Notes under the pieces: generated by a model
Database searches by the model: none
Seen by the model: the letters and a program-made list of their open reading frames with translations, nothing else
What the model was told of the DNA's origin: nothing
Translations under genes and position numbers: made by a program
Origin: Streptomyces rochei
GTDB taxonomy: Bacteria > Actinomycetota > Actinomycetes > Streptomycetales > Streptomycetaceae
Direction: 5' to 3'
DNA: 43,810 nt
NCBI GenBank assembly: GCA_002155895.1
Contig: MUMD01000259.1
Location: 1-43,810 of the forward strand
Shown: one piece after another, positions 1 to 43,810 of the stretch
Position numbering within the stretch: position 1 is the first letter of the stretch
Layout: each line of letters opens with the position of its first letter

Positions 1-39
1 GGTGGTGTGCGCGGTGGTCTCTGCGGTCGTCGTCGCCAT
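1..39 (-). CDS. Truncated 5' end of a gene running off the left edge
   Basis: An ATG at 39 on the minus strand follows a GGGAGGG ribosome site and opens a frame (MATTTAETTAHTT) that is still open at base 1, so only 13 residues are visible. It is the third gene in line after a STAS protein and a MEDS-HATPase kinase on the same strand. Loci of this layout often continue into a SigB-type sigma factor, but nothing in these residues identifies one. That identity is inference from position only. Confidence 0.4.
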   Translation of the reverse strand, partial: MATTTAETTAHTT

Positions 40-101
40 GATGTGCCCTCCCAGTCGATCGGCCCCCGTCACCGTCGGCTCACCGGCCGACGAACCACCG
101 C

Positions 102-126
102 CTACCCCGGACCATGGGGCTCATGC
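102..126 (-). promoter_or_regulatory. Candidate SigB-type promoter before the truncated gene
   Basis: On the minus strand GCAT, 15 bases, then GGGTAG resembles the Streptomyces stress-sigma consensus GNNT-N14-16-GGGTAY with one mismatch at the last base. The -10 would lie about 60 bases before the ATG at 39. The -35 consensus is weak, so chance occurrence is a real possibility. Confidence 0.3.
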
Positions 127-188
127 CTGCCCATGTGCCGATCAAATTTATGGGGCGTCAGAAACCGGGGCGAAGGGGGGTATATCGG

Positions 189-1121
189 TCAGATGTCCAG
201 GTAGAAGCGGACGGTGGTGCCCTCGTCCGCCGTGTGGGTCCGCACCAGATCGGCGATGTGGTGCACGAGCAGCAGCCCGCGTCCCCCGATCTGCCCCGGC
301 CGCGGTGGCCGGCGCCCGGCGAGGGGATCGCTCAGCCGCCCGGCGTCGCGGATCTCGCAGGCCATCCGTCCCGCCTCGGCCCAGACCGCGAGCGTTCCGC
401 GGCCGCCGCCGTGGACCACGCTGTTGGTGGTCAGCTCCGCCACCGCCAGCTCCACGTCGGGCAGCCGGGTCTCGGGCAGGCCGAGCGACCGGGCCCGGTC
501 GACGGCGAAGCGGCGCGCCTGCGGCAGCTCACCGGTGCCGAAACCGAACACGGCGACCTCCGCCGCCGGGCCGTTCAAGGGCGCGTTGTACCGGTCGACC
601 ACCGCGCGCCAGTCGTAGTCCCTGCTGGCCCGCTCGCGACCCTCGTCGATGACCGTGGGATGGGTGACCAGGGCGTCGGCCAGGACGTCGGCCTCCAGGG
701 CGGTCGCGTCGTACGGGCACAGGATCGTGGCGGCGCGGCCCTCGAACGCGGCGTTGATCAACGCCTCGTGCTGCGCGCACGCCGGGTACTCCACCGCGCT
801 CCGCCCGGCCCAGATGGGCTCGCCGATGATGCGCACCCGGCCTTCGGGGTGCCGGTCGGCGAATGCCCGGAGCACACCGGGGATGATCCGCCCCGGGTTG
901 CGCCCGGCCCGCGTCATGTCGAGGAAGGTGACGTCCCGCGCGTCCGCGCCCAGCCCCGTCCTGATCAGCTCCAGATTGGGGCCCGGCACCGCCACCGCCA
1001 CCGGCTCTCCGGCGGTCAGCCCCTCCCGTACGAAGGCCACCGTCCGGTCGGTGTAGTCTCCCGCGCCGCGGTAGAACAGCGCCGGGTGCGAGAAGGTCTC
1101 CTCGCTGCTCACCGTGGTCAT
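189..1121 (-). CDS. MEDS-domain anti-sigma factor kinase (MEDS + HATPase)
   Basis: A 310-aa regulator. Residues 10-165 resemble a MEDS sensory domain (HPALFYRG start, PTVIDEGRERAS end). Residues 195-310 form a GHKL ATPase of the RsbW/SpoIIAB type, with N box ELTTNSVVHG (229-238), G1 DAGRLSDP (259-266) and G2 GGRGLLLV (279-286). Such proteins act as switch kinases or anti-sigma factors in the cytoplasm, released by a STAS partner. The start overlaps the stop of the upstream STAS gene by ATGA, so the two are translationally coupled. MEDS is thought to sense a small ligand or redox cue; the ligand here is unknown. Which sigma factor it holds cannot be read from the sequence. Confidence 0.85.
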   Translation of the reverse strand: MTTVSSEETFSHPALFYRGAGDYTDRTVAFVREGLTAGEPVAVAVPGPNLELIRTGLGADARDVTFLDMTRAGRNPGRIIPGVLRAFADRHPEGRVRIIGEPIWAGRSAVEYPACAQHEALINAAFEGRAATILCPYDATALEADVLADALVTHPTVIDEGRERASRDYDWRAVVDRYNAPLNGPAAEVAVFGFGTGELPQARRFAVDRARSLGLPETRLPDVELAVAELTTNSVVHGGGRGTLAVWAEAGRMACEIRDAGRLSDPLAGRRPPRPGQIGGRGLLLVHHIADLVRTHTADEGTTVRFYLDI

Positions 1122-1471
1122 CGCGGCGTCACCTCGATCCGCCGCAGCGTCGGCCAGAACAGCTCCAGGACCCGGGGCAGCTGCGGTGGCGGCTGCTCCA
1201 CGACGACCCGTCCGCCGGGCAGCTCCATGGCCGTGACGGCGAGCGCCGCCACCCCGGCCACGTCGACGAACCGCACGCCGGACAGCTCCACGTACGACAC
1301 GTCCGAGTGCCGCCGGGACAGTTCGGTGAGCGCGTCCTCCCAGGACCGACGGGTGGTCACGCCGATCTCACCGCTGGCACGGATGCCGGGACGGTCGCGC
1401 AGCGGACCCACCTCGAGCAGGGCTCCGCTCCCGTCCCGGAGCCGTCCGACCGCGGGGTCCGGGGCATCCAC
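1118..1471 (-). CDS. STAS-domain anti-sigma factor antagonist-like protein
   Basis: A 117-aa protein with one STAS domain (residues about 17-115, core VELSGVRFVDVAGVAALA). STAS proteins bind switch kinases and free sigma factors. The usual D-S-S/A-G phosphorylation loop reads D70-V71-A72-G73, so the serine normally phosphorylated by the partner kinase is absent and switching must differ. The GTG start at 1471 was chosen because GAAGGAG lies six bases upstream and the domain begins soon after. It overlaps the MEDS-HATPase gene, its likely partner, by four bases. Confidence 0.75.
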   Translation of the reverse strand: MDAPDPAVGRLRDGSGALLEVGPLRDRPGIRASGEIGVTTRRSWEDALTELSRRHSDVSYVELSGVRFVDVAGVAALAVTAMELPGGRVVVEQPPPQLPRVLELFWPTLRRIEVTPR

Positions 1472-1645
1472 ATCGGTCTCCTTCGGAATTCCGCCGGGTG
1501 CCCGTCCACGTCCCCGGGCCTTCGCTCCCACCAGGCAGCCTATCCGAACGGGTGCCCGTTGGGCCGAAGTGAGGACAAGGCATGCGACGGGGGCGAGAAG
1601 CGGGGAACACGACAGGGAGCGCGTCCTCGGAAGGGAAGACTGAGC

Positions 1646-2002
1646 ATGTTCGAAGCCGAAAACATCCGTGACTGGCGGGGCCAGGACGTCGTCGACGTCG
1701 GCGGCCGCAAGATCGGCACCCTGGAGTCCGTCTACTTCGACACCGCCACCGACCGGCCCGCGTTCGCGGCGGTGACGATCGGCCTGCCGACCCGTCGGCG
1801 CCTGGTGTTCGTGCCGGTCGACAAGGCCACGGTCGGACCGTCCTACCTGAAGGTGACCTACGACAAGAACCTGGTCAAGGACGCCCCCGGAATCGACCCG
1901 GACGGTGAGCTGCCGGCCGAGGACGAGGGCGCGGTCTTCGCCCACTACGACCTGCCCTACGAGCAGGGCAGCCGGGGCGAGCGCCGGCTCGGGCGGCGCT
2001 GA
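1646..2002 (+). CDS. PRC-barrel domain protein
   Basis: A 118-aa soluble protein. Its N-terminal 70-80 residues (NIRDWRGQDVVDVGGRKIG, then LVFVPVDKA) form a PRC-barrel half, a small beta-barrel also found in photosynthetic reaction centre H subunits and RimM. The acidic tail (DPDGELPAEDEGAVFAHYDL) ends with basic residues. The ATG at 1646 follows GGAAGGGAAGAC. It is divergent from the STAS operon and convergent with dps. In actinomycetes such genes sit among general stress genes; the molecular role is not known. Confidence 0.75.
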   Translation: MFEAENIRDWRGQDVVDVGGRKIGTLESVYFDTATDRPAFAAVTIGLPTRRRLVFVPVDKATVGPSYLKVTYDKNLVKDAPGIDPDGELPAEDEGAVFAHYDLPYEQGSRGERRLGRR

Positions 2003-2013
2003 GCACGACCCGC

Positions 2014-2039
2014 CGGGCGCGTCACCATCGACGCGCCCG
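2014..2039. terminator. Perfect hairpin between convergent PRC-barrel and dps genes
   Basis: CGGGCGCGTC, loop ACCATC, GACGCGCCCG gives a perfect 10-bp stem with a 6-base loop in the 65-base gap between two convergent stops. There is no U-tract, as is usual in Streptomyces, and it could serve both strands. Confidence 0.7.
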
Positions 2040-2067
2040 ACGGGACCGGGGGTGCCCAGGGCGGGCC

Positions 2068-2640
2068 CTAGCCCAGTTCCGCCCCGCGTTCGGCGGCCTC
2101 CGCCTCGGACGTCGCCGTGCCGGTGGCCAGCGTGCCGCCGGCGTTCTCCAGATGGGCGCGGACGAACCACTGGAACTGCTCCAGGTCCCTGAGCTGACCG
2201 ATCAGCAGGTCCTCCGTGGCGTTGTCGATCTTCCCGGCCTCGTCGATCGCGGCGCGCATCCCCTCGACCACACCGGTGTAGACGACGTCCAGCGCGGCCA
2301 GGTGGGCGATGGCGTCGGCGCGCCCGATCGAGTAGTCGTCCCACTTGCGCTCGGAGACCAGCGCCCCGGGCGTGCCCTGCGCCACCCCGCCGAGCGCCGC
2401 GATGCGCTCCGCGACGTCGTCGGCCATCTCGCGCACCTGGTCGACCTGGGGATCGATCATCTCGTGCACCGCGATGAAGTGCGGTCCCACGACGTTCCAG
2501 TGGACGTGCTTGAGGGTCAGGTGCAGATCGTTGAGCGCGTGCAGACGCATGCGCAGCACACCGATCAGCCGCCCGGCGGCCTCGCGCTCGATGCCCGGGA
2601 CCGTGTACTTCGGGGTCAGGTCGTGCGTCATGGCGGACAT
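2068..2640 (-). CDS. dps: Dps-family ferritin-like DNA-binding protein
   Basis: A 190-aa four-helix Dps subunit; such proteins form dodecamers that oxidise and store iron and condense DNA under stress. The inter-subunit ferroxidase residues are visible: H47 in the HW motif, H59, D63, and D74/E78 in DDVAER. Short N-terminal and longer Glu/Ala-rich C-terminal tails flank the core. The start at 2640 has GAGGAG only three bases upstream; the ATG at 2631 would place it twelve bases away, so the start is uncertain by three residues. A SigB-like promoter sequence lies at 2681-2705, fitting the adjacent partner-switching genes. Confidence 0.93.
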   Translation of the reverse strand: MSAMTHDLTPKYTVPGIEREAAGRLIGVLRMRLHALNDLHLTLKHVHWNVVGPHFIAVHEMIDPQVDQVREMADDVAERIAALGGVAQGTPGALVSERKWDDYSIGRADAIAHLAALDVVYTGVVEGMRAAIDEAGKIDNATEDLLIGQLRDLEQFQWFVRAHLENAGGTLATGTATSEAEAAERGAELG

Positions 2641-2680
2641 CAGCTCCTCATGCGTTTCGTACGTCGTTGCACCTGCACGA

Positions 2681-2705
2681 ATGCCCCGTATCGGCGACGG
2701 CAGAC
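2681..2705 (-). promoter_or_regulatory. Candidate SigB-type promoter of dps
   Basis: Minus strand GTCT, 15 bases, GGGCAT matches GNNT-N14-16-GGGTAY with one mismatch and sits about 40 bases before the dps start. Stress-sigma control of a Dps gene is documented in S. coelicolor; its use here is inference. Confidence 0.4.
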
Positions 2706-2878
2706 ATGCGTGCCCGTGGTGTCCGGAAAGCACGGGTCACCCGCACGGGGTGAGGCAATCGTCCGCTTCCTCCTCGGCTCGGAGCCGGGCCGGCCGCGCC
2801 GCCCCGGCCGCCGCGGCCACTCCGCTCTCCCGGCGGGTCCGCACGCCGGGCGCCGGGCGCCGGGCGCCGCGGTCACGG

Positions 2879-3484
2879 TCACGACGGCGGCGCCGGCAGG
2901 GGCATCGCGCTGAGCGCCCGCGCCGCGTGGACCAGGTTGGAGGCCATGGCACGGCCGGTGGAGGCCGCCCAGTCGTGGCCGCGGTCGTCGTCCAGGTAGT
3001 CGGGGCCGGGTCCCGGGCCGAGGTGCCAGTAGGTCCACGCCTGGCCGGGGACCGTGTAGCCGATGTCCGTGAGCGCGCCGGTGATCTCGCTGATCACATG
3101 GTGGGCGCCGTCCTCGTTCCCGGTGACCAGGACGCCGGCGACGCGGTTGTAGGCGACGGGGCGTTGCTCGTCGTCGGTCTCGGAGAGCATGGCGTCCATG
3201 CGTTCGAGCACCCGCTGGGCGACCGAGGACGGACGGCCGAGCCAGGTCGGCGACGCGATGACCAGGATCTGCGACGAGAGCAGCTTCTCGTGCACACCGG
3301 GCCAGTCGTCGCCCTCGCCCATGTCGGTCTCCACCCCCGGCTTCAGGTTCAGGTCGACGGCCCGTACGACGTCCACCTCGACACCGTGGCCCTTGAGGGC
3401 CGCGATGACCGTGCCGGCCAGGGCCTCGGTGTTCGAGGGCTGGGGGGAGGGTTTGAGAGTGCAGTTGATGACGAGTGCGCGCAT
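2879..3484 (-). CDS. Flavodoxin-fold NAD(P)H-dependent oxidoreductase
   Basis: A 201-aa cytoplasmic protein of the NADPH-dependent FMN reductase/flavodoxin-like family. MRALVINCTLKPS begins a Rossmann-like strand followed by a phosphate-binding loop (SPQPSNTEAL). SPTWLGRPSS and GNEDGAHHV match the other flavin-contacting loops. Family members reduce FMN, quinones or azo compounds; the substrate is not determinable here. The ATG at 3484 was chosen because the fold's first strand starts at once; the open frame extends 19 codons further upstream. Its place beside dps suggests a redox-stress role, but it has its own 238-base upstream gap. Confidence 0.78.
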   Translation of the reverse strand: MRALVINCTLKPSPQPSNTEALAGTVIAALKGHGVEVDVVRAVDLNLKPGVETDMGEGDDWPGVHEKLLSSQILVIASPTWLGRPSSVAQRVLERMDAMLSETDDEQRPVAYNRVAGVLVTGNEDGAHHVISEITGALTDIGYTVPGQAWTYWHLGPGPGPDYLDDDRGHDWAASTGRAMASNLVHAARALSAMPLPAPPS

Positions 3485-3646
3485 GCCTGTCCCTGTTCCC
3501 CCTGCGGCGGATCGTGACCGGGCCCCGGCCCGATCGTTCACCCGCCCGGCCGCGCGACCGGCCCGGGCGGGTGCCGGACGGACTCCTCCGCCCGGTCTCC
3601 CGGGGGCGGTGCCTTCAGACCGACGCCGTCTCAGGCCGATGACGTC

Positions 3647-3862
3647 TCAGGCCGACGCGACACCGTCCAGCTTGCCCCCCTTGGCGTCCTCGACCAGCGA
3701 CGCGAACTGGTCGGCGCTCATCTGCACGCGCTGGCCGAAGTCGTCGGTCAGGACGATCCGCCGTTCCGCGGGGGCCGCGGGGTCGACGAACAGCTGCGGG
3801 CAGCCGCAGTCGCAGTTGCCGCAGAACGTCGCGACGGGCTCCAGCCCGTGAGGCTCGTTCAT
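3647..3862 (-). CDS. Small Cys-rich protein with a C-x2-C-x-C-x-C cluster
   Basis: A 71-aa protein. FCGNCDCGCPQLF holds cysteines 14, 17, 19 and 21, a compact cluster suited to a metal ion or a small Fe-S site. The rest (IVLTDDFGQRVQMSADQFASLVEDAKGG) looks like a small folded domain and there is no signal peptide. The ATG at 3862 is the only sensible start, though no strong ribosome site precedes it. I recall similar conserved hypothetical proteins in Streptomyces but no assigned function. It could equally be a modified-peptide precursor, but no maturase is nearby. Confidence 0.6.
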   Translation of the reverse strand: MNEPHGLEPVATFCGNCDCGCPQLFVDPAAPAERRIVLTDDFGQRVQMSADQFASLVEDAKGGKLDGVASA

Positions 3863-4221
3863 ACCGGGTGCCTTCCATGAGGTGGGGCGACCGTGCCGGT
3901 GTGCGCACCGGTGGCCGTGGGGGACTGCCCGGGAGATACCCGGGACGGCGGCCGGGGACGCGCGCCCGGCTCCGGGGGCGGAGGCACGGCGGACGGCCTC
4001 CGTGCGCCGGTGCACCCCGCTCCGCACCCGTCGCCTCCGTTCCACGGCAACGGCCGGGAACCGGACCGGCCCGCCGTCCGACCGTAGGTGCGGGGAGGCG
4101 CCGCGGGTGCCGGCCCCCCGGGGTATGGCGCGGAACACGCACGTCGGATTGAGTGGGGTCCGGGACCGGAACCCGTACCCATCGGCGACCACGGGCGTCC
4201 GGATGCGAGGATGAGGCCGCG
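3863..4221. other. Intergenic region between divergent genes
   Basis: This 359-base stretch separates the Cys-rich gene (-) from the membrane-protein gene (+). It contains two CCCGGG blocks at 3928-3933 and 3939-3944 around AGATA, near the minus-strand start, and GC-rich sequence without a convincing ORF. GGAAC motifs at 4132 and 4168 lack a correctly spaced ECF -10. No clear promoter was identified. Confidence 0.5.
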
Positions 4222-4947
4222 ATGAGAGCAGGGTGGTGCTGTCGCACGGTACGGGCCGCGGTGTTCGCGGCCGTCTGCGTGCTGCTCGCCGCCCTGGGCC
4301 ACCTCCTCATGTCCGGCACCGCGGTGCCCTGGTGGGCGGTGGCGGCGGGCGCGGCGGCCACGGGCGGTGCCGCCTGGGCCCTGGCCGGCCGGGAACGCGG
4401 TCACTCGTCCGTCGTCCTGCTCGCCGTGACCGCGCAGACCGTCCTGCACGCCTCCTTCTCCTTCGCCCAGGCGACGGCCCGCCCCGGGCGCTCCGGCGAG
4501 GAGACCCTCGTACGCCGGTGGCTGGACGTACTGCTGTGCCGCATGCCGTCGGCCCCCGCGTCCGGGGACGCAGGCGTGCCGATGCCCATGGGCACCGCCG
4601 GCCACGGCGGCCACGCCGCGCACGTCCTGCACACCGCGCACGCCGCCGACCCCGTCGGCCACGCCATGGGCGGCACGTCCCCGGCCGGGATGCTCGCCGC
4701 CCACCTGCTGGCCGCGCTGCTGTGCGGGCTGTGGCTCGCACACGGCGAGCGCGCCGCGTTCCGCATCGTGCGGTCCCTCACCGCCCGGGTCCTGGCCCCG
4801 CTGCGCCTGCCGCTGTGTCCGGCCGCGCCACCGCACCGGCCGCGCGTCCGCCCTCGCCGGGCGGCCTCGGCCCGGATGCCGCGCCGCCTCCTCCTCGCCC
4901 GTGCGCTCACCGACCGGGGCCCGCCCGCCGGGGTCGCTGTCGCCTGA
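4222..4947 (+). CDS. Four-TM membrane protein with His/Met-rich loop
   Basis: A 241-aa integral membrane protein of unknown function. Hydrophobic segments lie near residues 11-30, 34-54, 59-76 and 155-173. Between the third and fourth is a loop rich in His and Met (GHGGHAAHVLHTAHA, then HAMGG) that could bind copper or another soft metal. The C-terminus is long, basic and Pro-rich. The ATG at 4222 follows a GAGG-containing leader. An ECF sigma factor lies 196 bases downstream on the same strand, so this protein might sense envelope metal stress and act as its anti-sigma, though it lacks a zinc-anti-sigma HxxxCxxC motif. That link is inference. Confidence 0.6.
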   Translation: MRAGWCCRTVRAAVFAAVCVLLAALGHLLMSGTAVPWWAVAAGAAATGGAAWALAGRERGHSSVVLLAVTAQTVLHASFSFAQATARPGRSGEETLVRRWLDVLLCRMPSAPASGDAGVPMPMGTAGHGGHAAHVLHTAHAADPVGHAMGGTSPAGMLAAHLLAALLCGLWLAHGERAAFRIVRSLTARVLAPLRLPLCPAAPPHRPRVRPRRAASARMPRRLLLARALTDRGPPAGVAVA

Positions 4948-5143
4948 CGACAGCAGGCTCCCCGAGGCCGCCGGCATCCGCGCCGGACCGTCGCCCCACG
5001 ACGTCGCGCCTCGGGCACCGGCCGCGCGCGCCCGCGCCCGGCCGCCACCCCGTCACCGGCCCTCCCGCGCCGCCGCCCGCCCGTCCCGTACGGGCGAGCC
5101 GCCCGATGGGCCGGGTTCCCGATCCCGAGAAGGACGGACACAG

Positions 5144-5761
5144 GTGATCAATCCTGCCCCGCCACCCTCGTGCCGGCAGTCGCCGACGGACGCCCGGGAG
5201 GCGTCGATCACGGCCTGGGCGCTCGCCGCGGGCACCGGCGACCCCGAAGCCGTCGAGCACTTCGTACGCGCCCTGCACCGGGACGTGCGCACATACGTCA
5301 CGTTCCTCGGCGCCGACCCGCAGAGCGCCGACGACCTGACCCAGGAGACGTTCCTGCGGGCCCTGGGCAGTCTGCACCGGTTCGAGGGGCGCTCCTCGGC
5401 CCGCACCTGGCTGCTGTCCATCGCCCGCCGCGCGGTGGTCGACAGCATCCGCCGCGACTCCGCCCGGCCGCGGACGGCGGCCACCGACGACTGGCAGTCG
5501 GCCGCCGAACGCGCCCAGCCGCGCGACCTGCCCGGCTTCGACGACGGCATCGCCCTCGCCGATCTGCTGGCCACCCTCCCCGACGAGCGACGGGAGGCCT
5601 TCGTCCTCACCCAGATGCTCGGGCTGCGCTACGCGGAGGCCGCCGACGTCAGCGCGTGTCCGACGGGGACGGTGCGGTCACGGGTCGCCCGGGCCCGTAC
5701 GTCCCTCATCGAGTGGCTCGCCGAGGCGGAGCGTCCCGCGCCGGCGACGCCCGCCGTCTGA
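5144..5761 (+). CDS. ECF-type RNA polymerase sigma factor
   Basis: A 205-aa extracytoplasmic-function sigma factor. Region 2 (ADDLTQETFLRALG followed by RTWLLSIARRAVVDSIRR) contacts core polymerase and the -10 element. Region 4 (LPDERREAFVLTQMLGLRYAEAADV, with a helix-turn-helix ending GTVRSRVARAR) reads the -35. The GTG start at 5144 follows GAGAAGGA. No anti-sigma gene with a recognisable zinc-binding domain is adjacent, so control is unclear. The only candidate partner is the membrane protein upstream. Confidence 0.9.
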   Translation: MINPAPPPSCRQSPTDAREASITAWALAAGTGDPEAVEHFVRALHRDVRTYVTFLGADPQSADDLTQETFLRALGSLHRFEGRSSARTWLLSIARRAVVDSIRRDSARPRTAATDDWQSAAERAQPRDLPGFDDGIALADLLATLPDERREAFVLTQMLGLRYAEAADVSACPTGTVRSRVARARTSLIEWLAEAERPAPATPAV

Positions 5762-5804
5762 CGGACCGTCCGCGAGGCCGCGGACGTCGGATACCGTCGG
5801 CCGC

Positions 5805-6647
5805 ATGGCTGACGAGTGCTTCCGGCATCCGCGGCTCGCCGCGGTCTACGACGCCCTCGACCCCGATCGCGCGGACCTGCTCCCTTACCTGCGCATGGCC
5901 GAGGAGTTCGAGGCCCGGCGGGTGGTGGACATCGGCTGCGGCACGGGGGTCTTCGCCCTGCTCCTGGCCGGCCGCGGCACGGACGTCGTCGGCGTCGACC
6001 CGGCGGGGGCGTCCCTCGCGGTGGCGCGGACCAAGGCGGGCGGTGACACGGTGCGGTGGATCGAGGGCGACGCGACCTCGCTGCCCGCCCTGCGGGCCGA
6101 CCTGGCCACCATGACGGCGAACGCGGCCCAGGAGATCACCGTCACACGGGAGTGGCACGCCACGTTGCGGGGCGCCCGTGCCGCCCTGCGGCCCGGCGGG
6201 CACCTGGTGTTCGAGACCCGCGACCCGGCGCGACGCGCCTGGGAGGAGTGGGACCGCGAGCGCACGTGGCGGGTCACGGAGATCCCCGGCGTCGGCGCGG
6301 TGGAGAGCTGGTGCGACCTGACGGAGGTCCGGTGGCCGCTGGTCGGCTTCCGCTGGACCTACGTCTTCGCCGCGGACGGCGCGGTGCTGACCTCCGATTC
6401 GACCCTGCGCTTCCGCGAGCGGGAGGAGGTCGAGGCGGACCTCGAGGCAACGGGGTTCGAACCGCGGGAGGTGCGGGACGCCCCGGACCGCCCGGGCCGC
6501 GAATTCGTCTTCGTCGCCCGACGACCACCGGCGTCCCGTCGGGAACCGGCAGCCGGCCGGGTCTCGTCCCTGCCCGGAAGCCCTCATGACGCCGGCCCAC
6601 CCGGACGGCCATCCTCGCCGTCATGGCCCGCTTCCAGCACACCGTGA
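5805..6647 (+). CDS. Class I SAM-dependent methyltransferase
   Basis: A 280-aa cytoplasmic methyltransferase of unknown substrate. Motif I is VVDIGCGTGVFALLLAGRG (residues about 40-58), followed by the acidic ribose-binding strand VVGVDP and the motif II-like region DLATMTANAAQEI. Later, LRPGGHLVFETRDP is the usual post-core strand. A beta-rich segment (YVFAADGAVLTSDSTLRF) precedes GFEPREVRDA. The last 30 residues are Pro/Ser-rich, beyond the normal family end, and overlap the next gene by 25 bases. It begins 43 bases after the sigma factor, so co-transcription is likely. Confidence 0.83.
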   Translation: MADECFRHPRLAAVYDALDPDRADLLPYLRMAEEFEARRVVDIGCGTGVFALLLAGRGTDVVGVDPAGASLAVARTKAGGDTVRWIEGDATSLPALRADLATMTANAAQEITVTREWHATLRGARAALRPGGHLVFETRDPARRAWEEWDRERTWRVTEIPGVGAVESWCDLTEVRWPLVGFRWTYVFAADGAVLTSDSTLRFREREEVEADLEATGFEPREVRDAPDRPGREFVFVARRPPASRREPAAGRVSSLPGSPHDAGPPGRPSSPSWPASSTP

Positions 6648-7411
6648 CCCTCGCTCCCGTGCCCCGGCGTCTGCTGGAGTCGTGTGTCGGCACGCTCCAC
6701 GACCTCGCCGAAGACACACGGGCGCAGGACACGGCAGCGGAGGACGCGGGAGCGGAGGACGCGGCGGACGGCCGGTCGCGGACCGGTCCGACCTTCACCG
6801 TGCTCGCGTGGGACCGTCGTCGCGAGACGGCGGTCGAGGTCGTCACCGAGGACCACGGGCCGGACCACCGCGTGCGGCTGGTCTGCGCCCTCGGCGTCAG
6901 GAGCGCCGCCCGGCCGCGCGAGGCGTGGCTCACGGCGACGCTGCGGACGGGCGGCGGGAAGGGGAGGAACCACCTCGACGGCACCGCACGCCTGCGTCTG
7001 GACCTCGGAGGATGGTGGCAGGCGACCGGGGGACGCCGCCGTACCGCCGCCTCGCCGCTGAGCGGAACGCTGACGCACGCACTCGCCCGTGCCACGGTCA
7101 CGGCGGCGCCGCAACCGGCCCCGGACGGCCGCTGGCGGGTGACCGTGCGGGCACGCGTCAGGGGCCGTTCCTTCGCGCGTCCCCTCCTGGCCGTCGCCGC
7201 GCTGCTGCTCCGAGCGCGCGCCCGCCGGACCTTCGCCGAAGCACTGGACGACGCCGCCGAGCGGTGGAACGCCCACGTGCCCGCATGGGTCGACGCGGGG
7301 GAGTCGGGACTGCGCGCGACACTGACCGACGCGGTGCGCGGAGCACACGGCGCGGGCTCGTCCGGGCAGGGGTGCTCCGGCGCGCGAGAGGCGCACACTG
7401 CGGGTGAGTGA
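6623..7411 (+). CDS. Hypothetical protein with an Ala/Glu/Asp repeat
   Basis: A 262-aa protein I do not recognise. It is soluble apart from a weakly hydrophobic stretch (LLAVAALLLRARA) near residue 190. Residues 33-50 are a low-complexity acidic run (AQDTAAEDAGAEDAAD) that varies as a short tandem DNA repeat. The alternating strand pattern up to ALARATVTAA and a terminal helix (FAEALDDAAERWNAHV) recall a START/SRPBCC-like fold, but the match is weak. The ATG at 6623 overlaps the methyltransferase end in another frame. An opposite-strand frame covers the same DNA; the plus strand was preferred on codon pattern and gene order. Confidence 0.5.
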   Translation: MARFQHTVTLAPVPRRLLESCVGTLHDLAEDTRAQDTAAEDAGAEDAADGRSRTGPTFTVLAWDRRRETAVEVVTEDHGPDHRVRLVCALGVRSAARPREAWLTATLRTGGGKGRNHLDGTARLRLDLGGWWQATGGRRRTAASPLSGTLTHALARATVTAAPQPAPDGRWRVTVRARVRGRSFARPLLAVAALLLRARARRTFAEALDDAAERWNAHVPAWVDAGESGLRATLTDAVRGAHGAGSSGQGCSGAREAHTAGE

Positions 7412-7522
7412 GCCCTGTACGCGCCCCCGTGGGGGTACGGACAATGCGCAGTGGCCGTGATCACGCGGCGGGGGGCGAGGCCTCGTCGTACCGCCGCCCG
7501 CCGGGGAAGCAGGTCGATCGCC

Positions 7523-8245
7523 ATGCTGTTGCGTCTGCCCACGTCCGTCACCGAAGCGCAGGAGTGCATGGCGGAGGGAGCGGTGCCCATCGGCGGAGCC
7601 ACGCTCGTGTGGGCGACCTGGCAGCGGGACGGCTTCCCGGCCCTGGCCATGTCGCTGCGCGACCTGCCGGAGGCGAACGTGCTCGAACCCGAACAACTGG
7701 GCGCCGCCGTGGTCCTGCAGCGCGTGGACGACCGCGTGCCCGAGGTTCTGCGCCGGGCGGCCGGCACGGTCGGCACCGGGGCCGTGCGCCGGGCCGCCAC
7801 GGTCGGCGGGAACATCGTCGGCAGCAGCCTGCGCTGCCTGCTGCCCGCCGCCCTGGTCCTGGACGCCCGCCCCACCGTCCTGGGACCGGACCGGGCCTAC
7901 GAGACCGACCTGGCCGAGGTCCTGGCCAAGCGTCACCTGCTGCTCGGCCTGCGCTGGCGCACACCGAAGGCCAGCGGCTACCGCAAGGAGCCCGCCGAGG
8001 CCGGCGGCCCGCCGCCCCTGGTCGTGGCCACCGCCGTGCACGCCGACGACGAGGGCCGCCACCTCCTGCGGGTGGCCGTACGCGACGGCTACGAGGTGAT
8101 CGGCGAGACCGTGCCCTGCGACGGCGGCGCCGACCAGGCGCTCGCCGCCCTGGACGGCACCGATGTCGGCGCACTGCCCCCCGCCGCCCGGGACGTGGTG
8201 CGTGAGCGGGTCGTCGACATACTCGGTTCCCTCGCCGAGGACTGA
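7523..8245 (+). CDS. FAD-binding subunit-like protein of the molybdoflavoenzyme family (orphan)
   Basis: A 240-aa protein matching the FAD-binding domain of xanthine dehydrogenase and CO dehydrogenase medium subunits. PIGGATLVWATWQRD fits the flavin pyrophosphate loop. ATVGGNIVGSSLRCLLPAAL matches the TIGGN(I/L) motif and following helix. Residues 110-235 carry the C-terminal domain (GYRKEP, then VVATAVHADDEGRHLLRVAV). The usual partners, a molybdopterin large subunit and a 2Fe-2S small subunit, are absent from the window. It may act alone as a flavoprotein or serve distant subunits. The ATG at 7523 was preferred over a frame extended to 7451 because the domain starts at MLLRLP. Confidence 0.75.
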   Translation: MLLRLPTSVTEAQECMAEGAVPIGGATLVWATWQRDGFPALAMSLRDLPEANVLEPEQLGAAVVLQRVDDRVPEVLRRAAGTVGTGAVRRAATVGGNIVGSSLRCLLPAALVLDARPTVLGPDRAYETDLAEVLAKRHLLLGLRWRTPKASGYRKEPAEAGGPPPLVVATAVHADDEGRHLLRVAVRDGYEVIGETVPCDGGADQALAALDGTDVGALPPAARDVVRERVVDILGSLAED

Positions 8246-8251
8246 CGGAGT

Positions 8252-8290
8252 CGCCCGCCGGCCCCCGAGGGGTACGGCGGACGACGGGCG
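8252..8290. terminator. Imperfect hairpin between convergent genes
   Basis: CGCCCG (8252-8257) pairs with CGGGCG (8285-8290). Inside lie CCG/CGG and CCCC-CGA-GGGG pairings. It fills the 48-base gap between the FAD-domain stop and the lysozyme stop, so a bidirectional terminator is likely, though the stem is interrupted. Confidence 0.45.
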
Positions 8291-8293
8291 GTG

Positions 8294-9142
8294 TCAGCCG
8301 TTGGCCAGAGCCTTGACGCGGTCGAGCGCGCCGTTGAACTTGTCGTGGTCCCCGACGGTCGGCCCGGACGAGGTGTACTGCCACATGGTGTGGAAGTCCC
8401 AGCCCGCCGGGAGTTCTCCGACGGTCGAGGCGTACCGGGCGATCCACAGCGGGTTGGTGTCGCCGAAGCCGCTGTAGTTGCCGGTGCACTGCTTCCACCA
8501 GTTGGTGGAGGTGTAGATGACCGCGTTGCGGCCGGTGCGCTCCTTGTACCGGTCGAGGAAGTCGCCGATCCAGTCCACCATCTGACTCGCCGTCCTGCCG
8601 TAGCAGGTGGCGCCGTACGGGTTGTACTCGATGTCGAGCACGCCGGGCAGCGTCCGGCCGTCCTTGGACCAGCCGCCGCCGTGGTCGACGAAGTAGTCGG
8701 CCTGGGCCGCACCGCCGGCGCCGTCCGGGACGGCGAAGTGGTACGCCCCGCGGATCATGCCGGTGTCGTACGAACCGCCGTACTGCTGGGAGTAGTAGGG
8801 GTTCCGGTAGGACGTGCCCTCGGTGGCCTTGACGTAGGCCCACTTGACCCCGCTGTTCCACAGGGTGGACCAGGCGACGTTGCCCTGGTGGCTGGAGACG
8901 TCCACGCCCTCGGTCTGGGTGACCCGCGTGCCCATGGGCACGCCCTGCACTCCCTCGTGGGCCAGGACGCCCATGCCCATGTGGGCGGTGCCGCGGGCGG
9001 GCGGGACACCCGTGCCGTCGGCCGCGGCGGGGACCGCGGAGAGGCCCAACAGGAGCGACTGGGAGGCGAGGAGGACGCCCGACGCGAGCAGGCGGCGTGA
9101 GTGGCGGGACGCCACGGCTATGGGTTTGCGCATGGCACCCAT
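8294..9142 (-). CDS. Secreted GH25 muramidase (lysozyme M1 / cellosyl-like)
   Basis: A 282-aa secreted N-acetylmuramidase that cleaves the MurNAc-GlcNAc bond of peptidoglycan. An N-terminal export signal (SRHSRRLLASGVLLASQ onward to AVPAAADG) is followed by a spacer and the catalytic barrel from about residue 75. The GH25 catalytic acids are in TEGVDVSSHQGNV and LDIEYNP (DxE). Two cysteines (GATCYG, KQCTGN) may form a disulphide. The start may be 9142 or 9133. It lies only 34 bases after the CcdA-like gene on the same strand, so it could share that transcript and use its disulphide machinery. Confidence 0.93.
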   Translation of the reverse strand: MGAMRKPIAVASRHSRRLLASGVLLASQSLLLGLSAVPAAADGTGVPPARGTAHMGMGVLAHEGVQGVPMGTRVTQTEGVDVSSHQGNVAWSTLWNSGVKWAYVKATEGTSYRNPYYSQQYGGSYDTGMIRGAYHFAVPDGAGGAAQADYFVDHGGGWSKDGRTLPGVLDIEYNPYGATCYGRTASQMVDWIGDFLDRYKERTGRNAVIYTSTNWWKQCTGNYSGFGDTNPLWIARYASTVGELPAGWDFHTMWQYTSSGPTVGDHDKFNGALDRVKALANG

Positions 9143-9176
9143 CCGATCCGCTGTCCCGCCCGGCCGCATCCCACAG

Positions 9177-10112
9177 TCACCCAGACGGTGTCGGGGAGCC
9201 GGAATCGGCCCCCGCGCCCGCGGACGGCCCCCGCGCGCCCCGCTCGTCGCCGCGAGGGCGGTCCCGGACGCCGTCCTCCCGTCCGCGACCGCCCTCGCGC
9301 GGCCCCCGCACCAGCACGATCAGGGCCCCGGCCGCCACGACCAGGGCGAGCGCGCCCAGCAGCAGGCGGTCGGGAACCGCGTCCCCCAGCCCGGACAGAC
9401 GCCGCTCCCAGGCGAACTCGGTGTCCACGCCCACCGGCGAGGGCAGCGCCGAGGTGCCGTCGAAGAGGAGGAAGACCGCGCCCAGGGCGACGAACATCGC
9501 CCCGCCCACCAGCGAGGTCGAGTGCGTCCGCACCGGCCCCAGCCGCACCGGCCGTCCGCGCAGCCGGCGACGCCGGCCCAGGTCGAACCGGTCCCACAGC
9601 GCCGCCAGCACGAACATCGGCACGGCCATGCCGAGGGCGTACACCGCGAGCAGCGCCCCACCGCGCCACGGATCACCGCCCATGGCGGCCACCGTGAGGA
9701 CGCTGCCGAGAATGGGCCCGGCGCAGAACCCGGCCAGCCCGTACACCGCACCCAGCGCCGCCACGGACAGCGCCGAGCCCGACCGGCGCGCCCCGGCCAG
9801 CTGCTGCATCCGGCGCGAACCGAACCCCAGACCCAGCGCCTGCACCAGCCCGAGGGCGATGACGAGCCAGCCGCCCACCAGGACGAGCAGGTCACGGTGC
9901 CCGTAGAAGAGGCGCCCGGCCAGCGAACCCGCCACACCGAGCGGCACCATGGTCAGACACAGCCCCGCGTAGAACAGCACGGTGCGCCCCAGCAGCCGGG
10001 TGCGGCCGGTGAACGAGTAGGCGAAGAACGCCGGCAGCAGCAGGGCCGAACAGGGGCTGAGCAGCGCCAGGAGCCCGCCCAGGAAGGCCACCGCGAAACC
10101 CGGGTCACTCAT
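9177..10112 (-). CDS. CcdA/DsbD-like thiol-disulphide electron transporter
   Basis: A 311-aa polytopic membrane protein. The first helix carries LLALLSPCSALLLPAFFAY, the CcdA signature with the reactive cysteine after a Pro. GLAGFCAGPILGSVL is the second cysteine-bearing helix and internal repeat. About seven helices are apparent, with a basic, Gly/Arg-rich C-terminal tail in the cytoplasm. The family passes electrons from cytoplasmic thioredoxin to extracytoplasmic thiol proteins. It overlaps the DsbA-like gene upstream by eight bases, so the two are coupled. The partner is probably that DsbA-like protein rather than cytochrome c assembly, since no ResB/ResC genes are present. Confidence 0.85.
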   Translation of the reverse strand: MSDPGFAVAFLGGLLALLSPCSALLLPAFFAYSFTGRTRLLGRTVLFYAGLCLTMVPLGVAGSLAGRLFYGHRDLLVLVGGWLVIALGLVQALGLGFGSRRMQQLAGARRSGSALSVAALGAVYGLAGFCAGPILGSVLTVAAMGGDPWRGGALLAVYALGMAVPMFVLAALWDRFDLGRRRRLRGRPVRLGPVRTHSTSLVGGAMFVALGAVFLLFDGTSALPSPVGVDTEFAWERRLSGLGDAVPDRLLLGALALVVAAGALIVLVRGPREGGRGREDGVRDRPRGDERGARGPSAGAGADSGSPTPSG

Positions 10113-10914
10113 CGCCGCCGCCCTGGGCACGGTCCGCGCCGGCGGCCTCGGCGGCCTCGGCGGCCTCGATCGCCTCGGCGAACACGTCCGTGGGCTGGGC
10201 GCCCAGGACGGGCCGGCCGTTGACGAGGAAGGCGGGAGTGCTGCTCACCCCGAGCGCGTACCCCTCCTCGACGTCCCGGGCCACGGCCTCGTCCGCCGCG
10301 TCGGAGGCCATGTCCGCACGGAAGCGGTCCAGGTCCTCGACCCCCGCCTCCTCGGCCATGGCGAGCAGCTCCTTCTCGGCGAAGTCGCCCTTGTTGCGCT
10401 CGCGGGGCTTCCCGTAGACGGTGTCGTGGAACTGCCAGAACCGGCCCTGCCGGCCCGCCGCCCACGAGGCCCGGGCCGCCTGCTCCGACTCCGCGCCGAA
10501 GACGGGGAAGTGACGCCACTCGATCCGGAGCACGCCCGCGTCGACGTAGTCGCGCAGCAACGCGGGCTTGGTCTCACGGGCGAACCGGCCGCAGTAGGGG
10601 CACTGGAAGTCCGAGTACTCGATCAGCACCACGGGCGCGTCCGGCTTCCCCACGGCGTACGGGTCGTCGGCGTCCCGTCGGGCGAGCGCGAGCAGCGCCG
10701 GGTGGGCGGGCGGAGCCGCGGACGGCGAACCGGACCGCGACGCGGTGGCGGAACGGTCGGCGGATCCCCCGCCGCCCAGGGCGACGGCGGCGACGGCGAC
10801 GGCGGCCACCAGCACCAGGGCGGCCAGGACCAGCCGCAGCCGGCGACCCGGTACCGGGCCGCCGCGGCCGGGGCCGGAACGGGACTTCTCGGGCAGGCGT
10901 GACGCAGCGTTCAT
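10105..10914 (-). CDS. Membrane-anchored DsbA-like thioredoxin-fold protein
   Basis: A 269-aa thiol oxidoreductase. A single membrane anchor (residues 26-46) and a Ser/Ala-rich linker lead to a DsbA/thioredoxin_4 domain. The active site is C105-P-Y-C108 in SDFQCPYCGRF, and the cis-Pro loop is SSTPAFLVNG. The helical insertion (FWQFHDTVYGKPRE) is typical of the bacterial DsbA branch. The ATG at 10914 has GGAG six bases upstream. The domain faces the outside of the cell, where it would form or shuffle disulphides in exported proteins, recharged or reduced through the overlapping CcdA-like gene. Confidence 0.88.
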   Translation of the reverse strand: MNAASRLPEKSRSGPGRGGPVPGRRLRLVLAALVLVAAVAVAAVALGGGGSADRSATASRSGSPSAAPPAHPALLALARRDADDPYAVGKPDAPVVLIEYSDFQCPYCGRFARETKPALLRDYVDAGVLRIEWRHFPVFGAESEQAARASWAAGRQGRFWQFHDTVYGKPRERNKGDFAEKELLAMAEEAGVEDLDRFRADMASDAADEAVARDVEEGYALGVSSTPAFLVNGRPVLGAQPTDVFAEAIEAAEAAEAAGADRAQGGGDE

Positions 10915-10924
10915 GATCGACTCC

Positions 10925-10962
10925 AAAAGAGGAGGAAGAAGGGAGGAGGAAGAAGGGAGGAG
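10925..10962. repeat. 38-base uninterrupted purine tract with direct repeat
   Basis: The plus strand is all purine from 10925 to 10962. The 17-mer GGAGGAAGAAGGGAGGA occurs at 10931-10947 and again at 10945-10961 with a 14-base period. It lies in the gap just before the DsbA-like start. On the coding (minus) strand it is polypyrimidine, so it is not a set of ribosome sites for that gene. Confidence 0.85.
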
Positions 10963-11003
10963 CAGTCAGGAGGAAGCGGCCGGACGCGAGGTGGCGTCCG
11001 CGC

Positions 11004-11498
11004 TCAGGCGCGGGGCGGCAGTGGGCACGCCTCGGCCGTCGACAGCCTGCGCAGCGCGGCCTCGGCCAGCAGCGCCAGGGAGGCGACGGCGACGACCGGC
11101 TGGAGCGGGGCCCAGTAGGTCAGCGCTCCGGAGCCGCCGAGCAGCAGCAGGACGACCTTGTTGCAGACCGGGCAGCCCACGGCGAGGAAGGACAGCACAC
11201 CGCCGAGCGGACCCAGCCTGCTGCCGGGACCGTCGGTCCGCACCCGCCCGCTCGCCCCGGGCGGGCGCACGAAGGTGGCCAGGACGATGCCCGCGAGGAC
11301 GGCCGTGGCCGCGAGGACCGGCGGGTTCCACCACTGGACGGGAACCGACCGGGAGAAGAAGGGCGAGGGCACGACGGCGGTGGGAACCCCCACGACGACG
11401 GCGGTCAGCGCGGCACCGGCCCCGGCGGCGGCCCACTGCACGGGGCGCCAGGACGCGAGAACCGCTCCCGCCCGGCGCGGCGACCGGGAGGAGGACAT
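11004..11498 (-). CDS. Membrane protein with CPVCN thiol motif
   Basis: A 164-aa integral membrane protein with about four hydrophobic helices. The third begins AVGCPVCNKVVLLLLGGSG, placing a CxxC pair at the membrane edge, like redox-active cysteines of quinone-linked thiol enzymes. The final Cys lies near the C-terminus (AEACPLPP). The ATG at 11498 has GGAG ten bases upstream. It sits between a secreted Cys-containing protein and the DsbA/CcdA pair on the same strand. I do not recognise a named family; a role in passing electrons to or from the DsbA-like protein is inference from motif and context. Confidence 0.65.
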   Translation of the reverse strand: MSSSRSPRRAGAVLASWRPVQWAAAGAGAALTAVVVGVPTAVVPSPFFSRSVPVQWWNPPVLAATAVLAGIVLATFVRPPGASGRVRTDGPGSRLGPLGGVLSFLAVGCPVCNKVVLLLLGGSGALTYWAPLQPVVAVASLALLAEAALRRLSTAEACPLPPRA

Positions 11499-11551
11499 GA
11501 GGAAGGACTCCGTTCACGAGGATGCGGTGGACGCGGCACGAACGGGCCGGT

Positions 11552-11971
11552 CTAGATCCTCAGAACGGTGGTCGAGACACCGCCGGCACAAGCGGCGGGC
11601 GGAGCGGGCCCCGAGGCGGTGCGGGCGGCCGATGCCGGCGGGGCCGTCCCGCGCTGTGCGGCCGTGTCCGCGGAACCGGCGGACGGCGCCTCCGGGACGC
11701 GGACGTCCCCGCGCGTCGAGGACTGCTCGGCCAGGCCCTTCTTCTCGCACGGGCGAGGGGCCGTGGGCGACACCTCGTCGCCCTGGGCGCGGTCGACGGC
11801 GCGCACGGTGGACGGCGCCGCCGAACCGGCCGTGGCCGTCGCGGCACCGGCCCCCGCGGCAGGCGACCGTCCCGCTCCGGCCACACAGAGCACGGCGACC
11901 ACCACGGTCACCAGCGCCAGCGCACAGCGCAGCAGCGACACCGCTCGGGTGTGCCCGCCGCACTGGGACAT
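11552..11971 (-). CDS. Small exported or membrane-anchored Cys-containing protein
   Basis: A 139-aa protein of unknown function. A hydrophobic segment at residues 14-33 (LLRCALALVTVVVAVLCVAG) is a signal peptide or anchor. The rest is Ala/Pro/Thr-rich and probably disordered, with cysteines in PRPCEKKG and PAACAGG and an end of VSTTVLRI. The ATG at 11971 has AGGAG eight bases upstream. It is first in the leftward run that continues into the CPVCN, DsbA-like and CcdA-like genes. It could be the module's substrate or a sensor, but nothing in the sequence proves this. Confidence 0.6.
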   Translation of the reverse strand: MSQCGGHTRAVSLLRCALALVTVVVAVLCVAGAGRSPAAGAGAATATAGSAAPSTVRAVDRAQGDEVSPTAPRPCEKKGLAEQSSTRGDVRVPEAPSAGSADTAAQRGTAPPASAARTASGPAPPAACAGGVSTTVLRI

Positions 11972-12000
11972 GGGGACGGCTCCTACCGGGGGAAAGCGCT

Positions 12001-12034
12001 CGGGTATGTATGCGCAAGCCACCCTACATACCCG
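12001..12034. promoter_or_regulatory. Perfect 10-bp inverted repeat, probable operator
   Basis: CGGGTATGTA at 12001-12010 and its exact reverse complement TACATACCCG at 12025-12034 are separated by 14 bases. The centre-to-centre spacing is 24 bases, slightly over two helical turns, which suits a dimeric or tetrameric regulator. It lies 30-63 bases upstream of the small exported protein gene at 11971. The bound protein is unknown. Confidence 0.7.
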
Positions 12035-12053
12035 CGTCCGCGCCGGCCGACGC
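12028..12053 (-). promoter_or_regulatory. Candidate SigB-type promoter for the thiol-redox module
   Basis: Reading left, GCGT (12053-12050), 16 bases, GGGTAT (12033-12028) fits GNNT-N14-16-GGGTAY exactly. The right arm of the inverted repeat contains the -10, so a bound protein would block this promoter. The match is short and unproven. Confidence 0.4.
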
Positions 12054-12352
12054 CCCTGACGGACGGACCCGCCGACCCGGAAGAGGGGGCGGGCGGCGCG
12101 GGGACGGCGGGGCGGCCGTCCCGCCCAGAACGCCTGTAGCACATCGATGCGTTCGATCGGGGGGATGCGGGAGAAGTTCGCTCCTCGGTGGGGTCTGCGG
12201 CCGCTCCGGCTTACGTACACCGGCCGCTGACTAGCATGAGCCGCAAGTCCGCCGGAGCGATCACCATCGGCTCGGGCGGACGCCACGGCCCGGCGCCGAC
12301 GCGCGCCGACTCGCCCCTTTTCCCCGCTCTCAAGGACCAGAGGGACCGCGGA

Positions 12353-14065
12353 ATGTCAGTGTCTGCACCCCCCGCCCCACCCAGGACGCAGAAAGCCCGC
12401 CGTACCACCCCCACCGTCCCCCTGGTCGTGCTGCCGGCCGCCGCAGCGGCCGCCGGCGCCGCCTGGGCCGCGGCCCCCGACACCGCCCGGAGCTGGACCG
12501 CGACCCTCGCCGTGTCGTCCTGGCTGTGTGTCGCCGCGGCCGTCGTGCTCGGCTCGCACCTGGTCGGACGGGCCCGCCGGACCGCGGCCGACCGCAGGAC
12601 GGAGATCAGCGCGCTCAAGACCCGACTCGCCCACGAGAACGCCGGGTTCGTGCACCTCGTCAACGTCGCCCTGCCCGGCATCGCCCAGCAGATCCGCGAC
12701 GGCGCGGGCGCCGAGGAGGCCGTGGCGAACACCGCGCCCGTCTCCGGCGCGCACCTGCAGCAGGTCGCACAGAGCTTCGCCGCGCTCGCCGAGGACGCCG
12801 TACGGCAGGCCGCGGACGCCGACTCCCGGCACCGGCAGGCGCGGGAGGAGACCCACCGGCTCACCGCGGAGCTGGAACAGCTCGCGAGCCGCACCCTGCC
12901 CGCCGCGGTGGAGAAACTGCGCGACGGCACCTCGGCGGACGTCGTCCTGGCCGAACTGGAGTGGCCGCACGGCCCGCAGGCACGCGCCCTGGCCGAACTC
13001 TTCGTCCGGGAGCTGGCCCACAGCGAACGGCGCACCGCCGCGGCCCAGGCGGCCGCCGCCAAGTCCCTCAGCCGGGTCCAGGCCAAGGCCGTCAGCATGC
13101 TCGCCGACCTGCGCGACATGCAGGACCGCCACGGTGAGGAAGTCCTCGGCGACCTGCTCCGCCTGGACCACAGCACCTCACAGCTCGGCCTCGTCACCGA
13201 CCGCCTCGCCCTCCTCATGGGCGGGCGCTCCAGCCGGGCCTGGAACAAGCCCATCGTGATGGAGAGCATCCTGCGCGGAGCCGTGGGCAGGATCGCCGCC
13301 TACCGCCGGGTCCGGATGCACTGCTCCACCAGCGCCGCCATCTCCGGGTACGCGGCCGAAGGCGTCATGCACCTGCTGGCCGAACTCATGGACAACGCCG
13401 CCAACTTCTCGCCGCCCATCGACGAGGTCCACGTCTACGTGGAGGAACGTACCGCCGGAATCGTCGTCACCATCGAGGACAGCGGACTGAAGATGGCCGA
13501 CGCGGCCATGCGCCACGCCGAGCAGGCGGTGTCGGGTCGCATGAACGACCTGGCCTCGCTCCAGGGCACCAGGCTCGGCCTCGCCGTGGTCGGACGGCTG
13601 GCCGCCAAGTACCGGATCGCCGTCAGCTACCGGCCCTCCTCACGCGGCGGCACGGGTGTCGTCGTCCTGCTCCCGCCGCAACTGCTCGCCCAGCAGCGGG
13701 ACCCGGGACCGTCCGCGACCTTCGGCCGCTCGGCCGGTGTCGCCCCCGCCGTCCCCGGTCCCGCCCCGGCCGCCGAGACACCCGTGGAGAGGCGACGCGT
13801 CCCGGACGTCCGCCCCGATCCGCCCGAGCGGGCCGAACGGGCCGAGCGGGCCCGGCCCGCACCCGCCACCGCGGGCGGCCTGCCCGTGCGCTCCCCGGGC
13901 CGCACCATGGCCGCCGCCGAGCGCGAACGGCGGGAGCAGCGCCGCGAGACCCCCGACCGGGCGGCGACGGCGCCCCGGGACGCCGGCTCCAGCTTCGGCG
14001 CCTTCCACCGCGGGCGCCGGTCCGGGGCGGCCGGCCCCGCACCGGAGTCCGAACCGCCCGCGTAG
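12353..14065 (+). CDS. cvnA: Conservon sensor histidine-kinase-like protein (CvnA type)
   Basis: A 570-aa membrane-bound kinase-like protein. Two helices lie at residues 22-41 and 49-71, followed by a long coiled-coil-prone region (80-265). LDHSTSQLGLVTDRL (H273) looks like a degenerate H box. The GHKL ATPase has N box ELMDNAANFSPP (344-355), G1 EDSGLKM and G2 TRLGLAVVG. The C-terminal 130 residues are Pro/Arg-rich and disordered. The ATG at 12353 has AGAGGGA upstream. It heads the cvn operon; in S. coelicolor these proteins assemble with CvnB, C and D at the membrane much like a eukaryotic G-protein system. Confidence 0.9.
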   Translation: MSVSAPPAPPRTQKARRTTPTVPLVVLPAAAAAAGAAWAAAPDTARSWTATLAVSSWLCVAAAVVLGSHLVGRARRTAADRRTEISALKTRLAHENAGFVHLVNVALPGIAQQIRDGAGAEEAVANTAPVSGAHLQQVAQSFAALAEDAVRQAADADSRHRQAREETHRLTAELEQLASRTLPAAVEKLRDGTSADVVLAELEWPHGPQARALAELFVRELAHSERRTAAAQAAAAKSLSRVQAKAVSMLADLRDMQDRHGEEVLGDLLRLDHSTSQLGLVTDRLALLMGGRSSRAWNKPIVMESILRGAVGRIAAYRRVRMHCSTSAAISGYAAEGVMHLLAELMDNAANFSPPIDEVHVYVEERTAGIVVTIEDSGLKMADAAMRHAEQAVSGRMNDLASLQGTRLGLAVVGRLAAKYRIAVSYRPSSRGGTGVVVLLPPQLLAQQRDPGPSATFGRSAGVAPAVPGPAPAAETPVERRRVPDVRPDPPERAERAERARPAPATAGGLPVRSPGRTMAAAERERREQRRETPDRAATAPRDAGSSFGAFHRGRRSGAAGPAPESEPPA

Positions 14066-14137
14066 CCCGCGCCGGACCGCGCCGCGCACCTCGGCGCCCC
14101 TCGCCCTTCGAGCTCGTGAGATTGGAGGAACGGGCCG

Positions 14138-14596
14138 GTGACCGCAGAACCAGGAACCACCGTCCCCCCACCCACCATGCAGACCACCGACAACAGCCTC
14201 ACCTGGCTCCTGCAGAACCTCCTCGACCGCACCCCCGGCACCCGGCACGCCCTCGTCCTCTCCCGCGACGGCCTCAAACTGTGCTGGACCGAACACCTCA
14301 CCCTGGACCGGGCGGACCAGCTCGCCGCGATCTGCTCCGGCATCCAGGCCCTCGCCCAGGGGGCGTCCGTCGAGTTCGGCAACGGCACGGGCGGCGTCCG
14401 GCACTCCATGACCGAGTTCCACGGAGGGCTGCTGTTCATCGTCGAGGCCGGCGAGGGCGCACACCTGGCCGTCGTCGCGGTGGAGGACGCCGACCCGGGC
14501 GTGGTCGGCCACCAGATGACCGAGATGGTCGAGCAGATCGGCGAGCACCTGCGGGCCGAGCCGCGCCACGCCGCCCCCGGGAGCCGTACGCCGTGA
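14138..14596 (+). CDS. cvnB: Roadblock/LC7-domain protein (CvnB type)
   Basis: A 152-aa protein with a Roadblock/LC7 fold from about residue 18 to 140 (LTWLLQNLLDRTPGTRHALV, LLFIVEAGEGAHLAVVAV). Roadblock proteins dimerise and act as platforms or GTPase-activating partners for small G proteins such as MglA. The GTG start at 14138 follows TTGGAGGAA. Its stop overlaps the next gene's GTG, so it is coupled to the DUF742 gene. Confidence 0.9.
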   Translation: MTAEPGTTVPPPTMQTTDNSLTWLLQNLLDRTPGTRHALVLSRDGLKLCWTEHLTLDRADQLAAICSGIQALAQGASVEFGNGTGGVRHSMTEFHGGLLFIVEAGEGAHLAVVAVEDADPGVVGHQMTEMVEQIGEHLRAEPRHAAPGSRTP

Positions 14597-14949
14597 CCCG
14601 CAGGCCCGTGGACACCGGCGCACCCGACCGGCTCTACACGGTCACCGGCGGGCGCAGCCGTGCCGACGACTCGTTCGACCTCGTCACGCTCGTGGTCAGC
14701 GAATGCGAACCGGCGCCCGGCATGCAGTCGGAACACGTACGCATCCTCGACCTCTGCCGGCACCCGACGGCCGTGGTCGAGGTCGCCGCGGAACTGGCAC
14801 TGCCGATCACCGTGGTCCGCATCCTGCTCGGCGACCTGCTCGCCACCGGCCGGATCACCGCCCGCCATCCGCGCCTGGGGCAGGCCGCCGCGACGCACCC
14901 CGATACCGCCCTTCTCCAGGAGGTGCTCCATGGGCTCCGCAACCTCTGA
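14593..14949 (+). CDS. cvnC: DUF742 protein (CvnC type)
   Basis: A 118-aa DUF742 protein. After a short Arg-rich start, LYTVTGGRSR leads into LVTLVVSE and a winged-helix-like segment (EHVRILDLCRHPTAVVEVAA, LPITVVRILLGDLLATG). It starts with a GTGA overlap on the CvnB stop and its last 20 bases overlap the GTPase gene. In conservons it binds the other Cvn proteins; its own activity is not known. Confidence 0.9.
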   Translation: MTRRPVDTGAPDRLYTVTGGRSRADDSFDLVTLVVSECEPAPGMQSEHVRILDLCRHPTAVVEVAAELALPITVVRILLGDLLATGRITARHPRLGQAAATHPDTALLQEVLHGLRNL

Positions 14950-15565
14950 CCCGCCCTCACCGACCGTCACCGCCTCGGGCCGCACGCCCCTGACCGACGC
15001 CGCGGAGACCGGGCTGAAGATCGTCGTCGTCGGCGGCTTCGGCGTCGGCAAGACCACCCTCGTCCGCTCGGTCAGCGAGATCCGCCCCCTCAACACCGAG
15101 GAGGTGATGACCCAGGCCGGCGTCGGCGTCGACGAGACCGGCGGACTGACGGGCAAGACCACCACCACGGTGGCTTTCGACTTCGGCCGGATCAGCCTCA
15201 ACGAGCGCATGGTGCTCTACCTGTTCGGGGCCCCGGGCCAGGAGCGCTTCTGGTTCCTGTGGGACCGGCTGTTCTCCGGCACCCTCGGCGCCGTCGTCCT
15301 CGTCGACACCCGGAGGATGGACGACTCCTGGTACGCGATAGACCGGCTGGAACACCACCGCACCCCGTTCGTGGTCGCCGTCAACCGCTTCGACGACGAC
15401 CGGGCCCGGCACTCCCTGGACGAGATCCGGCAGGCCCTCGCCCTGCCCGACGACGTACCGCTGATCGACTGCGACGCACGGGTGCGGACCTCGGGCAAGC
15501 ACGTACTGGTCACCCTCGTGGACCACCTCTACCAACTGGCCCTGGCCCAGGAGAGCGCATCGTGA
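14930..15565 (+). CDS. cvnD: Conservon small GTPase (CvnD type)
   Basis: A 211-aa Ras-like GTPase. The P-loop is GGFGVGKTT (35-43), the switch II/G3 region is FGAPGQERF, G4-like is NRFDDD and G5-like is DCDARV. The segment GAVVLVDTRRMDDSW matches MglA/Cvn GTPases. The ATG at 14930 has CAGGAGG seven to eight bases upstream. CvnD would switch with the kinase-like and Roadblock partners and could control the P450 encoded next, whose start overlaps its stop by GTGA. Confidence 0.93.
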   Translation: MGSATSDPPSPTVTASGRTPLTDAAETGLKIVVVGGFGVGKTTLVRSVSEIRPLNTEEVMTQAGVGVDETGGLTGKTTTTVAFDFGRISLNERMVLYLFGAPGQERFWFLWDRLFSGTLGAVVLVDTRRMDDSWYAIDRLEHHRTPFVVAVNRFDDDRARHSLDEIRQALALPDDVPLIDCDARVRTSGKHVLVTLVDHLYQLALAQESAS

Positions 15566-16824
15566 CCGACATCCACCCCGCTCCGGACCACGCCGTCCCG
15601 CCCGCGTGCCCCGCGCACGACAAGGCCGTGGCGCTCGCCGGACTGGAGTACCAGCAGACACCGTCGGAGCTGTACCGCGGTCTGCGGGCCGAGCACGGCG
15701 CCGTGGCCCCGGTGCTCCTGGACGGCTCCATCCCCGCCTGGCTGGTCCTCGGCTACGCCGAGGTCAGCTACGTCACCAGCCACGACGAGCTGTTCGCCCG
15801 GGACTCGCGCCGCTGGAACCAGTGGGACGCCATCCCGCCCGACTGGCCGCTCCTGCCCTACGTCGGCTACCAGCCGTCCGTCCTGTTCACCGAGGGCGAG
15901 GAACACCGGCGGCGGGCCGGCGTCATCTCGCAGGCACTCGCCGGCGTCGACCAGTTCGAACTGGCCCGGGACTGCCGCCAGCTCGCCGATCACCTCATCG
16001 CGTCCTTCGCCGGCAGCGGCCGGGCCGAGCTGATGCGGGACTACGCCCACGCCCTGCCGATGCGTGCCGCCGTGCGCATGTGCGGGATGCCGCACGGCGG
16101 GGACGAGACCCGGCAGCTCGTCGAGGACCTGCGGGTCTCCCTGGACGCGGCGGAGGGCGACGACCCGGTGGCGGCGTACGCGCGGGTGGGCGAGCGCATC
16201 CACCGCCTGGTGCGCCACAAGCGCGAACGGCCCGGACCCGACGTCACCTCCCGGATGCTGACCCACCCGGCGGGGCTCACCGACGAGGAGATCGTCCAGG
16301 ACCTGATCTCGGTCATCGCCGCCGCCCAGCAGCCCACCGCCAACTGGATCGGCAACACCCTCAGACTGCTGCTCACCGACGAACGCTTCGCCCTGAACGT
16401 CTCGGGCGGCCGGCTCAGCGTGGGCGAGGCGCTGAACGAGGTGCTGTGGCTGGACACGCCGACCCAGAACTTCATCGGCCGCTGGGCCGTGAACGACACC
16501 CAGCTCGGCGGCCGGCAGATCCGGGCCGGTGACTGCCTGGTGCTGGGCCTGGCGGCGGCCAACACCGACCCGCAGCTGTGGCCCGAGGCCCACGTCGGCG
16601 CCGAGAACTCCGCGCACCTGTCCTTCAGCAACGGCGAGCACCGGTGCCCCTACCCGGCACCGCTGCTCGCCGACGTCATGGCCCGCACGGCGGTCGAGAC
16701 CCTGCTGGAACGCCTCCCCGACCTGGTGCTCGCGGTGGAGCCGGACGAGCTGACCTGGCGGCCGTCCATCTGGATGCGCGGGCTGACGGCCCTGCCGGCG
16801 CTCTTCACCCCCGTGGTGCCGTGA
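15562..16824 (+). CDS. cvnE: Cytochrome P450 of the CYP157 type, lacking EXXR (CvnE)
   Basis: A 420-aa P450 fold. The haem-thiolate cysteine is C362 in LSFSNGEHRCPYPAP. The K-helix, where almost all P450s have E-x-x-R, reads E293-V-L-W296. The I-helix reads IAAAQQPTANW instead of the A/G-G-x-D/E-T-T motif used for oxygen activation. Loss of EXXR is a published property of the Streptomyces CYP157 family, which also occurs in conservons. It may have unusual catalysis or be regulatory. The GTG start overlaps the CvnD stop. Confidence 0.9.
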   Translation: MTDIHPAPDHAVPPACPAHDKAVALAGLEYQQTPSELYRGLRAEHGAVAPVLLDGSIPAWLVLGYAEVSYVTSHDELFARDSRRWNQWDAIPPDWPLLPYVGYQPSVLFTEGEEHRRRAGVISQALAGVDQFELARDCRQLADHLIASFAGSGRAELMRDYAHALPMRAAVRMCGMPHGGDETRQLVEDLRVSLDAAEGDDPVAAYARVGERIHRLVRHKRERPGPDVTSRMLTHPAGLTDEEIVQDLISVIAAAQQPTANWIGNTLRLLLTDERFALNVSGGRLSVGEALNEVLWLDTPTQNFIGRWAVNDTQLGGRQIRAGDCLVLGLAAANTDPQLWPEAHVGAENSAHLSFSNGEHRCPYPAPLLADVMARTAVETLLERLPDLVLAVEPDELTWRPSIWMRGLTALPALFTPVVP

Positions 16825-16826
16825 CG

Positions 16827-16845
16827 GACCGGTCCGCCACCGGTC
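16827..16845. terminator. Short hairpin between the convergent P450 genes
   Basis: GACCGGT, loop CCGCC, ACCGGTC is a perfect 7-bp stem with a 5-base loop, placed exactly between two convergent stops and overlapping the minus-strand stop codon. A shared bidirectional terminator is the likely role. Confidence 0.6.
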
Positions 16846-18070
16846 AGACCGCGCGGGGCGTGAACCGCACCGGCAGCGACCGCGGGCCCCGGGTGAAGAC
16901 GCCCTGCTCCACCACCTCGAAACCGTCGGCCGGCCGCAGGTCGGGCATGGCGTCCAGCAGCTGGCCGACGCCGGTCTCGACCTCGGCCTTCGCCAGCAGC
17001 GCCCCCACACAGAAGTGCCGTCCGAGCGCGAAGGCGAGATGGTCGGCGGCGGCGGAGAACGCGGTCGTGGTGGTGAGGTCGTCGCGGAAGATGTCGAAAC
17101 GGTCCGGCTCGCGGTATCGGTTCCCGTCCCGGTTGGCCGCGCCGATCAGACAGGTGACGGTGGCGCCCGCTGGCACGGTCCCGCCGCTCAGCTCCACGTC
17201 GGCCGCCGTCTGCCGCATGATCATGTGGACGGGCGGCGTGTAGCGCAGCGTCTCGGCGAAGGCGCGGGGTATCAGACTCCGGTCCTCGCGCACCGCCGCC
17301 AACTGCTCGGGATGGGCCAGCAGGTTGGCGAAGATGCTCGCGATGGCCTTGTCGGTGGTCTCACCGCCCGCCGCGAGCAGCAGACTGCAGAACGCCTTGA
17401 TGTCCTCGTCGCTCATCCGCACCCCGTCGACCTCGGCGGCGCACAGGGACGACAGCAGGTCGTCGCCCGGCTTCTCCCGGCGCTCCCGGATGATCGGGAA
17501 CATGTACTCGGCGAACTCGACCCGGGTGCGCGCCCCCGCCTCCGCCACCCCGGGGTCGCCGGAGAGGTTGCCGAGGAAGGCGATGACCGACGTGTACCAG
17601 CCGTGGAAGCGGTCGTGATCGGCCTTGTCCAGGCCCAGCATGTCCGCGATCACGTTGACGGGGAAGCGGGTCGCGTAGTCGGCGACCAGATCGGCCCGTC
17701 CGGTGTGCCGGAAGGCGTCGATGAGTTCACGGGAGTTGCGTTCGATGACCGGCAGGAACTTCTCCTGCAACTCGGCCCCGCGGAAGGCGGGGGCCACCAG
17801 CGCACGGCGGACCGCGTGCTCGCGCCCGCTCAGCTGCAGGATCGTCCTGCCGTGCACCGGCTCGATCTGCCAGTCGTAGTTCTCGGTGGTGAACTGCCCG
17901 GCGCGGTCCTTGAAGACGCGCTCCACGTCCTCGTAGCGCGACACGATCCAGCTCTGGGTGGCCTCGTGGTGGATGAGCGGCGCGCTCTCGCGCATCACCC
18001 GGTACGCCGGGTACGGGTTCGCCGCGAACTCGGGGGAGAGGATGTCGGGGACCTGCTGCGCGGTGGACAT
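16844..18070 (-). CDS. Canonical cytochrome P450
   Basis: A 408-aa soluble bacterial P450. The I-helix motif is AAGGETTD (233-240), the K-helix E273-T-L-R276, and the haem loop FALGRHFCVG with C354. HGRTILQLSGREHAVRRALV matches the C-helix region; its wording recalls CYP147, but this was not checked. It needs ferredoxin and a reductase, neither of which is in the window. The ATG at 18070 follows GAGGAG. In many conservons a CYP157 gene is followed by a co-oriented active P450; here the active P450 faces it. The substrate is unknown. Confidence 0.92.
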   Translation of the reverse strand: MSTAQQVPDILSPEFAANPYPAYRVMRESAPLIHHEATQSWIVSRYEDVERVFKDRAGQFTTENYDWQIEPVHGRTILQLSGREHAVRRALVAPAFRGAELQEKFLPVIERNSRELIDAFRHTGRADLVADYATRFPVNVIADMLGLDKADHDRFHGWYTSVIAFLGNLSGDPGVAEAGARTRVEFAEYMFPIIRERREKPGDDLLSSLCAAEVDGVRMSDEDIKAFCSLLLAAGGETTDKAIASIFANLLAHPEQLAAVREDRSLIPRAFAETLRYTPPVHMIMRQTAADVELSGGTVPAGATVTCLIGAANRDGNRYREPDRFDIFRDDLTTTTAFSAAADHLAFALGRHFCVGALLAKAEVETGVGQLLDAMPDLRPADGFEVVEQGVFTRGPRSLPVRFTPRAV

Positions 18071-18141
18071 GGGACTCCTCGGTCGACAACGGCCTTGTAC
18101 GCCCAGGCTATTGACGACCCGCCGGGCCCGACAGACCGCGC

Positions 18142-18167
18142 GGGCCGCCGGTGCGCCCCGGCGGTCC
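18142..18167 (-). terminator. Hairpin after the metallophosphoesterase gene
   Basis: CCGCCGG (18145-18151) and CCGGCGG (18158-18164) form a 7-bp stem with a 6-base loop, extendable to 10 bp with one G-T pair. It lies 23 bases past the minus-strand stop at 18190 and before the P450 start, so it probably ends the upstream transcript. Confidence 0.55.
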
Positions 18168-18189
18168 TGCCGGTCCCCGCGGGCGGGCG

Positions 18190-20061
18190 TCAGTCGAAGG
18201 GGGTGAGGAAGTCCCGTGTCCGCAGCGGCCGGTCGACGATGCGGGTGTCGCCGATCCAGCCGTAGAAACCCTGCCCGAACTTCCCGTCGAACTGGGTGGC
18301 ACCGAGGACGAAGGGCTTGCCGAGGGTCGCGATGCCGGTCGAGGGGGCCGTGGGGTTGCGGGCGATCCTCGAACCGTCGACGTACACGACGGTGCGGCGG
18401 CCGTCGTTCACCACGGCGACGTGCGTCCAGCGGCCGACCGGGACCGCGTGGCTCCATGAAGTGGGGTCCGCGTCCTGGCGGTCGGGGTAGACGACGAACT
18501 GCAGGAACCGCTCCGGGGACACGTTGAGACTGCACGTGGGCTCCAGCGGGGACCAGCCGGTGGTCTTGCCCGCGTCCCCGTTGCGCCCCTCCCAGCTCAG
18601 GATGCCCATCCAGCCGTGATCACCCTCGAACGGCTCGGGGAACCGCACGAAGGTCTCGATGGTGTACCCGCGCGGGAACCTCTCGCTGTTGAGTGGGGCC
18701 CGCGCACCGGTGCGCAGGACGGCGCCGCGGTCCGGTCCCTTGCCGCCGTCGAAGCGGAGGCTGGCGTGCGCGGGCTGACCGGGGTGGTGGTCCGCGGACC
18801 AGGTGAGCGCCTCGGGGCCGCTGTGGTGCAGCCGGCCGGCCGTGAGGTCGTTGCCGTGGCCGGAGAGGTCGCGGACGACCAGGCCGTCGGGGACCGGACC
18901 GCCGTCCGCGGGGGTGGTCATGCCGGAGGCGTCGAACCTCCAGTACGCGATGGTGCCGCGGGGCATCACGGCGGAGGCGGGCCGCGGCTCGGGCGGCGCG
19001 ACGGGGGAGAAGCCCCGGAAGCGTTCGGCGAAGTCGACGCTCAGGCTGAACCGGTCGGCGGGGCCCGTCAGTTCGACCGTCTCGGCCTCCAGCGGGGTGC
19101 GCCGGGCGGGATCGCGCGCCAGGAACCACGGGGCGAACGTCTCGACGTCGATCACCCCGCGCGCGAGGTCGAAACCGTAGGTGCGGATCATGCCGGCGCC
19201 GCCGTAGTAGCGGTCCTGGTAGTTGGTGACGTGGAGGTGGACATCGTTGTCCGCGTCGTTGCGCAGGACCGTGCGACCGGGCGGCCAGTAGTGTCCGCCG
19301 AGGGCCAGGAAGATCTGGTCGTTGCCGCGGATCAGACCGTCCCACAGCCGCTGTCCGTTGCCCGAGAGCCGGGCCGTGCCCTCCTCGTCCGCGTGGGCGA
19401 GGTCGTGCGTGGTGAGCACGGCGGGCAGCGTCGGGTGGGCGTCGAGCACGCCCTGTGCCCAGGCCGTGCCCTTGTCGCTGATCCGCCAGTCCAGGGCGAG
19501 GATCAGCCAGTCGCGGCCGGCGGCCCGGACGACGTGGTAGCTGTTGTAGCCGTCCGGCGAGGCGCCCTTGAAGGTGGGCATGGAGGCGTAGCGGCGGGGC
19601 CCGAACTCGCTCAGATAGGCGGAATCTCCGCGCTGGTCGTCCGTCGACGACGGGATGTCGTGGTTGCCGGCCAGCACGCTGTAGGGCACCTTGCCGTGCA
19701 GCGTGCGGAACGTCTGGGCGGCGCGGCGGATCTCGTCCTCGGTGCCGTGCTCGGTGACGTCGCCGAGGTGGGTCATGAAGGCGATGTTGGCCCCGGAGCG
19801 GTCGGTCACCAGGTGACGGAAGGTCTCCCGCAGGGGAGCGGGGTCGGTGCTGTCCGCGTCGAACAGGTACTGCGTGTCCGGCAGGACGGCCAGCGTGAAA
19901 CGCGGGCTGTCGGCGTCGAAGCGTCGCCGTCCGGTGGCCTCCGCGGCCTGCGCGGGTACGGCCGCCGCGGTCCCGGTCGCCGTCGCGGCGACGCCGCCGG
20001 CCACGGCCGCTCTCAGTACCGTGCGTCTGCCCGGGTGCTCGTGCTGTTCCGCCGTGCTCAT
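18190..20061 (-). CDS. Tat-exported metallophosphoesterase with LamG domain
   Basis: A 623-aa secreted enzyme. GRRTVLRAAVAGGVAATATG is a twin-arginine signal ending at VPAQA. The calcineurin-like catalytic domain (about 50-330) shows LPDTQY, HLGDVTEHG, LAGNHDIP, TTHDLAHAD and LALGGHYW, the five blocks that hold the two-metal centre. Residues about 365-615 form a LamG/concanavalin-type lectin domain (GTIAYWRFDASG, GYTIETFVRF, GRWTHVAVVNDGRRTVVYVDG), which likely binds a polymer or glycan. The ATG at 20061 follows GGAGG. The substrate, perhaps an extracellular phosphodiester, is not known. Confidence 0.9.
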   Translation of the reverse strand: MSTAEQHEHPGRRTVLRAAVAGGVAATATGTAAAVPAQAAEATGRRRFDADSPRFTLAVLPDTQYLFDADSTDPAPLRETFRHLVTDRSGANIAFMTHLGDVTEHGTEDEIRRAAQTFRTLHGKVPYSVLAGNHDIPSSTDDQRGDSAYLSEFGPRRYASMPTFKGASPDGYNSYHVVRAAGRDWLILALDWRISDKGTAWAQGVLDAHPTLPAVLTTHDLAHADEEGTARLSGNGQRLWDGLIRGNDQIFLALGGHYWPPGRTVLRNDADNDVHLHVTNYQDRYYGGAGMIRTYGFDLARGVIDVETFAPWFLARDPARRTPLEAETVELTGPADRFSLSVDFAERFRGFSPVAPPEPRPASAVMPRGTIAYWRFDASGMTTPADGGPVPDGLVVRDLSGHGNDLTAGRLHHSGPEALTWSADHHPGQPAHASLRFDGGKGPDRGAVLRTGARAPLNSERFPRGYTIETFVRFPEPFEGDHGWMGILSWEGRNGDAGKTTGWSPLEPTCSLNVSPERFLQFVVYPDRQDADPTSWSHAVPVGRWTHVAVVNDGRRTVVYVDGSRIARNPTAPSTGIATLGKPFVLGATQFDGKFGQGFYGWIGDTRIVDRPLRTRDFLTPFD

Positions 20062-20192
20062 CTGCCCTCCAGGAGCGGGAAGTCCACCGTGCGCGGCTCA
20101 CGGTGCCCAGGGGCGTTGACCGCGCGTCGACGGTGAGCTGAACGCCGCGTGGTGGGCGGCGGGCGACTGGAGGGGCGGAGGGGGCGTACGGG

Positions 20193-20954
20193 TCAGGCGT
20201 CGCCGTCCACGGAGGCGCGCAGCCGTGCGCTGGCCATCCTCATGTGCTCGGCCATGGCCCGGTCGGCGGCCTCCGGGTCGCGCGCGCGGATCGCCTCCAG
20301 GACCGCGTCGTGCTCGCACAGTGTGCCGCTGACGGTGCCCTCGATGTCGCTGACGCGTTCCATCCACACCTGGAGCAGCGCACGGATGCTGTGCAGGATG
20401 TCGCTGAGCACGCTGTTGCGCGCGATGCGGGCCGTCTCCAGATGGAAGGCGATGTCGGCGTCGATGAACGCCGTGACGTCGCCGCCCGCGTCCCGCATGT
20501 GCTGGAGGTGCTCCTCCAGCCGGGCCACGTCCGCGTCGGTCGCGCGCTCGGCCGCCAGCCGTGCCGAGACGCCCTCCATGTACGTGCGCACCTCGACCAG
20601 GTCCTGGGTGCGCCGCTGGCCCAGCATCAGCCCCCAGTTGATCGCCCGGGGCAGGAACTCCGAGGTGCCCTCGCGCACGTAGGAGCCGGAGCCCGGCCGG
20701 ATCTCGATGATGCCGAGCACGTCCAGGGCGGAGAGCGCGCCGCGCACACTGGACCGCGCCACGCCCAGCGCCTCGGCGAGCTGCCGTTCGGCGGGCAGGC
20801 GCGTGCCGGGCCGGATGTCGCCGGCCGAGAGGTGGTCGAGGAGCCGCTTGGCGACCTCGCTGACGGACGACTCGCGCACCACGGGCCGCAGGAGCTGCGC
20901 GAGGTCGGGCGCGGCGGCGGAGCTGTGCTGATCAGGCTGACTGGTCACGGTCAC
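20193..20954 (-). CDS. FadR-subfamily GntR transcriptional regulator
   Basis: A 253-aa regulator. The winged helix (about 30-95: AKRLLDHLSAGDIRPGTRLP, ERQLAEALGVARSSVRGALS, RPGSGSYV) is GntR. The FCD ligand domain (about 115-240) keeps the metal-binding Asp and His (DADIAFHLE, LCEHDAV, AEHMRMA). It is divergent from the transporter and sugar operon, the usual place for its local repressor. GTG codons at 20954 and 20948 are both possible starts; neither has a strong ribosome site, and a palindrome overlaps them, suggesting autoregulation. Confidence 0.9.
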   Translation of the reverse strand: MTVTSQPDQHSSAAAPDLAQLLRPVVRESSVSEVAKRLLDHLSAGDIRPGTRLPAERQLAEALGVARSSVRGALSALDVLGIIEIRPGSGSYVREGTSEFLPRAINWGLMLGQRRTQDLVEVRTYMEGVSARLAAERATDADVARLEEHLQHMRDAGGDVTAFIDADIAFHLETARIARNSVLSDILHSIRALLQVWMERVSDIEGTVSGTLCEHDAVLEAIRARDPEAADRAMAEHMRMASARLRASVDGDA

Positions 20955-20960
20955 CAGTCA
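20938..20960. promoter_or_regulatory. Palindromic operator at the regulator's start
   Basis: TGACTGGT (20938-20945), 7 bases, ACCAGTCA (20953-20960) is a perfect 8-bp inverted repeat across the start codon of the GntR gene. It shares a TGGT...ACCA core with the palindrome at 21067-21083, fitting autoregulation by that protein. Confidence 0.6.
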
Positions 20961-21066
20961 ACCAGATGCCGTACTCACCTGGCTGACCAGGCAGTTCACC
21001 TCCGCCACGGTCGTGGTTTGTCAAGAGTTCGGGCGCTGGGAAATCTATGACCGTCGCCACACTGGT

Positions 21067-21083
21067 AAATTGGTGACCAATTT
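21067..21083. promoter_or_regulatory. 17-bp palindromic operator before the transporter operon
   Basis: AAATTGGT-G-ACCAATTT is a perfect palindrome in an unusually AT-rich patch about 110 bases before the transporter ATG at 21194. TTGGT-N-ACCAA is the kind of site bound by FadR-type GntR proteins, so it is the likely operator of the divergent operon. Confidence 0.72.
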
Positions 21084-21193
21084 GGATCGGAGGCATAGCG
21101 TGAAGGCGAACCGGCCGGCCGCCCCCTTTGTGGCGGATCGCCGGGCACGACCCACCCCGGACAGAGCTGTCCGGGCGAGCCGAGGAGTCGCCC

Positions 21194-22561
21194 ATGGGTG
21201 CCCAAGCGCCATCCGCGGCAGTCGAGAGAACTGCCATCAAGAAGGTCTCAGTCCGCCTCGTGCCGTTCGTGGCGCTGATGTTCTTCGTGAACTATCTGGA
21301 CCGCACGGCCGTCTCGTTCGCCGAACCGAACGGCATGGGACAGGATCTCGCCCTGACCGCCGCCCAGTTCGGCTTCGCCTCCGGGATCTTCTTCCTCGGC
21401 TACATCGTGCTCGAGGTCCCCAGCAACATGGCCCTGCACCGCTTCGGCGCCCGCCGCTGGCTGGCCCGGATCATGGTGACCTGGGGCATCGTCTCCCTGC
21501 TGTTCACCTGGGTCAGCAGCAGCGGCCAGCTCTACACCCTGCGCTTCCTGCTCGGTGTCGCCGAGGCCGGCTTCTTCCCCGGCGCCATCCTCTTCCTCAG
21601 CCAGTGGGTGCCCTCCCGCCACCGCACCAAGATCCTCGGCCTGTTCTACCTCGCCCAGCCGCTCACCACCGTGTTCGGAGCCCCGCTGGCGGGCTGGCTG
21701 ATCGGCCGCCACGGCCTGTTCGGCCTCGAGGGCTGGCGCGTGATGTTCCTGTTCGTCTCGCTGCCCGCGATCGTCCTGGGCGTCGTCGCCTGGTTCTACC
21801 TGATCGACAAGCCCGCCGACGCCAAGTGGCTCACCCCCGCCGAGCGCGACTGGCTGACCGCCGAGCTGGCCGCCGAGAACGCCCGGAAGACGGGCCACGA
21901 GGGACAGCACGCCAAGGGCGACCTGAAGCGGGCCTTCACCAGTGGCCGGGTCTGGACCCTCGCCGTCGTCTACTTCGGCTTCGTCTACGGCCTCTACGCC
22001 CTCGCCTTCTTCCTGCCGACGATCATCAACGGCTTCCAGGAGCAGTACGACACCACCTTCAGCGTGATGGACAAGGCGTGGATCACGGCCATCCCGTACC
22101 TGCCGGCCGCCGTCGTCCTCTTCTTCTGGACCCGGCACGCCACCCGTCACGGCACCCGCACCTGGCATGTGGCCGGACCGGCCGTCGTCGGCGGCCTCTC
22201 CATCCCGCTGGCCCTCTACATGGGCTCGCCGACGGCCACGGTCGCCGTGATCACCGTGACCGCCTGCGCCATCTTCGCCGCCCTGCCGGTCTTCTGGTCC
22301 GTGCCCTCCCGCTTCCTGACCGGTGCCGCCGCCGCGGCCGGCATCGCCCTGATCAACACGGCGGGCAACATCGCCGGCTTCGCCTCCAGCTACATCACCG
22401 GCTGGCTCAAGGACTGGACCGGCGCCTACTACGTGCCGCTCTACCTCGTCGGCTTCTTCATGCTGCTGTCCGCCGTCCTGATGATCCGGCTCGCCACCCG
22501 CCACCGCACCGACGAACCGACCCCCGACCCCGAGCGCCGGACCATGGAGGCCCTGCGATGA
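21194..22561 (+). CDS. MFS transporter, anion:cation symporter family
   Basis: A 455-aa inner-membrane permease with about 12 helices. NYLDRTAVSFAEPNG is the ACS-family signature in helix 1, seen in D-galactonate, glucarate and tartrate importers. GVAEAGFFPGAILFLSQWVP is the conserved helix 4 region. The central loop (about 210-245) is charged. The ATG at 21194 follows GAGGAG. It is first in the operon and overlaps the kinase gene by four bases, so it probably imports the sugar acid metabolised by the next five gene products; D-apionate is the candidate from gene content. Confidence 0.88.
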   Translation: MGAQAPSAAVERTAIKKVSVRLVPFVALMFFVNYLDRTAVSFAEPNGMGQDLALTAAQFGFASGIFFLGYIVLEVPSNMALHRFGARRWLARIMVTWGIVSLLFTWVSSSGQLYTLRFLLGVAEAGFFPGAILFLSQWVPSRHRTKILGLFYLAQPLTTVFGAPLAGWLIGRHGLFGLEGWRVMFLFVSLPAIVLGVVAWFYLIDKPADAKWLTPAERDWLTAELAAENARKTGHEGQHAKGDLKRAFTSGRVWTLAVVYFGFVYGLYALAFFLPTIINGFQEQYDTTFSVMDKAWITAIPYLPAAVVLFFWTRHATRHGTRTWHVAGPAVVGGLSIPLALYMGSPTATVAVITVTACAIFAALPVFWSVPSRFLTGAAAAAGIALINTAGNIAGFASSYITGWLKDWTGAYYVPLYLVGFFMLLSAVLMIRLATRHRTDEPTPDPERRTMEALR

Positions 22562-24315
22562 CCCGCCTGTTCAACGACCCCGCCGCCTTCGCCGACGAGG
22601 CGCTGGAAGGGTTCGCCGCCGCGCACCGGCGCTGGGTGCGCCCCGTCACGGGCGGCGTCGTCCGGGCGACCCGCACCCCGGCCGGACAGGTCGCCGTCGT
22701 GATCGGCGGCGGCTCGGGGCACTACCCGGCCTTCTCCGGCCTGGTGGGACGCGGACTGGCCCACGGCGCCGCGGTCGGCAACGTCTTCGCCTCGCCCTCC
22801 GCCCAGCAGATCCGCTCGGTCGCCAGGGCCGCCCACGGCGGCGCCGGTGTGCTGCTGATGTACGGCAACTACGCCGGTGACGTCCTGCACTTCGGGCAGG
22901 CCGCCGAGCGCCTGGCCGCCGACGGCATCGACGCCCGGACCTTCGCCGTCGCCGACGACATGGCGAGCGCGGGTCCCGACGAGTCCGCCGAGCGCCGCGG
23001 CATCGCCGGTGACCTGCCCGTCTTCAAGGCGGCCGCCGCCGCGGCCGAGCAGGGCCTCGCCCTGGACGACGTGGTGCGCGTCGCCGAACGGGCCGGCGCC
23101 CGCACCCGCTCCTTCGGCATCGCCTTCTCCGGCTGTACCCTGCCCGGCGCCGACCACCCCCTCTTCACCGTCCCCGAGGCCCGCATGGCCGTCGGCCTCG
23201 GCATCCACGGGGAGCCCGGCATCGGCGAGGAACCTCTGCCGACCGCCGACGAGGCGGCCCGGCTGCTGGTGGACACCCTGCTGAAGGAACTCCCCGAGGA
23301 CGCCCCGGGGCCGCGGGGGCAGCGCGCCGCCGTCGTCCTCAACGGCCTCGGCTCGGTCAAGTACGAGGAACTGTTCGTCGTCTACCGCAAGGTCGCCGCC
23401 CTCCTCGGGGAGGCCGGGGTGGAGATCGTCGACCCCGAGGTCGGCGAACTCGTCACCAGCTTCGACATGGCCGGCGTCTCCCTCACCCTGACCTGGCTGG
23501 ACGAGGAGCTGGAGGAGCTGTGGCGGGCTCCGGCCGACACCCCGGCCTTCCGCAAGGGCACCCTCGACGCACCCGTGCCCGACGCCGGCGAGCCGTCGGC
23601 CGAGGAGGACGCGGACCCGGCCGTACCCCCGGCCTCCGAGGACTCCCGGCACGCCGCGGCGACCGTACTGGCCGCCCTGGAGGCGGTGGCCGCCGCCGTC
23701 GACACCCACGTCGAGGAACTGGGCCGCATCGACGCCGTGGCGGGCGACGGCGACCACGGCATCGGCATGCGGCGGGGGTCCACCGCCGCATGCGGCGCCG
23801 CCGCCGACGCCCACGCGCGCGGAGCGGGCGCCGGCACCGTCCTGGCCCGTGCCGCCGACGCCTGGGCCGACCGGGCGGGCGGCACCTCCGGCGCGCTGTG
23901 GGGCGCGATCCTGCACTCCCTCGGCACCGCGCTGGGCGACCGGGAGGCACCGGACGCCGACCGGGTCGCCGCCGGGGTGACCGAGGCGTCCGCCGCCGTC
24001 CGCAGGCTCGGCGGGGCCGAGGTCGGCGACAAGACGATGGTCGACGTCCTCGTGCCCTTCGCCGAGACGCTGGCCGCCGCCGTGGCCGACGGGCAGGCCC
24101 TCACCGACGCGTGGGACCGTGCCGCCACCGCCGCCACCGAGGCGGCGGCCGCCACCGCCGCACTGCTGCCCCGCAAGGGCCGGGCCCGCCCGCACGCCGA
24201 GAAGTCCCTCGGCACCCCCGACGCCGGAGCCCACTCCCTCGCCCTGATCACCCGCGCCGTGCACGGCGTGCTGATCCGGCGCCCCCACGAAGACCACCCC
24301 CACGACCACCACTGA
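22558..24315 (+). CDS. lerK: Fused DhaK-DhaL tetrulose kinase, probable L-erythrulose kinase
   Basis: A 585-aa ATP-dependent kinase. The DhaK half (1-330) has [14 protein letters not shown] and the covalent substrate-binding H217 in [11 protein letters not shown] linker of Glu/Pro/Asp leads to a DhaL half (about 365-575) with the Mg-ADP aspartates in [14 protein letters not shown] and EVGDKTMVD. Fused enzymes phosphorylate dihydroxyacetone or tetruloses. Here the adjacent EryH/LerI-like and EryI/DerI-like isomerases point to L-erythrulose, giving L-erythrulose 1-phosphate. The C-terminus is His-rich (HEDHPHDHH). The start overlaps the transporter stop. Dihydroxyacetone kinase is the alternative. 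Confidence 0.8.
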
Positions 24316-24326
24316 GGAAAGCCGAG

Positions 24327-24809
24327 ATGACCGACAAGCTCCGCATCGTCGTCGGGTCCGACGACGCCGGTTACCAGTACAAGGAAGCCCTCAAACAGGA
24401 CCTGGCCGGCAGCGCCCTGGTCGCCGAGGTCACCGACGTCGGCGTCGACGCCGACGGGCACACCGCCTACCCGAAGGTCGCCATCGCCGCCGCCGAGATG
24501 GTGGCCCGCGGCGAGGCCGACCGCGCCCTGCTGGTGTGCGGGACCGGACTCGGCGTGGCCATCGCCGCCAACAAGGTCAAGGGCATCCGGGCGGTCACCG
24601 CCCACGACTCCTTCTCCGTCGAGCGGGCGATCCTCTCCAACAACGCGCAGATCCTCACCTTCGGCCAGCGTGTCATCGGCCTCGAACTGGCCCGCCGCCT
24701 CGCCGCCGAATGGCTCACCTACCGCTTCGACAAGAGTTCCGCGTCGGCGGCCAAGGTCCAGCTGATGTGCGACTACGAGACCGGCGCGGGCGACGGGGCA
24801 GCCGCCTGA
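24327..24809 (+). CDS. derI: RpiB-family isomerase, probable D-erythrulose 4-phosphate isomerase
   Basis: A 160-aa protein of the RpiB/LacAB family. [15 protein letters not shown] is the phosphate and substrate loop. [19 protein letters not shown] holds the catalytic cysteine and anion hole, and [20 protein letters not shown] is the ring-opening region. Ribose 5-phosphate isomerase B is the textbook role, but a family branch (EryI/DerI) converts D-erythrulose 4-phosphate to D-erythrose 4-phosphate. Operon context supports the latter. GAGGAAA precedes the ATG, and its stop overlaps the next start as TGATG. Confidence 0.78.
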
Positions 24810-25588
24810 TGACCAGCCCCGCCCCGTCACCCGTCCTGCTGGGGGTGAGCCTGAAGATGTACTTCGGCCACCACCAGACCCTCAACTGGGCCCGCAGGAT
24901 CGCCGCCCTCGCCGACCGCCACCCCGCCGTCGTCTCCGGCGCCGCCCGCCTGTTCGTCCTCCCCGCCTTCCCGACCCTGGTCCCGGCCGCCGGCATCCTC
25001 GCCCCCTACGGCGTCGCCCTCGGCGCCCAGGACATCGCCACCGAGGACAGCGGCCCCTACACCGGCGAGGTCGGCGGCCCCGTCCTCAAGGAGATCGGCT
25101 GCCGCTACGCCGAGGTCGGCCACGCCGAGCGCCGCCGCCTGTACGGCGAGGGCGACACCGTCGTCGCCGCCAAGACCGCCGCCGCCCTGCGCAACGGCCT
25201 CACCCCCGTCCTCTGCGTCGGCGAACGCGACGCGTCCGACGCCTCGGACGCCGCCGCCCGCACGGTCGCCGAGGCGGAGCGCCTGCTGCACGGACTGGAG
25301 GGCGCCGTCGTCCTCGCCTACGAACCCCAGTGGGCCATCGGTGCCCCCGAGCCCGCCTCCGCCGACCACATCGGCACCGTGTGCACCGCCCTGCGCGACT
25401 GGCTGGACACCCGCCCCGAGCACACCGGCTCCACCGTCGTCTACGGCGGCAGCGCGGGCCCCGGCCTCCTCACCCGTCTGAACGGAACCGCCGAAGGGCT
25501 GTTCCTCGGCCGGTTCGCCCACGACCCGGCGGGCGTCGAGGCCATCCTCGACGAGATCCGCTCCCCGGCCCCGGCGGCGGTGGCGTGA
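24809..25588 (+). CDS. lerI: Triosephosphate isomerase paralogue, probable L-erythrulose 1-phosphate isomerase
   Basis: A 259-aa TIM barrel related to TpiA. The catalytic residues are visible: Lys in GVSLKMYF, His in AEVGHAERR and Glu in VLAYEPQWAIG, plus the phosphate loop VVYGGSAGPG. EryH/LerI enzymes of this kind turn L-erythrulose 1-phosphate into D-erythrulose 4-phosphate, the step between the kinase and RpiB-like enzymes encoded upstream. A housekeeping TpiA is expected elsewhere. It overlaps both neighbours by one base. Confidence 0.8.
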   Translation: MTSPAPSPVLLGVSLKMYFGHHQTLNWARRIAALADRHPAVVSGAARLFVLPAFPTLVPAAGILAPYGVALGAQDIATEDSGPYTGEVGGPVLKEIGCRYAEVGHAERRRLYGEGDTVVAAKTAAALRNGLTPVLCVGERDASDASDAAARTVAEAERLLHGLEGAVVLAYEPQWAIGAPEPASADHIGTVCTALRDWLDTRPEHTGSTVVYGGSAGPGLLTRLNGTAEGLFLGRFAHDPAGVEAILDEIRSPAPAAVA

Positions 25589-26388
25589 TGGCGTACGGCA
25601 TCAGCACCTACGCGTACTTCTGGCGGATCTCCGACCGCGCGCCCGAGCCGATGACCCTGCCCGCGATGCTGCGGGACACGGCAGCGCTCGGCGGCGAGGT
25701 CTTCCAGATCTGCGACTACGCCCCGATCGAGTCCTACGACGCCGCACGGGTCGCCGACGTCCGCGCCACCGCCGACGACCTCGGCCTCACCCTGGAGCTG
25801 GGCACCCGCGGCATCCGCCCCGAGCACCTGCTGAAGTACCTCGACATGGCGGGCGAACTGGGCGTCACCCTGGTCCGCTCCATGCTCAACACGGCCGACC
25901 ACCGGCCGGGCACCGCCGAGGCGGTCGCCCTGCTGAAGGAAGCGGTGCCGCGCTACGCCGACGCCGGCGTCACCCTCGGCCTGGAGACCTACGAACAGGT
26001 CGCCACCGACGACCTGGTGGACGTCGTACGCGCCGTCGACGACCCGCACCTCGGCATCGTCCTGGACCCGGGCAACAGCGTCGCCCGGCTGGAACGCCCC
26101 GTGGACGTGGTGACCGCCACCGCGCCGTACGTGGTCAACATCCACGTCAAGGACTTCGCCTTCACCCGCCGCGACGGCTGGGTCGGTTTCACCTACGCCG
26201 GCTGCCCGCTCGGCGAGGGCCTCCTCGATCACGACGGCATGGTCGCCGCCGTCCGTCCCGCCGAGCGCGGCATCAACCAGATCGTGGAGCACTGGCTCCC
26301 GTGGCAGGACGAGGGCTACGACGCCACCGCCCGGCTCGAACACCAGTGGACGCAGCACAGCATCGACACCCTCCTGAGGAGCAAGTAA
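25588..26388 (+). CDS. oiaC: Xylose-isomerase-like TIM barrel, probable 3-oxo-isoapionate decarboxylase
   Basis: A 266-aa AP-endonuclease-2-type barrel (sugar phosphate isomerase/epimerase family). Likely metal ligands are Glu in LGLETYEQ, Asp in VLDPGNSV, His in NIHVKDF and Glu in QIVEHWLPW. This fold includes the OiaC decarboxylase of published D-apionate pathways, which makes L-erythrulose from 3-oxo-isoapionate. Its place between LerI-like and ApnO-like genes fits that step. A tetrulose or hydroxypyruvate isomerase is the alternative. It is coupled to both neighbours by single-base stop-start overlaps. Confidence 0.65.
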   Translation: MAYGISTYAYFWRISDRAPEPMTLPAMLRDTAALGGEVFQICDYAPIESYDAARVADVRATADDLGLTLELGTRGIRPEHLLKYLDMAGELGVTLVRSMLNTADHRPGTAEAVALLKEAVPRYADAGVTLGLETYEQVATDDLVDVVRAVDDPHLGIVLDPGNSVARLERPVDVVTATAPYVVNIHVKDFAFTRRDGWVGFTYAGCPLGEGLLDHDGMVAAVRPAERGINQIVEHWLPWQDEGYDATARLEHQWTQHSIDTLLRSK

Positions 26389-27263
26389 TGGCCACCGAGA
26401 TCCAGACCCAGGTCGACGTCAAGACCGTCGCCGTCATCGGGGCCGCCGGCAAGATGGGCCAGCGCGTCTCCGACAACCTGGTCGACAGCGACTTCCGGGT
26501 CCTCTTCAGCGAGGCGTCGCCCAAGGGCCAGGAGCTGATCCGCGGCCTCGGCCGCGAACTGACCGAGTCGAAGGACGCCGCCGCCGAGGCCGACGTCGTC
26601 ATCCTCGCCGTGCCGGACGTCGTCCTCGGCAAGGTCTCCGAGGAACTGGTGCCGCTGATGAAGCCCGGCACGATCGTCCTCACCCTCGACCCGGCCGCCG
26701 CCTACGCCGGCCTGCTCTTCGCCCGCGAGGACATCCACTACGCCTGCGCCCACCCCTGCCACCCCTCGGTGTTCCTGGAGCGCACCACCAAGGAGGAGTG
26801 GCAGGACACCTTCGGCGGCATCGCCGCCCCGCAGGAGGTCGTCGCCGCCTACGAGGGCGAGGACGCCGCCAGGCAGGAGCTGGCCGAGTCCGTCATCCGC
26901 GTGATGTACGCGCCGGTCGTCGACGTCCACTGGGTGACCGTCAAGCAGCTCGCCGTGCTGGAGCCCACCCTCGTGGAGACCATCGCCTGCATGGTCGGCG
27001 CCCTGCTGACCGAGGCCCTGCACGAGACCGTCCACACCGTCGGCGTCCCCGAGAAGGCCGCCCGCGCGATGCTGCTGGGTCACACCCAGGTCGCCCTGGC
27101 CAACACCCTCAAGGGCTCCAACCCCTTCTCGGACGCCTGCCTGATCGCCATGGACTACGGCCGTGAGTCGATCGTGCGCGAGGACTGGAAGAAGGTCTTC
27201 GAGGACGAGGAACTCGACAAGGTCATCACGCGGATGCTGAAGATCAAGGAGATCAAGCGCTGA
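26388..27263 (+). CDS. apnO: 6PGDH-like dehydrogenase, probable D-apionate oxidoisomerase
   Basis: A 291-aa NAD(P)-dependent enzyme. A Rossmann domain opens with VAVIGAAGKMGQRV (GxxGxMG) and VVILAVPDVVLGKV. LDPAAAYAGLL and CAHPCHPSVF line the active site, and the helical C-terminal domain (about 175-285) resembles 6-phosphogluconate dehydrogenase relatives. ApnO enzymes of this type oxidise and rearrange D-apionate to 3-oxo-isoapionate. The linked OiaC-like, LerK, LerI and DerI genes complete such a pathway. The start shares a base with the previous TAA. It ends the operon, before a strong hairpin. Confidence 0.7.
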   Translation: MATEIQTQVDVKTVAVIGAAGKMGQRVSDNLVDSDFRVLFSEASPKGQELIRGLGRELTESKDAAAEADVVILAVPDVVLGKVSEELVPLMKPGTIVLTLDPAAAYAGLLFAREDIHYACAHPCHPSVFLERTTKEEWQDTFGGIAAPQEVVAAYEGEDAARQELAESVIRVMYAPVVDVHWVTVKQLAVLEPTLVETIACMVGALLTEALHETVHTVGVPEKAARAMLLGHTQVALANTLKGSNPFSDACLIAMDYGRESIVREDWKKVFEDEELDKVITRMLKIKEIKR

Positions 27264-27279
27264 CGCACCCCGCGGGTGC

Positions 27280-27313
27280 GACGCCGGAGGCCGCCGAGCG
27301 GGCCTCCGGCGTC
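27280..27313. terminator. Strong 13-bp hairpin ending the sugar operon
   Basis: GACGCCGGAGGCC (27280-27292) pairs perfectly with GGCCTCCGGCGTC (27301-27313) across an 8-base loop. It lies between the operon's last stop and the convergent peptidase stop at 27321, so it can serve both. Confidence 0.82.
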
Positions 27314-27320
27314 GGCGTGC

Positions 27321-28046
27321 CTAGGCCCGCGTGTCGAACGCGGCCGTCACCCGCAGCAGTTCGGACACGTCCGAACCGACCGCGATCTCGCGCGGCTGAG
27401 CGCCCCGCCGGAACAGCCGGGCGTCCCGCTCGCCCCCGATCACGGCGCGGTCGCCCTCCACCCGGAGCCAGGAGCCTTCCCGCAGCCCGAGCACGGGCAC
27501 GTCGTTCTCCTCCAGGAACTCCGTCAGCCGCTCCTCACGGGTCTCGCCCTTGTGCGTCGAGGCGGGGTCCGGGTCGAGGTAGTGCGGGTTGATCTGGAAG
27601 GGGACCAGTCCCAGCGCCTCGAAGGACGGAGGCTCGACGATGGGCATGTCGTTGGTGGTGCGCAGCGAGGGCGCCGCCATGTTCGTACCGGCGCTGGCCC
27701 CCATGTAGGGCAGCCCGCCGCCCACCGCCTCGATCAGCGTCTCCCGCAGTCCCGTGCGGTACAGGGCGCTCAGCAGCCGGAAGGAGTTGCCGCCGCCGAC
27801 GAACACCGCGTCCGCCTCACCCAGCCGGGCCGTCGGGTCGCCGCCCTCGTGCACGCCCCGCACCTCGATGCCCGCGCCGGTGAGCGCGCCGCGCACCTTG
27901 GCGGTGTAGGCGTCGTGGTCGGCGAGGGCGTACGGAACGAACGCCAGCCGCGCACCGCGGGGCAGGAAGCCGGTCACGGTGTCGAGGGCGTGTTCCAGGT
28001 AGCCGCGGCCGTACTGGGTGGAGTTGGACAGGAGCAGCAGATTCAC
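27321..28046 (-). CDS. pepE: Peptidase E, S51 family dipeptidase
   Basis: A 241-aa cytoplasmic serine peptidase that cleaves dipeptides with N-terminal aspartate. The nucleophile S118 is in YMGASAGTN. D133 (TTNDMPIV) and H155 (INPHYLD) have the spacing of the PepE triad. VFVGGGNSFRLL is the conserved upstream loop. The start is GTG at 28046 with GAGGA upstream. It lies 44 bases downstream of the IclR gene on the same strand and may be co-transcribed with it. Cyanophycinase is a related family but is usually longer. Confidence 0.88.
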   Translation of the reverse strand: MNLLLLSNSTQYGRGYLEHALDTVTGFLPRGARLAFVPYALADHDAYTAKVRGALTGAGIEVRGVHEGGDPTARLGEADAVFVGGGNSFRLLSALYRTGLRETLIEAVGGGLPYMGASAGTNMAAPSLRTTNDMPIVEPPSFEALGLVPFQINPHYLDPDPASTHKGETREERLTEFLEENDVPVLGLREGSWLRVEGDRAVIGGERDARLFRRGAQPREIAVGSDVSELLRVTAAFDTRA

Positions 28047-28090
28047 GGGGGTGTCCTCGTCGACGGGTCGGATCGGTGACGCGTGGATGG

Positions 28091-28924
28091 TCAGGCGGTA
28101 CGGGGGGAGCGCGGGCGGCGCTGGTGCTGCGGCGGGTGCGTCAGGCGCCGCTCCAGCAGCCGGGCGGCACGGCGCAGCACCTCCAGGCGGTCCTCGGGCC
28201 CCTCGGGGAAGCGCTCCTTGGCGGCACCGAGGCTGAGGCTGCCGTACGGCTCGGAGCCGAGGAACACGGGCACGGCGACCGTGCCGATGCCGGCGTCGTA
28301 CTCGCCGACGGTCCAGGCGTAGCCCTGGGCGCGCACCCGGCGGAACTCCTGCTCCAGCTGGTCGGGGTCGGTCACCGTGCGCTCGGTGAAGCGCGCCATG
28401 GGACGGCCGCGGAAGAGCCGGTGGCGCTGGTCGTCGGGCAGGAAGGCGTAGTACGACTTGCTCGTGGCGCCCGCGTGCGCCGGGTACAGCTCGCCGACCA
28501 GCGGGTAGTAGCGCAGCGGCCCCTCCTCTCCCTCGACGGCAGCCACACAGCGCATGTGGAAGCTGTCGGGCAGGCAGAACAGGACGGTGTCGCCGGTCGC
28601 CGCGCGCAGGTCCTGGAGGACCGGCTCGGCGAGCAGTTCCAGCGAGCCCGAGCGCTCCCAGAGCCGGCCCAGGCGCAGGGCGGCCGGGCCGATGCGGTAG
28701 CGGCGCGTCGCCGGGTCGGAGACCAGGAAGCCGCGGCCCGCGAGCGTGGACAGCAGCCGCTGGGCGACCGAGGTGTCCCAGCCGAACTCGCCGGCGATCT
28801 CCGTCACGCCCCAGTCGGGCCGGCTGCGCTCGAAGGCCAGCAGCACCAGCAGCGCCCGGTCGACGGTCTGCAGGGCCCCGGCCGGCGTCTTGCGGTCCGA
28901 GGGCTGGACGGGCCGATCGGCCAT
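28091..28924 (-). CDS. IclR-family transcriptional regulator
   Basis: A 277-aa regulator. The N-terminal winged helix (about 17-80: ALLVLLAFERSRPDWGVTEI, SVAQRLLSTLAGRGFLV) binds DNA. The C-terminal ligand domain (about 95-260) includes the motifs AHAGATSKSYYAFL and VGEYDAGIGTVAVPVF. The ATG at 28924 follows GAGGAG. It is divergent from the DUF1177-permease-M20 operon, its likely target. The ligand is unknown, presumably the nutrient taken up by that permease. Confidence 0.88.
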   Translation of the reverse strand: MADRPVQPSDRKTPAGALQTVDRALLVLLAFERSRPDWGVTEIAGEFGWDTSVAQRLLSTLAGRGFLVSDPATRRYRIGPAALRLGRLWERSGSLELLAEPVLQDLRAATGDTVLFCLPDSFHMRCVAAVEGEEGPLRYYPLVGELYPAHAGATSKSYYAFLPDDQRHRLFRGRPMARFTERTVTDPDQLEQEFRRVRAQGYAWTVGEYDAGIGTVAVPVFLGSEPYGSLSLGAAKERFPEGPEDRLEVLRRAARLLERRLTHPPQHQRRPRSPRTA

Positions 28925-28981
28925 GGGGGCTCTCCTCGTCGTGCGGTCACGGATGCGGTCGCCGTCCCGCGCATCTCACGA

Positions 28982-29000
28982 TGCAGACCTGAATTGCAGA
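28982..29000. promoter_or_regulatory. Direct repeat in the IclR / DUF1177 divergent promoter
   Basis: TGCAGA occurs at 28982-28987 and 28995-29000, 13 bases apart, in the only AT-richer patch of this 159-base gap. GGAAAC and AACGTT follow within 35 bases. These are candidate regulator contacts, but no clean IclR palindrome was found. Confidence 0.3.
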
Positions 29001-29083
29001 TAGTGGGAAACAGTTGCGGAGAACGTTAATCGATCCGGAACCTGCTGTCAGCACCGCCCAGGTGCGGATCAGGAGAACCGCCC

Positions 29084-30037
29084 ATGTTGAAGTACGTCCT
29101 GGACCTCGTGGATCTGCTGGACGATCCCGACGTCGACGGCAAGCGCGTCGCCGCCCACCTCGACTCCGTGGCCGGACCCGAGGGCTCCGGCGCCGAGGTC
29201 ACCACCGTCACCGGCGAGCGCGGCTCGACGGACTTCGTGCTCGTCCGCGTCCCGGGCCGCAGCGGGCGTACCGCCGGCGGTACGGCCCGCACGCTCGGAG
29301 TGGTCGGACGCCTCGGCGGCATCGGGGCCCGTCCGGAGATGACCGGTCTGGTCTCCGACGCCGACGGAGCCGTCGCCGCGCTCGCCACCGCCGCCAAGCT
29401 GCTGGACATGCGCCGGCGCGGGGACGTGCTCGACGGTGACGTGATCGTCGCCACCCACATCTGCCCGGACGCCCCGACCGCGCCGCACGACCCGGTGCCC
29501 TTCATGGACTCGCCGGTCGACATCGCGACCATGAACCGGCACGAGGTCACCGGCGAGATGGAGGCCGTGCTCTCGATCGACACCACCAAGGGCAACCGGA
29601 TCATCAACCACAAGGGCCTCGCCCTGTCGCCCACCGTCAAGGAGGGCTGGGTGCTCAAGGTGAGCGAGTCGCTGGGGGAGCTGCTGGCGGTGGTGACCGG
29701 TGAGCCGTTGGTCACGTACCCGGTGACCACCCAGGACATCACCCCGTACGGTAACGGTGTACACCACATCAATTCGATCCTGCAGCCGGCCACGGCGACG
29801 GCCGCCCCGGTCGTCGGCCTCGCGATCACCTCCGCCGCGGCGGTGCCCGGCTGCCAGACGGGCGCCAGCCACGAGACCGACATCGCGGCGGCGGCCCGGT
29901 TCGCCGTCGAGACCGCCAAGGCCTACGGCGGCGGACGCCTCGACTTCCACGACGACCAGGAGTTCGACGCGCTCGTGTCCCGCTACGGCTCCCTGACCCA
30001 CCTGCAGACCTTCGGCCGCGAACCCCGGGAGTCGTGA
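29084..30037 (+). CDS. DUF1177 family protein
   Basis: A 317-aa cytoplasmic protein covering the whole DUF1177 family. Recognisable blocks are RTLGVVGRLGGIGARPEMTG, VIVATHICPDAPTAPHDPVP and VLSIDTTKGNRIINHKG, and the tail GCQTGASHETDIAAAARF. The conserved His, Asp and Cys residues suggest a metal-dependent or small-molecule enzyme, but no reaction is assigned. AGGAGAAC precedes the ATG at 29084. It is first in an operon with an NCS1-type permease and an M20 hydrolase, which points to uptake and hydrolysis of a nitrogen-containing compound. Confidence 0.8.
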   Translation: MLKYVLDLVDLLDDPDVDGKRVAAHLDSVAGPEGSGAEVTTVTGERGSTDFVLVRVPGRSGRTAGGTARTLGVVGRLGGIGARPEMTGLVSDADGAVAALATAAKLLDMRRRGDVLDGDVIVATHICPDAPTAPHDPVPFMDSPVDIATMNRHEVTGEMEAVLSIDTTKGNRIINHKGLALSPTVKEGWVLKVSESLGELLAVVTGEPLVTYPVTTQDITPYGNGVHHINSILQPATATAAPVVGLAITSAAAVPGCQTGASHETDIAAAARFAVETAKAYGGGRLDFHDDQEFDALVSRYGSLTHLQTFGREPRES

Positions 30038-30039
30038 TC

Positions 30040-31437
30040 ATGGCCGCGAACGACAGCACCGCCCCCGAGGCGGGCGGCACCAAGGCCGTGGGCAGCGACG
30101 ACTACGCCCTCTCCCGGGTCCCGCGCGACAAGCGGCTCGGCTTCTGGACGATGCTGCTCCAGTGGCTCGCGCAGTCCGGCTCCATCTCGCAGTTCACCCT
30201 GGGCGCCACCATCGGCGTCGGCATGTCCTTCGGCGACGCCTTCCTCGCCTTCACCCTCGGCGCGGTGATCCTCGAAGTCGTGATCTTCGCGATCGGCCTG
30301 GCCGGCATGCGCGAGGGCCTGGCGACCCCGCTGCTCACCCGCTGGGCCGGCTTCGGCCGCAACGGCTCCGCGCTGGTCAGCCTGGTCATCTCGGTCAGCC
30401 TCGTCGGCTGGTTCGGCGTACAGAACACGATCTTCGGCGACAGCGTGTCCGCGCTCGTCGGCGGCCCCTCCTGGCTGTGGTGCACGGCCGCCGGCCTCGC
30501 CATCACCGTCCTGGTGATCTTCGGCTTCCGGTACATGGCGGTCTTCGCGAAGATCGTGACACCGCTGTTCTTCGCGATGGTCGCCTGGTCGGTCACCGAC
30601 GCGCTGAGCGACCACTCGCTCACCGAGCTGATCAACTCCCCGGCCCCCGGCGAGACCATCCCCCTCGCCGTCGCCGCGACCGCCATCGCGGGCGGCTTCA
30701 TGACCGGTGCGATCGTCTCGCCGGAGATGACCCGCTACAACCGCAAGGGCAGCCACGTCTTCCTGCAGAGCGCCTCGTCGATGATCCTGTCCGAGTACAT
30801 CGTCGGCATGACCGGCGTCCTCCTCGGCCACATGGTCGGCAGCGGCCAGGTCTCCCAGATCGTGCTCTCCACCTCCGGCGTCTTCGGCGTGCTCGTCGTC
30901 CTGATGTCCACCGCGAAGATCAACGACTGGAACCTCTACGGCTCCTCGCTGGGCGTCGTCAACTTCTTCCAGGTCGTCTTCAAGAAGCGCGTGCACCGCG
31001 GCGCGGTCACCATCGTGCTGGGCATCGCCGGCACCCTGCTGTCCGCCGTCGGCATGATGACCCACTTCACCGACTTCCTGTCGGTGCTGGGCGTCGCCAT
31101 CCCGCCGGTGGGCGGCATCATCGTCGCCGAGTACTGGGTGGTCCGCCGCATGCGCGCACCCCTGGACGCCACCCGCGAGTCCGGGACCCTGCCGGCCACC
31201 TCGCCGACCTGGGTGCCGATGTCCCTGGTCATCTGGGCCGCCGCCTTCTGCGTCGGCAAGTTCTACGACGGCGGCATCCCCGCCCTGAACTCCCTGCTGA
31301 CCGCGTTCGTCCTGTACAGCGTCCTCGGCCTGGCCGGCTGGATCAGGACGTACGGCACCACCACCCTCGACGATGACGACGAAGCCGCCGACCGCACCCC
31401 GGCGGCGTCCGGCACCGCCCCCGTAGGAGCACCGTGA
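30040..31437 (+). CDS. NCS1/cytosine permease-type transporter
   Basis: A 465-aa inner-membrane permease with about 12 helices, resembling CodB and other purine/cytosine permeases. LLQWLAQSGSISQFTLGATI is the first-helix region, GWFGVQNTIFG the helix 3 motif, and GGFMTGAIVSPEMTRY the conserved helix 6 segment. The family imports nucleobases, hydantoins or allantoin by cation symport. The ATG at 30040 is preferred over GTG 30034 because GGGAG is then eight bases away. The acidic tail overlaps the M20 gene by four bases. Confidence 0.85.
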   Translation: MAANDSTAPEAGGTKAVGSDDYALSRVPRDKRLGFWTMLLQWLAQSGSISQFTLGATIGVGMSFGDAFLAFTLGAVILEVVIFAIGLAGMREGLATPLLTRWAGFGRNGSALVSLVISVSLVGWFGVQNTIFGDSVSALVGGPSWLWCTAAGLAITVLVIFGFRYMAVFAKIVTPLFFAMVAWSVTDALSDHSLTELINSPAPGETIPLAVAATAIAGGFMTGAIVSPEMTRYNRKGSHVFLQSASSMILSEYIVGMTGVLLGHMVGSGQVSQIVLSTSGVFGVLVVLMSTAKINDWNLYGSSLGVVNFFQVVFKKRVHRGAVTIVLGIAGTLLSAVGMMTHFTDFLSVLGVAIPPVGGIIVAEYWVVRRMRAPLDATRESGTLPATSPTWVPMSLVIWAAAFCVGKFYDGGIPALNSLLTAFVLYSVLGLAGWIRTYGTTTLDDDDEAADRTPAASGTAPVGAP

Positions 31438-32771
31438 GCACCAGCCCCGTCCCTGTCCCTGTCCCCGTCCCCGCCTCGGAGGAGGCGCAGCGCGAGGTCG
31501 TCGACCTGTGCGCGGAGCTGATCCGCTTCGACACCTCCAACCCCACCAGCGACGAGCGCGCCTGCGCCGACTGGGTCGTGGCCCGGCTCGCCGAGGTGGG
31601 CATCGCCTGGGAACTGGTGGAGAGCGCCCCGGGCCGCGCCAACGTCATCGCCCGCATCCCCGGCGCCGACCCGGCGCGCGGCGCCCTGCTGGTGCACGGC
31701 CACCTGGACGTCGTGCCGGCGGACCCCGCCGAATGGCAGGTGCCGCCGTTCTCCGGCGAGATCCGCGACGGCTACCTGTGGGGGCGCGGCGCCATCGACA
31801 TGAAGGACACGGTGGCCGTCATGCTGGCCACCGCCCGGCATTTCGCCCGCACCGGCACCCGGCCGGCCCGGGAGATCCTCCTCGCCTTCCTCGCCGACGA
31901 GGAGGCCGGCGGCAGGTTCGGCGCCCACTGGCTGGTCGAGCACCGGCCCGAGCTGTTCGCCGGGGTCACCGAGGCGATCGGCGAGGGCGGCGGCTTCAGC
32001 TACGCCCTGGACGACACCCGGCGCCTCTACCCGATCGAGAACGCCCAGCGCGGCATGGCGTGGATGGAGCTGACGGCGTCCGGCCGGGCCGGGCACGGCT
32101 CCTCCCCGAACGACGAGAACGCCGTCACCGACCTCGCCGAATCGCTCACCCGCATCGGCCGGCACACCTTCCCGGTCCGCCTCATCGAACCGGTGCGCGC
32201 CCTGCTCACCGAGGCCGCCCGTCTCCAGGGCGTCGCCCTCGACCTGGACGCCGACGACCTGGACGCCGAACTGGCCAAGCTCGGCCATGTCGCCGACTTC
32301 ATGCAGGTCGTGCTGCGCAACTCGGCCAACCCCACCATGTTCACGGCCGGCTACCAGACCAACGTCATCCCGGGCCGGGCCACCGCCCGCGTCGACGGCC
32401 GTTTCCTGCCCGGCCACGAACAGGAGCTGATCGACACCATCGACGCCCTGCTCCTGCCCTCGGTCTCCCGTGAGTGGGTCAACCACGACATCGCCATGGA
32501 GACCACCTTCGACGGCCCCCTCGTCGACGCCATGTGCGCGGCCGTGCGCGCCGAGGACCCCGACGGCCACCCGGTGCCGTACTGCAACCCGGGCGGTACC
32601 GACGCGAAGGCGTTCACCGAGCTGGACATCCGCTGCTTCGGCTTCAAGGGCCTCAAGCTCCCGCACGACCTCGACTACGGCCGCCTCTTCCACGGCGTCG
32701 ACGAACGGGTGCCGCTGGAGGGCCTGCGCTTCGGCGTGCGGGTGATGACCCGGCTGTGGCAGGAGTGCTGA
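31434..32771 (+). CDS. M20-family metallohydrolase (peptidase/deacylase)
   Basis: A 445-aa zinc hydrolase. Metal-site blocks are [11 protein letters not shown] (His-x-Asp), GRGAIDMKD (bridging Asp), LADEEAGG (catalytic Glu plus ligand) and the final His in [14 protein letters not shown]. The dimerisation domain spans about 195-320 ([15 protein letters not shown]). Substrates in this family include N-acyl amino acids, dipeptides and carbamoyl amino acids. The GTG at 31434 overlaps the permease stop. An N-terminal PVPVPVPVP run comes from a DNA hexamer repeat. With DUF1177 and the permease it forms a catabolic operon of unknown substrate. Confidence 0.87.
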
Positions 32772-32874
32772 CCGGCGCGACGGTGGGAATGCGCCGGCGG
32801 GCGCCGGTGTTGTGAGCCGTGACCGACATGCGCGGGACGGAACGGCAGCCCGCGCCGCGGTCGGAAGGAGCACC

Positions 32875-33039
32875 ATGGCACGCAGCACCGCACGCCCGGT
32901 CGTCAGACTGAAGTCGACCGCCGGGACCGGCGTCACCTACGTCACCCGCAAGAACCGCCTCAACGACCCCGACCGGCTCGTCCTGCGCAAGTACGACCCG
33001 GTGGCGGGCGAGCACGTCCCGTTCCGCGAGGAACGCTGA
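32875..33039 (+). CDS. rpmG: Ribosomal protein bL33, zinc-free paralogue
   Basis: A 54-aa large-subunit protein. [19 protein letters not shown] and [18 protein letters not shown] are diagnostic of bL33. It has no cysteines, so it is the C-minus form that does not need zinc. In S. coelicolor such paralogues replace the zinc form under zinc limitation and are controlled by Zur. No Zur-box palindrome is visible in the 103 bases upstream, so control may differ. GGAAGGAG precedes the ATG. It stands alone between the M20 gene and a terminator. Confidence 0.95.
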
Positions 33040-33054
33040 CCCACCTCCGCACCA

Positions 33055-33089
33055 CGGCCCGGCCCCGCCCGCCCAGGGGGGCCGGGCCG
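33055..33089. terminator. Strong 12-bp hairpin after rpmG
   Basis: CGGCCCGGCCCC (33055-33066) pairs perfectly with GGGGCCGGGCCG (33078-33089) across an 11-base loop, starting 15 bases after the rpmG stop. Confidence 0.8.
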
Positions 33090-33234
33090 CGCCGCGTCCG
33101 CGCCCGGTCATCCGGCGACGTCCACGCCGTATCCCCGGGCCAGGGCCTCCAGGCCGTGGCAGTCACCCTTCGCCGATCACCTCCTGGGAGACTGTCGGGC
33201 GTGTCACCCGCCAGGCATTCAGGAGGACTTCGTC

Positions 33235-34311
33235 ATGACCGAGCAGCCGCGCGACCGCGTCGCCCGGTACGGGCGCCGTTTCGACCGGGTCTTCGCCGAG
33301 TACTTCGACGGCCTCGAGAAGACGCTGGAGGCTCCGGCGTTCAGCCGCTACACCCCGGACTGTCTGGCGTTGCTCCGTGACCTGTCCCTGCGGGGAGGCA
33401 AGCGGATGCGGGTCGTCCTGGTGCACGAGGCCGCGCGCCTGGTGCGTGACGACGCGCCGGCCGAGGCGCTGGACGCCGCCGCGCTGAGTGTCGAGCTGCT
33501 GCAGACGCACGGTCTCGTGCACGACGACCTCATCGACGACAGCGCCACCCGCAGGGGCGGGCCCACCACCTACCGCGCCTACCTCGACCGGTTCCCCGGC
33601 CACCCGCGGGCCGCGCTCGGGCTCACCGTCCTCGCCGGCGACCTGGCGCTCGCCCTCTCGCTGCGGGTGCTCCTGGACGCCGAGCTGCCGGTCGAGCTGC
33701 GGCAGGCGTTGACCGAGGTCCAGGTCCGGGCCGCGGCCGACACCTTCGTCGGCCAGATCACCGACCTGGAGCGGGACTTCGCCCCCGGCACACCCGACGA
33801 GGAGGTCCTCCACGACGTCGCCGACCACAAGTCGGCCCGCTATTCGGTCCTCGCGCCGCTGCGCCTCGGGCTCCTCGCGGCCGGTGGACAACCGGGCCTC
33901 CACGACGCGGAACTGCGGCGCTACGCACGGCTGGTGGGCATCTGTGGCCAGATGCGCGACGACTACCTCGACCTGTTCGGCGACGCCGCCGCGATGGGCA
34001 AACCGACGGGCGCAGACATCCGCGAGGGACGACGCAGTTACACGGTCGCCCGTCTGCTGTCCACCGTGAGCGGCTCCGAGCGGGCACTTCTGGAGCGGGC
34101 TCTGGGAGACCGGGACTGCACCGAGGAGACCGTCGCCGCGATCCGTGAGATCGGCGAGCGCCACGGCGTGCCCGCCCAGTTGCGGGCGGACATGAGTCGC
34201 TGCGCCGAGCAGGCCGCGGAGGTGGCGGCCGCTTGGCGCCCGCGGTGGCGCGAGGAAGCGGTCGCGTTCTTCGAGCGACTGCCCCGGTGGAGTGTCGACC
34301 GGGACGGATGA
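33235..34311 (+). CDS. Polyprenyl diphosphate synthase (first copy)
   Basis: A 358-aa trans-isoprenyl diphosphate synthase that would condense IPP with an allylic diphosphate. LSLRGGKRMR (51-60) binds diphosphate. The first aspartate motif is D97-D-L-I-D101 in GLVHDDLIDD and the second is D242-D-Y-L-D246 in GQMRDDYLDLFGD, and the intervening GDLALAL and Lys-containing DHKSARY match the family. Chain length cannot be read safely. AGGAGGA precedes the ATG. A 211-base gap separates it from the next gene, so it may be a separate transcript in the same module. Confidence 0.9.
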   Translation: MTEQPRDRVARYGRRFDRVFAEYFDGLEKTLEAPAFSRYTPDCLALLRDLSLRGGKRMRVVLVHEAARLVRDDAPAEALDAAALSVELLQTHGLVHDDLIDDSATRRGGPTTYRAYLDRFPGHPRAALGLTVLAGDLALALSLRVLLDAELPVELRQALTEVQVRAAADTFVGQITDLERDFAPGTPDEEVLHDVADHKSARYSVLAPLRLGLLAAGGQPGLHDAELRRYARLVGICGQMRDDYLDLFGDAAAMGKPTGADIREGRRSYTVARLLSTVSGSERALLERALGDRDCTEETVAAIREIGERHGVPAQLRADMSRCAEQAAEVAAAWRPRWREEAVAFFERLPRWSVDRDG

Positions 34312-34469
34312 CCGTACCCGCCCCCCGGGGCCTCCCGGCAGCCGCGGCGACGCGCCTCCGCGTCGGTCGCCGCGCGCGGGGGTGCCGGGCCGTCCGACGC
34401 CTGTTCCCCCTGTCGCTCAAAGGGGAATACCGGATCTTCCGCCCCGGGAGCCGGGTCATGCTCGGACCT

Positions 34470-34493
34470 GATGCGCCGCTGACCAGGCGCATC
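34470..34493. promoter_or_regulatory. Perfect inverted repeat before the prenyl operon
   Basis: GATGCGCC (34470-34477) and GGCGCATC (34486-34493) are exact inverse repeats with an 8-base spacer, ending about 20 bases before the ribosome site at 34511-34520. It could be an operator, an mRNA hairpin near the ribosome site, or the terminator of the upstream synthase gene 160 bases earlier. Confidence 0.5.
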
Positions 34494-34522
34494 GGTCACG
34501 ACACGACCCCTGGGGGAGAGGC

Positions 34523-34807
34523 ATGACGCACTCGGCGAGACGGGGCGACGGTCCGGACGACCAGGCCGTACTGCTGGCGGCCGGACTCGCGGACCTGGCG
34601 GTGAGCACCCTCGGCACGGCGGTCGGCGCGGTGCGCGGACTGCTGCGCCGCTCGGACACCGCCGACCTGGTCCGGGAAGCAGAACAGGATCTCCGGGCCC
34701 GGGGCAGACTGGCCCTGGACCGGTACGCGAACGTGCCGCCGGCCCACCTGGAGGTGCTCGCGCGGCAGGCGCGGGCGCGAAGGGCGGCCGACGCCGGCGA
34801 TGACTGA
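34523..34807 (+). CDS. Small helical protein coupled to the second polyprenyl synthase
   Basis: A 94-aa protein I do not recognise. It is predicted almost entirely helical (AVLLAAGLADLAVSTLGTAV, DLVREAEQDLRARGRLALD, LEVLARQARARRA), with an amphipathic or weakly hydrophobic stretch at residues 14-40 that could touch a membrane or a partner. TGGGGGAGAGG precedes the ATG. Its stop lies inside the start of the second synthase gene (8-base overlap), so the two are made together. A small regulatory or membrane-adaptor subunit of the synthase is a reasonable inference. Confidence 0.65.
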   Translation: MTHSARRGDGPDDQAVLLAAGLADLAVSTLGTAVGAVRGLLRRSDTADLVREAEQDLRARGRLALDRYANVPPAHLEVLARQARARRAADAGDD

Positions 34808-35858
34808 CCGCTGGAACCCGGCCGCCTTCAAGGCGCGCGTCGACGCCGTACTGCACGCCTTCCTCGACGAGGAGTCCCGGCACCTGCTGGCCGTCGACGG
34901 CACCCTGGCACCCGTCGCCGAGCAGCTCCGCACCGCGGCCGGGCACGGCAAACGGCTGCGCGCGGCCTTCTGCTACTGGGGCTGGCGGGCGGCCGGACAA
35001 CCCGACAGCGACGCCCTGGTGCGGGCCGCCGCGTCGATGGAGCTGGTGCACGCGGCGGCGGTCGTCCACGACGACCTCATCGACGACAGCGCACTGCGCC
35101 ACGGCCTGCCCACCGTCCACGAGGCGCTGGCGTCCGTGCTGGCCCGGGGCGGCCATCCACGGGCGCGGCCGGCCGCCCGGTCGCTGGCCATGCTGGTGGG
35201 CGATCAGCTGATGGCCCTGGCGGCGGAGCTGTTCGCCGCCAGCGGCCTGCCCGCCGCCTACCTCTCCCGGGCCCGGCACCTGTGGGCCGCCCTCGCCCGC
35301 GAACTCCTGGCCGGGGAGTGCCTGGAAATCCTGCACACCGGCGGACCACCGGACACCGGGACCTCACTGAAGGTGGTCCGGTACAAGACCGCCAAGTACA
35401 CCGTCGAACACCCCCTGCTCATCGGCGGCCTGCTGGCCGGCGCCGGCCAGGGACTGCGGGACGCCTACTCCGCGTACGGTCTGCCCCTCGGCGAGGCGTT
35501 CCAGCTCCGCGACGACCTGCTCGGCCTCTTCGGCGATCCGGAGCACACCGGCAAGGAGGGCCTGGACGACGTGCGCGCCCAACGCCCCACCGCGCTGCTG
35601 GCCGAGACCTGGCGGGCGGCCGACGACCGGCAGCGCGCACGGCTGCGCGGCGTGCTGGGCCGCGGCGACCTGGACGAGGGGCACCTGCGCGAGGTACGCG
35701 CGCTCATGCGGGAACTGGGCGCGCCGCAGCGCGTCGAGCGGATGATCCACACCCGCGTGGAACAGGCCACCCGCGCCCTGGACACCGCCGGCGTACCGCC
35801 GCACGGGCGCCGGGCGCTGCGTGACCTCGCCCGGCAGGCCACCGACCGCATCCACTGA
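34800..35858 (+). CDS. Polyprenyl diphosphate synthase (second copy)
   Basis: A 352-aa trans-isoprenyl diphosphate synthase. GHGKRLRAAF is the diphosphate loop. The first aspartate motif is D91-D-L-I-D95 (VVHDDLIDD) and the second is D238-D-L-L-G (FQLRDDLLGLFGD). Lys-Thr-Ala-Lys in VRYKTAKYT is the family KTA site. It is divergent from the synthase at 33235, with both active sites complete, so the two are not an obvious catalytic/non-catalytic pair. It is co-transcribed with the small protein before it and the Lcp-like oxygenase 13 bases after it. The product length is unknown. Confidence 0.9.
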   Translation: MTDRWNPAAFKARVDAVLHAFLDEESRHLLAVDGTLAPVAEQLRTAAGHGKRLRAAFCYWGWRAAGQPDSDALVRAAASMELVHAAAVVHDDLIDDSALRHGLPTVHEALASVLARGGHPRARPAARSLAMLVGDQLMALAAELFAASGLPAAYLSRARHLWAALARELLAGECLEILHTGGPPDTGTSLKVVRYKTAKYTVEHPLLIGGLLAGAGQGLRDAYSAYGLPLGEAFQLRDDLLGLFGDPEHTGKEGLDDVRAQRPTALLAETWRAADDRQRARLRGVLGRGDLDEGHLREVRALMRELGAPQRVERMIHTRVEQATRALDTAGVPPHGRRALRDLARQATDRIH

Positions 35859-35871
35859 CGAGGAGACCGCG

Positions 35872-37032
35872 ATGACCCACACCGAGACGTCGATGAACGC
35901 CCTGCGCCACAGCGGCGACGAACTGGCCGACGCCGTCGTCGCCACCCTGTTCGAGCGCGGCGAGGTCGGCAAGTTCAACTCCCTGATGCGCTACGTCTCC
36001 ACCGCCGGCCAGGAACTCCCCGACGGTCTGCCCGGGGTGGCCCGCGAGTACCTGCGGGCCACCGGCACCCCGCCGGACTGGGTGGACTGGTCCGAGATGG
36101 AGAAGGCCCGCCTCTTCTTCATCGACAACAACGTGCACATCTCCACCGCGCTGTCGTTCGCCTCCATGCCCGCCTGCTACGTCGTCCCGCACGTGGCCAG
36201 GCTGCTCTCGGCCACCCACGGGCTGAGCTATCCCTCCAAACGCATGGCGGAGACCGGCCAGTTCACCGTCTACCTCATGCAGCCCGACGCCTTCGAGGCC
36301 GGCGGCCGCTTCATCCCGGCGGCCCAGAAGGTGCGTCTGCTGCACGCCGCCATCCGCCACCACCTGAAGCGGGAGGACCGCTGGGACACCGAGGCCCTCG
36401 GCACGCCCATCTGCCAGGAGGACATGATCGGCGGGCAGATGTTCTTCTCCTTGCTCGTCCTGGACAGCCTGCACCGCCTGGGCATCCACATGTCACAGGA
36501 AGGGGCGGAGGCCTACTACTACGCCTGGCGCGTGGTCGGTGCCGTCCTCGGCGTCGACCAGACGGCCGTCCCCACCACGCTCGACGGGGCGCGGCAGTTC
36601 CTCGACCTGTACATGCTGCGCCACATGGGCCCCTCGCCGGAGGGCGCGCACCTGACCCGGCAGCTGATCGACCTCTACGAGGAGGTCGTCCCCGGCACCC
36701 TCTTCGACCCGGTGGTCTCCGCGCTGATCCGCTACCTCGTCGGCGACACCTGCGCCGACTGGCTGGAGGTCCCCCGCACCCGCTGGGACACCGTCGTCAA
36801 GGCCGCTCCGCACCTCCTCGGCGTCCTGGAGACGATCGAGGACCGCTCACCCTTCGGAGCCTGGGCGCTGGACCGGCTGGGCCACCTCACCACGGCCCTG
36901 GAACTGTCCACCCTGACCCGGGGGCGCGTCATGCACTACGCGATCCCCGAACAGCTGAAGAAGGACTACGGCGTGACGGGCGCCGCCTCCCGCACCCGTC
37001 GCTGGACCCCGCCGCCCGCCACCGTGTCCTGA
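35872..37032 (+). CDS. Lcp/MpaB-like haem oxygenase (DUF2236)
   Basis: A 386-aa protein of the oxygenase MpaB / DUF2236 family, which includes latex-clearing protein Lcp, a b-type haem dioxygenase that cleaves polyisoprene double bonds. R124, T128 and H158 (SKRMAETGQF, KVRLLHAAIRHHL) keep the exact spacing of LcpK30 R164, T168 and the haem ligand H198; the LcpK30 K167 position is E127 here. PICQEDMIGGQMFFS is the next conserved block. Unlike Lcp it has no signal peptide, so it works inside the cell. GACGAGGAGAC precedes the ATG. Its partner genes make polyprenyl diphosphates, a plausible substrate source; that link is inference. Confidence 0.8.
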   Translation: MTHTETSMNALRHSGDELADAVVATLFERGEVGKFNSLMRYVSTAGQELPDGLPGVAREYLRATGTPPDWVDWSEMEKARLFFIDNNVHISTALSFASMPACYVVPHVARLLSATHGLSYPSKRMAETGQFTVYLMQPDAFEAGGRFIPAAQKVRLLHAAIRHHLKREDRWDTEALGTPICQEDMIGGQMFFSLLVLDSLHRLGIHMSQEGAEAYYYAWRVVGAVLGVDQTAVPTTLDGARQFLDLYMLRHMGPSPEGAHLTRQLIDLYEEVVPGTLFDPVVSALIRYLVGDTCADWLEVPRTRWDTVVKAAPHLLGVLETIEDRSPFGAWALDRLGHLTTALELSTLTRGRVMHYAIPEQLKKDYGVTGAASRTRRWTPPPATVS

Positions 37033-37055
37033 ACGTCCCGAACCACCGCGCGGCG

Positions 37056-37478
37056 TCAGGCGATGGACGCCGATATGACCGCCGACACGGCGAGGTTGCA
37101 GGACGCCGTGACCCACACCGCCGGGTGCGGCTCCGGCTCCACCAACGTGGCGCCCAGCCGTCCCGGCGTGATCAGGTCGACCACCCAGAACGCGATCGCC
37201 ATCATGACGAGGCCCAGCAGCCCGAAGGCCGCGGTCGACACCAGGCCCTTGCCGAAGTCCTCGTACGTCGTCCAGATCGAGGTGAAGACGATGCCGCCGA
37301 TGCCGAGCAGCGCGGAGCTGAGCACCATGGCCGCGTTGCGGTTGCGCTGCTCCCAGATCTGCCGGCCGAGCTTTCCGGGCGTCAGCACGTCGACCAGGAC
37401 GATGCCGAGGACCAGGAGGACCAGGCCGAGACCGCCGTAGGCGGTGGCGCGGCCGAGTCCGTTGACGATGTCGCTCAT
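37056..37478 (-). CDS. DUF350 membrane protein
   Basis: A 140-aa integral membrane protein made of two similar halves. Four helices are apparent (LGLVLLVLGIVLVDVLTPG, AMVLSSALLGIGGIVFTSI, LLGLVMMAIAFWVVDLITPG, and a C-terminal one). The paired VDVLTPGKLG and VDLITPGRLG motifs are the DUF350 (YjfL-like) repeats. The function is unknown. It is convergent with the oxygenase gene, separated by 23 bases, and lies 142 bases downstream of the DUF475 gene on the same strand. Confidence 0.85.
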   Translation of the reverse strand: MSDIVNGLGRATAYGGLGLVLLVLGIVLVDVLTPGKLGRQIWEQRNRNAAMVLSSALLGIGGIVFTSIWTTYEDFGKGLVSTAAFGLLGLVMMAIAFWVVDLITPGRLGATLVEPEPHPAVWVTASCNLAVSAVISASIA

Positions 37479-37620
37479 GGGGTTGCCGGCTCCGTAGCGT
37501 CAGGGATCGCGATCGATCGTGGTCAGGGCGGTGCACAATGCAGCGCGCAAAATGTAGCGCACCCGTTCGGCCGCCCCACCCCCGCGGTACGGCATCGCGG
37601 CTCATCCGCCGGACATGACG

Positions 37621-38721
37621 TCAGGAGGCCGCCGCCAGCCGCTTGTTGCGGCGGACGGAGGACAGGAACGACGACCCGATCAGGACGACCCCGATGAGGC
37701 CGGTGACGATCTCGTTGATCTCGTACTGGATGGTGACCAGGAGGACGATCGCCAGGGCGCCGATCGCGTAGTGGGCGCCGTGCTCCAGGTAGACGTAGTC
37801 GTCGAGGGTGCCCTCGCGGACCAGGTACACCGTCAGCGAACGGACGTACATGGCGCCGATGCCCAGGCCCAGGGCCATCAGGACGATGTCGTTGGTGATG
37901 GCGAAGGCGCCGATGACGCCGTCGAAGGAGAACGACGCGTCCAGGACCTCCAGGTAGAGGAACATGAAGAACGCGGCCTTGCCGGCCAGCTTGACCGCCG
38001 ACTTCGGCTTGCCCGCCCGCTCGGCGGCCTCTTCCGCCTCGTGCTCGCGCTCCTCCTCTTCCTCGAGCTTGTCCTCGAAGAAGCCGGAGAGACCGCCGAC
38101 GACCAGATAGGTGATCAGACCGGCGATGCCGGAGAGCAGGACCGTCTCCGCCTTGTCGGCGTGGGTGCCGCCGTGCTGGTGGGCGTGGGCACCGAAGGTG
38201 ATCGCGGAGATCAGCAGCACGATCAGGGCGATGCAGACCGACAGCATGTCGACCTTGCCCAGCTTGGCCAGCGGGCGCTCCAGCCAGCCGAGCCACTTGA
38301 TGTCCCGGTCCTCGAAGATGAAGTCCAGGAAGATCATGAGGAGGAACATGCCGCCGAACGCGGCGATGGACGGGTGCGCGTCGGTCACCAGTTCCTGGTA
38401 GCGCTGCTTGTCCGTGAGCGCCAGGTGGACCGCCGACCACGGGCTGAGCCGGGCACTGACGGCGACGATGACGACCGGGAAGACCAGACGCATACCGAAG
38501 ACGGCGATCAGGATGCCGATGGTGAGGAAGATCTTCTGCCAGAAGGCGCTCATCTTCTTCAGGATTCCGGCGTTGATCACCGCGTTGTCGAAGGACAGCG
38601 AGATCTCCAGCACGGCGAGGATGGCCACCAGACCGAAGGCCGTCCACCCGTCGTACAGCACTCCCGCGACCAGGCCGGCGGCGGTCACGGCGAAGGCCCA
38701 GCGGAACGTCTTCAACAGCAC
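37621..38721 (-). CDS. DUF475/TerC-like multispanning membrane protein
   Basis: A 366-aa membrane protein of the DUF475 family, distantly related to TerC. It has about nine helices. LAVLEISLSFDNAVINAGIL and FLYLEVLDASFSFDGVIGAF are the paired acidic helix motifs that may bind metal ions in TerC relatives. A cytoplasmic loop is strongly charged (EDKLEEEEEREHEAEEAAER) and another carries HAHQHGGTHAD. TerC-type proteins are linked to manganese export or tellurite tolerance, but this branch is unassigned. GTG 38721 (reading MLLKTF) fits the family start. GTG 38736 is possible, but its ribosome site would be too close. Confidence 0.82.
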   Translation of the reverse strand: MLLKTFRWAFAVTAAGLVAGVLYDGWTAFGLVAILAVLEISLSFDNAVINAGILKKMSAFWQKIFLTIGILIAVFGMRLVFPVVIVAVSARLSPWSAVHLALTDKQRYQELVTDAHPSIAAFGGMFLLMIFLDFIFEDRDIKWLGWLERPLAKLGKVDMLSVCIALIVLLISAITFGAHAHQHGGTHADKAETVLLSGIAGLITYLVVGGLSGFFEDKLEEEEEREHEAEEAAERAGKPKSAVKLAGKAAFFMFLYLEVLDASFSFDGVIGAFAITNDIVLMALGLGIGAMYVRSLTVYLVREGTLDDYVYLEHGAHYAIGALAIVLLVTIQYEINEIVTGLIGVVLIGSSFLSSVRRNKRLAAAS

Positions 38722-38872
38722 GGGCTGATCACTCACTCCTGTTGTCGGGTGGCGCCGGGATACGGCCTTCCCTGCCAGTGCCCACCCCTCACGTTGTCTA
38801 CCACGATCGTTCGCGGCCACGACGGCACGCCGTGCGCGGCACACCGGCACCGGACCGTCACCGAAATGGATC

Positions 38873-38920
38873 GGTTCGTTTCCTTGAGGGGTTCGTGTTT
38901 ACCGGAGTAGGTTCACCGGC
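38873..38920 (+). promoter_or_regulatory. furA promoter with direct repeat, leaderless transcript likely
   Basis: TTGAGG (38884-38889) and TAGGTT (38908-38913), 18 bases apart, form a vegetative-type promoter whose predicted start falls at or next to the furA ATG at 38921, leaving no leader for a ribosome site. GGTTCGT repeats at 38873-38879 and 38890-38896, a 17-base period flanking the -35, and may be the FurA operator. Leaderless furA transcripts are known in actinomycetes. Confidence 0.6.
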
Positions 38921-39367
38921 ATGACCGCATCCCGGGACCCGGCCGTCGCCGCGGAACTGCGCGGAGCCGGCCTGCGGGTGACCGCGGCCCGGGCCGCGCT
39001 GCTCGACACCGTCCGACGGGGCGATCACCTCGACGCCGAGGCGATCGCCGACGGGGTGCGCCGGCGCGTGGGTCACATATCCCTCCAGGCCGTGTACGAG
39101 GCGCTGCACGCCCTCACCGCGGCCGGGCTCGTGCGCCGCATCCAGCCGCCCGGCGGCCCGGCGCGGTTCGAGGGACGGGTGGGCGACAACCACCACCACG
39201 TGCTGTGCCGGTCCTGCGGCGCCCTCGCCGACGTCGACTGCGCCGTCGGCGAGGCGCCCTGCCTGACCGCCTCCGACGACCACGGCTTCTCGATAGACGA
39301 GGCCGAGGTCATCTACCGGGGCCTGTGCCCCGACTGCTCCACCTCCGGCAGTTCCACCGCACCTTGA
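38921..39367 (+). CDS. furA: FurA-family redox-sensing repressor
   Basis: A 148-aa Fur-family repressor of the downstream catalase-peroxidase. The winged helix spans about 12-80 (LRVTAARAALLDTV, ISLQAVYEALHALTAAGLVR). The metal and dimerisation domain carries HHHVLCRSCG with C96 and C99, and C136-x-x-C139, the structural zinc site. In S. coelicolor and S. reticuli the homologue represses its own operon in the reduced metal-bound form and is released by thiol oxidation. It precedes katG by 24 bases and has no proper ribosome site, in line with a leaderless message. Confidence 0.95.
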   Translation: MTASRDPAVAAELRGAGLRVTAARAALLDTVRRGDHLDAEAIADGVRRRVGHISLQAVYEALHALTAAGLVRRIQPPGGPARFEGRVGDNHHHVLCRSCGALADVDCAVGEAPCLTASDDHGFSIDEAEVIYRGLCPDCSTSGSSTAP

Positions 39368-41614
<2,247 letters not shown>

Positions 41615-41630
41615 TCCACCTGATCCCCCC

Positions 41631-41668
41631 GGACCGCGGGCCGACCGGAACCGGCCGGCCCGCGGTCC
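41631..41668 (+). terminator. Terminator hairpin of furA-katG
   Basis: GGACCGCGGGCC (41631-41642) pairs perfectly with GGCCCGCGGTCC (41657-41668), starting 17 bases after the katG stop. A further CCGG-AA-CCGG pairing lies inside the loop. Confidence 0.82.
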
Positions 41669-41786
41669 CGGCGTGTCCGGGTCCCGCCGTGACCCGGTCC
41701 CGCCGTGCCCAGTGCCGGTCGCGCCTCTGCGTCACCGCCGCGGAAAAGCACTGGCCGCCCGGTGCGCGGGCTGCTGGGATGACCCG

Positions 41787-42785
41787 ATGAGCAGCGAGAA
41801 CCCGGTGATCGTGGACCGCGGGCGGTTCCAGGACGCGGTGACGCCCTGGGACGACGTCGGCTGGCGGGCCGCCGCCGTCGACTGGGCGACGGCCGCACTC
41901 GCCGCGCGGGGCCTGCGGCCGACGGGGGAGTGGCGCGTGCGGTCGCGGCCGTGGTCCGTCCTGGCACGCCTGCCCGTCGAGGGGCACGAGGCGGTCTGGT
42001 TCAAGGCGAACCCGCCGGCCAGTGCCTTCGAGGGTCCGCTGACCGCGGCCCTGGCCCGCTGGGCGCCCGGACAGGTGCTGGAGCCCATCGCGGTGGAAGC
42101 CGGCCGAGGCTGGTCCCTGCTGCCCGACGGCGGACCGCTCCTCAGGAACGCACTGGACCGCGGCGCCGCCGGCCTGGAGGCGTGGGAATCACTCCTGCGC
42201 CGGTACGCGGCCCTCCAGCACGCCCTGACACCGCGCGCACGGGAGATCGAACGGCTCGGCGTCCCGCGCACGTCCGTCGGTGAACTGCCCGGCGTGCTCG
42301 ACCGCTTCGACGACACACCGCTGCGGCCGGAGGAACGGCAGCGGCTGCGCCGGGTCCGTCCCCGGCTGCTGGACTGGTGCGACGAGCTGGCCGCCCTGGG
42401 AGTCCCGGACTCCCTCGACCACGCCGACCTGCACGACGGTCAGGTCCTGCACCCCGCGCCGGGCACCTTCACCGTCCTCGACTGGGGCGACGCCGTCGTC
42501 TCCCACCCCTTCTGCAGTCTGGCCGTCCCCGCCCGCCGCGCCCGCGAGCGGTACGGCCCCGGGGTACGGGCACAGCTGCGCGACGCCTACCTGGAGCCGT
42601 GGACGGGAGACGGCCGGAGCCCGCGCGAGCTGCGGCGCGCGGTGGACCTCGCCCGGCGGCTCAGCGCACTGAGCCGGGCCGGGGCCTACGCCAGGGTGTT
42701 CCCCGCGTCCGGCGCCGCCGGCGCGGCGGTGACCGCCGAGGGTGCCCGCTGCCTGCTGGAACTGTTCGACGAGCCGCCGCCGTAG
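41787..42785 (+). CDS. APH-like phosphotransferase family protein
   Basis: A 332-aa kinase-fold protein of the aminoglycoside/choline phosphotransferase superfamily. The catalytic loop is SLDHADLHDGQVL, with the Asp base in HAD, and the metal-binding DFG-equivalent is LDWGDAVVSHPF. The N-lobe (residues about 45-130) has VWFKANPP with the likely ATP-binding Lys and LLPDGGPLLRNAL. The substrate may be a small metabolite; antibiotic resistance should not be assumed. The ATG at 41787 has only a weak ribosome site (CTGGGATG). Confidence 0.75.
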   Translation: MSSENPVIVDRGRFQDAVTPWDDVGWRAAAVDWATAALAARGLRPTGEWRVRSRPWSVLARLPVEGHEAVWFKANPPASAFEGPLTAALARWAPGQVLEPIAVEAGRGWSLLPDGGPLLRNALDRGAAGLEAWESLLRRYAALQHALTPRAREIERLGVPRTSVGELPGVLDRFDDTPLRPEERQRLRRVRPRLLDWCDELAALGVPDSLDHADLHDGQVLHPAPGTFTVLDWGDAVVSHPFCSLAVPARRARERYGPGVRAQLRDAYLEPWTGDGRSPRELRRAVDLARRLSALSRAGAYARVFPASGAAGAAVTAEGARCLLELFDEPPP

Positions 42786-42842
42786 CAGCGGCGTCGGGCC
42801 CGGAACGGGGCCGTTGTCAGTGGCGGATGCGAGGCTGCGGGC

Positions 42843-43109
42843 ATGGATGAGGTGGAGTTCATGCGGGGCCGGGTCTACGGAGCGGAGCACGACGACCCCG
42901 GACCGCGCGCCGGACGCGTCTACGCGCATCTGGTCGGCGGTCCGCTGGACGGTCTGCTCCTGGACATCACGGAGCTGACCGAGCGGGAGCGCGCCCGGGG
43001 CGTGTCCCTGGCGACGGAGATAGGCCGCTACGGGCCGGGCGGGCGTGCCGCGTACGCGCCGAGGCCGGAGGAACCCCGCCGCTTCGACTGGCGGGGCGAC
43101 CTGCCCTGA
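42843..43109 (+). CDS. Small hypothetical protein
   Basis: An 88-aa soluble protein, moderately acidic in the middle (DITELTERERARG) and rich in Gly, Arg and Pro at the end (YAPRPEEPRRFDWRGDL). VYAHLVGGPLDGLLLDI recalls the short strand pair of many uncharacterised Streptomyces proteins. No family or function is recognised. It starts 57 bases after the APH-like gene and ends 3 bases before a convergent stop. Confidence 0.55.
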   Translation: MDEVEFMRGRVYGAEHDDPGPRAGRVYAHLVGGPLDGLLLDITELTERERARGVSLATEIGRYGPGGRAAYAPRPEEPRRFDWRGDLP

Positions 43110-43112
43110 CGG

Positions 43113-43810
43113 TCACACCGCGGACAGGGCCGGGGCCCCGGTCTGTCCGACCAGAGCGGCGAGCAGCCAGTCGTGCGCGGAGCCGGGCGTCGGCTCCGTT
43201 CGTCGGCCCGGCTCGGTGACGACCTCGGTCACGAGGTCCCAGTACCGGTCGATCCGCGGGTCGTCCGCGAGCTGCCCGGCCAGCCGACGGCGGAAATCCG
43301 GGCTGTCCCGGGTTCCGTACGCGCCGGTGTAGGCGTCGACGAAGCTGTCCAGCGCCTCCCCGGGCCGTGGGTCCCGGCCCCGCCGCATCTGGACACCCGC
43401 CAGCTCGTACGCCTCCGCCAGCCCCGCGTACAGCACGGCGGCCCCGCGCGCACCGGCCGCCCGGTGCGCCTCGGGCTGGGGCCGCGCGGTGCCCGGACAC
43501 GGCGCGAGCGTCAGGGCGTTGAGGTGGGCGAAGGCGAGGACCTGGGCCGGGGCGGGGTCGTCCGGCGGTTGCGGCACCGCGACCTCCAGGAACGCCCGGA
43601 CCGACCGGGCCGGCATCCGCGGCGGCAGCCAGCCGCGCCAGAACCGGACCAGTGGATCGGTGCTGGGCGGTAGGGACACGCCCCCGATCACGCTCAGCCG
43701 TTCGGCCCGTTCTCCGGGCGGACACTCCTGCACCAGGCGAAGGGCCGCCTCCCGCCAGCGCAGGGCCCGCAGCTCGGAGCCGAGTTCACGCAGCCGCCCG
43801 GCGACCGCGT
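43113..43810 (-). CDS. C-terminal part of an unidentified protein, possibly a regulator
   Basis: The frame is open to the right edge, so only the last 232 residues are seen and the true start lies outside. The opening segment (VAGRLRELGSELRALRWREA) is helical and could be the dimerisation helix after a MerR-type DNA-binding domain. The remainder is helical (FRRRLAGQLADDPRIDRYWD, then VVTEPGRRTEPTPGSAHDWL). That reading is weak; no catalytic motif or membrane segment is visible. An internal GTG at 43733 should not be taken as the start. Confidence 0.5.
   Translation of the reverse strand, partial: AVAGRLRELGSELRALRWREAALRLVQECPPGERAERLSVIGGVSLPPSTDPLVRFWRGWLPPRMPARSVRAFLEVAVPQPPDDPAPAQVLAFAHLNALTLAPCPGTARPQPEAHRAAGARGAAVLYAGLAEAYELAGVQMRRGRDPRPGEALDSFVDAYTGAYGTRDSPDFRRRLAGQLADDPRIDRYWDLVTEVVTEPGRRTEPTPGSAHDWLLAALVGQTGAPALSAV

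What the first reader, a model, noticed from the sequence alone, without database searches (positions are those of the whole stretch)
33235..37032. Two polyprenyl synthases, a 94-aa helical protein and a cytoplasmic Lcp-like oxygenase, with no terpene cyclase
The second synthase overlaps the small-protein gene by 8 bases and the oxygenase follows 13 bases later. The oxygenase keeps the R-x3-T and His spacing of the rubber-cleaving Lcp haem site (R124/T128/H158) but lacks a signal peptide, so it would act on an internal polyprenoid. No cyclase, UbiA or glycosyltransferase is present. A pathway that makes an all-trans polyprenyl chain and then oxidatively cleaves it to apo-type products would be new to me.
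Basis: partly seen in the sequence, partly recalled or inferred. Interest (0 to 1): 0.85.

Follow-up and report, generated by a model that had tools for sequence, protein, structure and literature searches.

The report
Conserved prenyl-synthase plus haem-oxygenase gene trio
Many Streptomyces and some related soil bacteria share a tightly kept set of three genes that probably builds an isoprenoid chain and then cuts or oxidises it with a haem enzyme, with no ring-forming enzyme beside it; I found no published description of the set and its product is unknown.

Summary
In detail: all four ORFs are at the stated places, with the 8-base overlap, the 13-base gap and the R124/T128/H158 triad.

The unit is really a trio: 94-aa protein, second synthase, oxygenase (34523-37032). 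The first synthase goes with it only in close relatives (11 of 80 loci). All three genes lie on one strand in 97 of 98 Streptomyces places from an even draw (97 of 295 genomes, the window's own included) and in all 8 loci outside the genus with a near oxygenase (2 families, 5 genera); the exception is a contig end. No other gene nearby is shared by more than 11 of 80 loci. The 94-aa gene overlaps the synthase gene in 185 of 188 loci.

"Lcp-like" needs correcting. R/T/H is common to DUF2236 proteins (40 of 44 others). The trio oxygenases lack both Lcp marks (K167, E148; 0 of 163), form their own clade and show no signal peptide.

Best reading: a small-subunit/prenyl-synthase pair feeds a cytosolic haem oxygenase that cleaves or oxidises the prenyl product. 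Linkage and purifying selection are shown; haem, substrate, chain length and cleavage are inferred. Ten searches of an open-access library listed no paper on the trio.

The parts
34523..34807 (+). 94-aa helical protein, first gene of the conserved trio; proposed small subunit or product carrier of the prenyl synthase
   Evidence: ORF. No Pfam match for the window protein, no PDB-sequence match at E 1 for a 51-sequence profile, only scattered weak Pfam matches of single members (best E 0.029). Present in 80 of 80 genome-contig loci, 97 of 98 genus-sample places, 11 of 11 class-sample trio loci. R60, G61, E77, A80 in 167 of 167 distinct sequences. AF2: helices 11-41, 46-69, 74-92, pLDDT 70.6, pTM 0.30. 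dN/dS 0.27-0.36 in 5 comparisons.
34800..35858 (+). trans-prenyl diphosphate synthase, second gene of the trio
   Evidence: PF00348, 136 bits. D91, D92, D95 (first motif) and D238, D239, G242 (second motif) in 165 of 165; Ala at -5 and -4 of the first motif in 165 of 165; the usual RRG is R-H in 154 of 165. Nearest PDB sequences 3lk5 (GGPP synthase) and 8f8f (FPP synthase). Overlaps the small gene in 185 of 188 loci. dN/dS 0.29-0.37.
35872..37032 (+). cytosolic DUF2236/MPAB-type haem oxygenase, third gene of the trio
   Evidence: PF09995, 61 bits; LcpK30 E 2e-33 by sequence and 8e-10 by fold, t-anethole oxygenase 0.015. R124, T128, R155, H158, R162 in 163 of 163; position 127 is E/A/N, 108 hydrophobic or Gly. 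C-terminal T349, R350, R352 in 163 and G351 in 162 of 163. dN/dS 0.16-0.19.
33235..34311 (+). second prenyl synthase upstream; accessory of the window's clade, not part of the conserved trio
   Evidence: PF00348, 153 bits. At 75-90% identity in 11 of 80 trio loci (L006-L015, L032). dN/dS 0.24-0.30 in 4 comparisons.
34413..34462 (+). degenerate counterpart of a conserved upstream element of the trio (other Streptomyces: TCACYCGNNSGTGAGTT at about -107, with ATGCT 45 bases after its first base)
   Evidence: The intact site stands upstream of the small gene in 60 of 145 distinct loci, 0.0 expected in shuffles, but TCAC-N6-GTGA is in 0 of 10 of the window's own close relatives; in the window the best match has 2 mismatches to TCAC-N6-GTGA at -110 and ATGCT sits at the same offset.

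Best explanation
The trio is a self-contained, probably single-transcript isoprenoid pathway. (1) The 352-aa protein makes an all-trans prenyl diphosphate from IPP and an allylic primer. (2) The 94-aa protein, made by coupled translation, is its partner: a small subunit or carrier that shields the growing or finished hydrophobic chain. (3) The 386-aa cytosolic haem-b protein of the DUF2236/MPAB superfamily takes that product, or the alcohol made from it, and oxidises or cleaves a C=C bond, giving an aldehyde, ketone or acid of the apo-prenoid type, perhaps volatile. No cyclase is needed. Shown: conserved three-gene linkage, the overlap, purifying selection, intact synthase motifs, the oxygenase fold and haem triad. 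Inferred: haem binding, complex formation, chain length, substrate and cleavage.
For: Three genes on one strand in 97 of 98 genus-sample places, 78 of 80 genome-contig loci and 11 of 11 class-sample trio loci, the misses being contig ends (the sets share some strains). Outside the trio no ORF cluster is shared by more than 11 of 80 loci (60 largest clusters viewed) or by more than 5 of 36 diverse loci. The overlap of gene 1 and gene 2 is kept in 185 of 188 loci, whereas the gap from gene 2 to gene 3 ranges from 11 to 211 bases in 123 loci. Gene 1 and gene 2 distances correlate best of the three pairs (r 0.90 against 0.84 for genes 2-3 and 0.89 for genes 1-3; in the core set 0.81, 0.66, 0.72). 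dN/dS 0.16-0.37 for all genes. Motif residues, K51/R54 and the invariant Ala pair in the synthase. Haem triad invariant and fold match to LcpK30 (strong) and t-anethole oxygenase (weak, E 0.015). MpaB, of the same Pfam family by name, cleaves a farnesyl side chain (passage in PMC12724181). An upstream element that occurs only before the trio in 3 of 6 trio-bearing genomes searched.
Against: The oxygenase has neither Lcp's Glu148 (LcpK30 variants keep 2-20% activity, passage of PMC5522427) nor K167, so its chemistry may differ from rubber cleavage. Its nearest outgroups of the superfamily (L160, L161, L162, L181, L182 and others, 13 loci) have no match to the trio synthase or small-protein profile within about 6 kb, nor do 24 further DUF2236 loci within about 1.5 kb (some are the same places with shorter flanks). 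The synthase's nearest solved relatives are named C15/C20 enzymes, and the second Arg of its RRG motif is His in 154 of 165. The AF2 model of the 94-aa protein has no confident tertiary fold, and its profile matches no PDB chain, small subunits included. The upstream element is missing in the window's clade and in 3 of 6 trio-bearing genomes at 0 mismatches. No haem, complex or product was tested.
Confidence: 0.45

Rival explanations
1. The synthase has become a terpene synthase (IDS-like cyclase or rearranging enzyme), and the oxygenase tailors the terpene it releases. The trio would then be a minimal terpene cluster whose cyclase looks like a prenyl synthase.
For: The second Arg of the RRG motif, next to the IPP site (recalled from FPP synthase structures), is His in 154 of 165 trio synthases, while three solved relatives aligned here have RRG. 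No other gene is conserved near the trio.
Against: Other recalled IPP-side residues stay invariant or nearly so (K51 164 of 165, R54 and H84 165 of 165), and 11 of 165 keep Arg; the second motif (DD-x-x-G) is also that of the C15 and C20 synthases 8f8f and 3lk5.
Confidence: 0.15
2. The synthase and small protein make a short-chain donor (C15-C25), and the oxygenase acts on a non-prenyl partner or on a lipid prenylated elsewhere, so the three are co-expressed but not consecutive.
For: Other DUF2236 proteins with an R-x-x-E-T motif (19 of 44 rows) stand without a trio synthase or small-protein match nearby; t-anethole oxygenase, a weak fold match, is named for a phenylpropene.
Against: 97 of 98 co-occurrence with no fourth conserved gene favours a direct hand-over from synthase to oxygenase.
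Confidence: 0.2
3. The oxygenase is a true Lcp-type rubber oxygenase that has lost secretion and recycles internal polyprenoids.
For: R/T/H and the residues of the D56-R195 and D60-R202 salt bridges are kept (D16, D20, R155, R162 in 163 of 163); best fold match is LcpK30.
Against: E148 and K167 absent in all 163 and a separate clade at 100/100, with a long branch to the Lcp-type clade; a conserved C-terminal stretch beyond the part aligned with Lcp by phmmer.
Confidence: 0.1
4. The 94-aa protein is a lipid-coating or membrane-anchoring helix protein that holds the two enzymes at a membrane or lipid body, not a synthase subunit (compatible with the main reading of the two enzymes).
For: Helix 1 (11-41) is hydrophobic, mean Eisenberg value 0.38; the AF2 model is three helices without a confident packing.
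Against: Helix 1 is not clearly more amphipathic than its shuffles (fraction 0.12 reach it); the fixed overlap with the synthase gene alone points to the synthase as its partner.
Confidence: 0.25

Closest known systems
Latex clearing protein LcpK30 (5o1l/5o1m)
   Same: Superfamily, fold, R164/T168/H198 and salt-bridge residues
   Different: No signal peptide seen, no E148, no K167, separate clade, extra C-terminal conserved stretch, fixed prenyl-synthase partner
MpaB/MpaB' of mycophenolic acid biosynthesis and bacterial MpaB-family oxygenases (t-anethole oxygenase 8s1j; Nro1 of Gordonia)
   Same: DUF2236/MPAB enzymes; MpaB cleaves a C=C of a farnesyl chain and Nro1 is thought to cleave one of nitrile rubber (passages of PMC12724181); weak fold match to 8s1j
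   Different: I saw no description of those with a prenyl synthase plus 94-aa protein; Nro1 keeps a Lys at the K167 position, the trio does not
Actinobacterial short-chain synthases (3lk5 named GGPP synthase; 8f8f named FPP synthase; NCBIfam NF042416)
   Same: Overall sequence, first motif, DD-x-x-G second motif
   Different: Below the NCBIfam cut-off (207 against 600 bits); Ala-Ala before the first motif instead of Cys-Ala (3lk5) or Trp-Ala (8f8f); R-H instead of RRG in 154 of 165
Two-component long-chain prenyl synthases (hexaprenyl 3aqb, heptaprenyl 9kp1)
   Same: A small protein beside a catalytic synthase of the same Pfam family (nature of the small subunits recalled; catalytic chains listed)
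   Different: No sequence similarity of the 94-aa profile to any PDB chain at E 1
Family 2 encapsulin cargo prenyl transferase (NF041169)
   Same: Second-best NCBIfam match of the synthase, 194 bits
   Different: Far below the cut-off of 450; no long N-terminal extension; no encapsulin among the 28 scanned window proteins

Membership tests
Lcp (latex clearing protein) | DUF2236 domain with R164, T168, H198 | tested here: met
   PF09995 61 bits; R124/T128/H158 in 163 of 163. Not specific to Lcp: 40 of 44 other DUF2236 rows have it too
Lcp (latex clearing protein) | Distal haem ligand K167 | tested here: not met
   E 146, A 9, N 8 of 163. Lys is itself only 59% conserved among 495 homologues (passage of PMC5522427)
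Lcp (latex clearing protein) | Catalytic base E148 | tested here: not met
   V 153, I 4, L 2, M 2, A 1, G 1 of 163; E148 together with K167 in 22 of 44 other DUF2236 rows, 19 of 38 when identical rows are merged
Lcp (latex clearing protein) | Tat signal peptide and secretion | tested here: not met
   No twin arginine or hydrophobic N terminus by eye; no predictor was run
Lcp (latex clearing protein) | Falls in the clade of E148/K167 proteins | tested here: not met
   17 trio rows form one clade, 100/100, apart from that clade; LcpK30 itself was not in the tree
Lcp (latex clearing protein) | Cleaves polyisoprene, binds haem b | not testable with these tools
   Needs purified protein
Polyprenyl synthetase PF00348 | Pfam cut-off and both Asp-rich motifs | tested here: met
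   136 bits, cut-off 27; D91, D92, D95, D238, D239 in 165 of 165; the second motif ends in Gly242, as in 3lk5 and 8f8f
Long-chain (over C20) prenyl synthase | Small residues at -5/-4 of the first motif | tested here: met
   Ala-Ala in 165 of 165; the rule itself is recalled, so this permits but does not prove a long product
Two-component prenyl synthase small subunit | Sequence similarity to a known small subunit | tested here: not met
   No PDB chain at E 1 with the 51-sequence profile; in Pfam only weak hits of 1-2 of 51 members, best E 0.029, none a synthase
Two-component prenyl synthase small subunit | Physical complex with the catalytic subunit | not testable with these tools
   Only overlap (185 of 188) and co-divergence support it
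Terpene cyclase cluster | A terpene cyclase in the unit | tested here: not met
   None among 28 scanned window proteins of about 40 likely genes; no fourth conserved gene

The most novel reading that the evidence does not exclude
A cyclase-free isoprenoid pathway in which a two-component synthase (94-aa protein plus catalytic subunit) makes a linear polyprenyl chain and hands it to a dedicated cytosolic DUF2236 haem dioxygenase of a new subclass without Lcp's Lys and Glu, which cleaves it into apo-polyprenoids, possibly volatile signals, in about a third of Streptomyces species and in other actinobacterial families.
Probability: 0.33. Interest if true: 0.82.

Novelty: new variant of a known kind. 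Interest (0 to 1): 0.62.

Why it matters
If true, it would be a three-gene isoprenoid pathway that works by chain cleavage instead of cyclisation, spread over about a third of the sampled Streptomyces genomes (97 of 295) and also found on linear plasmids of 0.5 to 1.1 Mb (three examined). It would give the poorly understood DUF2236 superfamily a biosynthetic subclass with a genetically fixed substrate supplier, which makes the substrate question directly testable by co-expression. It would also put a function on an orphan 94-aa family whose members are labelled 'polyprenyl synthetase' in two plasmid records although the window's copy shows no similarity to that family.

Tried and rejected
BldM regulation of the upstream element: the site looked like TCAC...GTGA, but the published BldM Group I consensus has 8 bases between the half-sites (PMC4125116, passages) and ours has 6, so I dropped it. 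A BldD-like box (pattern recalled) was not enriched (1 of 145, 2.9 expected).

Conserved P450 beside the trio: a cluster in 5 of 36 diverse loci (named P450 by eye), but not adjacent and not at a fixed place; dropped.

Encapsulin cargo: NCBIfam score far below cut-off and no long N-terminal extension; dropped.

Natural fusions of gene 1 with 2 or of 2 with 3: none in the 192 loci checked.

Fold search of the 94-aa model: not run, as pTM 0.30 would make matches meaningless. The AF2 model of the oxygenase is weak (pLDDT 60.8, below 50 over most of 87-134 where the haem triad begins), so I used it for overall fold only, not for site geometry.

Volatile literature: a search for geranylacetone/farnesylacetone with Streptomyces gave no title or abstract start that bears on the trio; listing only.

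Sigma-70 promoters and terminators in 33000-37300: no promoter; 2 terminator-like sites (0.5 expected), both on the other strand inside the oxygenase gene.

Rows dropped before counts: proteins matching under 60, 300 or 340 profile positions were left out (1, 3 and 4 rows); identical sequences were counted once. In one search upstream regions identical over 150 bases were merged (159 to 145). The 44 control rows include loci fetched twice (38 distinct); the four other DUF2236 genes of the own genome did not match the trio profile and are not among them.

Corrected on checking: the element is unique to the trio in 3 of 6, not 3 of 5, trio-bearing genomes; the middle residues of the synthase motifs vary a little.
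Full report
WHAT IS THERE. The four ORFs are as described. The oxygenase is best started at the ATG of 35872, 13 bases after the second synthase's stop; the longer GTG frame at 35821 overlaps the synthase. Both synthases pass Pfam PF00348, the oxygenase passes PF09995, the 94-aa protein matches nothing. The own genome holds five PF00348 genes besides the two here if the two matches on contig C374 are one gene, and four other DUF2236 genes.

THE UNIT IS A TRIO. A scan of genome contigs with the second synthase kept the best 80 of 448 relatives: 79 Streptomyces or Kitasatospora-named records (one of them a plasmid, L065) and one Nocardia (L063). The 94-aa protein is beside the synthase in 80 of 80 and the oxygenase in 78 of 80; the two misses (L058, L067) end less than 200 bases after the synthase. 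The first synthase is present at 75-90% identity in only 11 of 80. Because that scan started from the synthase and kept the best, I repeated the test from the oxygenase: 97 of 295 Streptomyces genomes drawn evenly (the window's own included) have it at E 1e-100 or better, in 98 places, and I fetched the surroundings of all 98. 97 of 98 have all three genes on one strand; the exception (L248) starts 239 bases from a contig end. This includes a divergent group of 8 loci where the oxygenase is 62-64%, the synthase 47-55% and the small protein, where tblastn finds it, 36-42% identical to the window's; in two of these (L158, L159) the small protein was missed by tblastn and found by the profile.

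OUTSIDE THE GENUS. In 394 genomes of the class, 27 match an oxygenase profile at 1e-30. All 8 outsiders and the 3 of the genus that I newly fetched carry the trio. Thirteen lower-scoring loci (at most about 320 bits) have no match to either partner's profile within about 6 kb, and 24 lower-scoring loci (L092-L115) held with about 1.5 kb on each side have no tblastn match to them (a few are the same places). So a sharp gap separates the trio oxygenases from the rest of the superfamily. In the tree 17 trio rows form one clade at 100/100, with L181 as sister at 97/93; some outgroup branches are long and their places unsure.

NO FOURTH GENE. Clustering ORFs of the 80 loci (45% identity, 60% length; 60 largest clusters viewed) shows no cluster outside the trio and its overlapping frames in more than 11 loci; the clusters of that size are synthase 1 and the downstream flank of the window's close relatives. 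In 36 diverse loci the largest outside cluster has 5 loci. The window's own neighbours do not look like a pathway with it: S51 peptidase, IclR, DUF1177, permease, M20 peptidase and L33 on one side; DUF350, DUF475/TerC, FUR and peroxidase on the other. On two linear plasmids with annotation the trio stands among varied genes, next to an oleate hydratase in one of them; six Streptomyces plasmid records matched the oxygenase at 1e-30, five of them at 75% or more, and the three that I fetched have the trio.

THE 94-AA PROTEIN AND THE OVERLAP. Start of the synthase minus end of the small gene is -8 in 123, -11 in 54, -4 in 4, -17 in 3, -26 in 1, +49 in 1 and undetermined in 2 of 188 loci (the sets share some strains, and the start is the codon nearest the profile's start). 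The next gap varies from 11 to 211 bases in 123 loci. A fixed overlap with one partner only suggests coupled translation of two interacting proteins; inference. R60, G61, E77 and A80 are invariant in 167 distinct sequences. The AF2 model is three helices with no reliable packing. Distances of the small protein and the synthase correlate best, r 0.90, but all pairs are high because the genes are inherited together.

THE SYNTHASE. The residues for chain elongation are there: D91, D92, D95, D238, D239, R54 in 165 of 165 and K51 in 164, and A86-A87 before the first motif in 165 of 165. In aligned relatives the -5 residue is Cys (3lk5, named C20) or Trp (8f8f, named C15); Ala there would permit a longer product (rule recalled). 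The second Arg of RRG is His in 154 of 165, an unexplained family mark.

THE OXYGENASE. R124, T128, H158 and R155, R162, D16 and D20 (salt-bridge residues of LcpK30) are invariant in 163. In LcpK30 R164 and H198 are essential and T168 nearly so (passage of PMC6311187). But position 167 is Glu, Ala or Asn and 148 is never Glu in the trio, while 22 of 44 other DUF2236 rows have Glu148 with Lys167 and 19 have R-x-x-E-T; merged to 38 distinct rows these are 19 and 16. So by active site it stands with the non-Lcp, R-x-x-E-T part of the superfamily, and by tree between that part and the Lcp-type clade. Fold: LcpK30 E 8e-10, t-anethole oxygenase E 0.015, from a model of modest confidence.

SELECTION AND REGULATION. 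dN/dS is 0.16-0.37 in five comparisons of the trio and four of synthase 1. Upstream of the small gene, 70 of 145 distinct loci have TCAC-N6-GTGA (0.3 expected in shuffles) and 60 the longer TCACYCGNNSGTGAGTT (0.0 expected), mostly at -101 to -113. Searched in 8 whole genomes, the longer site occurs once each in G107, G193 and G449, each time just before the trio, once in a genome without the trio (G171), and not at all in the other four, three of which have the trio (G000, G128, G538); the reversed control pattern never occurs. The window's clade (0 of 10), the non-Streptomyces loci (0 of 9) and the divergent Streptomyces group (0 of 10) lack TCAC-N6-GTGA there.

LITERATURE. Ten searches of the open-access library listed no paper whose title or abstract start describes the trio; 'DUF2236' with 'polyprenyl synthetase' and 'Streptomyces', and 'oxygenase MpaB family protein' with 'polyprenyl synthetase', gave no paper at all. 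I read passages of five papers (PMC5522427, PMC6311187, PMC9108482, PMC12724181, PMC4125116) and none whole; most subscription papers are not held. The paper on bacterial haem C=C-cleaving oxygenases (Purwani 2024) could not be read and is known to me only through its citation in PMC12724181; that 8s1j belongs to it is my recall.

VERDICT. A real, strongly conserved and apparently undescribed gene trio whose enzymes are of known kinds. Its wiring points to synthesis and oxidation of an isoprenoid with no cyclase; the exact chemistry is open.

Noticed in passing
window 12188-16824: ORFs with HATPase, Roadblock/LC7 and (weakly) cytochrome P450 matches in a row, like a Streptomyces conservon (name recalled).
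   Followed up: no
window 38921-41614: A FUR-family regulator followed by a peroxidase gene (PF00141, 740 aa), like the known fur-catalase/peroxidase pairs (recalled).
   Followed up: no
window 27321-32771: S51 peptidase, IclR, DUF1177, cytosine/purine-type permease and M20 peptidase genes next to each other; single genes of the set recur in 5 to 8 of 80 trio loci, flanks being cut in some.
   Followed up: partly
upstream of the trio, about -107; e.g. G107:C18:14551-14567, G193:C1:7551407-7551423, G449:C3:7063338-7063354: A 17-base element TCACYCGNNSGTGAGTT, found once in each of these genomes, before the trio; its binding protein is unknown.
   Followed up: partly
L250 (G171:C1:4871934): The same 17-base element once in a genome without the trio, between genes that I did not identify.
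   Followed up: no
L193 4538-4822, L194 4615-4899: Public annotation calls the 94-aa protein 'polyprenyl synthetase', although the window's copy has no similarity to that family.
   Followed up: partly
L030, L166, L167: The oxygenase match is split over two pieces in these loci (frameshift or assembly error).
   Followed up: no
L098/L112, L111, L184, L188, L189: Pairs of Lcp-type (E148/K167) genes close together, with no trio partner in the stretch held.
   Followed up: no
L154 and L155 (genome G632): One Streptomyces genome carries both the main and the divergent version of the trio.
   Followed up: partly
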